Origin: an uncultured Oscillospiraceae bacterium
GTDB taxonomy: Bacteria > Bacillota > Clostridia > Oscillospirales > Oscillospiraceae
Direction: 5' to 3'
DNA length: 64,000 nucleotides
Assembly: GCA_947632175.1 (NCBI GenBank)
Contig: CANROC010000013.1
Coordinates: forward strand, 1-64,000
Below, one piece after another: positions 1 through 64,000 of this stretch. Made by a program: the position numbers and the translations under genes. The number at the start of each line of letters is the position of its first letter. Position 1 is the stretch's first letter. Below the pieces are notes generated by a model, which saw only the letters and a list, made by a program, of their open reading frames with translations, searched no databases and was not told where the DNA came from.

Positions 1-176
1 CAAAGCACTTTCATATATGCTTGTTCGTCATCATCAATGCTAATCCAAATGCTTCCTTCTTCTGAAAGCATATTCCAAAGGATTTCAAGGCGAGGCCGCA
101 TCAAGTTTAACCACTGGCTATGCTCAAGGTTGTCGTCATACTGGCTGAATGCATAGCCCGTATTATACGGCGGATC
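1..176 (-). pseudogene. DNA adenine methyltransferase (Mod-like), catalytic fragment cut by insertion and window edge
   Basis: On the minus strand the frame reads DPPYNTGYAFSQYDDN and onward to a segment ending in a DDDEQAYMKVL stretch. DPPY is the catalytic motif IV of beta-class N6-adenine methyltransferases such as type III Mod proteins. The N-terminal part of the same gene lies at 996-1199, separated by a ~0.82-kb insertion carrying a HAD gene. The two halves would join naturally as CIYID followed by PPYNTG. The gene runs off the left window edge, so its C-terminus and any partner Res gene are unseen. The break falls inside the active site, so the protein should be inactive unless the insertion can be lost. 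Confidence 0.8.
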
Positions 177-995
177 TATGTTTCTTGCGACTTTGATACA
201 GACGGGATCCTTTTCCCCATTTGTAAGATATTTTTTCAAACGGGCATATCTTGCAAAACACGAGATAATCCCAAAATACACGCATTATCCCAACACTTCA
301 AGTAAAGCCAAAAGATTCGGCACGCCATCAGCGCCATTTCTATTGATACGGATAAATTTACAACCTGCATTTTGCGCAGTTTCTCTGTCTTTTTCTTCAT
401 CACCTACAAAGACTAATTCTGAAACAGGGGTATTGAAGTGTTTTGCAATCTTCTTTAAACCGGTACAATTCGGCTTCCTAAATCCACATATTGCTGATGA
501 AACATAATAATCGAAATACGGTAAAAGGCCTGCGATGTCTTTTTGAAACAAGCTATCCGGATAAGCACTTGGCAGATCGGTTAATGCTGATATAGCATAT
601 CCTCTTTTCTTCAGCGCATTTAAGACGAAAACGGAATCCGTAAATACTACCGGCGTTAACTGCATACCTTTCCAAAAAACATCTATGCAATCCTTAACGT
701 GGACCTGCAAATTCCAACCCTCTAAGGCTTGGGTAAAAATATATTGCGCAGAGTACTCGATTTCTCTATAAGTGATTCGCGGATTGAATGTTTTTAATCG
801 CTGAAATGCTTCTTCTATTTGCCTCTCTGTAACAGAGCAATTATACTTTTGGACTATTGCGTCAAGTCCTTCATGATAATAATCAACCCATGACAGCGGC
901 ATATTTACATATTCCATTAACGTTCCGCCTAAGTCAAATACAACAATTTTCATATCGGTCCGGCTCTCCCTTTGTATCAAAATCAGCAAGATCAT
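177..995. mobile_element. ~0.82-kb insertion with imperfect terminal inverted repeats carrying a HAD gene
   Basis: This segment splits the methyltransferase gene. Its two ends are related as inverted repeats. Read inward, one end (178-203) runs ATG..TCTTGC..GACTTTGATACA and the other (995-973) runs ATGATCTTGCTGATTTTGATACA. They share an exact TTTGATACA and a TCTTGC with two single-base gaps. GAT occurs at both junctions, which could be a 3-bp target duplication. Inside lie the complete HAD gene and about 105 bp of downstream sequence with no recognised function. There is no transposase, so it would have to be a non-autonomous cassette or a remnant. Basis: visible sequence; mobility is inference. 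Confidence 0.55.
285..953 (-). CDS. HAD superfamily hydrolase, phosphatase-like
   Basis: A complete 222-residue protein begins at ATG 953 behind an AAAGGGAGAG ribosome-binding site. Motif I is VFDLGGTL (residues ~5-12). Note that the usual second Asp of DxDGT is replaced by Gly (DLGGT), a variant seen in part of the family. A Ser/Thr motif II lies near SALTDLP, motif III Lys in GFRKPN, and motif IV is FVGDEEKDRETAQNAG. The insert between motifs I and II fits a C1-type helical cap. The substrate cannot be told. The upstream frame stays open into the interrupted methyltransferase gene, which would give a spurious 304-residue fusion, but the internal ATG and its ribosome-binding site mark the true start. 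Confidence 0.82.
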   Translation of the reverse strand: MKIVVFDLGGTLMEYVNMPLSWVDYYHEGLDAIVQKYNCSVTERQIEEAFQRLKTFNPRITYREIEYSAQYIFTQALEGWNLQVHVKDCIDVFWKGMQLTPVVFTDSVFVLNALKKRGYAISALTDLPSAYPDSLFQKDIAGLLPYFDYYVSSAICGFRKPNCTGLKKIAKHFNTPVSELVFVGDEEKDRETAQNAGCKFIRINRNGADGVPNLLALLEVLG

Positions 996-1199
996 ATCAA
1001 TATAGATGCACTTCACCTGTCCGGCATACTTGCTCTCCAACGCTTTCAGCGCCAACAGATTATCCCCATGAATGAGCATATTTGTTGTATCGGGATCAGC
1101 AGCAGTGTTGGACAGCTCCGGCCTCTCAATCAGCAGCCGCGGCTCGATTCGAATAGGCTCGTCCTTGCCGACCCAGGTGAGTTCAAGTTTGTTTGCCAT
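996..1199 (-). pseudogene. DNA methyltransferase (Mod-like), N-terminal fragment
   Basis: The 68 codons from ATG 1199 read MANKLELTWVGKDEPIRIEP and continue to a HGDNLLALKALES stretch and VKCIYID. This is the typical start of Mod-type adenine methyltransferases: the target GDNL segment followed by the beta-strand leading into motif IV. The reading frame then runs into the HAD-bearing insertion. The gene begins only 15 bp after the DUF4365 stop, so the two were co-transcribed and probably formed one restriction or defence module. The catalytic half is at 1-176. Confidence 0.8.
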
Positions 1200-1214
1200 A
1201 ATTATCTCCTCAAC

Positions 1215-3029
1215 TTATTCTTTGGAGTCCTTCTGCTTAATCGTTAATTTTCCAAAATGACAGATGGGATATGTTAAGAATTCTTCTTGGTTTTGAGGTT
1301 CTAATTGTTCAAAATATCTTTGAGCAGATTCATTGTTATCGAGCAAAAGATAGGCACCACAAAGAATATTGGGTGACTGACTAGACTCAATGATTTTTCC
1401 AAGTTCCATAATTTCAGAGATAGAAAAATCACGCTGACGCTTGATGATTTGCAATCTGTTTAAGGCGACAATTTCCATATCTGCGCCTGCCTCGGAGGCT
1501 GAAATCCATGTGCAAGTCTTTTCTGCCAATGTCAGAAGCTCTGGCCTCTTATATTCCATTTCATCATACCCTCTAAGCATTTCCAAGAGCAGTGATGTGA
1601 TACTACTTATCAAACCAGAAGCTAATTTTGTAGATAAAAGGTCATCTTCGATTGCTTGATAATTAATATTTGAAGCATGAGTAAAAGCAGATTTATCTAA
1701 CAACACATAGTGCGACACCGGTAATGGATGCTCGTGTTTGTTATCATCCATTTGAAATGCTGCAATAGAGTGTGGCTCAAAGAAATTTTCAATTTTATAA
1801 TCTCCGCTTTCTTGTCGGATTCCCCAAATCCAAATAGAAAGATTTGCTATCTTGATTGGCCCATGAATGATAGGATCATTTATATTTGGGAAACGGATGT
1901 TCTTATTATAAAGAACCGCCAAAACAAAATTTCTTAAATTGACCTCATCATTTTTAGTGAGTTGCTCACAATCTAATTCCTCCGTAACGCCAAGCACATC
2001 AAGCATTTTTTTGACATCTTTGTAATAGGCAAGACTATTACTATATTTTTCAGTATCTATTTCCGTTAAATCGTGAAGTGGGATTTTAACATCACCAAAA
2101 TCAATTTCTTTCTGCTTTATAAGTTCAACCATGAAAGTAGCATCTTTAATAAAATCAGACAAGGTTCCGTTCGGCCTAAAATTTACCATTGACTTTTTGT
2201 CAGGTGGAGATAGTTTGACACTGATTCCTTTGCCTACCCAAATGTTTGACGTTCCGTTTTTGTAGGTTACTGAATAATGATCATAATACTCTATCCCTTT
2301 AATTGAAACCGGGATTGGTATTATTTTTGAAATAATAGCATTACTAATTTTATCAACAGGAATTTCAATATCCAGCCCGCGGGGTTTAGCGTACAAATAA
2401 AAGTCATGCGTGGATGCAAACGTCCCTATATTAAAAGCTGAAGTTTTAAGACTTGTAGTTCCAAAAGAGAGGGAGTCAATTTCTACGCCTTTTGCTTTGA
2501 GATCTTCCACAGATAAAATGGGCTTCCCAACAAATCCTCTTTGCTTGGGATAATCGTGAATAAATGACAGAAAGATATTTCCCATCTCATCTGGGTTATG
2601 TTCTGGGAAGGTCTCCAACTTGATGGTAGTGCTTTTTTGCTTATCTGCATGATCAATAATCTTTTTTAAATCATATACTAAGAGACTCGCATAGAAGATT
2701 TTGTGCTCACCTGTCGCAGGAATGGTACTGACTAAAAAGAAAATGCATCCTCCGTCTTGGTAATAATTCCTTAAATCGACCAAACTGCAGGAAAAAGATG
2801 CGGTATCAGATATAATTTGATTCTCGGTTCCTTTAACCTGGACTGGTACACGACCAAGCAAGTCACATTTCTTTTGTTCCCCATTCTTATATGCAAAAAC
2901 AGTTCCATCCCATGACGGTGTTTTATCATTTTCATCAATATACGCATCCAAAATTGGGCATCGCAAAAGGGCGGCTTTAACTGCATTGACCGCGCTTTCT
3001 TCTATTCGTTTATTGTTTGCGGTTGCCAT
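1215..3029 (-). CDS. DUF4365 domain protein, probable PD-(D/E)xK-type nuclease of a defence module
   Basis: 604 residues. The N-terminal ~150 residues match the DUF4365 pattern: CDLLGRVPVQVKGTENQ (residues ~56-72), where D57 and the QVKG lysine fit the D-x(n)-(E/Q)-x-K nuclease core, followed by a strand-rich segment. The remaining ~450 residues are not recognised and contain no membrane segment. It lies directly upstream of the split methyltransferase gene on the same strand with a 15-bp gap, suggesting a restriction or anti-phage pair. Base composition is clearly AT-richer than the chromosome right of 4.2 kb, consistent with transfer. Nuclease activity is inferred from family and motif, not shown. 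Confidence 0.72.
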   Translation of the reverse strand: MATANNKRIEESAVNAVKAALLRCPILDAYIDENDKTPSWDGTVFAYKNGEQKKCDLLGRVPVQVKGTENQIISDTASFSCSLVDLRNYYQDGGCIFFLVSTIPATGEHKIFYASLLVYDLKKIIDHADKQKSTTIKLETFPEHNPDEMGNIFLSFIHDYPKQRGFVGKPILSVEDLKAKGVEIDSLSFGTTSLKTSAFNIGTFASTHDFYLYAKPRGLDIEIPVDKISNAIISKIIPIPVSIKGIEYYDHYSVTYKNGTSNIWVGKGISVKLSPPDKKSMVNFRPNGTLSDFIKDATFMVELIKQKEIDFGDVKIPLHDLTEIDTEKYSNSLAYYKDVKKMLDVLGVTEELDCEQLTKNDEVNLRNFVLAVLYNKNIRFPNINDPIIHGPIKIANLSIWIWGIRQESGDYKIENFFEPHSIAAFQMDDNKHEHPLPVSHYVLLDKSAFTHASNINYQAIEDDLLSTKLASGLISSITSLLLEMLRGYDEMEYKRPELLTLAEKTCTWISASEAGADMEIVALNRLQIIKRQRDFSISEIMELGKIIESSQSPNILCGAYLLLDNNESAQRYFEQLEPQNQEEFLTYPICHFGKLTIKQKDSKE

Positions 3030-3067
3030 TCCTCATACCTCTTTGAAAACGTAATAACATTGTGTAT

Positions 3068-3096
3068 ATTATAGCCGAAAAAATTCCGAAAAGCAA
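3068..3096 (-). promoter_or_regulatory. sigma-A promoter for the DUF4365-methyltransferase operon
   Basis: On the minus strand a TTGCTT -35 box and a perfect TATAAT -10 box are separated by exactly 17 bp. They lie ~40 bp upstream of the DUF4365 start codon. Confidence 0.7.
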
Positions 3097-3179
3097 GAAT
3101 ATTACAACCCACCTCAACTTTCTGGCATACCGGTTCTTAACATATATAAGTATCAATTTGTATTTGCGCGTGGTGACCG

Positions 3180-3467
3180 CTAAAAACTTACCTTGTTATT
3201 ATCTATCCTCATTATTTCCGCCATCAACCTCACCCCCAAGCTGAATGCTTCTCGAAAACGTCTTTCACCCATGGAGCTTGCCACGCTGAGGCAGTTATCC
3301 TTGATTGCATCGAGAATTGCTCTATCCTGCTCGTCGAGAGATGCCTGTAGTTTTTCCTCGTTTTCATGTATCCGCTTTAAAATTTCCTTTTCCTCCGGCG
3401 TGGGCCTGCCCATTTGCTCAACCGGGCATATGTTGCCGTAATAAAGCTCGTTGATAAGGTCATCCAT
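3180..3467 (-). CDS. DUF6809-like small protein
   Basis: 95 residues starting MDDLINELYYGNICPVEQM. The chosen ATG (3467) follows an AGGAGGGATAAAG ribosome-binding site, whereas the longer reading has none. The E-L-Y-Y-G-N-I start, charged central helices (PTPEEKEILKRIHENEEKL) and a C-terminal helix with FSLGVRLMAEI are the pattern of DUF6809 proteins, which are common on clostridial integrative elements and have no known role. Single gene, AT-rich, within the island. Confidence 0.6.
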   Translation of the reverse strand: MDDLINELYYGNICPVEQMGRPTPEEKEILKRIHENEEKLQASLDEQDRAILDAIKDNCLSVASSMGERRFREAFSLGVRLMAEIMRIDNNKVSF

Positions 3468-3648
3468 CTTTATCCCTCCTCGCAACACACAATACCGCAG
3501 AGGGCGCAGAAAGTCGAGAACAATCATTCTGGCAAAAGGGAGAAACGTCTTGACTTCTTATTTATGGCAAGGTAACATGGACTTACTCGCCGAAAGGCTC
3601 TTTTAGATAAGGCGAGGTAAATTTTGCCGGATATTGTGCGGAGGGAAT

Positions 3649-3999
3649 ATGGAGCAGAGGAATAATGATATTCTTAAAACAGCGTGTGATATTGCGGATA
3701 TGAGAAAAACCGCGGAAAGGATCAGTGGGATCCTCTCAGCGGAGATTTTTGATACGCAGACCGCCAGAGACGTGATTTGTGAAGTCAATTTAAAGCACCC
3801 GGAGAATTTTCGCCTTTATAATCTGATAACATTTGGCTCTGCGCCAAGTCAACCGCGCAGCAGTGGGGTAAGCATTGCCAGCGCATCCGCAGATAACCTG
3901 AAACAGGACTTGATATGGAAGCGGTTTTACCTTTTTGCCAAAGCTGCCGGAAAAGGTACTGACGCAATCGAGAGGGAATGGCGGAAGGGACACGGCTAA
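3649..3999 (+). CDS. hypothetical small helical protein of the island
   Basis: 116 residues from ATG 3649, which follows a CGGAGGGA ribosome-binding site. Mostly helical and charged (ILKTACDIADMRKTAERISG; DLIWKRFYLFAKAAGKGTD), with no signal peptide, membrane span or recognised motif. It is the last complete gene before the tRNA-derived attachment sequence. A further 25-codon frame starts directly after its stop (4000-4077) but lacks independent support. Function unknown. Confidence 0.5.
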   Translation: MEQRNNDILKTACDIADMRKTAERISGILSAEIFDTQTARDVICEVNLKHPENFRLYNLITFGSAPSQPRSSGVSIASASADNLKQDLIWKRFYLFAKAAGKGTDAIEREWRKGHG

Positions 4000-4138
4000 A
4001 TGCGTCAGACCACATTTCCGACCATAACCTCTTTCGGAGTGGGCGGAAACAGTGGAGGAAAGATTGCCAGAGAGTAATCTGTTCGTAGCGAAAAGGGCTA
4101 AAAAGTGCTGTTTCGCAAGCAAAAAATGATTATTTGCG

Positions 4139-4185
4139 TCTTCGTAATCATGAGGTCGCGAGTTCGAATCTCGCATCCAGCTCCA
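4139..4185 (+). other. 3' half of a tRNA-Thr(CGT) gene, candidate attachment site of the island
   Basis: The sequence runs from an anticodon loop with CGT through a variable region, a perfect T-stem (GCGAG/CTCGC around TTCGAAT), the 3' acceptor strand ATCCAGC, discriminator T and CCA. The matching 5' acceptor strand GCTGGAT and the D-arm are absent upstream, so this is not a complete tRNA. A tRNA 3' half at the exact boundary between AT-rich and GC-rich sequence is what tyrosine-recombinase integrative elements leave behind. The anticodon identity rests on an incomplete stem. Confidence 0.65.
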
Positions 4186-4191
4186 ATACCC

Positions 4192-4232
4192 ACCGGATTT
4201 CCTGAGAAAACCGGGAAATCCGGTACTTTTTT
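4192..4232 (+). terminator. rho-independent terminator after the tRNA remnant
   Basis: An 11-bp stem ACCGGATTTCC/GGAAATCCGGT is followed by ACTTTTTT. It starts 7 bp after the tRNA CCA end and is probably the original tRNA terminator. Confidence 0.75.
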
Positions 4233-4361
4233 GGCTGTTTTACTCGGTGCCGCTGTTTCCATGACCCACTTCTGACCCCAACGGGAATTTGGAACGGAAA
4301 GGGCGGAACAGCACAAGGCTGTGGGAGTTTGCGTCCCGCGGCCTTGCGTTTTGAAAATATC

Positions 4362-4889
4362 TCATTTTATCCCATACTCGGCGCACTTGGAAAGGACGAT
4401 GTCGCGGAGTTTGACGCTTTCGAAGCCGTTCCTCACGTCGGTTGGGTCCAGATAGGCGCCGGCCATGAGGCCTTGAATGGCTGCCTCGGCGACGAAGACC
4501 TCGAAAATGTGCCTGTCGGAGAAAGCGTCCCGGATCTCGCTGTTCATGCGGGTATTGATGCCCTCTACAGCGGCGAGATAGATGGGGTTGTCCCGGCCCA
4601 TGAGGCGGCCCATGTCGTCTAAGCACCGAATGGCATGCTTGAGGTCCTCCACCGTGAGCTTTTTCGTGTAAGCCACCGTCCTCTGTCCGCCCCGCAGGAG
4701 GTTATCCACTGTAGTCTCCAGCACCTCCGCCAGCTCCGGCAATATCGCTGTGTCCGGCAATGTTTCGGCCCTTTCCCACTTGCTCACAGCCTGATAGGTG
4801 ACGCCCAGACGCTCACCCAGCTCGGCCTGCGTCAGCCCCTTGGCCCGACGCAGGTCGGAAATCTGACGTCCCACTGCCTGTGTATCCAT
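4362..4889 (-). CDS. XRE-family transcriptional regulator
   Basis: 175 residues from ATG 4889, which has a GGAGGGATAAC ribosome-binding site; an upstream in-frame start lacks one. Residues ~5-60 are a Cro/C1-type helix-turn-helix (LRRAKGLTQAELGERLGVTYQAVSKWERAETLPD). The C-terminal ~110 residues are helical and unassigned, perhaps a sensor or oligomerisation region. First intact gene right of the integration site; its target is unknown. About 300 bp between its start and the next terminator hold no gene I can support. Confidence 0.85.
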   Translation of the reverse strand: MDTQAVGRQISDLRRAKGLTQAELGERLGVTYQAVSKWERAETLPDTAILPELAEVLETTVDNLLRGGQRTVAYTKKLTVEDLKHAIRCLDDMGRLMGRDNPIYLAAVEGINTRMNSEIRDAFSDRHIFEVFVAEAAIQGLMAGAYLDPTDVRNGFESVKLRDIVLSKCAEYGIK

Positions 4890-5204
4890 GTTATCCCTCC
4901 AAAAATATATCAAATGGCCACCTATAAGTTTAATATACAGGCGATTCGGAGGATTTTCAATAACCGGGACGGTTATTTTTTCGTGATCTACTCAACTTGC
5001 GCTTGAGAGGGGGAGCATTGACTTTAACATCATGGCACATCTTCTGCATGTCTCTGCCTGTCAGCTTTGCCTGCTTGATATCGCCGGCTCTCAGTGCGGC
5101 ATGATGCCCGGGGCGCGGTGCAATTGTGGCCATTCAGCGCTTTTCGAGCCAGACAACAGGATTCTGCCGATCCCGCTGCGGTTTCTCAACCGGCGTTTAT
5201 ACAG

Positions 5205-5234
5205 AAAAGCGCCGGGGATCGCTCCCCGGCGCTT
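5205..5234 (-). terminator. rho-independent terminator of the GH5 gene
   Basis: On the minus strand a 12-bp GC-rich stem (AAGCGCCGGGGA/TCCCCGGCGCTT) with a 4-nt loop is followed by TTTTCTGT. It lies ~60 bp after the GH5 stop codon. Confidence 0.8.
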
Positions 5235-5296
5235 GCACGGTCACGCGCGGTTTTGTGACATCCGCGCAGCTATACTGCAGCTTTTCTCCTGCGTTT

Positions 5297-8200
5297 TTAT
5301 TCCTCACCCGTCGTGGCCTTTTGACAATAGCGCATAAGGATGGCGGCCATTTCACAGCGTTTGGCGGTTCCGAAGGGGTCAAGGAGGTTGTGTTCCTTGC
5401 CGGTCAGAATGCCCTTTCTACTGCACCAGACAGATGCCTCAACGGCCCAGTCGCTCACCTTCGCGGCATCGGCAAACGGGAGCTCATACGGCTCACCGGC
5501 GTCAAAGCCGCTCCCACCGTACTGCTTGGCATAGCGGTAGAGCATGGTTGCCATCTGCTCGCGGGTGATGGGGTCAGTGGGGCCGAACATTCCGTCGCCG
5601 TAGCCGCCGGCGATGCCCTCGCTGGCCGCCCAGCGGACTGCCTCGGCGTACCAGTCATCCTCGGCCACGTCCGAATAGGCCATGGCGAAGTTGACCACCG
5701 GATCGCCCTGCATATGCCACAGCACCGTGACCATCTGAGCGCGTTCCACCGTGCCGTCGGGATCAAACAGGCCGCCCCCGATGCCGCGCATCAGATCCGC
5801 CGTGATGACGTAATCGGTGTATTCGTGATACCAGGCGTTTGCATCAAGATCGGTGAACTTGCGGCTGGGACAGGCCTCGCCGCCGTCACAGGGCTTGAGC
5901 TTGAACGCGGCTTCTACCGTCACGCCGCCCTGAGGCATGGTAAAGGTGTACGTCCCGTCGCCGTTGTCGGTGACAGTCACAGCCTTGCCGGTGCTGTCGG
6001 TGACGGTGAGGGAATCCAGCACATAGCCGTCGTCAGGCGTCACGGTCAGCGTCACCTTTCCGTTGGCGGCCGCTCGGAGCGTGTCAGCTTTCACGGCGCC
6101 GTTTTCGGCCTGGGGGATCCCGACTATGTAAGTGGGGGCGGACGGGGCGGCGTGCGCCGGGGCAGTCCAGGCGATGCAGATGGGCGACAGGCTCGTCACC
6201 ACGAAACTGATCCTGTCCGCGCCTTTTTTGACCGTCAGCTTCTCCGTTTTTCCCGCCTCTGTCCCGCTGCTAAGCATATGGATCACGGTGAAGGTATAGC
6301 TGGCGCCCGTCCCCTCGGGATATGGAAGAGAGACGGTGATACCTTCAGAGGGGAAGTCGCTGTCCGTCACATCCTTCCAGGCATTGCCCTCCTGGATCTG
6401 GAGTGTCACGTCCAAGGTAACGGAATTCTCCTCCGCGCCGGAAGCGCCCGCGGATTTCGCCGCCTCGACGAGCGCCTGGGTTATCTTCTCAGGGGTGTTC
6501 AGGGTCTCTTTGCCGGCAAGCCCCTCCGGCACCTGGGACAGACCGGCCTCGACCTCAAGGCGGAGCGGGTCTTCCCCGTCCTCGGTCTCAATTTCCACGT
6601 TCTCCACCTTGTTGACGGTGGCGGTCACCTTGGGATTGCCTACGGGGGGCAGATAATTCGCGGGCACGGCGGGCTCAAAGGTCCAGCTTCCGCCCTGAGG
6701 GACGGCCTCCACCTCATATTCGCCCGGTTCGGTTTTCTCCGCAAAGCCGGAGGTCGTGAACCCTGTGCCGGTCACTGTGATCCGGTCCTGACCCACCAGG
6801 CCGGCGACCTCGGGCGTCCCATAAACAACTGTTTCATCGTGTTCGCCCTGCTGCTTATAAGCGGTGAGTGCGCCGGCCCAGGTGAGCTGCTTCCGGGCGA
6901 CGGTGAATTGCACCGACGCAGAGCCGGTAAACTCGGGATCGGAGGCGGGGACGGTGAAGGTGACGGTGTAGGTGCCCGCGTCCACGGGGGCGGCGGTATC
7001 ACTGTACTGCGTACCGTCGGCCTTCTCGCCGGTGTAGGCGATCTCAAGCTCGCCCGTATACTCCCCGGCGGCAGGAGTGCCTGTGTAGCCGGCGTGCGCC
7101 TCGCCGTCATAGACCGCGTCAGCCTTGGTGATGCCGGTGATGGTCACAACGGCTTTATTGACGGCGCTGATGGTCACCGTGGCGGTCATATCGTTGTAGT
7201 TTTCGGACTTGATGACCACCTGAACGGTGCCGATCTCGCCCTCCACGTCGCTGACCACGTCTTTGACAGCCACGGTCAGCTTCGTGCTCTCGACCTTGAC
7301 GTCGGAATCCTCAACATATCCATCCTTCGTGATGGACACCGTGCCCAGCGCATAGGTCACAGTCCCCAGCACTTTGGGCGTGGCGATCTCGGGCAGCAGC
7401 GCCGTCAGATCGAACTCATAGGTCTTGGCCAGGTGGTTGGTGACGTTCATCGTGGCGTCCTTCGCCGTGGCCGTGGCCTTGGTGATGGAGCCGGTGACGG
7501 TGAGGGTTCCCGCACCGACGGTATAGTTCCCGGCGTCCGCGCCGCTCAGCGTCACACCGGCGGCGGTGACGGTCTTATTGTTGCCCGCGGCGGCGGAATC
7601 GAAGGTGAGCGCCCCGGGGGCGGCGGTGACCGTATCGTCGTTGATAACGCCCTCAAGCTCCACGGTCACGCCATCGCCGGTATAGGCAGTAGTCCCGTCA
7701 TACTCCTTCTCCGCCGTGCCGGTCAGGCTTGCCGTCAGCTCCTTGGGAGTGACCGCGAGGGCGGTATTCTGCGCCACGGTCACTTCATAATTTTCGGACG
7801 TCTGCGTCTGCTTGGTGACGGCATAACTGCCCACATCGGACGTAGTGTCCGCCTCGGACGTCAGCGTCAGGCCGAGCCCTTCTTTGGTATCGCTGCCCAC
7901 AAGGGCGCCTGCCGGCACAGTGAAATCAAACACCGGGTTTTTCCCGCCGTAGACTTTCTCTGCCGGAACCACCGTCACCGTAACGGGCTTCTTGGCGATC
8001 GTGACCGGGTCGAATACCTTATCGATATCGTAAGCGCCGTCAGCGGAGCGGAAATTCACCGTGTAGGTTTGGGAGCCCGCGGCGGGATAGACGCCGTTCT
8101 CCTTAAGGGTAAAGCTGCCCGGCACATCCTGCCCGTTCAGCGAGGCACTGCCGCCTGAGAGGGTCACGATCTCGCTCCACGTCTGCCCGTAGGTGGGCTC

Positions 8201-10858
8201 GCCGGCCACGCTGGCCGTGGGCCACACGATGGCGATATCCGCCAGGGAGACGGTGAGCTCCACGCTCTTTCCCCCTGCTTCGGCTTTCAGAGTGAAGGTG
8301 CCGTCCGCCATGGCCCCGGCGGTGACTGTCACCTTGCCGCCGTCAAAGGTTACTTTTCCGTCCTGCGTGGAGGGCGTGAAGCTCCAGCTCACTTCCTCGT
8401 CCGCCATCTCCGCCCCATACTGGTCCAGAACCTTGGCGGTATATGTATAGTCGGTTGACCCCTCGGCTGGTATGACCAGCGTGTCAGTCCCCTCCACGTC
8501 GGTGCCGTCCCGGGTCAGGGAAATGGCGGTGATAACGGGCTCCGATCTCCGGACCTGGATGGACGCGCTGCCATTGACGCCGTCACAGGAGGCCTGAACG
8601 GTCAGCTCTTGGCCGGCCGTGTTCTGAATGGCGGCCTTGGCGGCGTTGGTGACGGTCACTATGCCATTCGCGATGGACACGCCGTCGATGTTGGGCGTTA
8701 TGCTCCACTCCACATCGCCTGTATAGATGTCGCCAAACTGGTCTGTCACCTCAGTCTGGAAGGCGGCGGAGGTATTGGCATCACCTCCGTCGGCGGGGAC
8801 ATCCAGACTTGCCGAGCCGCCGGTCACGGTAACGGAGGAGGCTTTGGCGGCTGCACGAGCGACCCGCAGTGTCGCGGTCCTGGCCTCGCCCTCCGCTTGG
8901 GGCGTCGCCGTAACGGTATACTCACCGGCCTTGGCCTTCGCCTTTACGGTGATCTGGCCGGTACCGGCGTCGATCGTCACGTTGCCGGTATCGCCGTCGG
9001 AAATGCTCCATACAACATCGGTATATGTCCCACCGGTTTGGTCCTTGGCCGTGGCGAGGACTGTAATATCTGCCACATTCCCACCGGCCACTGTCACGGT
9101 ATCCTGGCTCAGACTCACGGAGCTCAGCTTCTTTGGCGCGTTTTCGAAAGCCGACTTGATGGCCGCCAGCAGCTCCGGCCGCCCCCAATCGTGTTTGGCC
9201 TTATCATATATCCAATATGAGCTCGGGTAGCTCTGCCCCTCTGTTTGTGTGAAATAACCTTCCCACCACAGGGCCGGGACGCCGTTTTCAACGGCCTTTT
9301 CGAAGAAATATTTGACACGGGCAGCCTTTTCACTATTGTCGTAACGCGTTGTGTAGGAAATGCCCGTTTCGCCTATGATCACCGGAATATTCGGATGCTT
9401 TGCCCGGAAGGCGTCAACAGCCGTAAATAATTTATCGGTTTCCGTCTGATAGTCAAAATTCGTGGGCCGGTCGTTATTTTCATCCAAATTGCCCTCCATC
9501 TCGGCGTAGGAGTGGATCTGCATGATGAGATACGGATCGTCCTCCGGGACGGTGAGCCGATCCAAATATTTGTACTGGTCGTATTCCACCGACGAAAGGC
9601 TCAAAAGCCGCGTGGCATTGTTGCCGCCGGTGGCGCGCACAGTGTCCACGAACAGCTGGTTCATCTCGTTGACGCGCTGTCCCTGCTCGACCCATATATT
9701 GTCTTCGCTGTAATATCCTCCCTGGAAGGCCATCGTGGGCTCATTTGCCATCTCAAAAATCAGCTTGTCGGGATACTCTTTAAAGTATTCCGCGATTTGC
9801 CGCCAGACCTCCTGGTACCTCGCGTCTACGTAGGGTTTGTACTTACTATCCATCCAGTCCCTGGTCCATTGGAAGTTCGTCCACTGACCGTCGCTCCCCT
9901 TCTCCGCGACATAAGAGCGGCCCAGGTAGTCATCGTGCATATTGATGATGCAGTAGGCGCCCTTGCTCAGGATGTAGTTTACCTCCTCGGCGACAGCGTC
10001 CAGCCACTCCTGGTCTATCTTAAATGTCTGGTCTTCGACAAAATAAGTCCATGTAACCGGCAGACGGATAACGTTCGCGCCCTCATTGAGGAATATATCA
10101 GCCAGCTCCTTCTGATCAAAGGGAATACTGTCCTGCTGGAAATAATGATCGACCTTTGTGGCCAGTTTGTAATGGCTGTCGTCCAGGGTCACAACAGCGG
10201 AGAGCGTCGCGCCATCCCACTCAGTACCGGTGGTAAGCAGAGTGTTCTCCGGGCCGTTTTCCTCCGTGGCGTAATTTATCGATGGCCATATATAATGACC
10301 ATCTTCATCACAAGCGAGACAGGATGTGCCATCGGATTTAAAGGTAAATGAATACGTTCTGCTCATCGAAGGCATGTAAGCGGTAGTGCCATCCTTTCGG
10401 GTTATCTTCACGTCGGACAGGTCAAAGGAAATCTGCTGGCCGCTGTATGCCGCGTTTTGCGTGCCAAGAGCGATTTGGAACAATGCCCAACTCGGAGCCC
10501 CAAGATCACTGTAATTGGGGATCTGCACGCTGAATTTGAATTTGGCCTTGCCTTCACCCGCTTCTTCCACGTACTCAAGCTCGGGATTCGGCCATATGTA
10601 GTTTGAGGTTATCCATATCGCGGGATAGACGTCCGCCTGTATGGTGTCCTTATAGTCATAGTCATATCCCTTTTCTTTCTCCTTGAGGATCGCGTCTGTC
10701 ATATAAAGCTCCACCAGATTCGCGCCCCAGGTCATTTCCGCCACGGCCTCCACAGCCGTCCTGGGCGAGCTCTCCGCCCTGGCGGTCACACTCCCGCCCA
10801 GCGGCAGGAGGGCCATCAGCATAGACAGTGTAAGGATTCCCGAAACGATCTTCTTCAT
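5297..10858 (-). CDS. SLH-anchored multidomain GH5-family glycanase
   Basis: 1,853 residues, exported and held on the cell wall. A signal peptide (MKKIVSGILTLSMLMALLPL..ARA) covers residues 1-28. A GH5 catalytic domain spans ~35-575 and contains an unassigned ~170-residue insertion after the first strand. Visible catalytic residues are R265 (VIRLPVTW), N372-E373 (the ANEP acid/base), H450/Y451, nucleophile E497 (IIGETG) and W531/W532. Residues ~580-920 are three Big-type Ig-like domains. Residues ~950-1380 are MBG/YDG-type repeats (VYGGKNPVFDF, KEYDGTTAYTG, VYDGEAH). Three SLH repeats occupy ~1660-1850. The likely substrate is a beta-1,4-glucan, mannan or xyloglucan, not resolvable here. It is monocistronic, with a terminator downstream and a divergent XRE gene upstream. 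A large antisense open frame is a codon-bias shadow. Confidence 0.9.
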   Translation of the reverse strand: MKKIVSGILTLSMLMALLPLGGSVTARAESSPRTAVEAVAEMTWGANLVELYMTDAILKEKEKGYDYDYKDTIQADVYPAIWITSNYIWPNPELEYVEEAGEGKAKFKFSVQIPNYSDLGAPSWALFQIALGTQNAAYSGQQISFDLSDVKITRKDGTTAYMPSMSRTYSFTFKSDGTSCLACDEDGHYIWPSINYATEENGPENTLLTTGTEWDGATLSAVVTLDDSHYKLATKVDHYFQQDSIPFDQKELADIFLNEGANVIRLPVTWTYFVEDQTFKIDQEWLDAVAEEVNYILSKGAYCIINMHDDYLGRSYVAEKGSDGQWTNFQWTRDWMDSKYKPYVDARYQEVWRQIAEYFKEYPDKLIFEMANEPTMAFQGGYYSEDNIWVEQGQRVNEMNQLFVDTVRATGGNNATRLLSLSSVEYDQYKYLDRLTVPEDDPYLIMQIHSYAEMEGNLDENNDRPTNFDYQTETDKLFTAVDAFRAKHPNIPVIIGETGISYTTRYDNSEKAARVKYFFEKAVENGVPALWWEGYFTQTEGQSYPSSYWIYDKAKHDWGRPELLAAIKSAFENAPKKLSSVSLSQDTVTVAGGNVADITVLATAKDQTGGTYTDVVWSISDGDTGNVTIDAGTGQITVKAKAKAGEYTVTATPQAEGEARTATLRVARAAAKASSVTVTGGSASLDVPADGGDANTSAAFQTEVTDQFGDIYTGDVEWSITPNIDGVSIANGIVTVTNAAKAAIQNTAGQELTVQASCDGVNGSASIQVRRSEPVITAISLTRDGTDVEGTDTLVIPAEGSTDYTYTAKVLDQYGAEMADEEVSWSFTPSTQDGKVTFDGGKVTVTAGAMADGTFTLKAEAGGKSVELTVSLADIAIVWPTASVAGEPTYGQTWSEIVTLSGGSASLNGQDVPGSFTLKENGVYPAAGSQTYTVNFRSADGAYDIDKVFDPVTIAKKPVTVTVVPAEKVYGGKNPVFDFTVPAGALVGSDTKEGLGLTLTSEADTTSDVGSYAVTKQTQTSENYEVTVAQNTALAVTPKELTASLTGTAEKEYDGTTAYTGDGVTVELEGVINDDTVTAAPGALTFDSAAAGNNKTVTAAGVTLSGADAGNYTVGAGTLTVTGSITKATATAKDATMNVTNHLAKTYEFDLTALLPEIATPKVLGTVTYALGTVSITKDGYVEDSDVKVESTKLTVAVKDVVSDVEGEIGTVQVVIKSENYNDMTATVTISAVNKAVVTITGITKADAVYDGEAHAGYTGTPAAGEYTGELEIAYTGEKADGTQYSDTAAPVDAGTYTVTFTVPASDPEFTGSASVQFTVARKQLTWAGALTAYKQQGEHDETVVYGTPEVAGLVGQDRITVTGTGFTTSGFAEKTEPGEYEVEAVPQGGSWTFEPAVPANYLPPVGNPKVTATVNKVENVEIETEDGEDPLRLEVEAGLSQVPEGLAGKETLNTPEKITQALVEAAKSAGASGAEENSVTLDVTLQIQEGNAWKDVTDSDFPSEGITVSLPYPEGTGASYTFTVIHMLSSGTEAGKTEKLTVKKGADRISFVVTSLSPICIAWTAPAHAAPSAPTYIVGIPQAENGAVKADTLRAAANGKVTLTVTPDDGYVLDSLTVTDSTGKAVTVTDNGDGTYTFTMPQGGVTVEAAFKLKPCDGGEACPSRKFTDLDANAWYHEYTDYVITADLMRGIGGGLFDPDGTVERAQMVTVLWHMQGDPVVNFAMAYSDVAEDDWYAEAVRWAASEGIAGGYGDGMFGPTDPITREQMATMLYRYAKQYGGSGFDAGEPYELPFADAAKVSDWAVEASVWCSRKGILTGKEHNLLDPFGTAKRCEMAAILMRYCQKATTGEE

Positions 10859-10990
10859 GATTCTGTCTCCTTTCGCGGTTTATATCGTCCCCACTGTGTC
10901 GTGGGGAAATGCGCAGATACCATTGCCTGCCAATTATACACGGCTTCACAGCGCTTTTGGTACGCAGCTTGCGTACTTTTTTAAAGTCTC

Positions 10991-11068
10991 AGTACGGGGA
11001 CACATAGACCGCCGCGGCGCTGCCCAGGGCTGCCGTGACCTTGCCGTCTCTGCCCACCAGTGCACTCA
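10991..11068 (-). pseudogene. 26-codon frame, possible phage-gene remnant or leader peptide
   Basis: On the minus strand an ATG frame reads MSALVGRDGKVTAALGSAAA and a few more residues before TGA. The GRDGKV opening resembles N-termini of phage tail-tube-type proteins, but the rest is absent and there is no clear ribosome-binding site. It lies between the minus-strand promoter at 11089-11117 and the GH5 start, so it would be part of the GH5 5' leader if that promoter is used. Confidence 0.25.
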
Positions 11069-11088
11069 TGGTTGGATGGAACAGCAAT

Positions 11089-11117
11089 ATAATAACACAT
11101 TTGTGTTCTAATGTCAA
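11089..11117 (-). promoter_or_regulatory. minus-strand promoter with operator-like palindrome in its spacer
   Basis: TTGACA and TATTAT are separated by exactly 17 bp on the minus strand, pointing toward the GH5 gene. The spacer contains a perfect palindrome, AACACAAATGTGTT (11094-11107). A divergent XRE regulator starts 66 bp away, so this is a plausible operator for autoregulation and for repression of GH5. A second TATAAT occurs at 10933-10938 without a good -35 box. Confidence 0.6.
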
Positions 11118-11172
11118 CAAATGTATTCATTTTTAGCGGCATGATGTCCTACACTCTAATAGGGGTGCAGAT

Positions 11173-11421
11173 ATGTCGGAACAACAACTTGATCCTGTCA
11201 AGGTGGGCTTGGCGATTGCGAAGATCAGGCAGGAAAAGAAGCTCACACAGGAGGTGCTCAGCGGCCTTGCGGATATAGGCAGGACGCATCAGAGCGCCAT
11301 TGAAAGGGGAGAGAGGAAGCCCACGCTGGAGACGATCTGGCGGCTCGCTTCCGCTCTTGATATGAGGCCTTATGAGCTGGTGAAAAGGATAGAGAAAGAG
11401 ATTGCGGACAAGGACCCATGA
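11173..11421 (+). CDS. small XRE-family regulator
   Basis: 82 residues, almost entirely one helix-turn-helix domain (IAKIRQEKKLTQEVLSGLAD, then RTHQSAIERGERKPTLETIWRLASAL). Divergently placed from the GH5 gene with a palindromic operator candidate between them. Likely a local repressor; the link to GH5 is inferred from position only. Confidence 0.85.
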   Translation: MSEQQLDPVKVGLAIAKIRQEKKLTQEVLSGLADIGRTHQSAIERGERKPTLETIWRLASALDMRPYELVKRIEKEIADKDP

Positions 11422-11530
11422 CCGGCAGCTTCGACCCTGCCCGAATCCGCCGCCAACCGTGTTTCCATCCGCTCTACCCGCGTCATTTTAAGTGCTTTGC
11501 CATGCCGTATGTCTCCTTTTTGACTTTTTC

Positions 11531-11559
11531 TTGACTTTTTTGTGCTATGTTTCTAACAT
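11531..11559 (+). promoter_or_regulatory. promoter of the two-component/ABC operon with tandem TTGAC repeat
   Basis: TTGACT (11531) and TAACAT (11554) are spaced by 17 bp. A second TTTTTGAC copy lies 11 bp upstream (11520-11524). Direct repeats one helical turn apart at the -35 box are a common layout for OmpR/PhoB-type regulator sites, suggesting autoregulation by the downstream response regulator. Confidence 0.6.
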
Positions 11560-11576
11560 GACAGCGAGGTGACGGT

Positions 11577-12251
11577 ATGGCGTACAAGATTTTGGTAGCT
11601 GATGATGAGGCGATGCTGGTGGATATTCTTTCGGCGCATTTGGAGCGGGAGGGGTATGCGGTCATACGGGCGAAGAACAGCGGGGAAGTGATGGACAGGC
11701 TGGGGGCGCGGCCGGATCTTATTTTGCTGGACATCAATATGCCGGGAACGGACGGACTGGAGCTGTGCAGGGCCATACGGGACGCGGTGAGCTGTCCCAT
11801 CCTGTTCCTCACGGCGCGGATCACGGAGCAGGACAAGATCCGGGGATTTCAGGCCGGGGGCGACGACTACATCACCAAGCCCTTCAGCCTCGCCGAGCTC
11901 ACGGCACGGGTCGAGGCCCATCTTCGGCGGGATGAGAGGCAAAATCGGAATACGAGCCTCGTGTCCTCCCACGGGCTCCTTGTGGACCTTGCCGGCCGGC
12001 GGGTGCTGTGGGAGGGGGCGGAGATACGCTTCTCCAGGCGGGAATACGAGATCATAGAGTTTCTCGTCACGAACCAAAACCAAATCTTTGACCGGGAGCG
12101 GATGTATGAGCTCATCTGGGGGCTGGACGCCGAGGGCGACAGCAAGGTTATCAAGGAACATATCCGCAAAATACGCCAAAAGCTCCTGGAGGTCACGGGG
12201 CGGGAGTTTATCGAGACGGTTTGGGGGATGGGGTACAGATGGAAGAAGTGA
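11577..12251 (+). CDS. OmpR/PhoB-family response regulator
   Basis: 224 residues. The receiver domain (1-115) has the acidic pair D9/D10, phosphoacceptor D52 in LLDINMPG, T79 and K101 in ITKPF. The C-terminal winged helix (~125-222) has the standard EYEIIEFLVTNQNQIFDRE helix and a terminal ETVWGMGYRWKK hairpin. It overlaps the histidine kinase gene by 13 bp, so the two are translationally coupled. By synteny with a downstream lipoprotein and ABC exporter, it probably controls an envelope-stress or peptide-resistance transporter. Confidence 0.93.
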   Translation: MAYKILVADDEAMLVDILSAHLEREGYAVIRAKNSGEVMDRLGARPDLILLDINMPGTDGLELCRAIRDAVSCPILFLTARITEQDKIRGFQAGGDDYITKPFSLAELTARVEAHLRRDERQNRNTSLVSSHGLLVDLAGRRVLWEGAEIRFSRREYEIIEFLVTNQNQIFDRERMYELIWGLDAEGDSKVIKEHIRKIRQKLLEVTGREFIETVWGMGYRWKK

Positions 12252-13534
12252 AGAGGGGTTCCCTGAAAACCCAGTTTTTTGCCGCCGTGGCGGTGACGCT
12301 GGTGCTTGTGACCGTCCTCTCCGCGCTGACGGTGTGGGGCTGCCTGCGGTTCCAAAGGTGGCTGGTGCCGGATACAAATTATGTGATGCTCAACATGGAG
12401 ATGACGACGACCGGCGGAGAGATAAAGCGCGGGAGTATGCGCTGTGAGATCGACGGCGGGTCCCAACGCTACAACTTTATCAAAGAAAAAAAGAATGGCG
12501 TCCTTCTCGCGGGCGCGTATGATATAGAGGACATGGCGTTCCGCGTTGAGAGCGTGGAGTACGGGATCGGGACAAACGGCCCCAGGCGAAAGGCGGCTTA
12601 TATCACCGCCGGGGCGGCTATGGGTATCCTGCCGGCGGTCTACGCCCTGGCGGGGACGGTCCTGTGCGCGCTGTGGTTCTACCGCAAGCGGTTGGCGCCG
12701 GCTATCTCAGTCCTTGACGACGCCACAAGGCACATAAGCGAGCAGGACCTGGACTTCACCGTGGAGTGTCCTGTCCATAATGAGCTGGGCCGGCTTTGCG
12801 GCTCCTTTGAAAAGATGCGCCGCGCCCTCTGTGATAACAACCGGAAACTCTGGCGGACCATGGAGGAGCGGCGGACCATGCAGGCGTCGGTGGCCCACGA
12901 TTTGAGAAATCCCTTGGCTATCATGGAGGGGACCGTGGAGCATATACGCGCCCTGGCCCCCACCGGAGAGCTGACGGGGGACAAGCTGGACGCCGCCCTG
13001 GAAACCGTGGCTGTCACCGCCAAGCGCATGGAGCGGTACACAGATTATATCCGGGACCTTGCCGCCCTTGAGGACACGGAGATCACCACGACCGAGGCGG
13101 CCCTGCCGGACTTTCTCAGGGAGGCGGCGGAGGGCGTGCGGGTGCTGGCTGAGCCGAAGAACCTGACGGTCAGCGTGTCCTATGATGTACCGGAGGGGGT
13201 CATTGAGCTGGACCGGGAGATTTTCTACCGGGTGTTGGAAAATGTCTTCTCTAACGCCGTGAGATACGCTCAAAGTCGTATTGAGCTTGCGTTTGAGCTT
13301 CGCGGGGAGACGCTTTTTGCTAAAATCACCGACGACGGCCCCGGTTTTTCTCCGGAAATGTTAAAAAAGAAGTCAAGCCTCTATTACTCCGAGGATGCCT
13401 CCGGCGAACATATGGGGTTGGGCCTTGCAACCGGCAAGATCCTATGTGGGCTTCACGGGGGAGGGCTCAGGATCATGAACCGCCCGGAGGGCGGGGCCGT
13501 GGTGGAGATCACGGTGGCAGTCAAAAGAATATAG
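12239..13534 (+). CDS. membrane sensor histidine kinase
   Basis: 431 residues from ATG 12239; a TTG six codons upstream is an alternative start. Two membrane spans (~14-36 and ~124-147) flank a short ~85-residue extracellular loop with a GSQRYNF segment. HAMP-like linker ~148-200. H220 in the H-box (SVAHDLRNPLA), N-box ENVFSNAVRYA, G1 DDGPGFSP, G2 GLGLATGKILCGLHGG. Partner of the overlapping response regulator. The gene ends in TAG, which matters for judging the in-frame TAG codons elsewhere in the window. Confidence 0.92.
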   Translation: MEEVKRGSLKTQFFAAVAVTLVLVTVLSALTVWGCLRFQRWLVPDTNYVMLNMEMTTTGGEIKRGSMRCEIDGGSQRYNFIKEKKNGVLLAGAYDIEDMAFRVESVEYGIGTNGPRRKAAYITAGAAMGILPAVYALAGTVLCALWFYRKRLAPAISVLDDATRHISEQDLDFTVECPVHNELGRLCGSFEKMRRALCDNNRKLWRTMEERRTMQASVAHDLRNPLAIMEGTVEHIRALAPTGELTGDKLDAALETVAVTAKRMERYTDYIRDLAALEDTEITTTEAALPDFLREAAEGVRVLAEPKNLTVSVSYDVPEGVIELDREIFYRVLENVFSNAVRYAQSRIELAFELRGETLFAKITDDGPGFSPEMLKKKSSLYYSEDASGEHMGLGLATGKILCGLHGGGLRIMNRPEGGAVVEITVAVKRI

Positions 13535-13537
13535 GGC

Positions 13538-13573
13538 AAAAAGCCGCTCACAAAAAAGTGGGCGGCTTTTTTG
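13538..13573 (+). terminator. terminator after the histidine kinase
   Basis: AAAAAGCCGCTCAC pairs with GTGGGCGGCTTTTT (one G-T wobble), with a poly-T tail, 4 bp after the kinase stop. It would attenuate read-through into the lipoprotein and ABC genes. Confidence 0.75.
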
Positions 13574-13642
13574 CTGTCCTTGTCCGTTTTTTGACCGTTT
13601 GATTTTATGATTACGGTAAACCACAGGAAAGGAGTCCTTCTA

Positions 13643-15277
13643 ATGAAACAAAAAGTGGTACTTGTTATGGCCCTGCTCGCCGCTCTGCTTGTGAGTTGCG
13701 GGACAGAGACGCAGAAGCCTTCGGAAACAGGCGGCGGAGGCAGTGAGCCCATAGGGACGGCGGTGGTCCCTGAGGATACCCTGCCGCGGGAGACCGCACA
13801 GCCGCCGGAAGATACGCAGTCTCCTATGGAAACGCAGCCGTCTGAGGGAACACAGCCTCCAGAGGAAACGCGGCCTTCCGAGGAAACGGAGCCGCCTGAG
13901 AATACGGAGCCGCCCAAAGAGACGCAACCTCCCAAGGAGACGCAACCGCCCAAGGAGACGGAACCGCCCAAGGAGACGGAGCCGTCCAAAGAGACGGAGC
14001 CGCCCAAACAGACCGAACCGCCGAAGCAGACGGAACCTCAACAGTCCACTGAGCCTCTGCCCTCCAACTCCCTGACCGTACTGACGGGGGAGGGGAGGAG
14101 CTTTGTGGGGTGCGGCACGGAGACGGGGTTTTACTATCTGACGCTGGGCGCCGGACGGCTTACCGACGGGCGGGACGGACACCACCTCATGTATATTGAC
14201 TATGCCACAAGGCGGGAGGTCTATCTGTGCAGTGACCCCTCCTGCGCCCACAACACCGCCGACTGCACGTCGGTATTTCCCACAGACGACTTCCAGCACA
14301 GCAATGTTATGCTTTTCACCATGAACGGAAAGCTCTATATGCTCGTAAGCCAGCCTGACCGGGAGGGCGTCGTCGTGATGGGCTCCTCCGGTGGGACTTC
14401 CACGCAGAGTGGCCGGGCGGAGCTTTATCAGATGAACGCCGACGGCACGGGCAGAAAGAAAATCTATACCTTCGGGGCCAATCTCACTGTGGAGAGCTTT
14501 GCCGCCGGGGACGGCAGTGGACTCTATTTCATCACCAAGAAGGTGTCCACGCAATCGTCCGGCGGAAGCACCTATTTCACCGCCACCGACAGGAAGCTTG
14601 TCCAGATGGATTTGTCCAGTGGGAAGCTTTCCACGGTCTGCGACATGGACTTCGGAGACCATGTGGACTGGAGCCCGGCGGGCGCGTATGGCCGGGAGCT
14701 TATCCTCAGCGGCATCGACTTTGGACGGGCGGTGACAAGCCAGGAAATCAAGGACGACCGCGGCATCTACGACAACGCCTGCGATGTTTTTGCCGCGCTG
14801 GATGTGGATACCGGCAAGCTCCGGGAGTTCTACCGGGTGAAGTATCCGAAATCCCGAAGCTGGGCGCTGGACGGGAAGACGCTCTATTACTCCGTGGATG
14901 GAAGCAAAGAGATTTTGGCCGTCTCCGTCGCAGACGGGCAGGAGCGGGTCCTGTGCAAGACCGCCCATGATAAGATTTGGGGCGTTGTAGGCGGCAGACC
15001 CTACACCTGGGAGCAAGAGGACGGCTTCTATTTCATCGACCCCGCCAGCGGGAGCATCAGCCATTGCGGGCTGAAAAATAAGACCACAGGCGTCCACCTC
15101 GAGATCATGGCCGAGGCGGGCGGTCAGGTCCTTGTCATCTACGACAGCGACGCCGCTTTCCGGCCGGACGGGTCCTTCTCCACGAAGCAAAACTATTTCG
15201 GCCTCATAAGCCTTGCCGACCTCATTGCCGGGCGGGGAAACTACGCCCCCATCAAAATGGTGGAGGCAGGGATGTGA
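13643..15277 (+). CDS. lipoprotein with Pro/Glu/Thr-rich stalk and beta-propeller-like domain
   Basis: 544 residues from ATG 13643 with an AAAGGAG ribosome-binding site. A lipoprotein signal with lipobox LLVSCG puts the mature Cys near residue 20. Residues ~45-140 are a low-complexity stalk of T-(E/Q)-P-P-K-E units. Residues ~150-540 are strand-rich with repeated tryptophan/tyrosine blades (ELYQMNADGTGRKKIY, GKTLYYSVDG), resembling DUF5050/WD40-like propellers; a CSDPSCAHNTADC cysteine cluster is also present. Anchored outside the membrane. Its gene sits between the histidine kinase and the ABC ATPase, so it is probably a sensor or ligand-binding accessory of that transporter. Confidence 0.8.
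   Translation: MKQKVVLVMALLAALLVSCGTETQKPSETGGGGSEPIGTAVVPEDTLPRETAQPPEDTQSPMETQPSEGTQPPEETRPSEETEPPENTEPPKETQPPKETQPPKETEPPKETEPSKETEPPKQTEPPKQTEPQQSTEPLPSNSLTVLTGEGRSFVGCGTETGFYYLTLGAGRLTDGRDGHHLMYIDYATRREVYLCSDPSCAHNTADCTSVFPTDDFQHSNVMLFTMNGKLYMLVSQPDREGVVVMGSSGGTSTQSGRAELYQMNADGTGRKKIYTFGANLTVESFAAGDGSGLYFITKKVSTQSSGGSTYFTATDRKLVQMDLSSGKLSTVCDMDFGDHVDWSPAGAYGRELILSGIDFGRAVTSQEIKDDRGIYDNACDVFAALDVDTGKLREFYRVKYPKSRSWALDGKTLYYSVDGSKEILAVSVADGQERVLCKTAHDKIWGVVGGRPYTWEQEDGFYFIDPASGSISHCGLKNKTTGVHLEIMAEAGGQVLVIYDSDAAFRPDGSFSTKQNYFGLISLADLIAGRGNYAPIKMVEAGM
13800..14060 (+). repeat. in-frame 15-bp tandem repeats encoding the T-E/Q-P-P-K-E stalk
   Basis: At least 14 degenerate units of the form CCGCCCAAGGAGACG occur in frame. 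Several neighbouring units are identical or differ by one base. Such arrays change length by slippage or recombination, so the stalk length probably varies between strains. Confidence 0.8.
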
Positions 15278-16020
15278 CCATGCTGGAGCTTTGCGAGATT
15301 TCCAAAAGGTATAAGGACAAGCTGGCGCTCACCGGCATAAACCTCACGCTTCATAACGGTGTTTACGGGCTTTTGGGCCCCAACGGGGCGGGGAAATCTA
15401 CGCTCATGAACATCATCACCGGCAATCTGCGCCCCACGGGCGGCAGGGTACTGTGGAACGGGACGGAGATTGGCGCTCTTGGGGCTGAGTATCGGGCCAT
15501 TCTGGGCTTTGCACCCCAGCAGCAGGGGATGTACGACGCCTTTACCGGGCGGCGGTTTTTAAGCTACATGGCCACCCTCAAGGCGATCCGCCGCCGGGAA
15601 CAGCCGGGAGAAATTGAGCGCGTCCTGCGGTATGTCAACATGACTGAGAACGCCGGCCGCATCATCGGCACCTATTCCGGCGGCATGAAACAGCGGCTTT
15701 TGATTGCCCAGGCCATTTTGGGCGACCCACGGCTCGTCATCCTCGACGAGCCCACGGCGGGGCTGGACCCCAAGGAGCGGGTGAGGATCCGGGAGCGGAT
15801 CGCCCAGCTTTCGGAGGGACGGATCATCCTTGTCTCCACCCATGTGGTTTCGGATATTGAGACGATCGCGGACGAGATCCTGCTGCTCAAAAGCGGCGAG
15901 ATCGTGGACCGCGGGACGGTGGAGGAGCTTTGCCGCCGCCATGGCGCCGCGACGTTGGAGGATGTGTATATGAGGCTCTTTGGAGAGGAGGGGGAGGATG
16001 GTACGCCTCACGCTGTTTGA
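15274..16020 (+). CDS. ABC transporter ATP-binding protein (ABC-2 type exporter)
   Basis: 248 residues. Walker A GPNGAGKST, Q-loop FAPQQQGMYDAFTG, signature YSGGMKQRL, Walker B LVILDEPTAGLDPKE, H-loop STHVVSDIE. GTG 15274 has the better-spaced GGAGG, overlapping the lipoprotein stop; ATG 15280 is an alternative. It overlaps the permease gene by 23 bp. The DrrA/BcrA-like sequence and operon with a two-component system suggest efflux of an antimicrobial or envelope-active compound. Confidence 0.92.
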   Translation: MTMLELCEISKRYKDKLALTGINLTLHNGVYGLLGPNGAGKSTLMNIITGNLRPTGGRVLWNGTEIGALGAEYRAILGFAPQQQGMYDAFTGRRFLSYMATLKAIRRREQPGEIERVLRYVNMTENAGRIIGTYSGGMKQRLLIAQAILGDPRLVILDEPTAGLDPKERVRIRERIAQLSEGRIILVSTHVVSDIETIADEILLLKSGEIVDRGTVEELCRRHGAATLEDVYMRLFGEEGEDGTPHAV

Positions 16021-18271
16021 GCTTTCCAAGGTGTGGCGGCGGAGGGCGTTTGTTCTCTCCGCGCTGGCGCTGCTGGCGGTCAATGTCTTCCTCCTGTGGT
16101 ATTCTGGCCTTGAGAACGCGTCCGCGCCGGGGCTGACGGCTTACAAGGAGCTTTACAACCACATCTCCGGCATGAGCGAGGAGGAGAAGCACACCTATGT
16201 GGGCAAGCTCCGGGAAACCATCGACGGCGTATCGTTTGTAGAGAACATTCTGCTCCTGCGTTCCTCCGGGATGGGGGAGCAGTTCGCCGAGATGGAGCTT
16301 GCGGAGAACCCCGGCGTCTTTGAGAGATACTATGACCTCTATACCTCCGGGGCTTACCTGCGCTATACCGATTCCCTGGCGGCGGAAAAGACGTTCATTG
16401 ACAGGATCTACAGCGAGGAGAGCAAGGTTTACGGTTATGGGTCGTATCTTCAGGAGGTCCAGGAGCGGGAAAATCTTCTGGGCGGTATCTCCATTTTCGC
16501 AAACGCCCAAAACGAGGACAGCTTTTCCTCCCGGAACATCAAAAAAAGCGCCGCCGACCACGCGGCATTAAATACGCAGGGCGTCAGTTGGACCCCCTCC
16601 GCGCCCATTACCGCGCCGGCGCAAAATATGTGGTCCGACCTTCTGCTGATTGCGCTGACCTTTCTTTTCGTCACCGGTCTTGTGTCCGATGAGAAGCAAA
16701 AGGGGTTGGCGACCGTCACGAGGGTCACGAAGCGCGGCGTCGTTCCCACCATTTCCGCCAAACTCCTGGCCCTGCTTGTCTACTGCGTTGTGACGGAGAC
16801 GGTGTTTTTCACCGTGAACGTCCTCTTTTCCGGCGTCACCGCCGGCTGGTGGGATCTGACGGTCAGGCTTCAATCGGTATCCGCGTACATGGAGAGCAGT
16901 CTCCATATCAGCGTCTTAGAGTTCTACGTCCTGTCCGTGGTCGCAAAGAGCCTCACGCTGTTCGCGGCCTTCGCGCTGATTACCGGGCTTTGCGTCGTCA
17001 GCGGCCGCGTGACCGTCCCGTACTTTGGAGGCGCGGTCCTGTGGGTCGTAAGCTTCGCGCTTTGGCGCTTTGTCCCGGCGGCCTCGGCGGCAAGTCCCGC
17101 AAAGCACCTGAATCTCTTTGCCCTCCTGCGGACGGAAAGCATCTTCGGTGCCTATCTGAATCTGGATTTGGGCGGGATGCCCGTTTCACGCATGGTTTTA
17201 AGCCTGGGACTTGGGTTGGCCATAGCCCTTGTGGGCGTCGCCCTCGACCTTCTCCTGTACCGGCGTCCCATTGGGCAGTCCGCGGCGCGGGCCTTGCGGC
17301 CCCGTCCACTGCCTTTCCGACCCCACGCCTCCCTCACGCGGCATGAGGCGTACAAGCTTCTCATCACCAATCACGGCCTTGCCATACTGCTGGCGTTTGT
17401 CTGTCTCATCGCCGCGCAGAGTCTTTCCAATACCTACACTCCCTCCTCCACGGAGCAATATTATCAAAGCGTCATGCTGAGCCTGGAGGGGGAGCTGACG
17501 GGGGAAAAGGAGGCGCTCATCGCCTCAGAGAAAGCCCGGTTTGAAGAGGCGTTTGAGGAAATCCGCCAGATCAACGCCGCCGTGGCCTCCGGCGAGCTTT
17601 CGGAGGATGTGGGCGATACGCTGAAGGCCAAATGGCAGGCCGTCACCGCCTTTTACCCCGCCTTTGAGCGGGTCTTGGATCAATACGAGCTTGTCAAAAA
17701 TGGCGGCGTGTTTCTCTATGACACCGGCTGGCTTTACCTCCTGGGGGCGCTGGGTATGCCGGAGCTGCCGGGTTTTCTGCTTTTGACGCTAGGCCTCATT
17801 CTCGCCCTGTCGGGCGCCGGGGCCATGGAGTTTTCAAGCGGCGCGTGGAGCGTCCTCAATGTCACAAAAACAGGCGGCAGAGACGTTTTGCGGCGAAAGC
17901 TGGTTCTCTGTGCCCTTGCCGGGGCGATCTTCGCCGCCGTTCCCTTTGTGTTCCGGGCCGTCTCCACAATCAGCGCGTTTCCCATACACGATCCTTTCAC
18001 CCCGGCCCGGATGATCCCCCTTTACCGTAATCTCCCCACCGCCATTCCCACGGCGGCCCTGGGAGCGGCAAAGCTGACGGTCCAGATGCTCTGCGGCGCG
18101 CTTATGGCGCTGATCGTCGCGATGCTGTCCCTTTGGCGCAGAAGCCATATTCAAACGATTTTCCTCGCGTTTCTCATCCTCGCCGCCCCCTGTGTCCTGT
18201 CCGCCCTTGGCTTTGGCATCGCGGAAAAATTCTCTTTGTACCCGGTGTATGCCTGGACGTTGACCGGATGA
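15998..18271 (+). CDS. ABC-2 type transporter permease, large two-block membrane protein
   Basis: 757 residues from ATG 15998, preceded by a GGAGGGGGAGG ribosome-binding site inside the ATPase gene. An N-terminal membrane span (~12-33) is followed by a ~180-residue extracytoplasmic helical domain and a cluster of five or six spans (~205-420). A second half then repeats the layout: span (~450-475), extracytoplasmic domain and C-terminal spans (~570-755). It looks like two fused ABC-2 half-permeases and would pair with the upstream ATPase. Last gene of the operon. Confidence 0.85.
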   Translation: MVRLTLFELSKVWRRRAFVLSALALLAVNVFLLWYSGLENASAPGLTAYKELYNHISGMSEEEKHTYVGKLRETIDGVSFVENILLLRSSGMGEQFAEMELAENPGVFERYYDLYTSGAYLRYTDSLAAEKTFIDRIYSEESKVYGYGSYLQEVQERENLLGGISIFANAQNEDSFSSRNIKKSAADHAALNTQGVSWTPSAPITAPAQNMWSDLLLIALTFLFVTGLVSDEKQKGLATVTRVTKRGVVPTISAKLLALLVYCVVTETVFFTVNVLFSGVTAGWWDLTVRLQSVSAYMESSLHISVLEFYVLSVVAKSLTLFAAFALITGLCVVSGRVTVPYFGGAVLWVVSFALWRFVPAASAASPAKHLNLFALLRTESIFGAYLNLDLGGMPVSRMVLSLGLGLAIALVGVALDLLLYRRPIGQSAARALRPRPLPFRPHASLTRHEAYKLLITNHGLAILLAFVCLIAAQSLSNTYTPSSTEQYYQSVMLSLEGELTGEKEALIASEKARFEEAFEEIRQINAAVASGELSEDVGDTLKAKWQAVTAFYPAFERVLDQYELVKNGGVFLYDTGWLYLLGALGMPELPGFLLLTLGLILALSGAGAMEFSSGAWSVLNVTKTGGRDVLRRKLVLCALAGAIFAAVPFVFRAVSTISAFPIHDPFTPARMIPLYRNLPTAIPTAALGAAKLTVQMLCGALMALIVAMLSLWRRSHIQTIFLAFLILAAPCVLSALGFGIAEKFSLYPVYAWTLTG

Positions 18272-18321
18272 ATGGCACTTTCATCATACCTCTTCCATAC
18301 CAAGCTGTTCCGCCAAGCCGG

Positions 18322-18792
18322 TCAGGGTATACAGCAGCTCTCCGGCGGGGCTGTGTAGACCGTGGCGGGGACGCCTGTTAAGAGCGGCAGCAGGGATTTT
18401 ACCCGGTTTTTCTGGAGGTAAGGGCTGGAGATGACGATCTCCCGGGCCGCGCTTGACAGATCCGCCGTAAATGGTTCCAAATATTCATTTCCAGTATAAA
18501 TAGCGCAGGGCGCGTCGTCGCGGCCGCCCTGCTTCACCTTGTACCCCAGCTCCGCGTAGCCCCGCAGACGACGGCGGTACATCATTATGACTGGCTCAAA
18601 AGCTATGACGGGCTTGCGATGCCAAGGGGAACGTGTGGAAGCCGGTTGGCAGGAGCGGCGTCGTTCTCCACGATCCCCGCGTAGGTGTCCTGAATGCCGC
18701 TGATCGCCGGAAGCTGTGTCCTTGTAACGCGGAATCACAAAATGTGAAAACGCCCGCTTTTGGTGTCCACGATGTACCGCACGGGGCCGCAC
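18322..18792 (-). pseudogene. decayed gene with phospholipase D-like segment
   Basis: The minus-strand frame contains YLEPFTADLSSAAREIVISS followed by PYL and GVPATVYTAPPES. These match the start of PLD-like domains found on helicase/nuclease proteins. A possible upstream part (RYIVDTKSGRFHIL) ends in a stop, and the flanking sequence needs frameshifts to join. No HxK catalytic motif remains. It fills most of the 590-bp gap between the ABC permease and the next gene. No functional product expected. Confidence 0.45.
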
Positions 18793-18865
18793 TTCGTCAG
18801 GTCATTCCATTTTTTGTGCCGATCTGCTATAATACCCTCCTATTAAATTTTAGGAGGTATTTTGT

Positions 18866-19309
18866 ATGGCAAAATACGACATCAGTACATTCACCTGGTA
18901 CGACCAGGAACCCAAGAGGCAGGAGATGAGGATCGGCGTGTCCGATTCCTGTGGACTCCGGTTTAACGCCGCGCTTCAGAGGCAGCTGCCGGAGCGGTTC
19001 CAGCTCTGCGTCTCACCGGACAAGCGGGTGATGTGCATCGTGGAGTCGGAGGAGGGCACCATCACTCTGAGAAAGAACGGCAGCAGGAAGCTTCCGAAGC
19101 TTCAGCGGGACATAGAGGACGCCGGCGTGATCCTTCCGGCGCGGTATGTTTTTTACGCCGAGGACGGGATGCTGTTCGGGGAGTTGAGGGCGCCGAAGCC
19201 CTCGAAGCCCGGGACCTCCAAGCGCAAGAAGGCAGCCAGGTCACGGAGGATCAGCAAGTCCCAGGAAAAGTACATTCTGGAGGGCCTGAACCATGGGAAG
19301 CTCTGTTGA
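18866..19309 (+). CDS. hypothetical protein, beta-rich N-terminus and basic tail
   Basis: 147 residues with a strong ribosome-binding site (TAGGAGG). Residues ~18-110 alternate short strands (LRFNAALQRQL, RVMCIVESEEGTITLRKNG, VILPARYVFYAEDGMLFGEL) in a pattern loosely like AbrB/MraZ-type beta folds, though no family is assigned. Residues ~110-140 are Lys/Arg/Ser-rich (PSKPGTSKRKKAARSRRISK), suggesting nucleic-acid contact. Overlaps the following sigma-like gene by 17 bp, so the two are coupled. Function unknown. Confidence 0.65.
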   Translation: MAKYDISTFTWYDQEPKRQEMRIGVSDSCGLRFNAALQRQLPERFQLCVSPDKRVMCIVESEEGTITLRKNGSRKLPKLQRDIEDAGVILPARYVFYAEDGMLFGELRAPKPSKPGTSKRKKAARSRRISKSQEKYILEGLNHGKLC

Positions 19310-19817
19310 CACTGCCGAGGCCCGCATCATGGAGGCGGCTGTTCCCGCCATCCGGAAGCTTTGCGAGGGGAGATGGGAAAAGCTGGAGTATCAGGACAGA
19401 GTCTCCGAGGCCTGCCGGATCTTCTTAGAGGACCTGCGGACCATGCCGCTGAACACCGGGCGTTTCCTGGAGGAGTTCAGAGCTGATTTGGAGGTGAAAA
19501 TGGGAGAGCTCAACCGGCGCGCGCCGTCTCCCCGGTTTGACCACTGCTCCCTGGACGCCGTCTTTTCCGACAAGACCGGTGAAACGTTTGAGGGATACTG
19601 CCTCATCCCCTCAACGCCGACGGATTTTACCGGGAGCGAGGTGGATGAATTTCTGCTGAGTCTTCCGCCCCTGGCCAGAGGGATCCTTACGCTCAGTATG
19701 AGAGGCCACGAGTCGTCCGAGTTGGCGGAGATGTTTGGCATTAGCATCTCCCGAATCGACCAGGAGATGGAGGAAATACGCCGGCTTTACAACCGATGGA
19801 ATGATACTAATATCTAA
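19293..19817 (+). CDS. sigma-70 region 4-like DNA-binding protein
   Basis: 174 residues. The C-terminal ~55 residues (PPLARGILTLSMRGHESSEL, then AEMFGISISRIDQEMEEIRR) are a sigma region 4-type helix-turn-helix; the N-terminal ~110 residues lack a recognisable region 2. It may be a divergent sigma factor or a sigma-like regulator, perhaps phage-derived. The last codons (D-T-N-I-stop) lie inside the left terminal repeat of a MITE-like element, so insertion of that element reshaped the C-terminus. Confidence 0.65.
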   Translation: MGSSVDTAEARIMEAAVPAIRKLCEGRWEKLEYQDRVSEACRIFLEDLRTMPLNTGRFLEEFRADLEVKMGELNRRAPSPRFDHCSLDAVFSDKTGETFEGYCLIPSTPTDFTGSEVDEFLLSLPPLARGILTLSMRGHESSELAEMFGISISRIDQEMEEIRRLYNRWNDTNI

Positions 19818-19964
19818 TTAAAATAAGACATTCGCGCCGGTCTTTTTCGCGTCATGCGGCGTCAGCCGCCTTGGGAATACACAAAGTATTCCCTGCGGCG
19901 TCTTCCTTGCCTGACGCGAAAAATCCTCGCCGCTCGGTGTCTTCTTTTAAATAGATATTAGTAT
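19804..19964. mobile_element. MITE-like element, short form (copy A)
   Basis: 161 bp bounded by terminal inverted repeats ATACTAATATCTA...TAGATATTAGTAT; the homology extends ~20 bp with one mismatch. Inside are nested palindromes, including GGGAATAC-ACAAA-GTATTCCC and a CGTCAG.../...CTGACG pairing. No coding capacity. Copies B (20095-20354) and C (59053-59312) carry an extra internal module that is missing here. Confidence 0.85.
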
Positions 19965-20015
19965 GAGGAGTAGCGATAAGGATTGTCCGGGCGTTCGTTG
20001 CAAAGCAAGACAAAT

Positions 20016-20046
20016 CATGGGGCCGCTCGGTGAGAGCGGCCCCATG
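20016..20046. terminator. bidirectional hairpin between MITE copies A and B
   Basis: CATGGGGCCGCTC-GGTGA-GAGCGGCCCCATG is a perfect 13-bp stem with a 5-nt loop, lying between convergent genes. It lacks a T-tract, so it may be only a weak terminator. Confidence 0.5.
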
Positions 20047-20094
20047 CATAAAGATATTCTTGAATCGTCAGAAAAATGGCGGATCAATGATCTT

Positions 20095-20354
20095 ATACTA
20101 ATATCTAATTAAAACAAGCCATTCGCGACGGTTTTTTTCGCATCGTCGTCGCTCGAGCCGCTTTACCTCGGGCTCCCTTTGGTCGCCCTCAGGCGCTGGC
20201 TCGGCTCCTCCTCTCCCCAGCGGGCTTTGCCCGCCGGGGACCCCCGGTGCGTCAGCCGCCTTGGGAATACATACAGTATTCCCTGCGGCGTCTTCCTTGC
20301 CTGACGCGAAAAATCCTCGCCGCTCGGTGTCTCCTTTTAAATAGATATTAGTAT
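20095..20354. mobile_element. MITE-like element, long form (copy B)
   Basis: 260 bp with the same terminal inverted repeats as copy A and in the same orientation, 130 bp away. It carries the ~95-bp internal module (about 20142-20241) shared with copy C and with the unrelated repeat at 58830-59022. It lies immediately after the end of the 11-gene operon, whose stop codon is 18 bp away, so its hairpins may serve as that operon's terminator. Confidence 0.85.
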
Positions 20355-20371
20355 TACTGTCCAAGTGAGCT

Positions 20372-22324
20372 TTACAGTTTTTCGTTTTTCGCCTTGCTGC
20401 CAAGCCGCTGGGGCTTTCCGTGGGGGAGTTGGGCGTTTGCGACGTTGTCCTCCCGATCCCGGACGGCTTTCTCGATCTCTTGAATCACATTCTCGGAATA
20501 CGTGACCTTGTAAGATCGCTTGATAAACGCAACAATCTGCTCCCGTTCCTCATCAGATACCCAGGCCCCTTGGATGCGGGCGGGCTTCGAGGCGCCGATG
20601 GGGGCGAAGAGCATATCGCCGTTGCCCACCAGCTTGTCCGCCGCGCCGCCGGCGTCCAGGATGATCCGGGACTCCAACGAGGAGGCGACCTTCAGCGCGA
20701 TGCGGCTGGGGATGTTGGCCTTCATAAGGCCGGTGATCACGTCCGCCCGGGGGCTCTGCGTGGCGATGACCAAATGTACGCCGGCGGCGCGGCCCATCTG
20801 TGCCACCCGGCAGATGGATTCCTCCACCTCCTTGGCGGCGATCATCATAAGGTCGGCCAGCTCGTCGATGATGATCACGATCTGCGGCATCTTCGGCGTG
20901 TCCGCGTCCAGCTGCTGGTTGTAGCTGGAGATGTCCCTGGCCCCGGCGTCGGAGAAGGTCCGGTAGCGCTTCATCATCTCCACCACCGCCCACTGCAGCG
21001 CCCCGGCGGCCTTCTTGGCCTCCGTCACCACGGGGATCAACAGGTGCGGGATGCCGTTGTAGATCTTGAACTCCACCATCTTCGGGTCCACCATGATGAA
21101 CTTGACCTCCTCCGGCGTGGCCTTATAGAGGAGGCTGAGGATGAGGGAGTTTAAGCACACCGATTTGCCCGAGCCGGTGGTGCCGGCCACCAGGAGGTGG
21201 GGCAGCTTGGAGATATTGCCCACCATCACGTCGCCGGAGATGTTCTTCCCGATGGCGAAGGTGAGCTTGGACTTGGCGTTCGTGAACTCCGGGGCGGTGA
21301 TGATCTCTCGGAGGTAGACGGTGGAGACATTCTTGTTGGGCACCTCGATGCCCACGGTGCTGATGCGGTTGGGGATGGCGGCGATGCGCACGCCGGAAAC
21401 GCCCAGGGCCAGGGCGATGTCGTCGGCCAGGTTCGTGAGCTTGTTGAGCTTCACGCCGATCTCCAGCTCCATCTCGTACCGGGTGATGCTGGGGCCGTGG
21501 ACGATGTTGGAGATGTTCACGTTGATGCCGAAGGACCGCAGACACAGCTCCAGCCGCTCCTTGGTGGCCGTGAGCTCGTCCTGGATGGCGTCATCGTCCG
21601 AAACGACAGGCTCGTCCAAAAAATCGACCGCGGGGAAACGGTAGACAGGTTTTTCCTCCCCCGTGTCCGTAAGATCGTTTTCCCGGTCCTCCCCGGCGGG
21701 TCTGACGGGCTCTTCCGTTTCATGGGAGTCGATGGGCCCCGGCCCCTTTTCGCCTAGCAGGTCAAGGAGAAGCTCACAATGGGGACACGGCCGGAAACGG
21801 CTGGACGTGTGATAACAGTCACAGCTCATGTCTACGAGTTCCCCGTCATGAAAAACAAGTTCCGGATAATGGGTAAAGCCAAAGTCGCATTTCACTTTTC
21901 CCTTGACGGTCCTCATGCCCGGTTCCCAGAGGGTATCGCTTAAAATGACGGCCCTGTCCGGCGAAGCGGCGACTGGCCCCTTTGCATCCGTCAATGGCAT
22001 GGCATTCCCGGAAAACCGCCGGTTCTCCCGCGCATCTGCTTCGATCCTGATCTGCTGATCGCCGTATTCTTCAGCCAGCAAGGCCGCGCAATGGACGCAG
22101 AGCTTCGTACCGTTTTGGCAGTCACACGCAAAGCCTGTCAAGGCGGCCCCGGCCGGGTCAAAACGGACCATCGGGTGATGAACAAAGCCAAAGGCGCCGG
22201 TCACATGGGCACGTAAAGTCACCTGACCGTCCTCTGACGGAACGCGCTCTACTTTTCTTACCTTTCCCTCGCCGGCAAGCGTCTTTCCTGCGTTCCACAT
22301 CCCCGGAGAAATATAAGTTGCCAT
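20372..22324 (-). CDS. FtsK/SpoIIIE-family DNA translocase fused to two SWIM-type zinc fingers
   Basis: 650 residues from ATG 22324. Two N-terminal SWIM-like modules carry CxCx(n)CxH: C67-x-C69...C76-x-H78 and C168-x-C170...C180-x-H182. Each is preceded by a similar G-F-(V/T)-H-(H/Y)-P strand, so they are an internal duplication. An acidic linker (~195-250) follows. From ~255 the FtsK alpha and beta motor domains are present: Walker A GTTGSGKS (381-388), Walker B IVIIIDELADLM (D487/E488), and ATQSPRADVITG. The winged-helix gamma domain that reads KOPS/SRS sites and the membrane-spanning N-terminus of true FtsK/SpoIIIE are both missing. DNA (or RNA) contact would instead come from the zinc fingers. 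Last gene of the 11-gene operon. Confidence 0.88.
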   Translation of the reverse strand: MATYISPGMWNAGKTLAGEGKVRKVERVPSEDGQVTLRAHVTGAFGFVHHPMVRFDPAGAALTGFACDCQNGTKLCVHCAALLAEEYGDQQIRIEADARENRRFSGNAMPLTDAKGPVAASPDRAVILSDTLWEPGMRTVKGKVKCDFGFTHYPELVFHDGELVDMSCDCYHTSSRFRPCPHCELLLDLLGEKGPGPIDSHETEEPVRPAGEDRENDLTDTGEEKPVYRFPAVDFLDEPVVSDDDAIQDELTATKERLELCLRSFGINVNISNIVHGPSITRYEMELEIGVKLNKLTNLADDIALALGVSGVRIAAIPNRISTVGIEVPNKNVSTVYLREIITAPEFTNAKSKLTFAIGKNISGDVMVGNISKLPHLLVAGTTGSGKSVCLNSLILSLLYKATPEEVKFIMVDPKMVEFKIYNGIPHLLIPVVTEAKKAAGALQWAVVEMMKRYRTFSDAGARDISSYNQQLDADTPKMPQIVIIIDELADLMMIAAKEVEESICRVAQMGRAAGVHLVIATQSPRADVITGLMKANIPSRIALKVASSLESRIILDAGGAADKLVGNGDMLFAPIGASKPARIQGAWVSDEEREQIVAFIKRSYKVTYSENVIQEIEKAVRDREDNVANAQLPHGKPQRLGSKAKNEKL

Positions 22325-22366
22325 GCAAAAAACAGTCCTTTCTCCCACGGTGAAGTTTAAGTATTG

Positions 22367-23359
22367 TCAATCAGTGATATCTATCAGCTCCATGTCCTCC
22401 GTAAAAGTCCTATTTTCTTTCTCCGACAAAGCGGCTGCCCTGGCGTCAACACTATTTTCGCTTCGGGATCCACTTATTTGAGAAACGCGGGACGGCTCGC
22501 TAGACTGAACAATCTGTCCTGCCGCGGGTTTTTCAGGCGTCAGCATCTGTACGCAGTCCAGGACCGAGTCCCTGTCACAGTTCAGACGCAGGATCCGTGT
22601 ATCTTCCGCCTGAATGTCTGCGGAAAGTCTGATATATTGGATGAGCAGTGTAAGATCTCCATAGGACATGCCTTCCGTTTTCTCAGCAAGCTCGTCAACA
22701 GTCATATCCTTGAAAACCATTTCGGCCATGAAGGCTTTTTTGGAAACCTGCACATCCCAGCTGATTTTCGATTGAAGAAATTCCTTTCTCTGACGAGCGG
22801 ATGGGAGGCTTGTCCGGACCACAAAAGCGAGGGAGCGGAGGTCGGAGGGCAGGGAGGCTATATTCTCCACATAGCAGACAACAGCCAGCTTCCGCGCTTT
22901 GGCCTCGTTTTCCTCTACATACTTTGCGATCGCCTCCGCAACGACCCGGAGCTGTCCATACCGGTCCATGGCGTCAAAAACCACGATACGGAGCGGAGCG
23001 TTTTCCGCGGTCCTGAAAAGATCGTCTACCCGATCGGCGGCCTCTTCGGCGGTTATGGATTCAGGGAAATCCTTTTCAAGCACCCGCAGGAAAAGGGTAT
23101 TGAATGCGTCAACTCCGTAAAACGCAGGGAGCTCTCCAATCAGCGCGCTGCCTGTCATATGCCGTCCCGAACCGACAGGGCCGGAAAAAATGGTTATGCC
23201 ACGGTTCTCCTGCTCGATTACACTCCATGGACCGCCGCCCGAGAAAAGCCCCATAAGCCGGTGCTTCCAGAAGCTCGTTTCCGGAAGAAGCTCCAGCCTT
23301 TGCGTCCTCAATCTCGCGTGATCGGACAGCCTTTGAAAGTCCCATTGACGATCCGGCAT
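22367..23359 (-). CDS. P-loop NTPase partner of the AAA+ protein (divergent AAA)
   Basis: 330 residues. Residues ~52-65 (IFSGPVGSGRHMTG) are a Walker A-like loop in which the usual GKT/S is replaced by GRH. LRIVVFDAMDRYG (~121-133) is a degenerate Walker B with Asp but no Glu. A helical lid-like region ~215-250 (MSYGDLTLLIQYIRLSADI) resembles AAA+ C-domains. The last ~60 residues are Ser/Glu-rich and disordered. Its start codon overlaps the stop of the upstream AAA+ gene (TGATG), so the two are made together. Possibly a catalytically weak subunit of a mixed AAA+ ring. Confidence 0.65.
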   Translation of the reverse strand: MPDRQWDFQRLSDHARLRTQRLELLPETSFWKHRLMGLFSGGGPWSVIEQENRGITIFSGPVGSGRHMTGSALIGELPAFYGVDAFNTLFLRVLEKDFPESITAEEAADRVDDLFRTAENAPLRIVVFDAMDRYGQLRVVAEAIAKYVEENEAKARKLAVVCYVENIASLPSDLRSLAFVVRTSLPSARQRKEFLQSKISWDVQVSKKAFMAEMVFKDMTVDELAEKTEGMSYGDLTLLIQYIRLSADIQAEDTRILRLNCDRDSVLDCVQMLTPEKPAAGQIVQSSEPSRVSQISGSRSENSVDARAAALSEKENRTFTEDMELIDITD

Positions 23360-24600
23360 CAGGCGTACCTCATTTTGTTTTCAAACTCGTTGAGCGACTT
23401 CTCAATCTCGTCCTTGGGCGCGGGCTTGTATCTTGTCATGGCCTCCTCAAACAACGCCCTGGTAAGACGAAATTCACCGTTTCTGAGGGCTTCCACCGCG
23501 TGATCGCCGGAGGCAAAGTCCGCGACGCCCGTGCGGATGAGCTGCCTGAGATGGTCGGATACCCGGTTGATGTCCCGCTGATTGTACCCCTCCGTGGCGT
23601 CGGCCATCTCCTCCCAGGTGAGGTCGTCTCCCAGCCTTATGATGGAGTCAAACTTCTGGCGGAAGGAGAAAGCGCGCAGCTCCTCATCCGGCAGAGGCAC
23701 CTGCACCAGCTCCACCCGGTCGAGCATGGCGATGTCCACGTTGGACGGGTAGTTGGTGGCTCCGATGAATACCACACTGCGAGCGTCCTTATTGGCACGG
23801 ATCAGATTATTATAGGACGTCAGGAAGGTGGTGGTAAGGGTCATGTTGAAATCGGAGAGATTCGGCATGGACCGGCTTTGGCAAATGCCGTCGATCTCAT
23901 CCATAAAGAGGATGCAGGGGGCGTTTTCCACCGCCTCCGCGAAGGCGCGCTTGACGATCTTGTCCGCTTCCCCGGAGAATTTGCTGTGAATGTCGGCGCT
24001 CTCCAGCTTCATAAATTTATAGCCGTTTTGCATGAGCTCGTGGGCGAACGCCTCGATGATAAAGGTCTTGCCGCATCCCGGAGGGCCGTAGAAAAAGAAA
24101 GATTGCACCGTGGGAATGCCCAGATAGCTGTTGAGCGAATCCAGAGACACATCCCGGACGCAGTTCCTCAGGAGCTCTTTGAGCGTCTCCATGCCTACGA
24201 CCTGGTCAAAACCGTATCCCGGGTCCTCCTGGAACCATCTTGCCACCGTCTCGTCGGGAATGTCGTTTTTCTTGGGATTTGCGCCGGATGGGATTGCCGA
24301 AGCGTTGGGCGCGCGCGTCGCGGGGCTCGCGGCGGGCGCGGGCTTGGGCCTGGCCTCTTCCGGGTTCAGGCTGATCCAGATCTCGTGCATCTTCTGATTG
24401 CACATAGTCTGCTCGCTAAGCCAGTGCTGGGTTTCCGCGCCTATACTCATGGTTGCCAGCTGGCCTGCCTTGGCGGAAGCGTTCTGATAGCACAGGCCCT
24501 CCTCCCTCGACGGGGTCCCGGTTTCTTTCCGGATCTCCTTCGCCTCACGAATGAGGGAGCGGTATTCGTTGTTCAACCGATTGATCTTTTCAATATCCAA
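23359..24600 (-). CDS. Vps4/CDC48-like AAA+ ATPase with helical N-terminal domain
   Basis: 413 residues. Residues 1-80 are three predicted helices (MDIEKINRLNNEYRSLIREA; then SREEGLCYQNASAKAGQLAT and ETQHWLSEQTMCNQKMHEIW), about the size of an MIT-type bundle. A Pro/Ala linker runs 85-112. The AAA+ core has Walker A YGPPGCGKTF (171-180), pore-loop region FMKLESADIHSKFSGE, Walker B CILFMDEIDGI (229-239), sensor 1 VVFIGATNYP and arginine finger MLDRVE. This Asp-Glu-Ile-Asp/Ala-Thr-Asn-x-Pro set is the classic-clade AAA signature of CDC48, katanin and Vps4, used to thread or disassemble protein complexes. The MIT comparison is inference from length and helicity. Confidence 0.85.
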   Translation of the reverse strand: MDIEKINRLNNEYRSLIREAKEIRKETGTPSREEGLCYQNASAKAGQLATMSIGAETQHWLSEQTMCNQKMHEIWISLNPEEARPKPAPAASPATRAPNASAIPSGANPKKNDIPDETVARWFQEDPGYGFDQVVGMETLKELLRNCVRDVSLDSLNSYLGIPTVQSFFFYGPPGCGKTFIIEAFAHELMQNGYKFMKLESADIHSKFSGEADKIVKRAFAEAVENAPCILFMDEIDGICQSRSMPNLSDFNMTLTTTFLTSYNNLIRANKDARSVVFIGATNYPSNVDIAMLDRVELVQVPLPDEELRAFSFRQKFDSIIRLGDDLTWEEMADATEGYNQRDINRVSDHLRQLIRTGVADFASGDHAVEALRNGEFRLTRALFEEAMTRYKPAPKDEIEKSLNEFENKMRYA

Positions 24601-24615
24601 GGCGCACCTCGCTTT

Positions 24616-25254
24616 TCATCGCTTGTCCACATTCTTACGAAGAATATCGTCAATGTATTTCGCGTCGGCCTCAGGATCGCCGCTGGTAAAATCATAAGCA
24701 CCGACAGAGCCCGATGCTGTTCCCGTAAGCTTTTTCTCCATGCATTCCTCCATGGAATAGCCTTGGATCAGGTACTCCACAAATTGCTCGTCTACGAGGC
24801 CCGCCCTCTCAATGAAGCTCTCCGTCTCGCCTGTATCGTCAAAGTCGAAGTCCATCTGCGATTTAAGGTTTTTCTTTGACAGGGAGGCGTTGGGGTCGAG
24901 CTTTCCAAGCTGACGGACCACAAAGCCCAGCTTTTTCTTGGCGTCGGCCAAATCGCTGACCTGCGCGACACTCTTTAACGCTATTTCCGCCTCTTCAATG
25001 GCGACGAGTCCCACAGCCGCGTCGTGGATGCGGCTTTTCTGACTGGCGTCCCCGATCCGCTTGTCCCTCCGCTCCAGCGCGTTCAGCCGCTCAACGCGGA
25101 TGGTCTTCTCAAAGGAGTCCTTGCAGGAGCCGAGGATCGCGTAATATTCGGCGATCGACATGTTCTCCTGGGCCTTTTTGTCGATCTCCTTGCGGAACTT
25201 TTCCTTGCGGACCTGCTCATCGCTTTTTCCCAGAAGCTTATTGATGATACCCAT
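24616..25254 (-). CDS. unknown helical protein with C-terminal D-x-I-L-R tail
   Basis: 212 residues, no signal or membrane span. Residues 1-60 are basic and amphipathic (MGIINKLLGKSDEQVRKEKF). Residues ~65-150 are long helices (SRIHDAAVGLVAIEEAEIAL; DAKKKLGFVVRQLGKLD). Residues ~155-212 are acidic and end YIDDILRKNVDKR. Small size, basic N-terminal and acidic C-terminal halves and a terminal charged helix recall ESCRT-III/Snf7 proteins, the substrates of Vps4, but I see no diagnostic sequence match. It lies 15 bp upstream of the AAA+ start. Its tail motif is shared with the protein at 26573-28249. Confidence 0.55.
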   Translation of the reverse strand: MGIINKLLGKSDEQVRKEKFRKEIDKKAQENMSIAEYYAILGSCKDSFEKTIRVERLNALERRDKRIGDASQKSRIHDAAVGLVAIEEAEIALKSVAQVSDLADAKKKLGFVVRQLGKLDPNASLSKKNLKSQMDFDFDDTGETESFIERAGLVDEQFVEYLIQGYSMEECMEKKLTGTASGSVGAYDFTSGDPEADAKYIDDILRKNVDKR

Positions 25255-25269
25255 AACGCCTTGCCTCCC

Positions 25270-26511
25270 TTATGAATTCAGATTATAGTTCTCTTCGCTG
25301 AGCGCGTCGGTCTCCTCATTGCTGTTGGCCGGGACATTTTCGGCAAAGTTAATGTCCTCGTTTTCAGATGTGTTCTCCTGTAAAGCGTTTACAATTTGAG
25401 TGAGGATCTGCTGATTTTCAAGCTCCTTCTGGCGGGCCCTGTCCATCTTGCTCTTGAGCAGCTCTGCCTCCTGCAGATCCCTGCGCGAGATGTTGTCTTC
25501 CGGCATAATGAGCTTATCTATTGTTTCGGAGATGTGCGCCATGGTGTTTGTGCTTGCTTCTCCGCGCAGAACGCCCTCCATCTTTCTGTCAAAATCCGCT
25601 TCAATATCCTGCACTGCGTCAGCCTCGGTGAGCATCCTGTTCATGCCGGAGACGATCTCATCCATCACATCCTTGAACTCCGCGATGATGTCCTGGTCGT
25701 AGAGCGGCGGCCTCTCGTCAAGTGCCGTGCGGTATCCCTTAGCCATGGAGAGTTGGCTTTCGTAATCTATTCTCCTGGCGTACTGCCTGGAACGCAATCT
25801 GTTGAGCAGCTTCGCCAGATCCCCGGTCTGCTTTATAAATATGGCAAGCTCCTGGTCCTCTTTGCTGAGCTTATCCGGAGTGTTGGTGTTGGCTTTGATC
25901 CTGGCGATGGAAGCATTGCCCTCCACGGTAGAGGTAAGCTCCTTGAAGCGTTGTTTTTTGGGGGTATATTCCGCCTCCAGCTGACGGATCGTCTCATTGG
26001 CCTGCGACATGGATTTCCTTGTTTCATCGATCTTGCCGTACAACACGATAAGGGAGGAATAATTTTCCATATAGTGAACGCGCTTTTCAATGATCTGCTC
26101 CCGATCAGCTTGCCTTTGTGGCGGGACGTTGTCGCGGAGGAGAAGCAGGCCGGTACTGATCGCGTTGATGCACCACTCGGCCTGATCGACATATCCGTAC
26201 TCCGCGGCCGTTTTCAACGTATCCGCCGCGTTCAGCAGGATGTTGTCAAGGGCGGAAATATCGTCAAAAATAGTGGGGGAGTTCTGGAGCTTCACGATCA
26301 GCGCCTTTACGCTGGTGCGCATTTCGTCCAGCTTTTCATCCGTCATGCCCTCTTCGTTTCTCAACAGAGAAAAATCCACGGTTTTGAGCGCGGCGACGAT
26401 CTTCTCCCCTGTGTCCCGGTTTTGTTCCGCGATCTTGCCGGGAGACGCCGTGGTCTGCCGTCCGGATAAAGCGTCAAAAAATGACTTCAAGCCGCCTGAA
26501 TTTTTTGCCAT
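25270..26511 (-). CDS. coiled-coil protein of the 11-gene operon
   Basis: 413 residues from ATG 26511, which has an AAGGAGGA ribosome-binding site. Almost entirely helical; strong heptad character around ~150-215 (YMENYSSLIVLYGKIDETRK; ANETIRQLEAEYTPKKQRFK) and ~300-375. The last ~40 residues are Asn/Glu-rich and disordered. No signal peptide, membrane span or recognised enzyme motif. Spaced 15 bp before the 212-residue gene. Probably a scaffold or adaptor between the membrane components and the AAA+ proteins; that role is inferred from context. Confidence 0.6.
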   Translation of the reverse strand: MAKNSGGLKSFFDALSGRQTTASPGKIAEQNRDTGEKIVAALKTVDFSLLRNEEGMTDEKLDEMRTSVKALIVKLQNSPTIFDDISALDNILLNAADTLKTAAEYGYVDQAEWCINAISTGLLLLRDNVPPQRQADREQIIEKRVHYMENYSSLIVLYGKIDETRKSMSQANETIRQLEAEYTPKKQRFKELTSTVEGNASIARIKANTNTPDKLSKEDQELAIFIKQTGDLAKLLNRLRSRQYARRIDYESQLSMAKGYRTALDERPPLYDQDIIAEFKDVMDEIVSGMNRMLTEADAVQDIEADFDRKMEGVLRGEASTNTMAHISETIDKLIMPEDNISRRDLQEAELLKSKMDRARQKELENQQILTQIVNALQENTSENEDINFAENVPANSNEETDALSEENYNLNS

Positions 26512-26572
26512 GGTCAAGTCCTCCTTATTGCATATGCTCTTTTTCGGGTGAGTGGCGTAAATATAGGATCGG

Positions 26573-28249
26573 TCAATGCCGGTTCAGGTACTTTTCCCTC
26601 AGGATCGCGTCAGCCTCCTCCACGGACATCCCCGCATCGTCCGCATACAGAGGAGCGCCGGCTTGGTTGTTTTGGCCCGTTGCCTGCTCCAGCTCCAAAA
26701 TCATTTTCTGCATCTGGCCGGTGTCCGCCTTTTTTGCCGTTTGAGGGCTTATTTTCAAGAAAGCGTCCATCGTTTTCAACATCTTGTCGCATTCGTTGAT
26801 TCTTTTCGAATGGATCATATACATACCGGTTTCCGCAGCAGAAACGGACGACGGGTCATAGCGGACGCGCTGTAGAGCGGTTCGTATTTCAAACGATCTG
26901 TGAGACTCGTCCAGATATTTCTCATACAGCTCAAATCGCAGGTCGTAGTCAAAGTCATCGGAGTCGCTGTACAGATATTTCCCGCCATAGAGCATCGCGT
27001 TCATCGCCCGACAGAGGGTGTTCCAGTCCCCCCACTCTTTTGCCCGGGTGAAATGGGCATGGTATTTATCCATGCTCCGCAGCCGTTTTTCCATAATGGG
27101 CCGGTTGAAAGGTGCCAGGAGCGAGGAGCGCATACCGTCCCACTCGTTTTTTGTGGGAATACTGACAGCGGGATCGATCCTCAGATCCTTTATCCGTTCC
27201 GGCAGAAGCTCCTCCGGCCACTGAAGGCGCGCGACAGCCAATAAAACGGGATCCGCAATGGTCACGTGGCACCGCTCCTCCACCTCCTGCCTGTTCAGGG
27301 AGTAGAGGAACTTAGGCTCCAAGTCCTTACTGGTTTTTTCCACGCGCTCGTGAAAGGCTTTCCATCCGCTCTCACTGCACAGGCTCTCGTAAAGGGCGGC
27401 GTACACGTCTTCACGCTGACGCTCCCGGAAAAAGAGCTGGGCCCACATATTGCGAAAGGCGAGGGGGAGCCCCTGGGGGAGTTCGGACAGGTACCACCAG
27501 TTATAGAGGAAATTTGTGTATTTCAGCAGCCGGTCATCGGGCCAATTCTCACATCTGTGGAACCTGACGCACCGCATCAGGGACTTAAGACGCGCGTATG
27601 TCACGGCGCCCAGCTCTACGAAACGGTCTCCCAGGCGCCTTTTCAGCGCCCCCAGGAGCGCCACGGCCTCATCAGACAGCAGAAAGTCCCTCAATTCTCC
27701 GCAAAGCGCCCTGCCGGAGGGGGCCCGGTACGCGAAGACACCGGAGCGGTCAGTCAACAGCCTTTGCTGTTCCTCCCGCAGATGCATGGGGGAGAGGAGA
27801 AGGATCGAGTGGCCGTTGCGGGAAAGGTCGATGAGCGCATCCAGATACGGCTTTCCCTTGGCGCCGGAGTATAGGGCCGCGAAAGCCTCCAGCGGGAAAA
27901 TGACCGCTGTCGGATGGCCGGAGGGTTTTCGCAGAACATCGGCGATCCATTTCCTGAGAGGTCCGGCGTCCATCTGGACCGTGTCGGCGTCCGGGCGCAT
28001 CTCTGGCCCTCTTGACAGAAGAGACCGGCGGTGCGCGTTATATGCCCGCATGGAATCGCCATCGATGGCCCTGACCGTGAAGGCCCCGTTGGCGGCCCTC
28101 AGAAAGAAGATCCGGTCGTATTGGCTCTCCCGAAGCTCCATCCACAAATAGGCGGTGGTATCCGGCTGGAGCGTGCTGTCGAGGAAAAACCTGTCCCGTT
28201 CCCCGGCAAACACAAAATACAGCTTTTCATGGGCAGAAAACAGGGGCAC
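26573..28249 (-). CDS. large unknown protein with C-terminal D-x-I-L-R tail
   Basis: 558 residues, starting at GTG 28249 behind CCGGAGGTGAGGAGC; a longer frame back to 28330 would overlap the upstream gene and lacks a ribosome-binding site. The N-terminal ~220 residues alternate strands and helices and may be a degenerate P-loop-like domain (HPTAVIFPLEAFAALY; NGHSILLLSPMHLREEQQRL) without Walker motifs. The middle is helical (RLKSLMRCVRFHRCENWPDD). The end reads ADAILREKYLNRH, matching the DDILRKNVDKR end of the 212-residue protein. Not recognised; the shared tail suggests both dock on the same partner. Confidence 0.55.
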   Translation of the reverse strand: MPLFSAHEKLYFVFAGERDRFFLDSTLQPDTTAYLWMELRESQYDRIFFLRAANGAFTVRAIDGDSMRAYNAHRRSLLSRGPEMRPDADTVQMDAGPLRKWIADVLRKPSGHPTAVIFPLEAFAALYSGAKGKPYLDALIDLSRNGHSILLLSPMHLREEQQRLLTDRSGVFAYRAPSGRALCGELRDFLLSDEAVALLGALKRRLGDRFVELGAVTYARLKSLMRCVRFHRCENWPDDRLLKYTNFLYNWWYLSELPQGLPLAFRNMWAQLFFRERQREDVYAALYESLCSESGWKAFHERVEKTSKDLEPKFLYSLNRQEVEERCHVTIADPVLLAVARLQWPEELLPERIKDLRIDPAVSIPTKNEWDGMRSSLLAPFNRPIMEKRLRSMDKYHAHFTRAKEWGDWNTLCRAMNAMLYGGKYLYSDSDDFDYDLRFELYEKYLDESHRSFEIRTALQRVRYDPSSVSAAETGMYMIHSKRINECDKMLKTMDAFLKISPQTAKKADTGQMQKMILELEQATGQNNQAGAPLYADDAGMSVEEADAILREKYLNRH

Positions 28250-28286
28250 GCTCCTCACCTCCGGTCCTTCGGCGTATTCGAGCCCG

Positions 28287-28784
28287 TTAACCGATCGCGA
28301 CGGATATGGGCTCCGACTCGGCGAGCCCATAGCTGTTTTTCAGAAGCACCCGAACATGGAGGGCCTCCTCCAGACGAAAGCCAATCCGCTGGAGGGACGC
28401 CTCTTTCAAATTGCGTATCACGATGTCCTTCTGGTCCTGGCAGGCGCCTTTTTTGATCACGACGCTCACGGGCAATGTCTGCACGTCGGGGATCCTGGCG
28501 AGGGCCTCCGGGTACCAGACCTCTCCGTTTTCCAGCTCTTTCCCTGTGGCGAAATAGACCGGCGCGCTGTGATCTTCCACGATTTTTCCGCCGGCCTCCT
28601 TCCACCTGTACAGGATGATGCCGATCTCCATGTCGTCCAGATATTGCGACCGGTGGATCTTGGCCAGCGCGTTGATTTGAGCGCCCGCCTCCGCCGTGTC
28701 GTCACCGAGGATCTCGTAAACCGGGAAATGACAATAGGGGCAGGTCGATCCGCTCACTTCTCTGCCGCAGGATACACAGTTCAT
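28287..28784 (-). CDS. zinc-ribbon protein with beta-sandwich-like domain
   Basis: 165 residues. The N-terminus carries a four-cysteine ribbon, C3-x2-C6...C15-x2-C18 (CVSCGREVSGSTCPYC). Residues ~40-165 are strand-rich (DMEIGIILYRWKEAGGKIVE; QTLPVSVVIKKGA; EEALHVRVLLKNSYGLAESE), consistent with an Ig-like or Hsp70-substrate-type beta-sandwich. Its ATG overlaps the stop of the coiled-coil gene by 4 bp. Similar cysteine ribbons recur in the two membrane proteins of the operon. Possibly a client or adaptor of the Hsp70-like ATPase; not a recognised family. Confidence 0.55.
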   Translation of the reverse strand: MNCVSCGREVSGSTCPYCHFPVYEILGDDTAEAGAQINALAKIHRSQYLDDMEIGIILYRWKEAGGKIVEDHSAPVYFATGKELENGEVWYPEALARIPDVQTLPVSVVIKKGACQDQKDIVIRNLKEASLQRIGFRLEEALHVRVLLKNSYGLAESEPISVAIG

Positions 28785-30148
28785 TTGATCTCCTCCAAGG
28801 TCTTATTCGTCATGCGCACGTATTGCTTGATCGCCTGCTCGACTTCCGACAGGATACTGTCCGCGCTCCGGAGAAGCTCGTCTACGCGGCCTGCCGCCGT
28901 GTATTCCTCGATTTGAGAGATGCCTGTCAGATAGGCCGCCTGCCGGTCCAACGCCTGCTGGATCTGCTTGAGCGCAGCGAGGCGGTTTTTCCGGGCCTTC
29001 AGCTCCTCCTCGCGGCGCGGCAGGGTCCCAAGGTCCTTTTCACAGCGCTCCAGCGCCTCATCGACTGATTTGGCCCGTTCCTTTAGGTCCGTCAGCGCCT
29101 TCTCCTTTTCCGAAAGGGCCGTCTCCTGCGCATCCACATCACGCTGCATCTGGGTGAGCCGGGCTTCCAGATCGGCGCATCTGCCCTTGCGGTCCTCCAA
29201 CTGAGCCGCGCGGGCCTCCAGAGTCTTCGCAAGTCCGTCCTCGCTTTTTCCCTTGAGCTGCGCTTCAAGCTGGGCGATCTGTTCCCGCAGATTTTTGACC
29301 TTTTCGTCCATATCCGCCGCCTGGCCGTAAGCGCTGTTGAGCCTGTCCGTCAAGTCCAGCCACTCGGCCTCTTTGTCCTTCTTCTGCCGGGTGATCCTGG
29401 CTGTCTCCTCCAGGAGCTTCGTCATGTCCGCCTTGACGCCCTCAACGGCCTCGTTTTGCTGTCTCACCTCAGCCTGCAAGGCGTTTTTTTGGCGGAGCTT
29501 ATCCGCGTATATCATCTTCAGCGCCGGGAGCTCCGAATCCTGCAGCTCCTTAAGGTCCCCCTCCAGCGCGCCGATCTTTTCCCTGATCTCCGCGCTCTGG
29601 GCGCGCACCATATCCCGCTGCGCCGTCAGATCGTCGATCCTCCGCGCGTCCTCCAGCAGTGCAACGGCGGCCCGCAGAGACTTCAGATCCCGGGTATTCG
29701 CCTGGACAGCATCGACCTGCTCCTCCAGACGCGTCTTCTCCGCGACCAGCTCCTCGAATTCCCGCTTCTGCCGGATCTGCCCGTCCACGGAGGCCCGCAT
29801 CCGGTCCAGCTCCTCATTCAGTTCCCGGATCTTCCGCTCATAGGGCTCCTGCTGGGCCAGGGCGTCTGCCAACCGCGCCTGCGCGGTCTGACACTCCTCC
29901 AACCGCCTGGCGCCGTCCAACGGCTGCCGGTTGGCGTCATAGATCCTGGAATACAGCTTTACCGTCCAGATCAGAAGGTCCATGACCCTGTCGGGGTCAC
30001 GGATGGCGCACGCCTCCTCCATGGACTGCCCGGTCTCCTTCTTGATATCCTTTCCCACATTTTGAAGGATCCCGAGCACATCGTCAATGGCAAGGCAGTT
30101 GACGGACCGGAATTTCTCCAGGTCCTCGCTCAATAGCTTCAGCTTCAC
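28781..30148 (-). CDS. long coiled-coil protein next to the Hsp70-like ATPase
   Basis: 455 residues from GTG 30148 with an AGGAGG ribosome-binding site. Residues 1-85 are globular and helical (VNCLAIDDVLGILQNVGKDI; PDRVMDLLIWTVKLYSRIYD). Residues ~90-405 are uninterrupted coiled coil rich in Leu, Glu, Gln and Arg. Residues ~410-455 are a short helical end (IEEYTAAGRVDELLRSADSI). It is 23 bp downstream of the Hsp70-like gene. A coiled-coil partner next to an Hsp70 recalls GrpE-type exchange factors, but no GrpE sequence is seen; a structural rod is equally likely. Confidence 0.6.
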   Translation of the reverse strand: MKLKLLSEDLEKFRSVNCLAIDDVLGILQNVGKDIKKETGQSMEEACAIRDPDRVMDLLIWTVKLYSRIYDANRQPLDGARRLEECQTAQARLADALAQQEPYERKIRELNEELDRMRASVDGQIRQKREFEELVAEKTRLEEQVDAVQANTRDLKSLRAAVALLEDARRIDDLTAQRDMVRAQSAEIREKIGALEGDLKELQDSELPALKMIYADKLRQKNALQAEVRQQNEAVEGVKADMTKLLEETARITRQKKDKEAEWLDLTDRLNSAYGQAADMDEKVKNLREQIAQLEAQLKGKSEDGLAKTLEARAAQLEDRKGRCADLEARLTQMQRDVDAQETALSEKEKALTDLKERAKSVDEALERCEKDLGTLPRREEELKARKNRLAALKQIQQALDRQAAYLTGISQIEEYTAAGRVDELLRSADSILSEVEQAIKQYVRMTNKTLEEIK

Positions 30149-30171
30149 CGGTCGTGCCTCCTAGCTGGCAA

Positions 30172-31989
30172 TCATACCTCTGTCAACTCAAACATATCCT
30201 GATAGCTCTTCAAGACGATGCGTTCCGTAGTGTTGGTCCTCACTGAGCGTATCAGCAGCGTCACGATCTCAGAATTGTCCATCTGAAAGCCCAGATTGTG
30301 CTCCAGACCAAGTCCGCTGGAATCGGGATACGCGGCCGCGTATTCCTGGAAGAGCTTTTCATAGGCGGCCTTGATCAGGTTGGCCAGCTCCGGCTTGATC
30401 ACCAGCTCGTTTTTTTGCTGGCCTTTCATGTCATAGCCGATCAACAGCCTTTGCACGCGCCCGTTGGCATTGATGAACTTCTTTGGCCCGTCCGGACCGC
30501 TGATCCAATAGTCCGTGCCCTCGTCGATCTCCTGCCGGTACTTAATGGCGAAATTGCAGATGGGTGTGTTGTCCGCAAGGCGGGAGATGATCCCTATGGC
30601 GTAAGGAGCCGTGTGCCTGATGGAGATGACCTTGTCCGCCAACAGCGCCGCGCCCATGGCAACGGCATACTCCCGGCTTTCTCCCAGATCGTAAGCGAAT
30701 CTCTTGTCACCGGTGGATGAAAAATCAAAAAACTCCTGGATCTGGTTCTGCACAAACATGAATTTCCCAAATCCCCCCACCACGACCACGTGGAAGCTGT
30801 CGCTGTTGGAGCTTTGGTAGTCTATGCCCGCCTCGTCCATATACTCCGTCATGTCCCGAAGACACTGGTCGAGCTTGCCGCGGATCATCTTGTCGTAGGC
30901 CAGGATGAGGTGGGAGAAAGTCACGTTCACCTTGGCCTTCCCGTATTTGATGGTCGTGAAGCAGTCGTGGTTGTCCTTCATCCGGGAAATGTCGTCAATG
31001 CAGTCCTGGATGGCGTTATAGAGCCTGAAATTGACCTCCGCGCTCCCGTTCCGGTTGGAACTGACGGCTACCTGGCTTTTTATCTTGCGCTCAAGGTTGT
31101 TGTAGGCTCTTCGAAAGTCCGGATCCCTGGGACTGACAGCGCCGGGATCCTCCACCCCGGCCTCCCGGCAATCCGCGACGGCAAGGCGTACGATCTCCTC
31201 CATGTAGGCGATACCGGCATCGCCGATCTTCCCCGGATGGTTTTCCCCAACGCCGGTACGGTTCTTCACCTCGATCTCCACCGAGTTTCCGCCCTTTCCC
31301 AGGCTCACACTTGTCAGGGTCAGGTCCAGCGTGCCTCCGCCGTAGTCGATGATCAGGACGTTCCCGGTCATTCTTTTCCCGGTGAGCTTATGATAGTAGT
31401 GGGCGAAATACGCGCTGGCGGCGGTGGGCTCGCTGACGACCTCCACCTCTTTCACGCCGTCTATCCGCTTGCAGATGTCCTTCAAAATAAACCGGCCGTC
31501 CAGCATTCCCCGGTTTATGGACTCCTTCGTGGTCCAGATCTCGGGAGCGCATATGACCAACTGATCGATGACGCTCTCGTTGGAGTTGGATAATATCTTA
31601 TTGATCTGCTGGTCAAGAAACCTCTCGGTGATCAGCCAAGGCGTGTATTGGTCGGTGTAGCCGCGCTTTCTCAGTATCTCCGCGTTCGTCTCCGTCAGGA
31701 GCATCTTGAAAGCCTCGAAGCTGACGGTATCGGCATCCTCCAACACCTGGGCGCGGGCCTCGTGTCCGGTGATGATGTTGTCGTCCTCATCGAGGCACGC
31801 GATGGATGGGACGGCCTCGGATTCGCTGTGCGTGGGTTTGCACAGCTCCACCGTGGAGGAGGCGGCGTTGTATTTTGCGAAGCTTGAATATGTACTGCCA
31901 AAATCGACCCCAAGGTTCATCCTGATCACCATACCGGGGCGGTACCCGGTAACCGTCTGAAAAAGCAGCCGCGTATTTTGCCTTTTCAC
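30172..31989 (-). CDS. Hsp70/actin-fold ATPase (DnaK-like, without usual substrate domain)
   Basis: 605 residues if the GTG at 31989, overlapping the previous stop as GTGA, is used. The fold itself begins 23 residues in, at MNLGVDFGSTYSSFA (phosphate-1 loop), so ATG 31920 is an alternative. Phosphate-2 loop LIIDYGGGTLDLTLTSV; adenosine motif VVVVGGFGKFMFVQNQI. E-P-T-A-A-A-SAYF lies before phosphate-2, as in Hsp70 proteins. The C-terminal ~190 residues do not match the DnaK peptide-binding domain and end in a strand-rich segment. Probably an ATP-driven chaperone or assembly switch of the operon's machine, rather than the housekeeping DnaK. Confidence 0.85.
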   Translation of the reverse strand: MKRQNTRLLFQTVTGYRPGMVIRMNLGVDFGSTYSSFAKYNAASSTVELCKPTHSESEAVPSIACLDEDDNIITGHEARAQVLEDADTVSFEAFKMLLTETNAEILRKRGYTDQYTPWLITERFLDQQINKILSNSNESVIDQLVICAPEIWTTKESINRGMLDGRFILKDICKRIDGVKEVEVVSEPTAASAYFAHYYHKLTGKRMTGNVLIIDYGGGTLDLTLTSVSLGKGGNSVEIEVKNRTGVGENHPGKIGDAGIAYMEEIVRLAVADCREAGVEDPGAVSPRDPDFRRAYNNLERKIKSQVAVSSNRNGSAEVNFRLYNAIQDCIDDISRMKDNHDCFTTIKYGKAKVNVTFSHLILAYDKMIRGKLDQCLRDMTEYMDEAGIDYQSSNSDSFHVVVVGGFGKFMFVQNQIQEFFDFSSTGDKRFAYDLGESREYAVAMGAALLADKVISIRHTAPYAIGIISRLADNTPICNFAIKYRQEIDEGTDYWISGPDGPKKFINANGRVQRLLIGYDMKGQQKNELVIKPELANLIKAAYEKLFQEYAAAYPDSSGLGLEHNLGFQMDNSEIVTLLIRSVRTNTTERIVLKSYQDMFELTEV

Positions 31990-32753
31990 GCTGAGCCCTT
32001 GTCAAACTCAGGCGGCAATCCCATGACATGGGACAAGTCAATAAAGTAAATCAATACGAGGACGATCCCCATACCCGTCTGGAGCGACCCGGAGGAGACC
32101 GCTCCGCCCAGGAGGAGCGCCAAATGCAGGAGTCCCCATAGATAATGGCCCTCATAAAAGGCGTGCGTACCGAAAGCCCAACCAAAAAGGTTAAACAAAA
32201 GTAAAGATGCCAGCATCTTCTTTTTCCTGCCGGTCCCGGCGGGATCTTTTGGCAGAACGATCCACTGGCCGGTATTTTGCTTTTTCCAGACCCACTCGTC
32301 CGGCTTCATTTTTTTCAGCGTTTTTTTCAACAGGACAAAAAATAAAACCAGTAATCCCGCCGTTACGGCGATAGCGGCGAGCATACCGTCCGGCGGGCGC
32401 TGCTTGGATGTGGAAACGCTCTCGACGGACGCCATGATAAACGCCATGAAAAACATGACGGCGATAGAAAACAGCAGCGCGTAAAGCCCTTTCCGAAAGG
32501 TCAGCCTCCCGATCTCCGCCTGGCTCAAAAGGCTGACGGGCGGGTTATCCGCCGGCTTCGGAATGGGCTCCGCGGTCTTTCCGATATCGTTCTTGACGCC
32601 GCCGGCCTTTTGCAGGGCGCGGGCCTTCAGGTCCCGGGGGATTCCGGCGCACAGGGTGGGGAACCGCTCGTAATCACAGGTCGCGTCAAACCCGCAGACC
32701 GGGCACACCGGCCGGTCGCCGTTCTCCGTTTTGCACACGGGACACTGCCCCAC
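31986..32753 (-). CDS. zinc-ribbon, TM2-like membrane protein (paralogue 1)
   Basis: 255 residues from GTG 32753 with a GGAGGG ribosome-binding site. A cytoplasmic zinc ribbon C4-x2-C7...C17-x2-C20 (CPVC...CPVCG) is followed by CDYERFPTL and PRDLKARA. Four hydrophobic segments follow at ~90-110, 127-147, 183-203 and 210-240. The third and fourth resemble a TM2 hairpin (KKKMLASLLLFNLFGWAFGT then HAFYEGHYLW). The end is LPPEFDKG. The same head and tail motifs occur in the next upstream gene, so they are paralogues. Likely the membrane anchor of the system. Confidence 0.72.
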   Translation of the reverse strand: MGQCPVCKTENGDRPVCPVCGFDATCDYERFPTLCAGIPRDLKARALQKAGGVKNDIGKTAEPIPKPADNPPVSLLSQAEIGRLTFRKGLYALLFSIAVMFFMAFIMASVESVSTSKQRPPDGMLAAIAVTAGLLVLFFVLLKKTLKKMKPDEWVWKKQNTGQWIVLPKDPAGTGRKKKMLASLLLFNLFGWAFGTHAFYEGHYLWGLLHLALLLGGAVSSGSLQTGMGIVLVLIYFIDLSHVMGLPPEFDKGSA

Positions 32754-32801
32754 AACGATCCCTCCCTTTCCGGCGGAAAAAACCGCCCCGTTTCAAAAAA
32801 C

Positions 32802-32830
32802 AGTATATCAAATCGGCCCGAAAGATGCAA
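32802..32830 (-). promoter_or_regulatory. internal sigma-A promoter before the second membrane-protein gene
   Basis: On the minus strand TTGCAT and TATACT are separated by exactly 17 bp in the 96-bp gap between the two paralogous membrane-protein genes. It would allow the downstream ten genes to be expressed without the first. Confidence 0.6.
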
Positions 32831-32849
32831 GTTTTTCGGGAAAAACCTG

Positions 32850-33713
32850 TCAGTATTCGCCCTTGTCAAATTCAGGCGGCAGGCGTAGGATGCGTGCCAG
32901 GGGCACGATAAAGGCGAAGATGAGCCAAGCCCAAATTATCACGATCATTACGATAATCGTCAGGTTGGATATGCTCTTTGAAGCTTCAGTTGCGTTCATG
33001 ATCCGATAAATAATGGCAAATCCACCGCAGGAGATCAGACACCTTATGACAAGCTTCCATTTTCCTTTGGAAAATCCGTCCAGATACAGGATGTCCAGGC
33101 CAAGCATCCATCCGAAGTAGAACAACAGAAGCGCCGTCAGCATCTTCTTCTCCTGCCCGCTGCCAGGACCATCCTTTTTCAAAACGATCCACTTGCCGTC
33201 GTTTTGCTTTTTCCAGACCCACTCATCCGGCCTCATTTTTTTCACAGACCTTGTTAATAAGATGAAGCACAGCAAGCATAACAATGCCAGAAAAAGCACG
33301 GTTCGCATAGGGCGTTCAGGATCTAAACGTGACAAAACGGTTGACAACAGGGCGGGAAGAGTCATTTTCTGAAGGACCAACCCTGTATAAACGATCAAAG
33401 AAGCAAAAAAAGAACCAAACGCCAATGCGACCGCGAAAGCTCCTCTGTTGAAGATGCGGTTCTCGATCTCTTTCTGGCTCAAAAGGCTGACGGGGGATCC
33501 GTTCGCCTTTTTCGGTTTTCCCGCAGGCCTCCCGGCCTCCCCGGCGTTAGCCTTGGCACCTTCGAGTTTCCGCGCGGCGCGGGCCTTCAGGTCGCGGGGT
33601 ACATCGGCCCCTAAGGTCGGGAACCGCTGGTAGTCACATGTGATGTCAAACCCGCAGACCGGACACACCGGGTCATCGCCGGTTTCAGATCTGCACACGG
33701 GACATTGCCGCAT
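32850..33713 (-). CDS. zinc-ribbon, TM2-like membrane protein (paralogue 2)
   Basis: 287 residues. Same plan as its neighbour: N-terminal ribbon CPVC...CPVCGFDITCDY, RFPTL and PRDLKARA motifs, a ~30-residue basic linker, SLLSQKEIE, several membrane spans (~95-115, 140-160, 190-210, 220-240, 248-272), the conserved KKMRPDEWVWKKQN loop and the LPPEFDKG end. First gene of the operon. The duplication suggests a heteromeric membrane platform. Ligand unknown. Confidence 0.72.
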   Translation of the reverse strand: MRQCPVCRSETGDDPVCPVCGFDITCDYQRFPTLGADVPRDLKARAARKLEGAKANAGEAGRPAGKPKKANGSPVSLLSQKEIENRIFNRGAFAVALAFGSFFASLIVYTGLVLQKMTLPALLSTVLSRLDPERPMRTVLFLALLCLLCFILLTRSVKKMRPDEWVWKKQNDGKWIVLKKDGPGSGQEKKMLTALLLFYFGWMLGLDILYLDGFSKGKWKLVIRCLISCGGFAIIYRIMNATEASKSISNLTIIVMIVIIWAWLIFAFIVPLARILRLPPEFDKGEY

Positions 33714-33825
33714 AGTCCTCTCTCCTTGCGTTCAGACTGCCCATTTTGCGTCGGCCCTCGGCGGACGATCGCCGCGTCACCGCGGCTTAAAAAGCGCTTC
33801 GCTTTGGCGCGGCGGGAATAAAAAT

Positions 33826-33854
33826 ATTATAGCAATCCAATAAGAAAATTGCAA
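33826..33854 (-). promoter_or_regulatory. main sigma-A promoter of the 11-gene operon
   Basis: On the minus strand TTGCAA and a perfect TATAAT are separated by exactly 17 bp, giving a leader of about 105 nt before the first start codon. The leader contains a GCGAAGCGCTTTTT hairpin that might attenuate transcription. Confidence 0.75.
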
Positions 33855-33923
33855 GCCTTTCGTCGAACCGCGCCTGCGGGCGTAGTTTTTCCGAAAGAGG
33901 AGCCAAGGGCTTTATAAAAAATT

Positions 33924-33973
33924 GCGCCGCAAAGCGGCGCAACCTTTTTCGCCCCCTCCTCGCAGGAGGGGGC
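33924..33973. repeat. pair of palindromes upstream of the operon
   Basis: GCGCCGCAAAGCGGCGC is followed after 10 bp by GCCCCCTCCTCGCAGGAGGGGGC. The second palindrome recurs with small changes at 53404-53430 and 53852-53876, so it is a dispersed REP-like unit. The remaining ~320 bp between 33714 and 34034 hold no gene. Confidence 0.7.
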
Positions 33974-34034
33974 GGGGGAGAAGCGAAGGGCGGATGACAG
34001 AGATGTTCCATCAACAAACCGTCCCCGACGTCTT

Positions 34035-34847
34035 TCACAGCTCTACCAGAGCCCCGGCGGGGACCTCTATGTGGCGCTTGTCCACCTCCAGCCAGACGGA
34101 GGTGGCGCTGGGGTTGCAGACCTTGTCGGCGGCGGCGGTGAACTGTAGGCGCGCGGCGGCGTCCAGGTAGTCTACGATCTCGATGTTGGTGGCGTACCAG
34201 ATGTCCTCCCGGCCGCCCACCAGGGCGCAGAAGTCCTCCATCACCTGCCAGTTGTCCCGGTCGGCGAACTCATAGCTGTGGCCCCAGACGTACATCATGT
34301 AGAGGTACTGGGTCTTATAAAGCTGTGTAAACCGCTCCCCCAGGTCCAGAAGCGGGCCGTTGTGGTGGCAGGTGGCGTGCCAGCAAAGGAAGTTTTCGGG
34401 CATGTCGAAGCCCCCCGTGGTGGGCACCACCCGGGCGTAGCGGATGCCCAGCATGGGCAGAAGCTCCATGATCTCCTTAGACCAGGACCCGTTGGGATAG
34501 GCAAGGCCCCGGACGGGCCGCCCGACGACGTCCTCCAGCTCCATCCGGTCCCGCAGGACCTGGCGGGCCACCTCGGTCAAAGGCTCCCGGGCGATGGTGG
34601 GGTGGGTGTAGGTGTGGCAGGCGATCTCATGGCCGGCGTAGAGGTCCCGGTACTCGGAAAAGGGGATGCGCCGGGGGTCGCCCTGGAGGCCGGCGTTGAC
34701 GTTGAAGGTCCCGCGGATGCCGTGCCTGTTGAAAATCTCCACGAGCCTGCGGTCCTCGGTCTTGCCGTCGTCGTAGCTCATGGTCAGGACCTTGTGTTTG
34801 CCGCCGGGAAAGCAGGTGTAGATGTTGCGAAGCGGGGGGAGAGACAT
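34035..34847 (-). CDS. polysaccharide deacetylase (NodB-like)
   Basis: 270 residues. Motif 1 MSYDDGK supplies the catalytic and metal Asp (the usual TFDDG reads SYDDG); motif 2 HEIACHTYTHP supplies the two metal His residues. GLAYPNGSW corresponds to the motif 3 Arg/Pro-type strand. No signal peptide, so it may act on a cytoplasmic or lipid-linked sugar. Eleven bp downstream of the MATE gene on the same strand, probably co-transcribed. Confidence 0.85.
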   Translation of the reverse strand: MSLPPLRNIYTCFPGGKHKVLTMSYDDGKTEDRRLVEIFNRHGIRGTFNVNAGLQGDPRRIPFSEYRDLYAGHEIACHTYTHPTIAREPLTEVARQVLRDRMELEDVVGRPVRGLAYPNGSWSKEIMELLPMLGIRYARVVPTTGGFDMPENFLCWHATCHHNGPLLDLGERFTQLYKTQYLYMMYVWGHSYEFADRDNWQVMEDFCALVGGREDIWYATNIEIVDYLDAAARLQFTAAADKVCNPSATSVWLEVDKRHIEVPAGALVEL

Positions 34848-34858
34848 ACAAATTCCTC

Positions 34859-36217
34859 CTATTCTATACGTTTCATGGCCTTACGGAAGACGATGGCGAA
34901 GCTGGTCACCGTGAAGCTCACCGCCAAAAAGTCCGCGATGGGCTCGGCCAGATACACCGCCGTGGCCTTGTCCGCCATGAGGGCCGGCATGAGGTAGATG
35001 AGGGGCAGGAGCAGGACGAATTTCCGCACCACCGCCACCACGGCGCTGATGGCGGCCTTGCCTAAACTCACGAAGGTCATCTGGCAGGCGATCTGCGCCC
35101 CGAAGAGGAAGAGCACCGCGCAGTAGATCCGCAGCGCCCGGGAGGCGTAGTCCACAAGGCCGGGGTCGGAGTTGAACATGGTGACGAAAGCCCGGGGGAA
35201 AGCCATGACCAGCGCCCAGAGGGCGGTGGAATAGATAAGGCTCACGGTGAGGAGCCGCCGGAACACCTCCCGGACGCGGGGGGCGTTTTTCGCGCCGAAG
35301 TTGTAGCTGGTGATGGGCTGGGCCCCCTGGGCCAGACCCTGGAGGGGCATCATGGCGAACTGCATGACGGAGTAGAGGATGGTCATGCTCCCCACCGCCA
35401 CGTCGGAGCCGTATTTGAGGAGGGAGGCGTTGAAGCACACGGTGATGACGCTCTCGCTGGCCTGCATCACAAAGGGCGCCACGCCCAGCGCCACGCATGG
35501 CGCGATGAGGCGGGGCCGGAGCTTCAGGGAATCCCGGTTTAAGCGCACAATAGACTTGCCCCGGGCCAGAAACCATGTCACCCACACCGCCGAGACGGCC
35601 TGGGACAGCACCGTGGCCAGCGCCGCGCCGCGCACGCCCATGTGGAAGGCGAAGATGAAGAGCGGGTCTAAGGCGATGTTGCAGACCGCGCCGATGAGCA
35701 CCGTGAGCATCCCCGTCCTGGCGAAGCCCTGGGCGGTGATGAAGGCGTTCATCCCCAGCGTCACCTCCACGAAGAGGGTCCCCAGGGCGTAGACGCTCAT
35801 GTAGTCGGCGGCGTAGCCGATGGTGTTCTCGCTGGCCCCGAAGGTCAGGAGCAGGGGCCTGTTCCAGAGGAGCAATACCGCCGTCAGCGCCAGGGAGACG
35901 GCGATCTGCGCCGTGAAGCACCCACCCATGGTGCGCTCGGCCGAGCGCGTGTCCCCGCGCCCCATGAAGATGGACGCCCTGGGCGCGCCGCCGCTGGAGA
36001 TGAGGGCGGCGAAGGCGGAGATGAAGAGGATGACGGGCATGGCCACGCCCACGCCGGTGAGCGCCATGTCCCCCTCCGCCCCCATGTGGCCTATGTAGAT
36101 GCGGTCCACGATGTTGTAGAGCATGTTGATGACCTGCGCCGCGATGGTGGGGATCGCCAGCCGCCAGAGAAGCCGCCCTACGGGCTCGGTGCCCAGAAAC
36201 TCGTTATCTTTTTCCAT
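34859..36217 (-). CDS. MATE-family efflux transporter
   Basis: 452 residues with about twelve membrane spans. The N-terminus EPVGRLLWRLAIPTIAAQVI followed by NMLYNIVDRIYIGHMGAEG is the family signature. The two halves are homologous, with the second beginning near FVMQASESVITVCFNASLLK. Na+/H+-coupled export of drugs or toxic metabolites is the usual role; the substrate is unknown. It ends in TAG, which is a normal stop here. Confidence 0.92.
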   Translation of the reverse strand: MEKDNEFLGTEPVGRLLWRLAIPTIAAQVINMLYNIVDRIYIGHMGAEGDMALTGVGVAMPVILFISAFAALISSGGAPRASIFMGRGDTRSAERTMGGCFTAQIAVSLALTAVLLLWNRPLLLTFGASENTIGYAADYMSVYALGTLFVEVTLGMNAFITAQGFARTGMLTVLIGAVCNIALDPLFIFAFHMGVRGAALATVLSQAVSAVWVTWFLARGKSIVRLNRDSLKLRPRLIAPCVALGVAPFVMQASESVITVCFNASLLKYGSDVAVGSMTILYSVMQFAMMPLQGLAQGAQPITSYNFGAKNAPRVREVFRRLLTVSLIYSTALWALVMAFPRAFVTMFNSDPGLVDYASRALRIYCAVLFLFGAQIACQMTFVSLGKAAISAVVAVVRKFVLLLPLIYLMPALMADKATAVYLAEPIADFLAVSFTVTSFAIVFRKAMKRIE

Positions 36218-36249
36218 GTTTCTCTATCTTTCTACGCTATCCTTCACGC

Positions 36250-36777
36250 TCATCCCAGTACAAAGGAGGCCAGCATGGCGTCCAGGCCCTGCCGGGCCGC
36301 CTCCGGCGCGCCGTCGTAGCTCCCGGCCTCGATGAGGACACTGCCGCCGGCGGGCGTATCCACGGCGTAGAAGCGCTGGAGCTGGGTGACCTCGGAGATC
36401 TCCCCCACCACGCGCTCCACCGTCACCGCCTTGGCGGGGAGGCTGTCCCGGCCCACGGAGGCATCCTCCGCCTTGACGCTGTCGCTCCCGGACTGGAGGA
36501 CCAGCCCCTCGGCCAGCTTCTCGGCGGTGTAGTCGGGGTAGAGCTGGACGGTGAGGTACACCGGCATGGGCGAATCGTCCCCGATGTAGCGGACCGTCGC
36601 GCTCCCGTCGGCCTCAAAAAGCGCCGAGTCGTAGGTGAAGGACCACCCCTCGCCTTGTAGGACCGCCGTCTTGGGCACCTCCGGGAGCCCTCCGGTGACG
36701 GTGGGCTCTTCCTTGGCGCACCCCGCCGCGCAGAACGCCAGCGCAAGGGCCAGCATAAACAAAACTATTTTTTTCAA
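36250..36777 (-). CDS. small secreted lipoprotein
   Basis: 175 residues. The TTG at 36777 is chosen because GGAAGGACG lies 8 bp upstream and a proper lipoprotein signal then begins (LKKIVLFMLALALAFCAAGC, lipobox AAGC). The mature ~155 residues look like an alternating strand/helix PsbP-like fold (WSFTYDSALFEADGSATVRY; PVYLTVQLYPDYTAEKLAEG). Function unknown. Terminal gene before the giant surface-protein locus. Confidence 0.75.
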   Translation of the reverse strand: MKKIVLFMLALALAFCAAGCAKEEPTVTGGLPEVPKTAVLQGEGWSFTYDSALFEADGSATVRYIGDDSPMPVYLTVQLYPDYTAEKLAEGLVLQSGSDSVKAEDASVGRDSLPAKAVTVERVVGEISEVTQLQRFYAVDTPAGGSVLIEAGSYDGAPEAARQGLDAMLASFVLG

Positions 36778-36872
36778 GAGATCACGTCCTTCCACCTTAA
36801 GTGTATCACAGGACCCCGGAAAAATAAACCGCAAAATCCGGCTGCGCCATGATTTTTCTTGGACTGCCTTGT

Positions 36873-39800
36873 TCAGTCCGCTTCTCTCAGCTTCATGTAG
36901 ACGGTAAGGATCTTAGAAAGGGCGGCGCGCTCGGTCCTGTTTTTGGGCGTGAGGAAACCTCCCTCATCGCCCTCAAAGAGCCCGTTCTTGGCGCACCAGC
37001 TCATGGCCTCCAGGGACCAGGTCTGCACCTTGTCCTTGTCCGGGAACGTGAGCTCGTAGCTCCAGCCGTCCTCGAAGCCGCCCTTCAGGACGTTCTTCTC
37101 GTACCGGTAGAGCATCACGGCCATCTCCTCGCGCGTGATCGCCTGGTCGGGACGGAACGTGTCGTCCTCGTATCCGTTCACGACCTCCGCCTCCGTGGCC
37201 CACGCGATGGCGTCATAGTACCATTCGCCCTCGGCCACGTCGGTGTACCACATCGCCTTGTCGGATTTGGCGTTCTTCGCCATGTGCCACAGCACCGTCA
37301 CCATCTCGGCCCTCGTCACGGTCCCCTCAGGGAGGAAGAGCCCGGTGTCGTAGCCGTTCATGATAGCGTGGGCGATGACGTAGTCCGTGAACTGGTGATA
37401 CCACTTGGTCACGTCCAGGTCCGGGAACCGGAGGGACGGGCACTCGTGGAACATGGCGCTCACCGTCACACCGTCCGCCGGCATGGTGAAGGAGTACGTC
37501 CCGTCGCCGTTGTCGGTGAGTTCGATGACGTTGCCCTTGCTGTCAGTGACGGTCAGGCTCTCCACAGTGCACTTCTGGTCCGGCGTGACCGTCAGGGTGA
37601 CCTTGATGCCGGAGGGGGCGTAGCGGTAATCGGAGGTGACGGAGCCGAACTCCACGTTCTCGGGGAGAAACACGGGGAAGCTCGAAACGCCGCCGGTGCC
37701 GTTTTGTTCCGCCACGGGCTTGTTCGAGACGCCAAAGGCGTAGACCGAGAACCTCCGCGCCTTGACGGTGATGTAATCGACCTGCGTCCCGTCCCTGCCG
37801 GTCACGGTATGGACGTAGTAGCACTCAAAGCCGGCATTCTGCCCCACCGCGCTGCTGACCTTGCGCATGGGCTCGATTCGACCGTCGTGCATACGGTAGA
37901 CGACGATGTTGCCAAGCGTCACAAGCTCCGCGTCCGCGTTTTCGGCGAGACGCTCCTCGTTTGCCCTGGCAATGACCTCCCTGACGCCAAGCCTTGTCAC
38001 CGGAAAGCTGATGGTGATGAGGTCATCGGTCTCGGGGAGCTGTTCCTGCTTCTGCGTTGATGTATCGGCCGTCCAATTTCCTGCCGCCTCTTTTGTGTAC
38101 GTTGTCTCGGTTTGCGTGACGATAACATTGACGAATTTTGTAAACGCCTCGCCGATGAGCCCGGCGTTCCTGTTTTCAGCGGCATGATTGATCTCGTTCT
38201 TTATGCTTTCGACCGTGTCGGTCGTTTCATCAAAATCCTCATCGGCCCTGATGGTGTCCTCTGACAGCTCCTTCGCCGTCAGTTCAACGTCCACGACCTT
38301 GACCTCGGTCTGTCCGTCGGTCTCCCGGGGCTTCAGGTCGTCAAGCGCCACATCGACCGTGTTCTCCAGATTGTCCGCCGCGGCGCCGACGTCCGTGGCC
38401 ACGCTGTAATTGAAGTACGCCTCCGGCAGGGTGACCCAAAGCGTGAACGTGGGCTCCGTCAGCTCCACCGTAAAGGTGTTGACAATGGGATTTTCTCCGG
38501 CGGCGTTATCGCTGACCTCCACCGCCACGTTGTAAACGCCGTAGGGCAGGTCCTCAAACCTCTTGGCGTGGGACAAACCGGTGACCTGCTCAAACGCGGC
38601 GCTCTCCCCGTTCACGCCCTGGATGTAGATCTTCACATACCGGTCGTCCGGCTTTGTGATCTCCACATCGATCTGGCCGATTTGGGTCCATTTGGCGACA
38701 AATTCGACGTCATTTGCCGGCATGGTGAAGCTGTTCCCGCTCTTGTACAGCGCGGTCGTCGCCGTGTACTCCCAGCCCTCAAACTGGAACCTCTCGCCGT
38801 TGGCGGCAACACGCGGGGAGACCACTGTGGGGAAGGCGGTAAACGCGGAATTGTATTCGACAGCCGCGCCGGCCGGGTTCGTCGCTCCCTCATAGTTCAG
38901 ATCAAAGGCCACATTGTAGCTGTTGATCGTCCACTTGGCGTGGAGGGTCACATCGCCGGCGAAGGCAACGGTTCCGTCGGGTTCCACCTTGGAGCTTTCA
39001 TCGGTGGGATTGGTGTACCAGCCGTCAAAGGTGTACCCGGTACGGCTGGGTTCAGGCAGGTCATACGCTTCGCCGGCTTCGGCTTGGACCTCTTTCCTGG
39101 TGACAGGGTCGCCGTTCTCGTCCTCGCCGAAACTGCCCTCCCCGGCGTCCAGCGTCAGGGTAATGGCACCCCGGAGCCAGTGGGCGTAAAGTGAAACATC
39201 GGCAGTCCCGTCGAACAGGTCGCCGGTTTGGACCTGCGTGCCGCCGACGCGGGCGGTGAACCAGCCTTGGAAGCTGTACCCGGTCCTGGCGGACGGGTCA
39301 GGCAGGGTGTATGTCCCGCCGTAGGTGACCGTTGTGCCGGTCATAGTGCTTGAATCATCATCGTTATAATTGAGATACAACGTTACGTCATACTCATTCG
39401 CTGACCAGTGGGCGTAGAGCTCAACGTTTGCAGTTCCGGTGAATTTTTCGCCTGAGTTTACCTGCGTGCCGCCGACACGGTCGGTAAACCAGCCTTGGAA
39501 GCTGTACCCGGTCCTGGCCGGCGGGTTGGGCAATTCGTAAGTCTCGCCATAGGTGACCTTTGTGCCGGTCATAGTGTCCTTGTCCTCGGCGTCGTAATTG
39601 AGATACAACGTCACGGTATACTCGTTTGCCTTCCAGTGGGCATAGAGCTCAACGTTTTCAGTCCCGGAGAACGGGTCGCCGGTTTTGATTTGCGTGCCGC
39701 CGTCCCGCTTGGTAAACCAGCCCTGGAAAGTGTACCCGGTTCTTTCCGGGGTGGGCAGAGTGCCGTAATTTCCGCCGTAGGGGACCTTTTCGGTATAGGT

Positions 39801-42800
39801 TATGGTTTCACTATCCTCGGCGCTGTAATTGAGATACAGCGTCACTGTATACTCGTTTACCGTCCACTGGGCGTAGAGATCGATCCCCTCCACGAAGGTG
39901 ACCTTGCCGGTGGTGTCCACAATGATGTTCCCGTCAGCATCCGTGCTCCAGCCGGTGAAAGTATACCCTGCCCGGACAGGCTCGGTCAGCTTGGGGAAGG
40001 TCTCGCCGATCTTTGCAGTCTCGGTCTTCGTGTCCGAAGCGCCGAATGTTCCGCCGTTGCCGTGGAGCGTCAGGGTGACGTCCTTTCCGTTCATATTTTC
40101 ACATGTGATGGCGATCTCTCCGGTGACGCTCTCGCCCGGGACGGTGAGGACGCCGTCTTTCATGGTTGCCTCAACGCTCTCGCCGCCCACGGTCACAGAG
40201 TACGTATAGATGCCGTTCGCGTCATAATCGGGGATGGTGTAGGTGTAGTCCAGCCCGTCGGCGGCCTTTTCCTGCGCCGTCTCGTTGACGGTCACGGTGT
40301 ACGCCACACGGAGCTCAAGCGCTTTCTCGGTCTCATTTGTGACCACGGCATAACCATCGTTGCCGGAGAAGACATACCCCGCGCTGGTCTTGTACAGCTC
40401 GCTCCCCGTCTCCGCGGTGGTGATCTGTACGGGGCTGCCCGGTGCCGGCCAGGCCGCCGGGGTGACGGTGATTTTCGCGCCGGCAGCCAGACCGCCGTTT
40501 TCCAGGGTGACCGTCTGGCCGGCCTTGAGGGTTACATTCGCCGTCGCGGTGCCGGAGACGTAGATTTTCTCCCCGGCCTCCACGGTTCCGCTGACGGAGG
40601 CGTTATCCGTGAGGCGCACGTTCCCATCGGTTTTGACGGAGGGCGCACCGGAATCCGTGCCCAGCGTGACCACCGTGGAGAAACCGTCGGACGCGGCCTT
40701 GCCCGCAAAGGTTGCGGCCTTGGTCAGGGTGAAGTTCTCAAGCCTCAGCTCGCCGTTCTCAATGCCGCCCGTCACGGTGACGGGGGTCTTGAGCTCGAGC
40801 GGTTCCGAACCCATATACCTGAGGGTCAGGGTCCTGCCGTACTCGTTGGTGGCTTTGCCGATCCCGTCCCCATCGCCGGTTGCGCTTGTGTTCTGACCGG
40901 TCATGTCCAGCGGGAATATGAGTTTGGGCTCGGCAAGCTCGTAAATTTCCACAACGCCGTTCTGATCGCCCATTCTGCCGTCGGAGTGTTTATCGCTGCC
41001 TCCCACACTTTGGAGCGTAAACTTGTCCACGCGGGCGTGAAGAGCGTTTGTCTCAAACGCGCCGGCATATTTGCCGCTCCCATCCGCAGGCTCCACAAGG
41101 TCAGCCTCATTCGCGCCGATGTAGAAGGTGACGTTGTCCAGGTCAAGAGTGTAATCATGGTAGTCGGAAAGCAGGTCAAGCGGTCTGGGCGTAAGGGTCT
41201 GCCGGCCCTGGACGAGGGCGCCCCGCACGGACAGGGTGGAATCCTTGATGCCGTGGATCAGAAGCGATTCCCAACCCCAGACGTAGCCAAAGTCGTCCAT
41301 ATGGACGGCCGTTCCGCTCGCCGCTTCACCCGCGCCGGGACGGTAATCGGAGATAATGACGCAGTTCTCGATGCCGCCCCAGATACCGCCGACCTCAACG
41401 GCCACCTTCCCGGTGGTGTAGAAATAGCAGTCCCTGACCGTACCGTAGATATTGGAATCATCCCCGCTCGCGCGGGAAACGCAGTAACCGAGGCCGGGCT
41501 CCTCTTTATCGCAGACAACATCCAGCTTCACAACATTGCCGTAGAACTCCGTACCCCGGGTATGGAGGCCCATTTCGCCGTGGGCGTTGACGGTGACGTT
41601 TTCGATGGCATTGTCTTCATAGAAGTCGGCGCCGTCCTCCGTGGTCTTTTCGCCGTTGGGGTCGCCGATCCGGGCATCAAAGAAAAACAGCGCGGAAGAG
41701 GTTGCCGCTCCGCCGGTGAAAACGGAGTCAACGATTTTTGCAACGGAGGTGCCGCGCACATACATAGCCTGGCCGCTGGCGGTGTCCGATGTCTCCGCTG
41801 TGATCTGAGCGAGCTTTCCCATCGCGGCGGCTTTGTCGATACAGATCGCCGTAGGCCCGCCGGTGTAGACGTTGACGCCGACGATATCGCCCGATGCTGC
41901 GGCGTCGTGATCCTTCTCGTCTCGGGTGATCCAAAGTCCGAAGGAGGAGCCGCCCGCAATGTCGCAGTTTTTGATCTCCTCGAAGCGGCAGTTGATATGC
42001 ACGCCGATCAAACTGCCCTTGAAGGTGCTGTTTTCCAGTGTGCCGAGGGAGGTGGGCTCTTTATACTCCCATCCGTTCCCCACTCGGACCCTGCCGAAGC
42101 CCACACACAGCGCCGCGCCCTCATCCATGTAGTCGGAGTCCGTGGGGTTCGTCTGGATAATGACACAGTTTTTAACGCTTTTGACGACCCCGCCCCGGTT
42201 GTAGTTGGCGCTGTCCGAATAGTCCGCAATGTCCGCAACGCCAAACCACGGGGCCTCCACCGTGCTGTTTGTCAGCGTCAGCTCCGCCTTGAAGCCCAGC
42301 GCGACGGCCACGCCTTTGGCGAGGCTGTCCATTGGTTTGGTCACCTGGAGAGTGACATTTTCCACGTTCAAAACGCCGCCCTCACTGACATGGATCAGGT
42401 CGCGCCTGGTGGTTCCGGCGTCATGGAGGATGATTTTGCCGGCGTTATTCGGCGCGCCGCGCCGTTTCTCATTGCCTGTATAGTCGGGACTTTCCCGGAC
42501 GGTCGAATCCGTCACGGTAAGAGTCCCGTCCACGGTGATCAGCTCACCGACGGACGTGACGGCGTCGATGGTGAAGCCGTTCAGGTCCAATGTGGCGACC
42601 GTGCCCCTCTGCACCCGTGCGGTGGCGACAGCGTTGAGCGTAAGCGTCCTGTCCGTGCCGTCATCGCCCTTCAGGACCGTGACGACAGCGGCCCCTCCGG
42701 GCATCCGCCCCAGCTTGAGAAAGGCATCGGCGAGGTCATAGAAGTAGATGGGAGCCCCGCCTTCGGCCCGGACAGAAAACCTCTGCCGGTCCGGATCCTC

Positions 42801-44102
42801 CTCGGACGGCGGCTCGGTCAGGTGCCAGGTATTGTCCTCCCGGAGCCCCATCTTCAGGCCGATGACTGTGCTCTCGGGCTTGAGAACGTTCGCATCGCGC
42901 TCTGAGAAGCCGTTGGCGGTGATCTGCATATCTGTCTCTGAGCCGGTGTCCACGTAGAAATAGATCTGCTTGCCGCCGGTGAACGCTTCCAGCTCCAGCT
43001 TTTGCCCCTCCGCCAGATAGACGCCGTGTCCGTTCCCGACGGCGGGCTCCGGGAGATCCAAATTGCCGCCCACGGTGATGGCGGCGACGCTTTTGTCGGC
43101 GGCAACGGTACCGAACGTGTTCACGTTGTTGTTGATGCCGCCATACTGCATGGCGCCGCCGGTGACGGAGAGGGCGGCCCCGGCCGCGGCGTAAACGACG
43201 CTGCCGGCGTCGGCGGTGTTGCCGGTGTAAACGCCGCCGGTGATGCTGACGGCGCCGCTCTTGAGGTAGATACCGCCGCCCTTGCTGTCTTCTCCGGCGA
43301 CCTTGTTATTTGTGAAGGCCGCTCCGGAGATGGTGACGTTGGCGTTATCGATATAAAGACCGCCGCCAAGCTCGCTTGCGGTGTTATCGGTAAATTCAAT
43401 TTTTTCGTTGTCAAGGGTAATTGCGGCGACGCCGGTCAGATAGAGGCCCGCTCCCTTCGCGGCGGCGCTGTCTTGAAAGACCGCGCTGCTGGAGACGGTC
43501 ACCGTGCCGCCGTGGATATATACCGCGCCGCCGTTGCCGCTGACCTTGCCGGTATAGGCGCCGCCGGCGAAGTCAACGTCACAGCTTTTGGCGTAAACGG
43601 CGCCGCCGTCGGAACGGGAGGAAAGCGTCTGAAGATCCAGGTCTACGACAGCGTCCAGACGCAGCTCGCAGTCCTCGGCATAGAGGAAGCCGCCCTCCCC
43701 GGAGGCCGTGTTGTCGGTGTTGACGCCGCCAACGGCGACGATGGCGTTCCTCGCCCAGACGGCGCCGCCCTGTCCCCCTTCCCCGGCGGAGGAGGCGTTT
43801 GCGGCGCAGATCGTAATGTTCCTGACCGAGATCTCGGGCTTCCGGGTATCACTGCCGTAAACATAGACCGCGCCGCCGTTTTTGCCGGTCACCTGATGAC
43901 CGCTGATGACCGTATCGTCCTGCATGACGATTCTGCCCGTGAAGGGCTTTTCTTCCGAACCGGCGCGGATGGCGCCGCCATAGGAGCTGCAGATGGAGGA
44001 ATACCCTCCCAGGGTCAGCTCATTCGCGCCCTGAAGCTCGATCACGGCGTGCTCACGGGTGGATGCTTCGCTTTCGGGAGTCTCCGCGCCGATGAGCCTC
44101 AC
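36873..44102 (-). CDS. C-terminal 2,409 residues of a giant SLH surface protein, downstream of an in-frame TAG
   Basis: The frame continues directly from the upstream gene: after TAG (44154-44156) seventeen sense codons lead to the GTG at 44102, and no frame change is needed. Residues ~1-360 are a right-handed beta-helix of GGAVY.../GGGLYI repeats; ~360-1330 is more beta-helix (pectate-lyase-like). About 1335-1800 holds six InlB/Listeria-Bacteroides repeats (GYTFQGWFT..ELYAHW). Residues ~2220-2409 are three SLH motifs (FPDLDVTKWYHQFTDYVIAH etc.). It has no signal peptide of its own, so it can only work as part of the whole 3,200-residue protein. Either translation reads through TAG or this is the dead half of a mutated gene. 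Confidence 0.8.
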   Translation of the reverse strand: MRLIGAETPESEASTREHAVIELQGANELTLGGYSSICSSYGGAIRAGSEEKPFTGRIVMQDDTVISGHQVTGKNGGAVYVYGSDTRKPEISVRNITICAANASSAGEGGQGGAVWARNAIVAVGGVNTDNTASGEGGFLYAEDCELRLDAVVDLDLQTLSSRSDGGAVYAKSCDVDFAGGAYTGKVSGNGGAVYIHGGTVTVSSSAVFQDSAAAKGAGLYLTGVAAITLDNEKIEFTDNTASELGGGLYIDNANVTISGAAFTNNKVAGEDSKGGGIYLKSGAVSITGGVYTGNTADAGSVVYAAAGAALSVTGGAMQYGGINNNVNTFGTVAADKSVAAITVGGNLDLPEPAVGNGHGVYLAEGQKLELEAFTGGKQIYFYVDTGSETDMQITANGFSERDANVLKPESTVIGLKMGLREDNTWHLTEPPSEEDPDRQRFSVRAEGGAPIYFYDLADAFLKLGRMPGGAAVVTVLKGDDGTDRTLTLNAVATARVQRGTVATLDLNGFTIDAVTSVGELITVDGTLTVTDSTVRESPDYTGNEKRRGAPNNAGKIILHDAGTTRRDLIHVSEGGVLNVENVTLQVTKPMDSLAKGVAVALGFKAELTLTNSTVEAPWFGVADIADYSDSANYNRGGVVKSVKNCVIIQTNPTDSDYMDEGAALCVGFGRVRVGNGWEYKEPTSLGTLENSTFKGSLIGVHINCRFEEIKNCDIAGGSSFGLWITRDEKDHDAAASGDIVGVNVYTGGPTAICIDKAAAMGKLAQITAETSDTASGQAMYVRGTSVAKIVDSVFTGGAATSSALFFFDARIGDPNGEKTTEDGADFYEDNAIENVTVNAHGEMGLHTRGTEFYGNVVKLDVVCDKEEPGLGYCVSRASGDDSNIYGTVRDCYFYTTGKVAVEVGGIWGGIENCVIISDYRPGAGEAASGTAVHMDDFGYVWGWESLLIHGIKDSTLSVRGALVQGRQTLTPRPLDLLSDYHDYTLDLDNVTFYIGANEADLVEPADGSGKYAGAFETNALHARVDKFTLQSVGGSDKHSDGRMGDQNGVVEIYELAEPKLIFPLDMTGQNTSATGDGDGIGKATNEYGRTLTLRYMGSEPLELKTPVTVTGGIENGELRLENFTLTKAATFAGKAASDGFSTVVTLGTDSGAPSVKTDGNVRLTDNASVSGTVEAGEKIYVSGTATANVTLKAGQTVTLENGGLAAGAKITVTPAAWPAPGSPVQITTAETGSELYKTSAGYVFSGNDGYAVVTNETEKALELRVAYTVTVNETAQEKAADGLDYTYTIPDYDANGIYTYSVTVGGESVEATMKDGVLTVPGESVTGEIAITCENMNGKDVTLTLHGNGGTFGASDTKTETAKIGETFPKLTEPVRAGYTFTGWSTDADGNIIVDTTGKVTFVEGIDLYAQWTVNEYTVTLYLNYSAEDSETITYTEKVPYGGNYGTLPTPERTGYTFQGWFTKRDGGTQIKTGDPFSGTENVELYAHWKANEYTVTLYLNYDAEDKDTMTGTKVTYGETYELPNPPARTGYSFQGWFTDRVGGTQVNSGEKFTGTANVELYAHWSANEYDVTLYLNYNDDDSSTMTGTTVTYGGTYTLPDPSARTGYSFQGWFTARVGGTQVQTGDLFDGTADVSLYAHWLRGAITLTLDAGEGSFGEDENGDPVTRKEVQAEAGEAYDLPEPSRTGYTFDGWYTNPTDESSKVEPDGTVAFAGDVTLHAKWTINSYNVAFDLNYEGATNPAGAAVEYNSAFTAFPTVVSPRVAANGERFQFEGWEYTATTALYKSGNSFTMPANDVEFVAKWTQIGQIDVEITKPDDRYVKIYIQGVNGESAAFEQVTGLSHAKRFEDLPYGVYNVAVEVSDNAAGENPIVNTFTVELTEPTFTLWVTLPEAYFNYSVATDVGAAADNLENTVDVALDDLKPRETDGQTEVKVVDVELTAKELSEDTIRADEDFDETTDTVESIKNEINHAAENRNAGLIGEAFTKFVNVIVTQTETTYTKEAAGNWTADTSTQKQEQLPETDDLITISFPVTRLGVREVIARANEERLAENADAELVTLGNIVVYRMHDGRIEPMRKVSSAVGQNAGFECYYVHTVTGRDGTQVDYITVKARRFSVYAFGVSNKPVAEQNGTGGVSSFPVFLPENVEFGSVTSDYRYAPSGIKVTLTVTPDQKCTVESLTVTDSKGNVIELTDNGDGTYSFTMPADGVTVSAMFHECPSLRFPDLDVTKWYHQFTDYVIAHAIMNGYDTGLFLPEGTVTRAEMVTVLWHMAKNAKSDKAMWYTDVAEGEWYYDAIAWATEAEVVNGYEDDTFRPDQAITREEMAVMLYRYEKNVLKGGFEDGWSYELTFPDKDKVQTWSLEAMSWCAKNGLFEGDEGGFLTPKNRTERAALSKILTVYMKLREAD
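39183..39877. repeat. three tandem ~231-bp units encoding InlB-type repeats
   Basis: Three consecutive units (about 39183-39414, 39415-39645, 39646-39877) are very similar at DNA level, each coding for a TYxLPxPxARTGYSFQGWFT module. Two more diverged units flank them. High DNA identity implies recent duplication or gene conversion, so unit number may vary between strains. Confidence 0.8.
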
Positions 44103-44153
44103 ATTGTTGAGGGTCAGCGAGCCCGTGTCGCCCGCGAATGTGAAGAGCGCATC

Positions 44154-46544
44154 CTAGAGGTCGTCCATCCTCCTGATGGCGGGGGCGGCGTCGGTGCCGG
44201 AGGGGTCGCCGCCGGAGGCGGCAAGGCCCTTGATGACCACGGCCTTGCCCTCAGGCACCGTGGCGGGCCGGCCGGAGACCTCTATGGTCTGCGTCAGGGT
44301 GAAGTTGATCGTCCCTTCGCTCATGAGCTTGCACAGCTCCGCCCAGGAGCTCACCCGGACAAACGCCTGGCAGGGGTTTTCGCTTCTGCCGCCGTCCTCC
44401 CTGGCGCAGACAGGACAGAAATGGTGCCACTTCTCATTGGTGCATCCCTCATCGCAGATACATCCGTCGCCGTCTCCCCGGGGAGGATAGCCCAACGACC
44501 AGACGTCGTTCCCGTCTACGGTCGTTTTCACCAGCTTCTGCGGGGTGGTGCTGTCCGCCGGCGTGGGGAATGTAAGTCCCGACGCCGAGTAGATCCCCAC
44601 AGTGTAGCTTGCGCAGTTTTCCCCGTAATTTGCGTCCGAAGGAACGGTGATGGAGACATTTTCCCCAATGAGTATGGGGCTTTTCGCGTTGGTGTTAAGG
44701 AGACCTCTGAATTTCACTCTCCAGTTGTTGGGCTCCCCGTGCAGTGTCAGAGTGATCTGAACATCGTTCAGCGCCTTGATGGAGCCCAAAGAGGATATGT
44801 CTCCAATGGCGTAGACGTCCCCCGCGCCGTACAGATCATGCAGATTGATCTTCATCCCGTCTACGCTCATGTTATCTCCGGTGGATTCTTTCACTTTGAT
44901 GCCGCTGATGCAGCCGTTATAGAGGTCTAAGGTCGCGTTCTTCACCGTACCGACGGTGCCGCTGGTCTGGTAGATGCCACATCCCGGGTACTTGACGCTG
45001 GAGGAGGAATTGAGCTCGCTGCTTGTCGTGCGGCATTCCATACTCATGTTCTCGATCTCATCGATCGTGGCGCCGTTAACGTATATGCCGCAGGGGCCAA
45101 GATTGGGAGAGGAGCTGCCTTTACTGGCTTCGCCGTTCACCGTGAAGTAGACGTCCTTCATCGTCGTCACGTGAGTGGAGCCGGAGAACTGGAACATGGT
45201 CAGATCCAAGTTTAAAAGTTGACCGGGTGCCGTAATCGGTTCTTTCTTTGCCGTCAGAGAGGGTTTGTTCTCCCCATCCTTTGTGCCGAAGCCATTGATC
45301 GTAACATTTTCGCAGTCGCTCATGTAGACGCCGACCATATCGAAGCCGGAGGTAATTAACTTGAAATGATCGTCGGCGATGTTCCTGATGTCCACCTTGC
45401 CGCACTCCAGCAGGTAGAGGCCGCAGGCCCTATAGTTGAGGCAGCTGTAAGTAAAACCGTTGATGCCGACCTCCTTGGCTCCCATCTGAAGGTCGATATT
45501 GTCCAGAACGACCTGGACGTTGTCACAGCGGATACCGTAATTCCAGGTTGAGTACCTTTGGTAAGGGTCAGACGAGATCCTTGTATGATTGAGGGTCACG
45601 GTCTGACTGCCCGTACCGACGGCGTAAAGACCTGACGCGCCCTGACGATTGTACAATGTAGAATCCTTCCGCTCACTCTCATCCGGCAGCTCGTCCTCTA
45701 TGACAAGAGAGCCGCCGGTGACGGTCACATTCGCTTCCTCGGACTCCAGCGCCAGGGTGAGAGTGTGGCAATAGGTAGTCTTACGTCCTCCCGTCTGATC
45801 GGGGTCCTCACGGCTTGCGGTGGCCTCCTTAAGGACGCTCACCTTGACGTCGCTGTCGGTGATGGTCAGGGTTCCGCCTTTGCCGTAGATGGCGTTGTAG
45901 GGATTGTCTTTACAAGGAGCTTTAGGAGTCGAACTGTCCATGCACAGCGCGCAGGTGCCCGCGTCCAGCTCGAACGCCGAGTTCTTCGCCGTCAGGTCGC
46001 CCTGGGTGTAGACAGCCTTGGCAGGCCCGTGGGCGTTTTGCACATGGATGTACACGCCGTAGAAATACAGGTCAGTATTTTTCCCGGCATAGATGACCTC
46101 ATAATTTGCCGTGCCGTCCTTGTCGTTGTTGATGACGGGAAAAATGATATTGGCAGTTTCCGGCTTAGACTGCGCCGTGTCTTTCCCGTTGCCGTAAATG
46201 GTCAGGCTCGCGCCCTCGGCAAGCTCCAGCCACCGGCCGGTGTGGTCGGCAAAGGTCAGCTTATGACCGGCAAGATCCAGGACCTTCGTTCCCGACACCC
46301 GGATAGGTTCAGCTTGATCCTCTATCGTCATGTCGGTGGTCAGGGTATGCGTCGTATCATCTGCGCCCCGGAGCCATGCCAGAAACTCACCGGCATCGCC
46401 CTGCTCCACGGTCGCGATGACTTTCCCCCCGGTCTCCCCGAACCCTTCAGCCCCCGCCGCGGAGACCGCCGAAGCCGGCGCCAGGGCCATCACAAGGCAG
46501 ACAGTCCATAGAAATGCCGATAGTTTGCAGCTTCTGATGTTCAT
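44154..46544 (-). CDS. N-terminal 796 residues of the giant surface protein, ending at in-frame TAG
   Basis: Starts at ATG 46544 with an AGAGGTGAGAAG ribosome-binding site. Signal peptide ~1-33 (CKLSAFLWTVCLVMALAPAS). Residues ~70-640 are strand-rich parallel beta-helix coils with T-V-T-G-G-S-L and N-V-T-I-N-G-F type turns. A cysteine/His cluster (CICDEGCTNEKWHHFCPVC) lies at ~695-720. The frame ends with the amber codon, right after GTDAAPAIRRMDDL, and the beta-helix sequence resumes immediately beyond. As it stands the product would be secreted but lack the SLH anchor. Confidence 0.8.
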   Translation of the reverse strand: MNIRSCKLSAFLWTVCLVMALAPASAVSAAGAEGFGETGGKVIATVEQGDAGEFLAWLRGADDTTHTLTTDMTIEDQAEPIRVSGTKVLDLAGHKLTFADHTGRWLELAEGASLTIYGNGKDTAQSKPETANIIFPVINNDKDGTANYEVIYAGKNTDLYFYGVYIHVQNAHGPAKAVYTQGDLTAKNSAFELDAGTCALCMDSSTPKAPCKDNPYNAIYGKGGTLTITDSDVKVSVLKEATASREDPDQTGGRKTTYCHTLTLALESEEANVTVTGGSLVIEDELPDESERKDSTLYNRQGASGLYAVGTGSQTVTLNHTRISSDPYQRYSTWNYGIRCDNVQVVLDNIDLQMGAKEVGINGFTYSCLNYRACGLYLLECGKVDIRNIADDHFKLITSGFDMVGVYMSDCENVTINGFGTKDGENKPSLTAKKEPITAPGQLLNLDLTMFQFSGSTHVTTMKDVYFTVNGEASKGSSSPNLGPCGIYVNGATIDEIENMSMECRTTSSELNSSSSVKYPGCGIYQTSGTVGTVKNATLDLYNGCISGIKVKESTGDNMSVDGMKINLHDLYGAGDVYAIGDISSLGSIKALNDVQITLTLHGEPNNWRVKFRGLLNTNAKSPILIGENVSITVPSDANYGENCASYTVGIYSASGLTFPTPADSTTPQKLVKTTVDGNDVWSLGYPPRGDGDGCICDEGCTNEKWHHFCPVCAREDGGRSENPCQAFVRVSSWAELCKLMSEGTINFTLTQTIEVSGRPATVPEGKAVVIKGLAASGGDPSGTDAAPAIRRMDDL

Positions 46545-46560
46545 ACTTCTCACCTCTATA

Positions 46561-46601
46561 AAAAATAAAGCGCCCCTCCCTCGGAAAAATCTGGGAGGGA
46601 G
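46561..46601 (-). terminator. leader hairpin/attenuator of the giant surface-protein gene
   Basis: On the minus strand a 7-bp CCCTCCC/GGGAGGG stem is followed by GCGCTTTATTTTTT, and the ribosome-binding site begins only a few bases later. A second hairpin (CCCGG-TACAG-CCGGG) precedes it. The promoter at 46645-46673 lies upstream of both hairpins, so they are inside this gene's own leader and may attenuate its transcription. They could also stop read-through from the glycosidase gene. Confidence 0.6.
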
Positions 46602-46644
46602 AGGCATTCCCCCGGCTGTACCGGGAAAATTATGAACCAATTTT

Positions 46645-46673
46645 ATTATATTTCATTCGACAAAAATCGGCAA
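46645..46673 (-). promoter_or_regulatory. sigma-A promoter of the giant surface-protein gene
   Basis: TTGCCG and a perfect TATAAT separated by exactly 17 bp on the minus strand, starting within 10 bp of the stop codon of the glycosidase gene. It predicts a ~95-nt leader containing the two hairpins. Confidence 0.75.
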
Positions 46674-46681
46674 GACGATCT

Positions 46682-47941
46682 TTATATTTTTCCCACAAAA
46701 GTTTCGTTTACGGTTTCAGGGTCTCGGCGGCCCCCACGTTCCCCCTGAGCCTTGCGCATCATCTCCGACAGCGCCATGAGGAACGGCCCCGCGCCTTTGC
46801 CCTCGTCGGTCATGTAATACGCCGGGTTTTCGTAGTTGTCAGAGCCGTTGGCGGAGGCCTTGAGGTAGATGTCCTTGAGGTGTCCGCCCTGAAGCTTCGT
46901 CTCCGCAAGGCCCACGAAAGCCCTGAGGGCGGGTTCGATATACTCCTTGTCGAGCCACCCCAGGCGCACGGCCTTGAGGATGGTGTAGGCCAGCATCGCC
47001 GTGCCGCTGGTCTCCGGGCGGTTGGTTTCCGAGGCGGGCCGGTCCGTGAGGTTCGTCCAAAGCCCGTCCGGGCGCTGGTAGGGGAGGAGCCCGTCCACGA
47101 ACTGCCGCAGCGCCTCTTTCCGGGCGGGGACGTACCGCGCCGGCGTCACGTCGATGAGGTCGGCCATGGCCATGCCGTACCAGCCCATGGAGCGCGTCCA
47201 GAACCAGGGACAGGCGTCCGTGGATCCGTTCCCGGCGTGGTAGTATAGCCCGTTCGGCGCGCGAAGCTCCCGCGCCACCCAGCTGAGCCGCCGGTCCACC
47301 AGCGCAAGCTGGTGCTCGTCCCCAATGAGAGCGGCGTAGTGGGCGATAAAGGGCTGGAGCATGTAGATGCCGTCCAGCCACACGGCGTAACGCGGCGGCC
47401 TGAGCTTGGCCCAGGTGTGCCAGTAGTTGCCGCCCAGGGCCTCGTTCGTGTGTTCCGTGGCCACATTATGCCCGACCGAGTTGACATAATGCGTATCCGT
47501 CAGATCCCGATAGAGCTCCCGGCAGACGTCCGCGGTTCGCGGGTCTTCGGAGAGCCGCGCCAACAGCGCCGCCGTCTTATAGCAGTCCGCGCCGTGGTAG
47601 TCCACATACCCGCCCAGCTCCCGGCTTATGTGCCAGCGCCCGTCGGGGCCGGGGACCAGGAGGGCGTCCACGTACCGCCGGACGTAGTCTTTATACCGCG
47701 CCGCCTCGGGCACGCCCGCCTCCGCCAGGTCGAAAAGCCCCTCCATGACCACGCCGGTGTAGTAGCTCCAGTCAAAGAGGTAGGGGTCCCGCGCCGGGGC
47801 GCGGTGCTCGTTGTCCCAGGTGAAAAAGCGCCCGGTGTCCGCCACCACCTGCTCCGGCACGTTCACCGGGGAATTCACGGTGAGGGCATCGGCCCAGGCC
47901 AGCGCCTTTCGGACGGCGTCGTCGATCCTTTTTTGCTCCAT
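46682..47941 (-). CDS. GH105/GH88-like unsaturated glucuronyl/galacturonyl hydrolase
   Basis: 419 residues from ATG 47941, which has AAAGGATGAGG upstream; ATG 47950 overlaps the previous stop but has no spacing. (alpha/alpha)6-barrel features: FDWSYYTGVVMEGLFDLAEA, catalytic-type Asp in VWLDGIYMLQPF, FWTRSMGWYGMAMADLIDV, and ETSGTAMLAYTILKAVR. This is the YteR/YesR pattern: cytoplasmic removal of the unsaturated uronic acid left by polysaccharide lyases on rhamnogalacturonan fragments. No signal peptide, as expected. It closes a four-gene coupled operon with which it has no obvious metabolic link. Confidence 0.88.
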   Translation of the reverse strand: MEQKRIDDAVRKALAWADALTVNSPVNVPEQVVADTGRFFTWDNEHRAPARDPYLFDWSYYTGVVMEGLFDLAEAGVPEAARYKDYVRRYVDALLVPGPDGRWHISRELGGYVDYHGADCYKTAALLARLSEDPRTADVCRELYRDLTDTHYVNSVGHNVATEHTNEALGGNYWHTWAKLRPPRYAVWLDGIYMLQPFIAHYAALIGDEHQLALVDRRLSWVARELRAPNGLYYHAGNGSTDACPWFWTRSMGWYGMAMADLIDVTPARYVPARKEALRQFVDGLLPYQRPDGLWTNLTDRPASETNRPETSGTAMLAYTILKAVRLGWLDKEYIEPALRAFVGLAETKLQGGHLKDIYLKASANGSDNYENPAYYMTDEGKGAGPFLMALSEMMRKAQGERGGRRDPETVNETFVGKI

Positions 47942-47946
47942 ACGCC

Positions 47947-48405
47947 TCATCCTTTCTCCGTGAGCGCCCGCAAAAGGGCCTCACAGCCCGCCGTCACGTC
48001 CCGCCACGTGGCTTCGAAGTCCCCGGTGTACCAGGGGTCGGCCACGTCCCGGCCCTCGCCGGTGTAGTCGAGAAGGAGCCGTATCTTCCCCTCCCGGTCC
48101 GGACCCGTGAGGCGCTGGGTGTTGCGAAAGTTGGCCCGGTCCATGCACACCAGGAGGTCGAACCGCCGGTAGTCCTCCGCCGTCACCTGCCGGGCGGTCT
48201 TGCCCTCGCAGGAAAGGCCGTGGCGCATAAGCTCCCGCCGCGCCGGGGGATAGACGGGGTTGCCCAGCTCCTCCGTGCTGGTGGCGGCGGATTCGATGAC
48301 GAAGTCCCGCTCCAGTCCCGCGTCCCTGACCAGCTTTTTCATCACAAATTCCGCCATGGGGGACCGGCAGATGTTTCCGTGGCAGATAAAGAGTATCCTT
48401 GTCAC
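47947..48405 (-). CDS. low-molecular-weight protein tyrosine phosphatase
   Basis: 152 residues. The N-terminal P-loop ICHGNICRSPMAEF holds nucleophile C8 and R14; the general-acid loop VADPWYTGDFEATW holds the Asp. Complete family length. Its ATG overlaps the glycosidase side by a few bases and its stop region overlaps the EutH gene, so all are translationally coupled. No partner BY-kinase is visible in the window. Confidence 0.92.
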   Translation of the reverse strand: MTRILFICHGNICRSPMAEFVMKKLVRDAGLERDFVIESAATSTEELGNPVYPPARRELMRHGLSCEGKTARQVTAEDYRRFDLLVCMDRANFRNTQRLTGPDREGKIRLLLDYTGEGRDVADPWYTGDFEATWRDVTAGCEALLRALTEKG

Positions 48406-49478
48406 GCGGCTTTCTCCTTCCTCGTCACCGCCACGGCCAGCACGGCGGCGGCAAAAGCCCCGGAGAGCTTGGCCGCGATGAGCGGGGAGAGCAGGTCCGG
48501 CTCGGTGCTGACGACGAAGCCCATGTGGGCGGCCAGGAGGCTGGCGCCGGAGACCAGGAACGCGGCGGCGGCGATCTGGCCGCGCTTACCCATGCCGTCA
48601 AACTCCGTGAGCGTGGGCAGGGGCGTGGCAAGGCCGATGAGCATCCCCGTGAGGCTCTGGGAGCTCAGCCCCAGCTTGCGCCCCAGCCAGGTAAAGGGCT
48701 TGGCAAGGGCGCGGCGCAGAAGCTCCGCCATGGGCAGGGACCCCAGCTGTACCACGCCGATGGAGGCCACCACGGCCAGGGATTCGGAGATGGGCGTCAT
48801 GCCCTTCACCGGGTTCCAGCCGGTGAGGGACTCCACGGCGGCCAGGATGAGCCCGCAGGTGACGACGACCTTGATGCCCGCCGCCACGGCGTAAAAGCCC
48901 TTCACCATCTTCTCCGGGATTTTCCAAAGCCCCAGCCCCAGCAGCAGGGACATGACGAAGATGGGCACGTTCTGCCAGAGGCACGTCCCCAGGGGCAGTC
49001 CGCAGCAAAGGCCCCCCAGCACCAGCCCCACGGGCATGGTGGCAAGCCCCAGCATGATCCCCCGGGCAAAGGGGGCCTGGGACTCCTTGTCAATCATCCC
49101 CATGCCCACGGGGATGGTGAAGACCATGGTACACCCGAAGATGGACGCCGCCACGATGCCGGCGTAACGCCCCACCAGGGGGTCCAGGGCGAGCTCAGAG
49201 GCCAGCTGGTAGCCGCCCATGTCGATGGAGAGGACGCTGCCAAACATGGCCGGGTCCACGCCGATGGCGGTGTAGACCGGGGTAATGACCTTCCCCAACG
49301 CGCTTGCCAGCGCCGGGGCCAGGCTGATGATGCCGGTCATGGAGAGGGCCATGGGCCCCAGAAGCTCAAAGCCCTTTTCAAATTGCGCCCCCAGGCCGAA
49401 TTTGTTGCCCAGGATACGGTCAAGCCCGCCCAGCACGATGCCAACGGACATGACGATCATCAAAACACGGTTGATCAT
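48402..49478 (-). CDS. eutH: EutH-like ethanolamine permease
   Basis: 358 residues with ~10-11 membrane spans, starting at ATG 49478, which overlaps the upstream stop (ATGA). MINRVLMIVMSVGIVLGGLD, followed by RILGNKFGLG, and FGSVLSIDMGGYQLA match EutH from ethanolamine-utilisation clusters. EutH brings ethanolamine in at low external concentration. No other eut genes (ammonia-lyase, shell proteins, aldehyde dehydrogenase) are nearby, so the substrate in this setting may differ. Confidence 0.85.
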   Translation of the reverse strand: MINRVLMIVMSVGIVLGGLDRILGNKFGLGAQFEKGFELLGPMALSMTGIISLAPALASALGKVITPVYTAIGVDPAMFGSVLSIDMGGYQLASELALDPLVGRYAGIVAASIFGCTMVFTIPVGMGMIDKESQAPFARGIMLGLATMPVGLVLGGLCCGLPLGTCLWQNVPIFVMSLLLGLGLWKIPEKMVKGFYAVAAGIKVVVTCGLILAAVESLTGWNPVKGMTPISESLAVVASIGVVQLGSLPMAELLRRALAKPFTWLGRKLGLSSQSLTGMLIGLATPLPTLTEFDGMGKRGQIAAAAFLVSGASLLAAHMGFVVSTEPDLLSPLIAAKLSGAFAAAVLAVAVTRKEKAA

Positions 49479-50737
49479 GAAAACGCCGCAAACCCTTTCC
49501 GCATCTCGTCCTCGATGGCCTCCACGGTCCGGGGCGTGGCGGCGGAGAGATTTTCGCACCCCGTCTCGGTCACAAGGCAGTTGTCCTCCAGCCGGAAACC
49601 GACGCCCCACTCCTCGTGGTAGATGCCCACATCCACGCAGAAGACCATGTTGGGTCCGATGACCTCCGGCGTCTCCACCGCGTCGTGGACGTCAAAGCCC
49701 ACGTGATGGGCCCCGCCGTGCCACATGAGGCGGGAGACGTTCTTCACATCGTCCAGCGCCCCGGCCTCCACCAGCCTGTCGGCGCAGAAGCGGCGGATCT
49801 CCCGGTCCACCTCGGCCATGGGCATCCCGGGTTTGATAACAGAAAACATATGGTCGGAGGTGTCCAGGGCGCAGTTGAAAAGCCGCCTCTGGCGCTCCGT
49901 AAAGCGCCCGTTGCAGGGCCAGCCACGGGAGACGTCGGTCATGAGGTGATCGTGCCACGCCCCCACGTCGTTGAGGACCATGTCGCCGTCCAGGGCCTGG
50001 CCGGTGTAGGCATTGTAGTGGATGCAGAAGTTGTTGCGTCCGGCGGAAATGATGGAGGGGAAGGCCGGCCCCTGAGGGCCGTACTGGCCCAGGACGTAGT
50101 CCCACACCGCCTTATACTGGTACTCATACATCCCCGGTTTGGAGGTGCGCATCATGGCCTTGATGCCCTCGGCGGTGATCGCCTCGGCCTGACGCATGGC
50201 CGCCAGCTCGCAGGGCTGTTTCACAAGCCGCAGACGGCGGATGAGGGCGTCGGCGTTCTCCACTCGCAAAAAGGGGTAGTCCGACCGGACCCGCCGCAAA
50301 AGCCGGTGGGCCGGCGCGTCCCGGTCCGAGGGCGCGGCGCGGTAGAGGTCCAGATAGAGGCTTTCAAACCGCCCGGAGGTGGCGAGCCGGTGAAGCTCCC
50401 CCTCAAACTCGGCGGCGTAACCAATGTTCTCCACGCCGGAGAGCGCCACGGCCTCGTCGGGCTTGACGCGCCGGCCCGTCCAGCGCTCCGCCATCAGGTC
50501 CGGCGGCAGGAGGAAGAGCTTCTCCGTCACCGCCCCGCCTGCGTCCTTCCACGCCAACAGCGCCAGCTCCCGTCCCTCCAGGCCCGTGAGATACACAAAG
50601 CTCCGGTGGGCGTAGAAAGGGTAAAACTCGTCGTTCGTCTTGCGCACCTCCACCCCGGAAAAGAGCGCCAGCACCGACCCCGGCTTCATTATCCCATACA
50701 GCCGCTCCCGGTTGCCCCGGTAAAATTCCCTGTCCAC
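49475..50737 (-). CDS. M24-family aminopeptidase P (Xaa-Pro aminopeptidase)
   Basis: 420 residues. The N-terminal creatinase-like domain (1-170, with RSFVYLTGLEGRELALL) is followed by a pita-bread domain. Metal ligands fit D in MVLNDVGAW, D in MTDVSRGW, H in HHVGFDVHD, E/D in the VFCVDVGIY region and E in FRLEDNCLVTE. Cleaves N-terminal residues before proline in peptides; cytoplasmic. First gene of the coupled operon, under the promoter at 50773-50801. Confidence 0.9.
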   Translation of the reverse strand: MDREFYRGNRERLYGIMKPGSVLALFSGVEVRKTNDEFYPFYAHRSFVYLTGLEGRELALLAWKDAGGAVTEKLFLLPPDLMAERWTGRRVKPDEAVALSGVENIGYAAEFEGELHRLATSGRFESLYLDLYRAAPSDRDAPAHRLLRRVRSDYPFLRVENADALIRRLRLVKQPCELAAMRQAEAITAEGIKAMMRTSKPGMYEYQYKAVWDYVLGQYGPQGPAFPSIISAGRNNFCIHYNAYTGQALDGDMVLNDVGAWHDHLMTDVSRGWPCNGRFTERQRRLFNCALDTSDHMFSVIKPGMPMAEVDREIRRFCADRLVEAGALDDVKNVSRLMWHGGAHHVGFDVHDAVETPEVIGPNMVFCVDVGIYHEEWGVGFRLEDNCLVTETGCENLSAATPRTVEAIEDEMRKGFAAFS

Positions 50738-50772
50738 AGTCCCTCACCCTCCTTTTTACGTCATTTTTCCCC

Positions 50773-50812
50773 ATTATACCAGCATCTCCCCGCCTTCGCA
50801 AGGCGGGGAGAT
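50773..50812 (-). promoter_or_regulatory. promoter with overlapping 29-bp palindrome, aminopeptidase-EutH operon
   Basis: On the minus strand TTGCGA (50796-50801) and a perfect TATAAT (50773-50778) are 17 bp apart. ATCTCCCCGCC-TTCGCAA-GGCGGGGAGAT (50784-50812) is a perfect 11-bp inverted repeat that covers the -35 box and spacer, where a repressor would block polymerase. No regulator gene is adjacent. Confidence 0.6.
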
Positions 50813-50839
50813 AAAAAATTGCGGACAAGGGGCGGGCGA

Positions 50840-50868
50840 TTGACAGCCGGCGCGATCTGTGATATCAT
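50840..50868 (+). promoter_or_regulatory. sigma-A promoter of the DUF3784-like gene
   Basis: Consensus TTGACA and TATCAT separated by 17 bp. A 10-codon frame with its own weak ribosome-binding site (50891-50923, MDKPVLSEVL) ends 2 bp before the ATG of the membrane-protein gene and could be a leader peptide. Confidence 0.7.
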
Positions 50869-50925
50869 ATCACTCAGAAAGAGGAAATCCATGGACAAAC
50901 CGGTCTTATCGGAGGTGCTTTGACG

Positions 50926-51243
50926 ATGCTGGCGTATTCCATCATTATGTTTTTGGCGGCGGCTCTTTTTTCCGCGTTCAGCGTGGCGATCTATAAGGGC
51001 AGGACCGATCTGATCCACGCGTATCATCAGGCCAAGGTCCGGGACAAGGCCGCTTACGGCAGGGCCTTCGGAAAAGCGCTGTCCTGCTTTGCCCTGGCGA
51101 TGGTGCTCAGCGGGCTCGTGGGCCTGTTTGCCGACACGAAGCCTCTGGGAATGGCCGCTGTCGCGGTCCTGCTCGTGGGCTTGTGCATCGGGGCCGGCTC
51201 GATCGTCGCGGTACAGCGCAAGTACAACAAGGGCGTTTTCTGA
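50926..51243 (+). CDS. DUF3784-like small membrane protein
   Basis: 105 residues from ATG 50926, eight bases after GGAGGTG. Three hydrophobic segments (~3-23, ~53-70, ~76-97) with a cytoplasmic loop (IYKGRTDLIHAYHQAKVRDK) fit DUF3784 proteins: small, three spans, unknown role. Monocistronic between its own promoter and a strong terminator. Confidence 0.7.
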   Translation: MLAYSIIMFLAAALFSAFSVAIYKGRTDLIHAYHQAKVRDKAAYGRAFGKALSCFALAMVLSGLVGLFADTKPLGMAAVAVLLVGLCIGAGSIVAVQRKYNKGVF

Positions 51244-51270
51244 ATTTGCGCTCTCAGTCGTAAAAAAATC

Positions 51271-51306
51271 GCCCGGCCGTCATCGTTGGCGGCCGGGCAT
51301 TCTTTA
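51271..51306 (+). terminator. terminator of the DUF3784-like gene
   Basis: GCCCGGCCG...CGGCCGGGC stem (9 bp) followed by ATTCTTTATT, 30 bp after the stop codon. Confidence 0.75.
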
Positions 51307-51353
51307 TTCACTATTCAATTATCCGGCGTGATACTTCAGCGCCGGCGGGGCGG

Positions 51354-51494
51354 TCATCTCCAGAGCTCGGGGTTCCGAAGCCGCTCTACGCCGCCGATGG
51401 CAGCCACGAAACGAAGTCCCTGCGTAAGCTCGCGCTCCACACTGACGGTGTTTCTTCTGGCGTTTCCTTTCCTGTTAGTATCATGCTTTTTCAT
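51354..51494 (-). CDS. small basic protein, 46 residues
   Basis: The minus-strand ATG at 51494 follows TTTGGAGGCATTGACT, a good ribosome-binding site at proper spacing. The product begins MKKHDTNRKGNARRNTVSVE, continues with a helix containing LTQGLRFVAAIGGVERLRN and ends PELWR. The lysine/arginine-rich start and amphipathic helix could bind nucleic acid or membrane. No family recognised. The strong start site and an otherwise empty 390-bp gap are the support. Confidence 0.5.
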   Translation of the reverse strand: MKKHDTNRKGNARRNTVSVERELTQGLRFVAAIGGVERLRNPELWR

Positions 51495-51632
51495 AGTCAA
51501 TGCCTCCAAAGAATTGTTGCGTCGTTCCTAACGACGCCCCTTATTATAGGCATTTTCCGCGCAATAGAAATAGTGTTTTTTGCGGACTAACTTTGCAAAT
51601 CTTGCGCACGGAAAGAGACAAATTCGTCGTTT

Positions 51633-53123
51633 TCAACACAGCGCCACGCGCCCGGTGGCCACATTCTCCACGAAGGCCCGGTCGTGCTCCACAAAAAGCA
51701 TGGTGGGGGCAAAGCGGGTCAGGAGCGCCTCAATCTGCATCCGGGAGATCACGTCCACGTAGTTCAATGGCTCGTCCCAGATGTAAAGGTGGGCCCGTTC
51801 GGCCAGGGACCGGGCCAGGAGGGCCTTCTTTTTCTGCCCCTGGGACCAGGTCTCCAGGGGCTTTTCAAACTGCGCCCGCTCGAATCCCAGCTTGCGAAGG
51901 ATGGACTGGAAGATACTGCGGTCAATGTCGAACCCGGCGGCGTAAGCCTCCAGACTGCCACGCAGATGGGAGGTGTCCTGGCTCACGTAGGAGACGGTGA
52001 GGCCGGAGGCGGTGCTCACAAGCCCCGTGTGGGGCACGTCCTCCCCCAAAATGAGCCGCAGGACGCTGGTCTTCCCGCACCCATTGGGGCCGGTGAGGGC
52101 CAGACGCTCACCGGGGCGGAGCTCGAACGTGAGGCCGCGCACCACCTCCCGCCCGCCGTAGGCGACGGACACGTCCCGCAGCTCCACGACCCGCGTGGCC
52201 CGGTGAGTGAGGGGAGAGAGCTTCAGCTCCTCGTCCCGCTCGATGTTCCGCAGGAGCTTGGACTTGTCCTCCACAGCCCGCTCCCGGCGCTCCTCGATGG
52301 CCTTGGAGCGCTTTTGCTGTTTGGCGGCCTTGGCGGCCTGCTTGGGGGCCCAGCCCTTCTTCACGTCGGCCTTGTCGGTGTGGGAGAGGTACTTGGAACG
52401 CTCGGCCTTGTCCGACCACTGGGCGTGCTCACGGGCCGCGTCGGTGAGACGCGCGATCTCGCCGCGCAGCTTCTCGTTCTCCGCCCGCTCCCAGTCGTCC
52501 TGCCGCCGCTTGTTCTCCCACCAGACGGAGAAGGACCCCCGCGTCACCTCGATGTTCGTGCGGTTGATGCTCAGGGTGTGGTCGGTGCACCGGTCCAGCA
52601 GCGCCCGGTCGTGGCTGACAAGAATAAAGCCCTTTTTCCGCGCCAGATAGTCCCCCACCAGCTCCCTGGCGGCCATATCCAGGTGGTTCGTGGGCTCGTC
52701 GATGAGGGGGAAGGCGTCGGGCGCGGCAAAAAGCGCCGCCAGCTCCGCCCGTGTCCGCTCCCCGCCGGAGAGGGTCCCCAGGGGACGGTCCAAAAGCTCC
52801 CCGTCGATGCCCAGCTTGGCAAGCTCCCGCAAAAGCCGCCATTCCTCCACCCCCTCCACGCCGGTGCGGAGGGCCCGCGCCGTGGGAAGAGCCGGGTCCT
52901 CCGCACGGACGGGGAAGTATTCAAAGACGAGGCCGGGGGCGAAGATGGTGCCGGAGTAGGGGAGTTCCCCCAGGAGACACCGCAAAAACGTGGTCTTCCC
53001 CCGCCCGTTTCGCCCGGTGAAGCCCAGCCGCCAGTCCGTGTCCAGGCGGAAGGAGACGTTTTCAAAGATGTTGTCGTGACTGCCCTCATAGGCAAAGGTG
53101 AAATTTGTGACGTCGATCAGCAT
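51633..53123 (-). CDS. ABC-F protein, probable ribosomal-protection antibiotic resistance factor (Lsa-type)
   Basis: 496 residues from ATG 53123 (AAAGGCG upstream). Two ABC cassettes in one soluble chain, no membrane domain. First: Walker A GRNGRGKTT, signature LSGGERTR, Walker B region FPLIDEPTNHLD. Second: Walker A GPNGCGKTS, a divergent signature (WSQGQKKKALL), Walker B LYIWDEPLNYVDV. The ~100-residue charged linker between them (ARIHD-type helices rich in Lys/Arg/Glu) is the ribosome-reaching element. LSGGERT with IWDEPLNYVD fits the Lsa/VmlR resistance class, which frees ribosomes from lincosamides, streptogramin A and pleuromutilins. The upstream leader peptide and terminator strongly support antibiotic-induced expression. 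Confidence 0.88.
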   Translation of the reverse strand: MLIDVTNFTFAYEGSHDNIFENVSFRLDTDWRLGFTGRNGRGKTTFLRCLLGELPYSGTIFAPGLVFEYFPVRAEDPALPTARALRTGVEGVEEWRLLRELAKLGIDGELLDRPLGTLSGGERTRAELAALFAAPDAFPLIDEPTNHLDMAARELVGDYLARKKGFILVSHDRALLDRCTDHTLSINRTNIEVTRGSFSVWWENKRRQDDWERAENEKLRGEIARLTDAAREHAQWSDKAERSKYLSHTDKADVKKGWAPKQAAKAAKQQKRSKAIEERRERAVEDKSKLLRNIERDEELKLSPLTHRATRVVELRDVSVAYGGREVVRGLTFELRPGERLALTGPNGCGKTSVLRLILGEDVPHTGLVSTASGLTVSYVSQDTSHLRGSLEAYAAGFDIDRSIFQSILRKLGFERAQFEKPLETWSQGQKKKALLARSLAERAHLYIWDEPLNYVDVISRMQIEALLTRFAPTMLFVEHDRAFVENVATGRVALC

Positions 53124-53150
53124 AGTTGCGCCTTTCATAAAAAATGAGCC

Positions 53151-53181
53151 GCGGGAAGATCCCGCGACTCACAAAAGGGCG
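53151..53181 (-). terminator. attenuator terminator upstream of the ABC-F gene
   Basis: On the minus strand GAGTCGCGGGA-TCT-TCCCGCGGCTC is followed by ATTTTTT, ending ~30 nt before the ABC-F start codon. It lies inside the transcript from the promoter at 53324-53352. A second hairpin (AGGGCG-TCCGAG-CGCCCT) just before it could compete as an anti-terminator element. Confidence 0.8.
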
Positions 53182-53273
53182 CTCGGACGCCCTGAAAGAG
53201 TGCAAAAGGATGGTATTTCTTCCCGCCACCGGCGCTCAGGGCACAGCTGGCCCCTCCATGTGCGCCTTAAAAT

Positions 53274-53294
53274 TTAAGCGAGAAAAGAATTCAT
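53274..53294 (-). CDS. 6-residue leader peptide (MNSFLA) of the ABC-F attenuator
   Basis: ATG AAT TCT TTT CTC GCT TAA preceded by TTGGAGGTGCAGGG, a strong ribosome-binding site. Placement between promoter and terminator matches known attenuators of ABC-F resistance genes, in which drug-stalled ribosomes on a short leader change RNA folding and allow read-through. Confidence 0.7.
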   Translation of the reverse strand: MNSFLA

Positions 53295-53323
53295 CCCTGC
53301 ACCTCCAAGTTGTTGTTGAGGAC

Positions 53324-53352
53324 AGGATAGCACAAAGAGTAGGGGTTGTCAA
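53324..53352 (-). promoter_or_regulatory. sigma-A promoter of the ABC-F leader
   Basis: Consensus TTGACA and TATCCT separated by 17 bp on the minus strand. The leader RNA from here to the ABC-F start is about 190 nt. Confidence 0.8.
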
Positions 53353-53389
53353 GGGGGTCAAAATGATTGGCGGCCGACCTGTCAACCCA

Positions 53390-53960
53390 CCTTCGCTGCC
53401 CCCCTGCCCCCCTCCTACGAGGAGGGGGCGAAAAAGGTTGCGGCTTCGCCGCAGATTTTGATTTGCCCGCGCGGCGGGGACGGGGGGACGGGGGACGGGG
53501 GAAGGGGGACGGGCGGGTTTAGAACCCGCCCCTACAGTTTTTGGAATGTTTCCAATCAACGCCGTACGGGCCGCATCTCCGCGCTAAGAGCCGCCGCTGC
53601 ACGGCGGTTGCGCTCGTGATGCGCGCCTGCGGGCGCAGGCCCACGGCGGCCCATGTTGCAGGGCCCGGATTGCCCCCGATAAACGCCGTAGGGGCCGCCA
53701 CTCTTGGCGGCCCGCGTTTCAATGATCTCCGGTGTTGGTTGAATGGGATAACCTCCCAAATCCACCGTAGGGGCGGGTTCCATGTGTCCGCCCGTGCCCA
53801 CGTTGCATGACGGGACCGATTCCGATAACCCGCACCAGCCCCCGTCTTGGAGCCCCCTCCTCGTAGGAGGGGGGCAGGGGGGAAGCGAGCGTTGGATGAC
53901 CGAGCGGTTCCGAGAATCCGCACCAGCCCCGACGCCCTCGCCCCTCCGGTCAGGAGGGGC
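53390..53960. repeat. repeat-rich noncoding region with REP-like palindromes
   Basis: About 570 bp without a supportable gene. It holds copies of CCCCCTCCT-ACG-AGGAGGGGG (53404-53430; 53852-53876), GGGCGGGTT-TAG-AACCCGCCC (53510-53531), several 'GTAGGGGC' units (near 53525, 53690 and 53767) and short G-rich tandem runs (53475-53512). Similar GGGCGGGTT palindromes recur at 60330-60350. It probably accumulated as dispersed palindromic repeats between convergent or terminated transcription units. Confidence 0.7.
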
Positions 53961-53972
53961 GGGGGCAAGCGC

Positions 53973-54707
53973 TTATTCCTCCTCCTGGAAGCTGTCGATG
54001 CCGTAGCCTGTGACGGTGTCGCCGCGGGACCAGGTGATGGGGACGTAGCAGGGGGTATGGTCGGGGTCGTCGCTGGCGTAGATGACGTAATCCATGGTGC
54101 CCTCCCCGGCGTGGCCGGTGCTGCCGCCTCTGGTGACGATGCTGTTGTCCGTCTTCCACTCGCCGGTACACAGGTCCCGGATGGCGTAGTCGCGCTCGAC
54201 GATGACGCCGTCTTCGATGCGCTTGACGGTGAAGGACGCGCGGACGTTGTCGTCCTCATAGCGGTAGGTGTAGGTGTGGTCCGGGGAGGCGTCTACCTCG
54301 TCCTTCACATCGATGATGCGGTCGAACAGCGTCTCCTCGTCCCTGGCCAGGAAGACATAAATCTTCAGCTCGTCCTCATTGTCGCTGACATGGTCGGCGA
54401 AAAGGAAGTGAGGCAGCTCGATGGTTTCCGCCCCCACCAGGCGCGCGTTGCCAAAGAGACCGCGGCGCAAAAATCCGTCGCCGAAATCCTCCCAGTCGCC
54501 CAGATACGTGTGTACCGCGGCCGCCGCCGTCAGCGCCAGCGTTGCGGTGAGCGCGGCGGCGATGAGCACCATGCGCCAGGGCCTGCTCTTCCTGCGGCGC
54601 GGAGCCTTCTCACCTACGCCGGCGAGCTGGGCCTGGATCTCAAGGCGCTTTTCATCGCTCAGGCGCTGCTGTTCCATGTCCTCCCTGTATTTTTCTTTAA
54701 AACTCAT
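53973..54707 (-). CDS. membrane anti-sigma factor-like protein
   Basis: 244 residues. Cytoplasmic N-terminal ~45 residues rich in charged residues (KYREDMEQQRLSDEKRLEIQ), one membrane span (~46-66, MVLIAAALTATLALTAAAAV), and an extracytoplasmic strand-rich domain with many acidic residues. It overlaps the sigma gene by 11 bp. This is the DUF4179-type arrangement in which the N-terminal helix holds the sigma factor at the membrane. The signal sensed is unknown. Confidence 0.75.
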   Translation of the reverse strand: MSFKEKYREDMEQQRLSDEKRLEIQAQLAGVGEKAPRRRKSRPWRMVLIAAALTATLALTAAAAVHTYLGDWEDFGDGFLRRGLFGNARLVGAETIELPHFLFADHVSDNEDELKIYVFLARDEETLFDRIIDVKDEVDASPDHTYTYRYEDDNVRASFTVKRIEDGVIVERDYAIRDLCTGEWKTDNSIVTRGGSTGHAGEGTMDYVIYASDDPDHTPCYVPITWSRGDTVTGYGIDSFQEEE

Positions 54708-55152
54708 CCTGAAGCTCCTTTCTCAGCCTCTCCCGCGCACGGGCAAGGCGTGTCTGCACCGCCGTGCGGGTGATTTTCAGAATCTTCGCGATCTGGGCCT
54801 GGCCAAGCCCCTCAAAGCAGTAGAGATGCACCACGGCCCGGTACTTTTCCGGGAGCCGCCAGACCGCGTCCAGCACCTCGCTTGTCCCCGCCTCCGGCGC
54901 GGGGATGTTTTCCGTGAGCTCCGCCCGCCGGGACAGGCGGCGCAGAGCGCTTTTGGCCTCGTTGGCGGCGCAGGTGAGGAGCCACTGCCGCTCCTTTCCC
55001 TCCTGCCGCCGCATCCGGCCCTCCAAAAGCCGCAGGAAGACGCTTTGACACACATCCTCCGCGTCCTGGCGTGAGCCAAGGATACTCAGCGCCAGCCGAT
55101 AGACGTCGTCGCCGTAGAGCCGGAAAAGCCTCCCGGCCTCCTCGCTGTCCAT
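54697..55152 (-). CDS. ECF RNA polymerase sigma factor
   Basis: 151 residues from ATG 55152, which has GGGGGAATGTGAGC upstream. Region 2 (LFRLYGDDVYRLALSILGSR, then DAEDVCQSVFLRLLEG) contains the DAED/VFL core-binding pattern; region 4 (LPEKYRAVVHLYCFEGLGQA and QIAKILKITRTAVQTRLARA) is a complete helix-turn-helix. Followed by its anti-sigma factor with overlap, as usual for self-regulated ECF pairs. Confidence 0.9.
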   Translation of the reverse strand: MDSEEAGRLFRLYGDDVYRLALSILGSRQDAEDVCQSVFLRLLEGRMRRQEGKERQWLLTCAANEAKSALRRLSRRAELTENIPAPEAGTSEVLDAVWRLPEKYRAVVHLYCFEGLGQAQIAKILKITRTAVQTRLARARERLRKELQDEF

Positions 55153-55233
55153 GCTCACATTCCCCCTTTTTTCTCTTTTTTGCCGCGACAACCATATAAC
55201 GCCCTGATCCCCGCCCTTATCACACTGTGGCAG

Positions 55234-55268
55234 AAAAAAAGCGAAACGGCGCGGGCCGTTTCGCTTTT
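55234..55268. terminator. bidirectional terminator
   Basis: AAAAGCGAAACGGC-GCGG-GCCGTTTCGCTTTT, a 14-bp perfect stem with A- and T-tracts on the two sides. It ends the ABC transporter transcript on the minus strand and insulates the sigma operon. Confidence 0.85.
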
Positions 55269-55284
55269 CGGGCGGGTGTCTGTT

Positions 55285-58260
55285 TTATTCCGTCCTCAGC
55301 GCTTCCACCGGGTTCTTGCGGGAGGCGATGCGGGATGGGACGAGGCCGGCGATGAAGGTGAGGAACATGCTGATGAGCACCAAAATCGCCGCCGCGCCCG
55401 CCGGCAGGACGGCGGAGAGCTCGTTGATGCCGGTGAGGCTGTGAAGGATGAGGTTGATGGGCAGAATGATGATGAGGGAGGCCAGGATGCCGATGAGGCC
55501 GGCCCCAAAGCCCACGATGAGCGTCTCGGCGTTGAAGACGCGGCCCACATCCCGCTTGGAGGCGCCAATGGCGCGGAGGATGCCGATCTCCTTGGTGCGC
55601 TCCAGGACGGAGATGTAGGTGATGATGCCGATCATGATGGAGCTGACCACCAGGGAGATGGAGACGAAGGCGATGAGCACATAGCTCACGGCATCGATGA
55701 TGGTGGTGACGGAGTCCATCAGGAGGGCCACAAGGTCGGTGTACTCAATCTCGTCCTCCTCGGCCACGCCCTTATTGTACTCCTCGATAAGCCGGGCGAT
55801 GGTGTCCTTGTCTTCAAAGGACGTGACATAGAGGCTGACGCGGCTGGGGGAATCGGGGGTGGCGTAGCCCAGGGCCTCCAGGTTCTGCTCCAGGTTGGCC
55901 TCCGACACCGTGGCCGGCATGAACTGGTCATAGAAGGTGAGGTACTGGCTGTCGGTAAAGGCGGCGGAAGCCATCTCGGCGGCCAGCGCCTCCGGTGTCA
56001 TCGCGGCGAACTTCGCCGCCTGCTGCTGGGCATAGCCCGCGGCGGCCATCTGGCGCAGGCCGTCCCGCGCGGCGCCCATAAGCTCCTCATCGGTCATGTT
56101 GGCAAAGTACGCCTCGATCCGCGAGGTGTCGGTGATGCCCATCTGCTGGGCGTAGAAGCCGATCATCATCTCCGTGACGCCCTGGCGGTCAAGGCCGGCG
56201 AGCCTCTGCTCCACATCGGCGTCCAGAGCCTCGTCCGTGGGGACGCAGGACATCTTCACAAAGAGGGAGACGCGCTCCGCCGGCTCCAGCCCCTCATAAT
56301 ACGCCTTGAAATCCGCGACCTTCTGGGCGTTGGTGAGCTCCGGGTCGTCGGGAGTGCGGAAAGGAAGACCCGTGAAGACATCCACGGTCTCATCAGCCAG
56401 CTGCTTTTGGACGCTCTCCTGCTTGGCCGTCTCGGCCATGGCGTACTGGGTCAGGGCCGCCGTGTAGCCGATCTGGCCGGAGACGGAGCCGCCCTCACCG
56501 TCCTCGGTGGGGCGGACGATGCCCACGACCTTCAGCGGGATGCCCACCTCGGGGTTGGTGTAGAGGTAGCTCATGCCCGTCTCGTTGGCGGTCATGTCCA
56601 CATAGCCGCCGCTGACGGGGTCGAGCTCGTAGTATTCCGAGGGGAGGATGAACTTGAAGCTTGTGTCGCAAAGCTCCTCATAGCTCCAGCTCAAGGTCTC
56701 GGATTCCACGGGATTGCCGGCCATCATGGCCTGCATCGTCTCGTTCATCTCCTGAGTGGAGATGAAGCCCAGGGCGTAGAGCATGAGGTCGGAGATCTCA
56801 TTGTGCCGGTCCACGAAAATGACGACCTCATCGTAGTTCTCCGGCCACTTGCCGTAAAGGACGTCGTACTGGTCCCGGACGGACTGGGCCACGCCCGTGC
56901 CGTCGGCCTCGGGCAGAAGCTCGTTCCAGACGTTGAACTGCTGGTACATCCCGCCCATGGTGTCAAAATAGCTGGAGAAGTCGCCGCCGAACATCCCCAT
57001 CATGGCCTGCTGCATCATCTCCATGACATCGGACTTCACCACGCCCCCGTCCTTGTCCTGAGTGTAGACGTCGAACTTGAAGTCGTAGGAGTAGTGGACC
57101 CGCGCCACGTCCATGATGCCGTTGCCACCCTCGTCCAGGAACTTTTTAAAGGCGGTGAGGTTGTTTGTCTTCGTCTGGGCGGTCATCATGGAGCTGAGCA
57201 TGTCGTACATGACGGTGGAGGAGTAGACCCGGTCGGGCTCGCGCTCCTCCTCCATGGCCTCCTGCCGGGAGTTCATGAAGCTCATGAGCATGGCGGACAT
57301 ATCCACGCTCTCCGCCTCGATGGTGATGGGGTAGCTGGTGAGGGTGTCCTCCTGGACCTGGTCGATGTACGCCTGGAACCCGGCAGACACGGAGAGAATG
57401 AGGGCGATGCCGATGATGCCGATGGACCCGGCGAAGCTGGTGAGGAACGTGCGCCCCTTTTTGGTCATCAGGTTGTTGAGGGAGAGGCTGAGGGCGGTGA
57501 AGAAGGACATGGACTTTTTCTTCTTCTCGCTCTTTTGCCGCTTCTGCTCCTTTTTGGTGAGGACCTGGGCCACGGAATCGTCCTCGTAGGGGTCAGAGTC
57601 GTCGATGATCCTGCCGTCCAGGAGCTTGACGATGCGGGTGGAGTACGTCTGGGCCAGCTCCGGGTTGTGGGTGACCATGATGACCAGCCGGTCCCGGGCG
57701 ATCTCCTTCAAAAGCTCCATGACCTGGAGGCTCGTCTCGGAATCCAGCGCCCCGGTGGGCTCGTCGGCCAGAAGGATGTCCGGATTGTTGATGAGGGCCC
57801 GGGCGATGGAGACGCGCTGCATCTGCCCGCCGGACATCTGGTTGGGCTTTTTGTAGATGTGCTCATCCAGCCCCACGGCTTTCAGGGCCTCCACGGCCCG
57901 GCGCCGCCGCTCACTCTTGGATACGCCGGAGAGCGTCAGCGCCAGCTCCACGTTCCGGAGGACCGTCTGGTGGGGGATGAGGTTGTAGCTCTGGAACACA
58001 AAGCCCACGGAGTGGTTGCGGTAGGTGTCCCAGTCACCGTCGTTATATTCCTTGGTGGACTTGCCGTTGATGATGAGGTCCCCGGAGGTGTACTGGTCCA
58101 GCCCCCCGATGATGTTCAAAAGCGTGGTCTTGCCCGAGCCCGACGGGCCCAGAACGGACACGAACTCGCTTTTGCGGAAGGAGATGGAGATCCCGTCCAG
58201 TGCCTGTTGGGTGAGGGCGCCGGTTATGTAGGTTTTGGTGATGTTGGTAAGTTTCAGCAT
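55285..58260 (-). CDS. MacB-like ABC transporter, ATPase fused to FtsX-type permease
   Basis: 991 residues from ATG 58260. A GTG eleven codons upstream (58293) has an excellent GGAGG and is an equally possible start. ATPase domain ~1-225: Walker [10 protein letters not shown], signature [15 protein letters not shown], Walker [12 protein letters not shown]. One membrane span (~280-300, [20 protein letters not shown]), then a very large ~500-residue extracytoplasmic domain with DEGGNGIMD and many acidic segments, and three C-terminal spans (~840-980). This is MacB/FtsX topology with ATPase and permease in one chain, though ATPase-first order is unlike LolCDE. Likely exports peptides or lipids, or signals bacitracin-type stress. 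Confidence 0.88.
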
Positions 58261-58384
58261 AGCGCATCCCATTTCACAAAATTTTTTCAGCACTATTATA
58301 CCTCCGCCCGCTGGGAAAGAGTTAACAAACTTTAAATTATTTGCCCCCCAAACCGGGGCATAGCGCCGAAGAACGGAAAAAGAG

Positions 58385-58413
58385 TTGACAAACCCGCCTC
58401 CCAAAGGTAAAAT
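58385..58413 (+). promoter_or_regulatory. sigma-A promoter of DUF896 gene and probably tRNA-Leu
   Basis: TTGACA and TAAAAT with a 17-bp spacer, 22 bp before the start codon of the DUF896 gene. Confidence 0.75.
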
Positions 58414-58434
58414 AGATGGACACGAGGTGTTGTT

Positions 58435-58638
58435 ATGGACCAAAAGCGCATAGACCGCATCAGCGAGCTCACCCGCATCTCCCGTGAGCGCCCCCTGACC
58501 GCAGAAGAGCTTGCCGAGCGCGCCGCTCTTCGCGCGGAGTACATCGCCAGTGTCAAGCGCAGCCTGGAGACCCAGCTGGAGAATACCTACCTCGTAGACG
58601 ACCGCGGCGCCAAGCGCCCCCTCCCCAAAAAGCCCTGA
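58435..58638 (+). CDS. DUF896 family protein (YnzC-like)
   Basis: 67 residues: MDQKRIDRISELTRISRERP and LTAEELAERAALRAEYIASV followed by KRSLETQLENTYLVDDRG. The two-helix hairpin and R-x-E-Y-I-x-x-V-x-x-S-L-x-x-Q-L/T signature are characteristic of DUF896. Members such as B. subtilis YnzC are small, widespread in Firmicutes and poorly understood. The tRNA-Leu gene starts 4 bp after its stop, so the two may share a transcript. Confidence 0.9.
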   Translation: MDQKRIDRISELTRISRERPLTAEELAERAALRAEYIASVKRSLETQLENTYLVDDRGAKRPLPKKP

Positions 58639-58641
58639 CAC

Positions 58642-58728
58642 GCCGGTGTGGCGGAACTGGCAGACGCCCGGGACTTAAAATCCCGTGATGGCAACATCGT
58701 ACCGGTTCGATCCCGGTCACCGGCACCA
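58642..58728 (+). tRNA. tRNA-Leu (TAA anticodon)
   Basis: 87 nt including encoded CCA. Acceptor GCCGGTG/CACCGGC, anticodon stem CGGGA/TCCCG with loop containing TAA, long type II variable arm, T-arm CCGG-TTCGATC-CCGG. Type II structure and TAA identify leucine. Confidence 0.92.
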
Positions 58729-58779
58729 AAGCTGGCTTTGAAGGCGCTTCGCGCTTTCAAATGCCAAGGGGAAACGTGC

Positions 58780-58827
58780 GGAAAGCCTTCGGCGAAAGGT
58801 CTGCGGACCTTTCGCCGAAGGCTTTCC
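58780..58827. repeat. perfect 22-bp inverted repeat downstream of tRNA-Leu
   Basis: The arms at 58780-58801 and 58806-58827 are perfect 22-bp complements (starting GGAAAGCCTTCGGCGAAAGG) around a TGCG loop. A second hairpin, TTTGAAGGCG-CTTCG-CGCTTTCAAA, lies at 58738-58762. No T-tract follows, so it is probably not a simple terminator. Confidence 0.85.
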
Positions 58828-58829
58828 TG

Positions 58830-59022
58830 CCGTTTTGCTCCGCGCACGGCCTCGTCGTCGCTGATGCCGCTTTGCTTCGCCCTCCCTTTGGTCGGGCTCA
58901 GGCGCTGGCATCGCTCCTCCTCCCCCCAACGGGCTTCGCCCGCCGGGGGCCCCGGGCCGCACACTCCGCAAAACAAAAGGTATTTTTCCCGACGTACATG
59001 CCGCCGGAAAAAATGATCGATG
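58830..59022. repeat. dispersed repeat family 2, long copy (contains the shared internal module)
   Basis: It begins CGTTTTGCTCCGCGCAC and ends GCAAAACAAAAGGTATTTTT, CCCGACGTACATGCCGCCGG and AAAA. The outer arms GTTTTGC/GCAAAAC pair, and TTTTTCCCG/CGGAAAAA forms an end hairpin around the loop ACGTACATGCCGC. The ~95-bp module inside (about 58851-58945) is also present in MITE copies B and C. A short copy without the module is at 60229-60320. Confidence 0.8.
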
Positions 59023-59052
59023 AGAGTTTTTTACAAGCTGAGGACACAATTA

Positions 59053-59312
59053 ATACTAATATCTAATTAAAATAAGACATTCGCGCCGGTCTTTTTCGCA
59101 TCGTCGTCGCTGAACACGCTTTGCTTCGGGCTCCCTTTGGTCGCCCTCAGGCGCTGTGTTCGCTCCTCCTCTCCCCGGCGGGCTTTGCCCGCCGGGGACC
59201 CCCGGTGCGTCAGCCGCCTTGGGAATACACAAAGTATTCCCTGCGGCGTCTTCCTTGCCTGACGCGAAAAATCCTCGCCGCTCGGTGTCTTCTTTTAAAT
59301 AGATATTAGTAT
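59053..59312. mobile_element. MITE-like element, long form (copy C)
   Basis: 260 bp with the same terminal inverted repeats as copies A and B, and very close in sequence to B outside the module stems. It lies between the family-2 repeat and the DUF4160 promoter. Confidence 0.85.
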
Positions 59313-59329
59313 AAATTCGAGGAAAACTG

Positions 59330-59358
59330 TTGACAATAGGGGATTTATCCCCTATACT
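59330..59358 (+). promoter_or_regulatory. promoter with palindromic operator, DUF4160/DUF2442 toxin-antitoxin-like operon
   Basis: TTGACA and TATACT with a 17-bp spacer that is filled by a perfect palindrome TAGGGGAT-TT-ATCCCCTA (59337-59354). The HTH protein encoded downstream is the obvious candidate repressor, matching toxin-antitoxin autoregulation. Confidence 0.75.
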
Positions 59359-59389
59359 GTAGATAAGCCAAAGCGAAAGGAGAACCGCA

Positions 59390-59644
59390 ATGCCGACGAT
59401 CAGCCACTTCTATGGAATCATCATTGTGATGTACTTACGTAACAAGGAGCATAATCCTCCCCATATTCACGCGATCACGCAGGACTTTGACGCGCCGTTT
59501 TCCATCGCCACGGGCGAGCTCATGGAGGGCGAGTTCCCACCGAAAGCGCAGGGACTGGTAAAAGAATTTGTTATGCTGTAGCAAAAAGAGCTTATGGAGA
59601 TGTGGGAGACCGAGAAGTATGTCAAGCTGCCGCCGCTCAAATAA
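59390..59644 (+). pseudogene. DUF4160 protein interrupted by in-frame TAG at codon 64
   Basis: Starts at ATG 59390 behind AAAGGAGAACCGCA. MPTISHFYGIIIVMYLRNKE and HNPPHIHAI are the DUF4160 signature. The frame stops at TAG (59579-59581) after KEFVML but continues in the same frame with QKELMEMWETEKYVKLPPLK and TAA, which is the expected C-terminal helix and end of the family. The break is therefore a single nonsense codon. DUF4160 genes usually pair with DUF2442, as here, and are suspected toxin-antitoxin or regulatory pairs. Confidence 0.75.
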
Positions 59645-59669
59645 TACTTCTCAGGCAGGAGGCGTTTAT

Positions 59670-60143
59670 ATGTTTCATAAGGCGATCGACCTCAAATTCC
59701 TGGACGGGACCGCTATGGCTGTGACGTTTGAGGACGGGACTGTCAAGAGATATGATATGCGGGCGCTGTATTCCAAGTATCCGCAGCTCAAGGCGCTGGA
59801 GGATCGGTCTCTGTTCCTCTCCGGCAGGCTCATGGGGCCATACGGTATCAGCTGGAACGACGACCTGGATATCGAGGCGGAGACCGTCTATGAGGACGGC
59901 GAAACCGTTGGCCGGGAAGACGTTCAGCTCCACAGGGCCTCCTCCCGTGCCGTGGCGTCGGTCAGGGCGTTGGCGGGCATATCCCAGAAGGAGCTCTCCT
60001 CGCTCACCGGCATCGACCAGTCGGACATTTCCAAAATCGAGCGCGGCACGGCAAACCCCTCCGTGTCGACGCTGGAGCGCATCGCGGCGGCCCTGGGCGG
60101 GCGGCTCACCATCCAAATTGAGATTCCGGCTTCGGCCGAATGA
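59670..60143 (+). CDS. DUF2442 fused to XRE helix-turn-helix (antitoxin/regulator-like)
   Basis: 157 residues from ATG 59670 with CAGGAGG. Residues 1-80 are DUF2442 (LKFLDGTAMAVTFEDGTVKR; RLMGPYGISWNDDLDIEAET). Residues ~93-150 are a helix-turn-helix (VRALAGISQKELSSLTGIDQ; SDISKIERGTANPSVSTLER). Probably binds the palindrome in the operon promoter and controls the DUF4160 gene. The partner is interrupted, so this may be a surviving orphan antitoxin. Confidence 0.82.
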   Translation: MFHKAIDLKFLDGTAMAVTFEDGTVKRYDMRALYSKYPQLKALEDRSLFLSGRLMGPYGISWNDDLDIEAETVYEDGETVGREDVQLHRASSRAVASVRALAGISQKELSSLTGIDQSDISKIERGTANPSVSTLERIAAALGGRLTIQIEIPASAE

Positions 60144-60228
60144 AAAAGGGAAAATACGGTACACAGCACCCGTCAATAGGACGAGAAACAGGTCAAAGAT
60201 TCGTCAGCATGAGCCCGCGCCTTTCCCG

Positions 60229-60320
60229 CCGTTTTGCTCCGCGCACTCGTAACGCTGCCCACTCCGCAAAACAAAAGGTATTTTTCCCGACGTACATGCC
60301 GCCGGGAAAAATGCTCGATA
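60229..60320. repeat. dispersed repeat family 2, short copy
   Basis: Same ends as 58830-59022 but without the ~95-bp module. The terminal hairpin is a perfect 9-bp TTTTTCCCG/CGGGAAAAA around ACGTACATGCCGC. Confidence 0.8.
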
Positions 60321-60329
60321 GGGGAGTAG

Positions 60330-60359
60330 GGGCGGGTTCCAAACCCGCCCGCCTTTTTT
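60330..60359 (+). terminator. terminator-like hairpin after the DUF2442-HTH gene
   Basis: GGGCGGGTT-CCA-AACCCGCCC followed by GCCTTTTTT. The hairpin belongs to the GGGCGGGTT palindrome family also seen at 53510. Confidence 0.65.
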
Positions 60360-60458
60360 GACGCGCGCCGGCGGGCAGGCATGGGTGCTGCTGTAAAATA
60401 TACGGTTGAATTTTACGACAAATTGCGGTATACTAGAGGATGAAAAGGGCTGAACGGT

Positions 60459-60713
60459 ATGCCGAATATAAAACGTGTTTCCGATCTGCGCAATTACACC
60501 GATGTGCTGCATGATGTAGCCGTGGGGGAGCCGGTCTTTTTGACCAAAAACGGACGGGGCAGATATGCCATTCTGGACATGGCGGACTATGAGAAAACGC
60601 AGGCGACGCTTCGCCTTTTGAGCGAGCTGGCGAGGAACCGCAGGTCCGGTGAAGCGGAGGGCTGGCTGACCTTGGAGGCCGTAGAGGAGCATCTCGGAAT
60701 TGCCGGTGAATGA
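60459..60713 (+). CDS. Phd/YefM-family antitoxin
   Basis: 84 residues: MPNIKRVSDLRNYTDVLHDV then AVGEPVFLTKNGRGRYAILD, the Phd/YefM DNA-binding fold, followed by a helical toxin-wrapping tail. It overlaps the start of the toxin remnant by 8 bp, as in intact yefM-parE/relE pairs. The toxin is broken, so the antitoxin is now an orphan. Confidence 0.88.
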   Translation: MPNIKRVSDLRNYTDVLHDVAVGEPVFLTKNGRGRYAILDMADYEKTQATLRLLSELARNRRSGEAEGWLTLEAVEEHLGIAGE

Positions 60714-60881
60714 CCTGCACCTTTCGAAGAAGACCCAGGAGAATCTCGTTGAGATCAGACAGTGCATCACAGAGGAGCTGGGCAATCCGTCCAAGGAAAG
60801 GATGTATTTGTAGACCGCATCCTTTACGGACGCCGGGACTATCTGCGTATCCTGTTTGGGGATACGGCCGATATGGAATAA
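60706..60881 (+). pseudogene. ParE/RelE-family toxin with internal deletion and frameshift
   Basis: The frame begins at GTG 60706 with LSKKTQENLVEIRQCITEEL and stops at TAG 60811. The family's C-terminal end (DRILYGRRDYLRILFGD, to 60881) follows at once in another frame. About 40 central codons are missing compared with the usual ~95-residue toxin. Non-functional. Confidence 0.8.
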
Positions 60882-60930
60882 GCTCTGATACGACATTTTT
60901 AAAGATAACAATACAAAGAGAGGCGAAAAG

Positions 60931-61257
60931 ATGGCCGGCAATCTTGAAACAGATGAGATCCGGTTCAAGCCCACAAAAAACCGCATCATTCTTGATTTTT
61001 CCGATTGCAAATACTTGGGGGAGGTCCATAGATTACTCAAAGCAAAATTCGGATTTCCGGAATACTACGGAGAAAACTGGGACGCCCTTTGGGATTGCCT
61101 CGATGGGCGGTTTGACGGAATGGGAACAGTTCTGATTGAACTTTATGGGTTTTCGTCAATGAATGAGGAGCTGAAAGGATACTGTGTGACGATGCTCAAG
61201 ATTTTTGATGAGTTGCACGAAAAATCACCTAATGTCTGCTTTGTATTGATGGATTGA
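60931..61257 (+). CDS. barstar-family ribonuclease inhibitor
   Basis: 108 residues with AGAGGCGAAAAG upstream. The signature FGFPEYYGENWDALWDCLDG (residues ~41-60) is the inhibitory helix region of barstar, where the Asp/Trp face blocks a barnase active site. No barnase-like or polymorphic-toxin gene is visible in the window, so it is likely an orphan immunity gene against kin or neighbour toxins. Confidence 0.88.
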   Translation: MAGNLETDEIRFKPTKNRIILDFSDCKYLGEVHRLLKAKFGFPEYYGENWDALWDCLDGRFDGMGTVLIELYGFSSMNEELKGYCVTMLKIFDELHEKSPNVCFVLMD

Positions 61258-61330
61258 TCTGTTTTTGGTTTATAAGTATAAGATAGGAGTTTTAACCACT
61301 TACTCCATCGCCGTCGCTTAATGTCGCGAT

Positions 61331-61472
61331 AGTGAGAACGAAGGCAATCGCCAAAGGCGGTTGCCTTCGTTCTCACTCGCTCACTTCGCTCCGTCTCCCA
61401 AAACGCGACCCGCTTTGCTGAGCTCGCGTTTCGTTTTGAAAGGGTTTCTTTCCGTACATGCCGCCGGAAAAA
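61331..61472. repeat. long hairpin and family-2-like end hairpin
   Basis: AGTGAGAACGAAGGCAA..CGCC-AAA-GGCG..TTGCCTTCGTTCTCACT (about 61332-61377) is a near-perfect ~21-bp stem. Further on, CTTTCCG-TACATGCCGC-CGGAAAAAG (61450-61473) has the same loop as the family-2 end hairpin with a changed, still complementary stem. The 350 bp between barstar and the sigma gene hold no gene. Confidence 0.7.
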
Positions 61473-61611
61473 GATAGGGATTTTACGCTATGAAGCGATA
61501 AAATAAAAGTTTTTACTTTTCTGTTTTCTTTTCCACCAAAATATGTTATACTGTGTTCAAACAATTGACAACATTCGACATCTTCTATCTTACACAGTTG
61601 GAGGCAGGGAA

Positions 61612-62076
61612 ATGGCAGGAAGGGATGAGCTGATCGAGAAGCTCTATAAGGAGGAGTACGAGTATCTGATCAGGAGAGCCTTCAGGCTTTCGGGAGACAT
61701 ACATAGGGCGCAGGATCTTGTACAGGAGACATTCCTTTTCGCCTTGCTCCACTATGAGGAGCTGGCCGCCCATCCCTGCCCCAGGGCATGGCTGGCCACG
61801 GTCCTTTTCAATTTGGCCATGAACGACCGCCGGCTGTGGGATAATTCACGGAACGTGTCCCTGGACCAGATGTGCGACGCTCTGGCGGCGGAAATCCCCT
61901 CCGGCCTTTTTGAGATCATGCCGAAAAAGCTGCGGGAGGACGAGAAGCGGCTGCTCACCATGCGCTTTGAACAGAAAATGAGCCACCGGGAGATCGCTGA
62001 GGCGTTGGGCATCTCCGAGGCCGCCAGCCGGACGAGAATGAACAGGCTCGTCAAGAAGATGAAAAAAATTCTTTGA
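61612..62076 (+). CDS. ECF-type RNA polymerase sigma factor
   Basis: 154 residues from ATG 61612 (GGAGGCAGG upstream). Region 2: YEYLIRRAFRLSGDIHRAQD followed by LVQETFLFALLHY. Region 4: REDEKRLLTMRFEQKMSHRE and IAEALGISEAASRTRMNRLV. Followed 83 bp later by a membrane anti-sigma-like gene. Distinct in sequence from the ECF factor at 54.7 kb. Confidence 0.88.
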   Translation: MAGRDELIEKLYKEEYEYLIRRAFRLSGDIHRAQDLVQETFLFALLHYEELAAHPCPRAWLATVLFNLAMNDRRLWDNSRNVSLDQMCDALAAEIPSGLFEIMPKKLREDEKRLLTMRFEQKMSHREIAEALGISEAASRTRMNRLVKKMKKIL

Positions 62077-62159
62077 ATTTTCCAGGAAAAATAAAAAATT
62101 CCTGTAACGAATGGGCGCTGCCGAAACATGTACATAGTAGAGGGAAATGAGGTGTGCTT

Positions 62160-63068
62160 ATGGAAAACGTGGAAAATACCGGGAACGGCAAGTCAAATTT
62201 GCCTCGTGACGGATCCGTGCGCGGTAAGGATCTGGATGCTATGTCGGCCGTGGAGCTGGCTGAGGAGATGGAACGTGTATGGGGCGAGATGGACGAAGAC
62301 TCCTATGATGGGGAGCTCATCGACGCGTATCTCGATGCCCTCGACCGCAAGGCCCCCATGCCTGACCACCCTGACGCCAAGGCGGCCTATGAGAGCTTTT
62401 TGAAGCTGACTGGAGGTGAGCCGCAGAAGCAGGTCAAGCGCCGCAGCTACAAAGGCATCCTCAGAGTGGCCCTTGTCGCCGTCGTCGCCATAGCGGCTGT
62501 GTTCGCCGCCATGATCACCGTCCAGGCTGCGGGCGTGGACGTATTTGGAAGCATTGCCAGATGGACCAAGGAGACGTTCAGCTTCGGGAAAGATTTTCTT
62601 GAGGAGACGTCGGACACGCCAAAGGGTAATGATACAAGAGATAATGTTGACGTTGACCAAATTGATGCCGATGAGTTGTCGGATTTTCAAAAGGCCCTGA
62701 ATACATTCGGTATCACCGAGGTCAGGGAGCCGTCATGGATTCCTGATGGGTATGCGCTGGATATGGTTAATGTTACTGATCAACGGGAGTTTGGCTTTTT
62801 CCTAATCCGCGCATTATATACAAATACGAATGATGAATACGCAAGAATCGAGATTCTCATTTCTCAATATGAAGACGTATCCCCCGGGCAGATCCAAAAT
62901 GATTCTGAGAATGTTAAAGACATTGAAATTGAAGGCATCACGATGTACCTTATTGAAAACGAAAACAACATTACACTTACATGGGAATCAGAAAAATACG
63001 AATTTCAGATTTGCGGCGATAACGAAAACGACCTTACGCGCATCGCTAAATCCATGTTTATTTTGTAA
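62160..63068 (+). CDS. membrane anti-sigma-like protein with DUF4367 domain
   Basis: 302 residues from ATG 62160; GTG 62154 is an alternative. Cytoplasmic N-terminal ~100 residues are acidic and helical (DLDAMSAVELAEEMERVWGE), followed by one membrane span (~102-124, VALVAVVAIAAVFAAMITVQ). The C-terminal DUF4367 domain (~180-302) has EPSWIPDGYALDMVNVTDQ and ends with IAKSMFIL. Base composition becomes AT-rich in the last third, unlike its start. Likely restrains the upstream sigma factor. Confidence 0.78.
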   Translation: MENVENTGNGKSNLPRDGSVRGKDLDAMSAVELAEEMERVWGEMDEDSYDGELIDAYLDALDRKAPMPDHPDAKAAYESFLKLTGGEPQKQVKRRSYKGILRVALVAVVAIAAVFAAMITVQAAGVDVFGSIARWTKETFSFGKDFLEETSDTPKGNDTRDNVDVDQIDADELSDFQKALNTFGITEVREPSWIPDGYALDMVNVTDQREFGFFLIRALYTNTNDEYARIEILISQYEDVSPGQIQNDSENVKDIEIEGITMYLIENENNITLTWESEKYEFQICGDNENDLTRIAKSMFIL

Positions 63069-63088
63069 TCATAAGGAAGGTAGTTAAT

Positions 63089-63523
63089 ATGCGAAGAAAG
63101 CACCTAATTTTATTGTCTTTACTGTTAGTTTTTTCGATAGTATGCTCTTTCCCGGCTTATGCGGCAGACGCCGAGTTGCAGGGGAGCAGTCAAATTGCGG
63201 TAACCCATGCCGCTGTCGCCTGGTCTAATACCACCCCCGGCCGCATGGGAATTTTTTACTCCATTGTTTGTTCGACAAAGATGGATGTGCTCGGCGCCAG
63301 CAAGGTGGAGATCTACCGCTATCTGAACGGCAAATGGGAAATAGAGGAGACTATTTCCGCCGAGGATTATCCCGATATGCTGGACTCTGACGATTCTTCG
63401 TGTCAAGTAACGATCGCCTATTCCACCATATACCTCAATATCCCATACTATGCCAGGGTCTACTTTTACGCCGAGGGCCCCTATGGCATCAGTACCGCGA
63501 TTCAACGCACAGAGGTAATTTGA
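63089..63523 (+). CDS. small secreted protein, unknown
   Basis: 144 residues. Clear signal peptide (RRKHLILLSLLLVFSIVCSF..AYA) with cleavage near residue 26. The mature part is strand-rich (MGIFYSIVCSTKMDVLGASK; VEIYRYLNGKWEIEETISAE), predicted beta-sandwich, with a possible disulphide between the two cysteines. Follows the anti-sigma gene by 20 bp and is probably in its operon, perhaps as part of the response. Family not recognised. Confidence 0.75.
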   Translation: MRRKHLILLSLLLVFSIVCSFPAYAADAELQGSSQIAVTHAAVAWSNTTPGRMGIFYSIVCSTKMDVLGASKVEIYRYLNGKWEIEETISAEDYPDMLDSDDSSCQVTIAYSTIYLNIPYYARVYFYAEGPYGISTAIQRTEVI

Positions 63524-63567
63524 CCCACACTTTCTTTACAGCTTCTTCTCCTCCATCATCAAGACGT

Positions 63568-63594
63568 GGACCCGGCCCAAATGAGGCCGGGTCC
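63568..63594 (+). terminator. terminator-like hairpin between convergent genes
   Basis: GGACCCGGCC-CAAATGA-GGCCGGGTCC, a perfect 10-bp stem between the secreted-protein gene and the convergent Rrf2 gene. The following T-tract is weak. Confidence 0.6.
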
Positions 63595-63619
63595 GTGTCT
63601 GTCTATCAAAAAACTCACC

Positions 63620-64000
63620 TTACATCGCGCCCTCATTCCACTCCCCCGCGGGGCGGGTGAGAGCGGAGAGGGGGACGGAGTCCAGGTACTCGGCGATGAC
63701 CTTGTCCAGGCCCTGCCAGAGGGGGAGAGTGCGGCAGTCGGCGGCGCGGGGACAGGGGTCCGCGCCGGGGGCGAGGCAGGAGACGGGGGCCAGGGAATCC
63801 TCGGTGAGGCGCAAAATGGCGCCCACGGTGTACTGTTCCGGCGGCCGCGTCAGCATGTACCCGCCGCCCTTGCCGCGCAGGCCTGAGAGGAGCTTGGCAC
63901 GGACCAGGAGCTTCGTGATGCTCTCCAGATACTTTTCCGAGATGCCCTGCCGCTCAGAGATGACCTTCAGCGGGATGAACCCGTCCTCCCGGTGCTCGGC
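63620..64000 (-). CDS. Rrf2-family transcriptional regulator, 5' end beyond window
   Basis: The minus-strand frame is open to the window edge; 126 C-terminal residues are visible. ISERQGISEKYLESITKLLV and AKLLSGLRGKGGGYMLTRPP are the Rrf2 winged-helix recognition region. Three cysteines (CLAPGADPCPRAADC) are spaced as in the [Fe-S]-binding IscR/NsrR/RsrR group. It probably senses iron-sulphur status, cysteine or nitric oxide; the cluster type cannot be told. Often precedes iscS/iscU, which would lie elsewhere. Confidence 0.88.
   Translation of the reverse strand, partial: AEHREDGFIPLKVISERQGISEKYLESITKLLVRAKLLSGLRGKGGGYMLTRPPEQYTVGAILRLTEDSLAPVSCLAPGADPCPRAADCRTLPLWQGLDKVIAEYLDSVPLSALTRPAGEWNEGAM

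Follow-up and report, generated by a model that had tools for sequence, protein, structure and literature searches.

A rare, conserved bacterial operon with a Vps4-like AAA+ ATPase and a small protein of predicted ESCRT-III-like fold

The window, a 64,000-nucleotide stretch of DNA, carries eleven open reading frames (g1–g11) that all lie on the minus strand and span positions 33713 down to 20372 (Table 1). As the initial annotation had proposed for a same-strand run with gaps under ~100 bp, all eleven are present, with intergenic distances of -44 to +96 bp. The largest overlap, 44 bp between g5 and g6, vanishes if g6, whose ORF opens at 28330, starts at the likely GTG at 28249. The ORF of g3 opens at 31989 and its likely start is the ATG at 31920 (MNLGVDFGSTY). 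The borders put forward earlier, a promoter and a closing MITE, were also recovered: TTGCAA-N17-TATAAT occurs once in 64 kb, on the minus strand, where shuffling expects 0, and the MITE-like element has 27-nt inverted ends that are 85% complementary and a second, 94% copy at 59053–59312. Pfam matches agreed with the Hsp70, AAA+, and FtsK families named before, with scores of 94.6 bits for AAA and 29 for a divergent AAA in addition to those in Table 1.

Table 1 Features of the operon and its borders.
Feature	Position	Strand	Basis
Sigma-70-type promoter-like site, TTGCAA-N17-TATAAT	33826..33854	-	String match
g1, N-terminal zinc-ribbon tag and ~5 predicted membrane spans, 287 aa, client-type	32850..33713	-	Hydropathy, tag profile
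g2, N-terminal zinc-ribbon tag and ~3 predicted membrane spans, 255 aa, client-type	31986..32753	-	Hydropathy, tag profile
g3, Hsp70/actin-fold ATPase	30172..31920	-	Pfam HSP70 36.6 bits; orthologue in 8/8 other loci
g4, 455 aa, long coiled coil	28781..30148	-	Orthologue in 8/8 other loci
g5, 165 aa, with zinc ribbon	28287..28784	-	Ribbon by eye; orthologue in 7/8 other loci
g6, conserved, without known domain	26573..28249	-	Orthologue in 8/8 other loci
g7, conserved, without known domain	25270..26517	-	Orthologue in 8/8 other loci
g8, small, helical; fold predicted as ESCRT-III-like (CdvB-like)	24616..25254	-	AF2, Foldseek, VIA; orthologue in 8/8 other loci
g9, AAA+ ATPase of Vps4-like architecture	23359..24600	-	Pfam, AF2, motifs
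g10, degenerate AAA protein	22367..23359	-	Motifs; orthologue in 7/8 other loci
g11, FtsK alpha/beta motor without gamma domain, plus two SWIM-like zinc motifs	20372..22348	-	Pfam FtsK 222.5, motif reading
MITE-like element, adjoins operon 3' end	20095..20354	.	27-nt inverted ends

Comparison of nine loci, the window and eight others, showed that g3, g4, g6, g7, g8, and g9 occur together in all nine, and that g5 and g10 are each present in 8/9. Orthologues were called as the best match per locus, with E-values from profiles that include the matches themselves. The best g10 match in locus L044 is that locus's own g9, beyond which lies no other ORF of AAA size, so g10 was counted as absent (this g9 row was also included in the g10 sets of the motif/tree analysis and the charge control). 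The gene set recurs in other genomes with its order mostly kept, and the operon is therefore beyond chance. Genes g3–g10 form a conserved, unnamed system of eight genes, and our search of open-licence PMC papers found no description of such a set; the proposal of a single system without an existing name thus holds. Within it, the Hsp70-like g3, the coiled-coil g4, and the AAA+ g9 co-occur in 9/9 loci as anticipated, while the SWIM gene that had been grouped with them (as SWIM-FtsK) is seen in 5/9. Among the less familiar members, the zinc ribbon of g5 matched Pfam DZR only at E 0.12, g7 was represented by 8 clusters among 5.8 billion proteins, and g10 has GPVGSGRH where GPPGxGKT is expected and VVFDAMD instead of a DE Walker B. 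Three loci add a small protein of four-span membrane type, as read by eye.

The gene cluster is rare and common to few bacteria. A conserved genus trait was rejected, as a g9 search of 60 genomes left the 59 besides G000 without a match above 67.7 bits, the level of generic AAA proteins. A g8 profile of type-A sequences, which may miss type-B g8, matched 1/391 class genomes, G000 itself. Viral or plasmid origin found no backing either: no g8 relative was seen in viral contigs and no g3 match in phages, and g9 matched 970 plasmid records, in no case across more than 80% of its length and with ~30% identity in those listed. Genomes G048 and G1105 gave weak matches to the g9 N-domain (21–22 bits), and because the regions fetched from them (L038, L046) contained no operon genes they were not counted as operon-bearing.

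The last gene, g11, stands apart from this set. Two SWIM-like CxCx(n)CxH motifs accord with the SWIM label of the initial annotation, for which Pfam returned no match. The FtsK motor, taken there as a defining part, was rejected as a core component: the relatives have a HerA-like motor in its place (L035 and L036 by reading), and the window's motor shares 93% DNA identity with the resident ftsK. The g11 FtsK motor is thus a local swap. These observations bear on the earlier reading, in which the SWIM-FtsK motor would power a membrane-bound machine for processing or transferring DNA. The FtsK and HerA-like motors and the SWIM-like zinc motifs would suit such a machine, but the motor gene was not seen beside three of the nine operons (L043, L044, and L045) and is not judgeable in a fourth (the L037 contig ends 480 bp past g10), the window's motor differs little from the one in the resident ftsK, and the operon has no relaxase, nuclease, or pilus gene among the listed family matches. 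We regard this explanation as highly improbable.

At the other end of the operon, g1 and g2 proved to be two members of a varied set of zinc-ribbon-tagged proteins instead of parts of the conserved set. Hydropathy predicts membrane spans in both, and Pfam returned no match for the proposed TM2-like anchors. The tag recurs on RCC1, repeat-rich, and membrane proteins, both near the operon and on other contigs. At a cut-off of 45 bits there were 29 strong matches; nine of these are the operon-linked proteins from which the profile was built and match by construction, and the other 20/29 do not. Five weak matches of 20.5–23.2 bits (G001, G019, G053, G809, and G716:C81) were excluded. Clear matches were found only in operon-bearing genomes (3/394 and 2/309 searched), where 36 genomes were counted as operon-free by the lack of a g9 orthologue; two of the nine operon genomes (G728 and G1172) were without a tag match. 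Every first-look candidate was scored in the search that included the nine operon genomes, and part of them in many genomes of the other searches (e.g., 17/51). A hydropathy scan took in 25 tagged proteins (one, in L055, was unread). Some tagged proteins have membrane spans followed by outside-type repeats.

Patchy, rare distribution, a tree that disagrees with family membership, varied repeat-protein partners, and the relatives' HerA-like motor would suit an NTP-dependent immune or conflict system of the ternary or GTPase-centred kind described by Kaur et al. 2020, in which the repeat proteins would be sensors and the AAA+, Hsp70, and HerA ATPases the switch. Zinc ribbons, transmembrane parts, and HSP70 are also found in those systems according to the available portion of their description (PMC7159879). 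Against this, the listed family matches of the core include no nuclease, protease, pore, or NADase domain, and the flanks of L035, L036, L043, and the window have a metabolic or housekeeping look by eye. PADLOC, run on 10/11 proteins (g5 left out), returned no named system and only generic single-protein matches to ATPases (IetA/TRIP13, SspH/HerA) and a coiled coil. A conflict system is quite unlikely in our estimate, and we found no positive evidence for the role in defence or DNA transfer that the initial annotation had considered.

The best clue to the function of the system is the g8–g9 pair. The description of g9 as Vps4-like was fair: it has a single classic-clade AAA module with intact Walker A and B motifs, a pore-loop-like KFSGEADK, and a C-terminal helix. 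Its N-domain is predicted by AF2 to form three helices (3–27, 32–51, and 55–78) followed by a disordered linker (84–112). This layout is right for an MIT domain; neither Pfam nor hhalign gave a match to MIT, a comparison in which human MIT against archaeal CdvC itself reached only E 0.58. In a tree of AAA modules built without Cdc48, g9 clustered with Vps4 as well as two AAA proteins from relatives, apart from FtsH-like proteins (named by eye), and CDC48 scored above CdvC for g9. A g8-type gene precedes g9 in 9/9 loci, either directly or with a second g8 paralogue between them (L037 and L044). In the available part of a survey of archaeal systems, a neighbouring ESCRT-III-like gene is criterion 2 for Vps4/CdvC (PMC11188069).

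Searches recovered 20 clusters of g8. Its ESCRT-III-like predicted fold, in the gene just before g9, was absent from the initial annotation. After VIA re-alignment of Foldseek's 1000 best PDB chains, the top four entries for the AF2 model of g8 were archaeal ESCRT-III (CdvB and CdvB2); this ranking is that after re-alignment, Foldseek's own rank 1 not being CdvB2, and the structural scores alone are not significant. The protein also has an isolated C-terminal helix (194–211). In all 24 of 24 sequences residues 1–120 are net positive and the remainder net negative, a split that typed CHMPs also show and that, among the other operon families, only g6 shows often (6/9). Pfam gave no g8 match to Snf7 or PspA_IM30 and a Snf7 search of the whole genome was negative, a profile test that is weak at such distance, as a known CdvB reached only E 0.0096 against the human CHMP profile. 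Foldseek against viral models returned nothing significant; one Snf7-family protein ranked 13th (E 1.1). The modelled fold suggests that g8 may work like ESCRT-III, its membership of the superfamily not being proven.

We tentatively favor, at slightly less than an even chance, an ESCRT-III/Vps4-type, Hsp70-assisted, ATP-driven machine that sorts or remodels zinc-ribbon-tagged clients. In such a machine g8, going by its predicted fold, would form polymers in the manner of ESCRT-III, and g9 would extract subunits from them as Vps4 does, its N-domain perhaps docking onto the g8 C-terminal helix in the way that MIT binds MIM. The Hsp70-like ATPase g3 would assist, g10 may be a weakened or dead AAA partner, and the zinc-ribbon tag could be an address read by the machine, perhaps via g5. 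The combination of membrane spans and subsequent outside-type repeats in some tagged proteins may point to the membrane as the place of action. A fuller version is unlikely as a whole. In it, some bacteria would have complete ESCRT-III/Vps4-type cargo sorting that spreads horizontally, and the tag, in the role of ubiquitin in eukaryotes, would deliver diverse membrane and repeat proteins to an ESCRT-like polymer that, assisted by Hsp70, buds or remodels membranes.

The same ATPases could instead serve cytoplasmic assembly or quality control, with an Hsp70-like protein and a Cdc48/Vps4-like ring unfolding or taking apart complexes of tagged repeat proteins, and g8 as a helical adaptor without a membrane or filament role. 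ESCRT-III as the top VIA entries of g8, its basic/acidic charge split, the second g8 paralogue in two loci, and the four-span protein in three all speak against this explanation, which we consider rather unlikely.

According to the available portion of a review (PMC7615534), ESCRT-III has relatives in bacteria (PspA/Vipp1), while a clear Vps4 is missing there. If the machine of sorted or remodelled clients is real, an operon that is conserved among bacteria, pairs an ESCRT-III-like protein with a Vps4-like ATPase, and comes with marked clients would sharpen the picture of bacterial ESCRT and provide a compact setting in which to study the origins of ESCRT-type cargo selection. Even without the ESCRT reading, the tag is a directly testable bacterial client code: it sits on unlike proteins, and clear matches to it were found only alongside one rare ATPase operon.

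Among known systems, the NTP-dependent conflict systems (MoxR-vWA ternary and DO-GTPase/tubulin/HSP70) likewise have, in the available text of PMC7159879, a modular NTPase core with HSP70, zinc ribbons, transmembrane parts, and varied partners. The operon differs in that, among the matches listed, its proteins gave none above the Pfam cut-off to a MoxR, vWA, GTPase, or tubulin model. The archaeal Cdv/ESCRT systems (CdvB-CdvC; the Main, Halo_FHA, and Meth_adaptin groups of Makarova et al.) are similar in having a Vps4-type ATPase gene beside a CdvB-like gene, here CdvB-like by predicted fold. The available sections of that survey (PMC11188069) also describe extra zinc-ribbon, coiled-coil, and repeat-domain proteins, with cargo sorting proposed, and state that ESCRT homologues are identifiable in archaea and not in bacteria. 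In contrast, our operon has a bacterial host, Hsp70 has 0 occurrences in those sections, and they contain no counterpart to g6, g7, or g10, the degenerate AAA. No winged-helix, adaptin, or CdvA partner was recognised in the operon, nor any detectable ESCRT-III or MIT sequence similarity. The bacterial ESCRT-III proteins PspA/Vipp1 resemble g8 in their bacterial setting and in a helical fold, predicted for g8, of the same superfamily, whereas g8 matches neither model of that comparison (PspA_IM30, Snf7).

Comparable cases come from a 2024 mSystems survey of PSP systems, the available parts of which (PMC11237479) report bacterial Vps4-like AAA+ proteins, PspA and Snf7-clade proteins with AAA+ in longer operons that are taken as ATP-dependent membrane remodelling, a two-AAA protein with an inactive AAA copy, and cases of transferred Vps4 in which snf7 was displaced by a TPR+6TM protein. 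Hsp70, g6- and g7-like proteins, and the zinc-ribbon tag are unmentioned in those parts, and g8 is undetected by Snf7 or PspA models. As that survey reports bacterial cases, the pairing of an ESCRT-III-like protein with an AAA+ ATPase in bacteria is, as a general idea, already published.

All eleven genes described by the initial annotation (g1 to g11) were found on the minus strand, with spacings of -44 to +96 bp. The TTGCAA-N17-TATAAT promoter it reported is the sole copy in the window and lies upstream of g1, and its closing MITE was recovered as a MITE-like element at the operon end.

Coordinates of the operon and of neighboring or related features
Sequence	Position	Strand	Feature
Window	33713-20372	minus	Operon, g1 to g11
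Window	31920	minus	Likely revised start of g3 (Hsp70-like ATPase)
Window	28249	minus	Likely revised start of g6 (conserved, without known domain)
Window	20372-22348	minus	g11 (SWIM-like motifs and FtsK motor)
Window	20095-20354		MITE-like element, 27-nt inverted ends
Window	59053-59312		Second MITE-like copy, 94% identical, ~39 kb apart; ~325 bp from tRNA-Leu
Window	58642-58728		tRNA-Leu
Window	18866-19817	plus	Two overlapping genes adjoining the operon 3' end; second with weak sigma-70 region 4 match
Window	36873-44102		Repeat-rich ORF of 2409 aa, read by eye as a surface protein (InlB-type repeats, SLH-like C-terminus)
L002	1163-3853		Resident ftsK of the window's genome
L037	10795-11991		RCC1-type repeat protein (by eye) adjoining the operon; zinc-ribbon tag profile without match in this genome
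L044	11375-19222		Tandem genes directly behind the operon: degenerate Ser/Thr-kinase-like domain and BspA-type leucine-rich repeats (by eye); genome without zinc-ribbon tag matches

A search of 5.8 billion proteins returned 20 clusters for g8 (a small protein with a predicted ESCRT-III-like fold), 8 for g7 (conserved, without known domain), and 24 for the N-terminal domain of g9 (the Vps4-like AAA+ protein), the window's own counted in each. The g8 alignment, run against 84,980 genomes by short peptide patterns that distant relatives can escape, gave two loci, L025 in an Oscillospiraceae MAG and L026 in the Lachnospiraceae species Hominifimenecus microfluidus. The g9 N-domain profile matched 5/394 genomes of the window's order and 5/397 from the family to which L026's genome belongs; operon genes were absent from the fetched regions around one weak match per set (L038, L046). 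Six further loci were taken in: L035, L036, and L037, from the window's family, and L043, L044, and L045.

Iterated profile searches recovered g3, g4, g6, g7, g8, and g9 at all eight loci besides the window, including the Hsp70 (g3), coiled-coil (g4), and AAA+ (g9) genes, three of the four (the last being SWIM-FtsK) whose co-occurrence the initial annotation had proposed as support for one system. The zinc-ribbon protein g5 and the degenerate AAA protein g10 were each present in 7/8, missing from L037 and L044, respectively. Two kinds of arrangement were seen. In type A (window, L025, L026, L035, L036), g3 to g10 run in order and are followed by a SWIM-ATPase gene, whereas in the other four loci g6 comes first. 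No SWIM gene was found beside L043, L044, or L045, and the L037 contig stops 480 bp past g10. L037, L044, and L045 also contain a ~157-aa small protein, by eye a four-span membrane protein. The concatenated tree places the window next to L026, although their families differ, and L037, from the window's family, clusters with L044 and L045. Horizontal transfer would best account for this mismatch between operon tree and family.

g9 has one AAA+ module with intact motifs, preceded by a predicted three-helix domain and disordered linker. Its profile alignment spans part of the Vps4B MIT region in one stretch; dedicated N-domain comparisons gave no MIT match. For comparison, human MIT against archaeal CdvC reached only E 0.58. 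g10 retains the AAA frame. By eye, its Walker A Thr/Ser is substituted in 8/8 proteins and the Lys in 3/8, and 5/8 have a disrupted Walker B acid pair, changes suggesting that g10 probably serves as a partner that is weakened or does not hydrolyse.

The SWIM-FtsK motor of the initial annotation holds for the window, where g11 has both SWIM-like motifs and an FtsK motor, but not for its relatives. The L025 and L026 proteins join the SWIM-like half to a HerA-like motor (Pfam), and L035 and L036 encode the same protein type on reading. HerA and FtsK motors form one superfamily (HerA-FtsK); g11 has kept its SWIM-like motifs and exchanged its motor for another of that superfamily. Over 418 residues its motor is 91% identical to the genome's complete 896-aa FtsK (93% for DNA) and is without the gamma domain, a clear case of domain swapping within one genome, from resident ftsK to accessory gene.

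g1 and g2 share an N-terminal zinc-ribbon module of ~40 residues (the tag), with six positions (C4, C7, C17, C20, D23, Y28) invariant in nine proteins. Beside L045 it also opens a MORN-type protein, and beside L025, L026, L035, L036, and L043 it opens RCC1 proteins. Among 45 genomes (9 operon-bearing, 36 without the operon), all 29 strong matches fell in operon genomes (7/9 of these); the 36 others gave no strong match, and four of them a weak one (20.5-23.2 bits). The tag occurred in 3/394 genomes of the window's order, all bearing the operon, of four operon-bearing genomes known there (Fisher p 4e-7, which is optimistic, as some of these proteins had gone into training the profile), and in 2/309 of a Lachnospiraceae set, both operon-bearing. 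Tagged proteins were found also on contigs other than the operon's. What follows the tag includes RCC1 (Pfam) and, judged by eye, Sel1, BspA-type LRR, and cell-wall-type repeats and membrane spans; at least one span was predicted in 8/24 scanned, one marginal. The kinase-like/BspA-type proteins of L044 may form another class of clients.

Most simply, these parts would make up a g8 filament turned over by a ring ATPase of g9 together with g10, with g3 and g4 as an Hsp70-type ATPase with a coiled coil, g6 and g7 as scaffold proteins, g5 as candidate zinc-ribbon reader, and the tagged proteins as a marked client set. The membrane event driven may be vesicle formation or repair. Archaeal ESCRT systems are the analogy: one source (PMC11188069) proposes cargo sorting for them and describes zinc ribbons and repeat domains, which also occur here.

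The gene set matched no named system, and the gene content resembled nothing, in the libraries used. Precedent exists for the general idea, because a 2024 survey (PMC11237479) reports Vps4-like genes in bacteria, where snf7 is displaced, and, also from bacteria, PspA or Snf7-clade proteins together with AAA+ ATPases. The proposed mechanism is of an already known kind; the novelty lies in the nine-locus operon with Hsp70, g6, g7, g8, and g10, in the g8 family as such, which is divergent, and in the zinc-ribbon tag of the clients.
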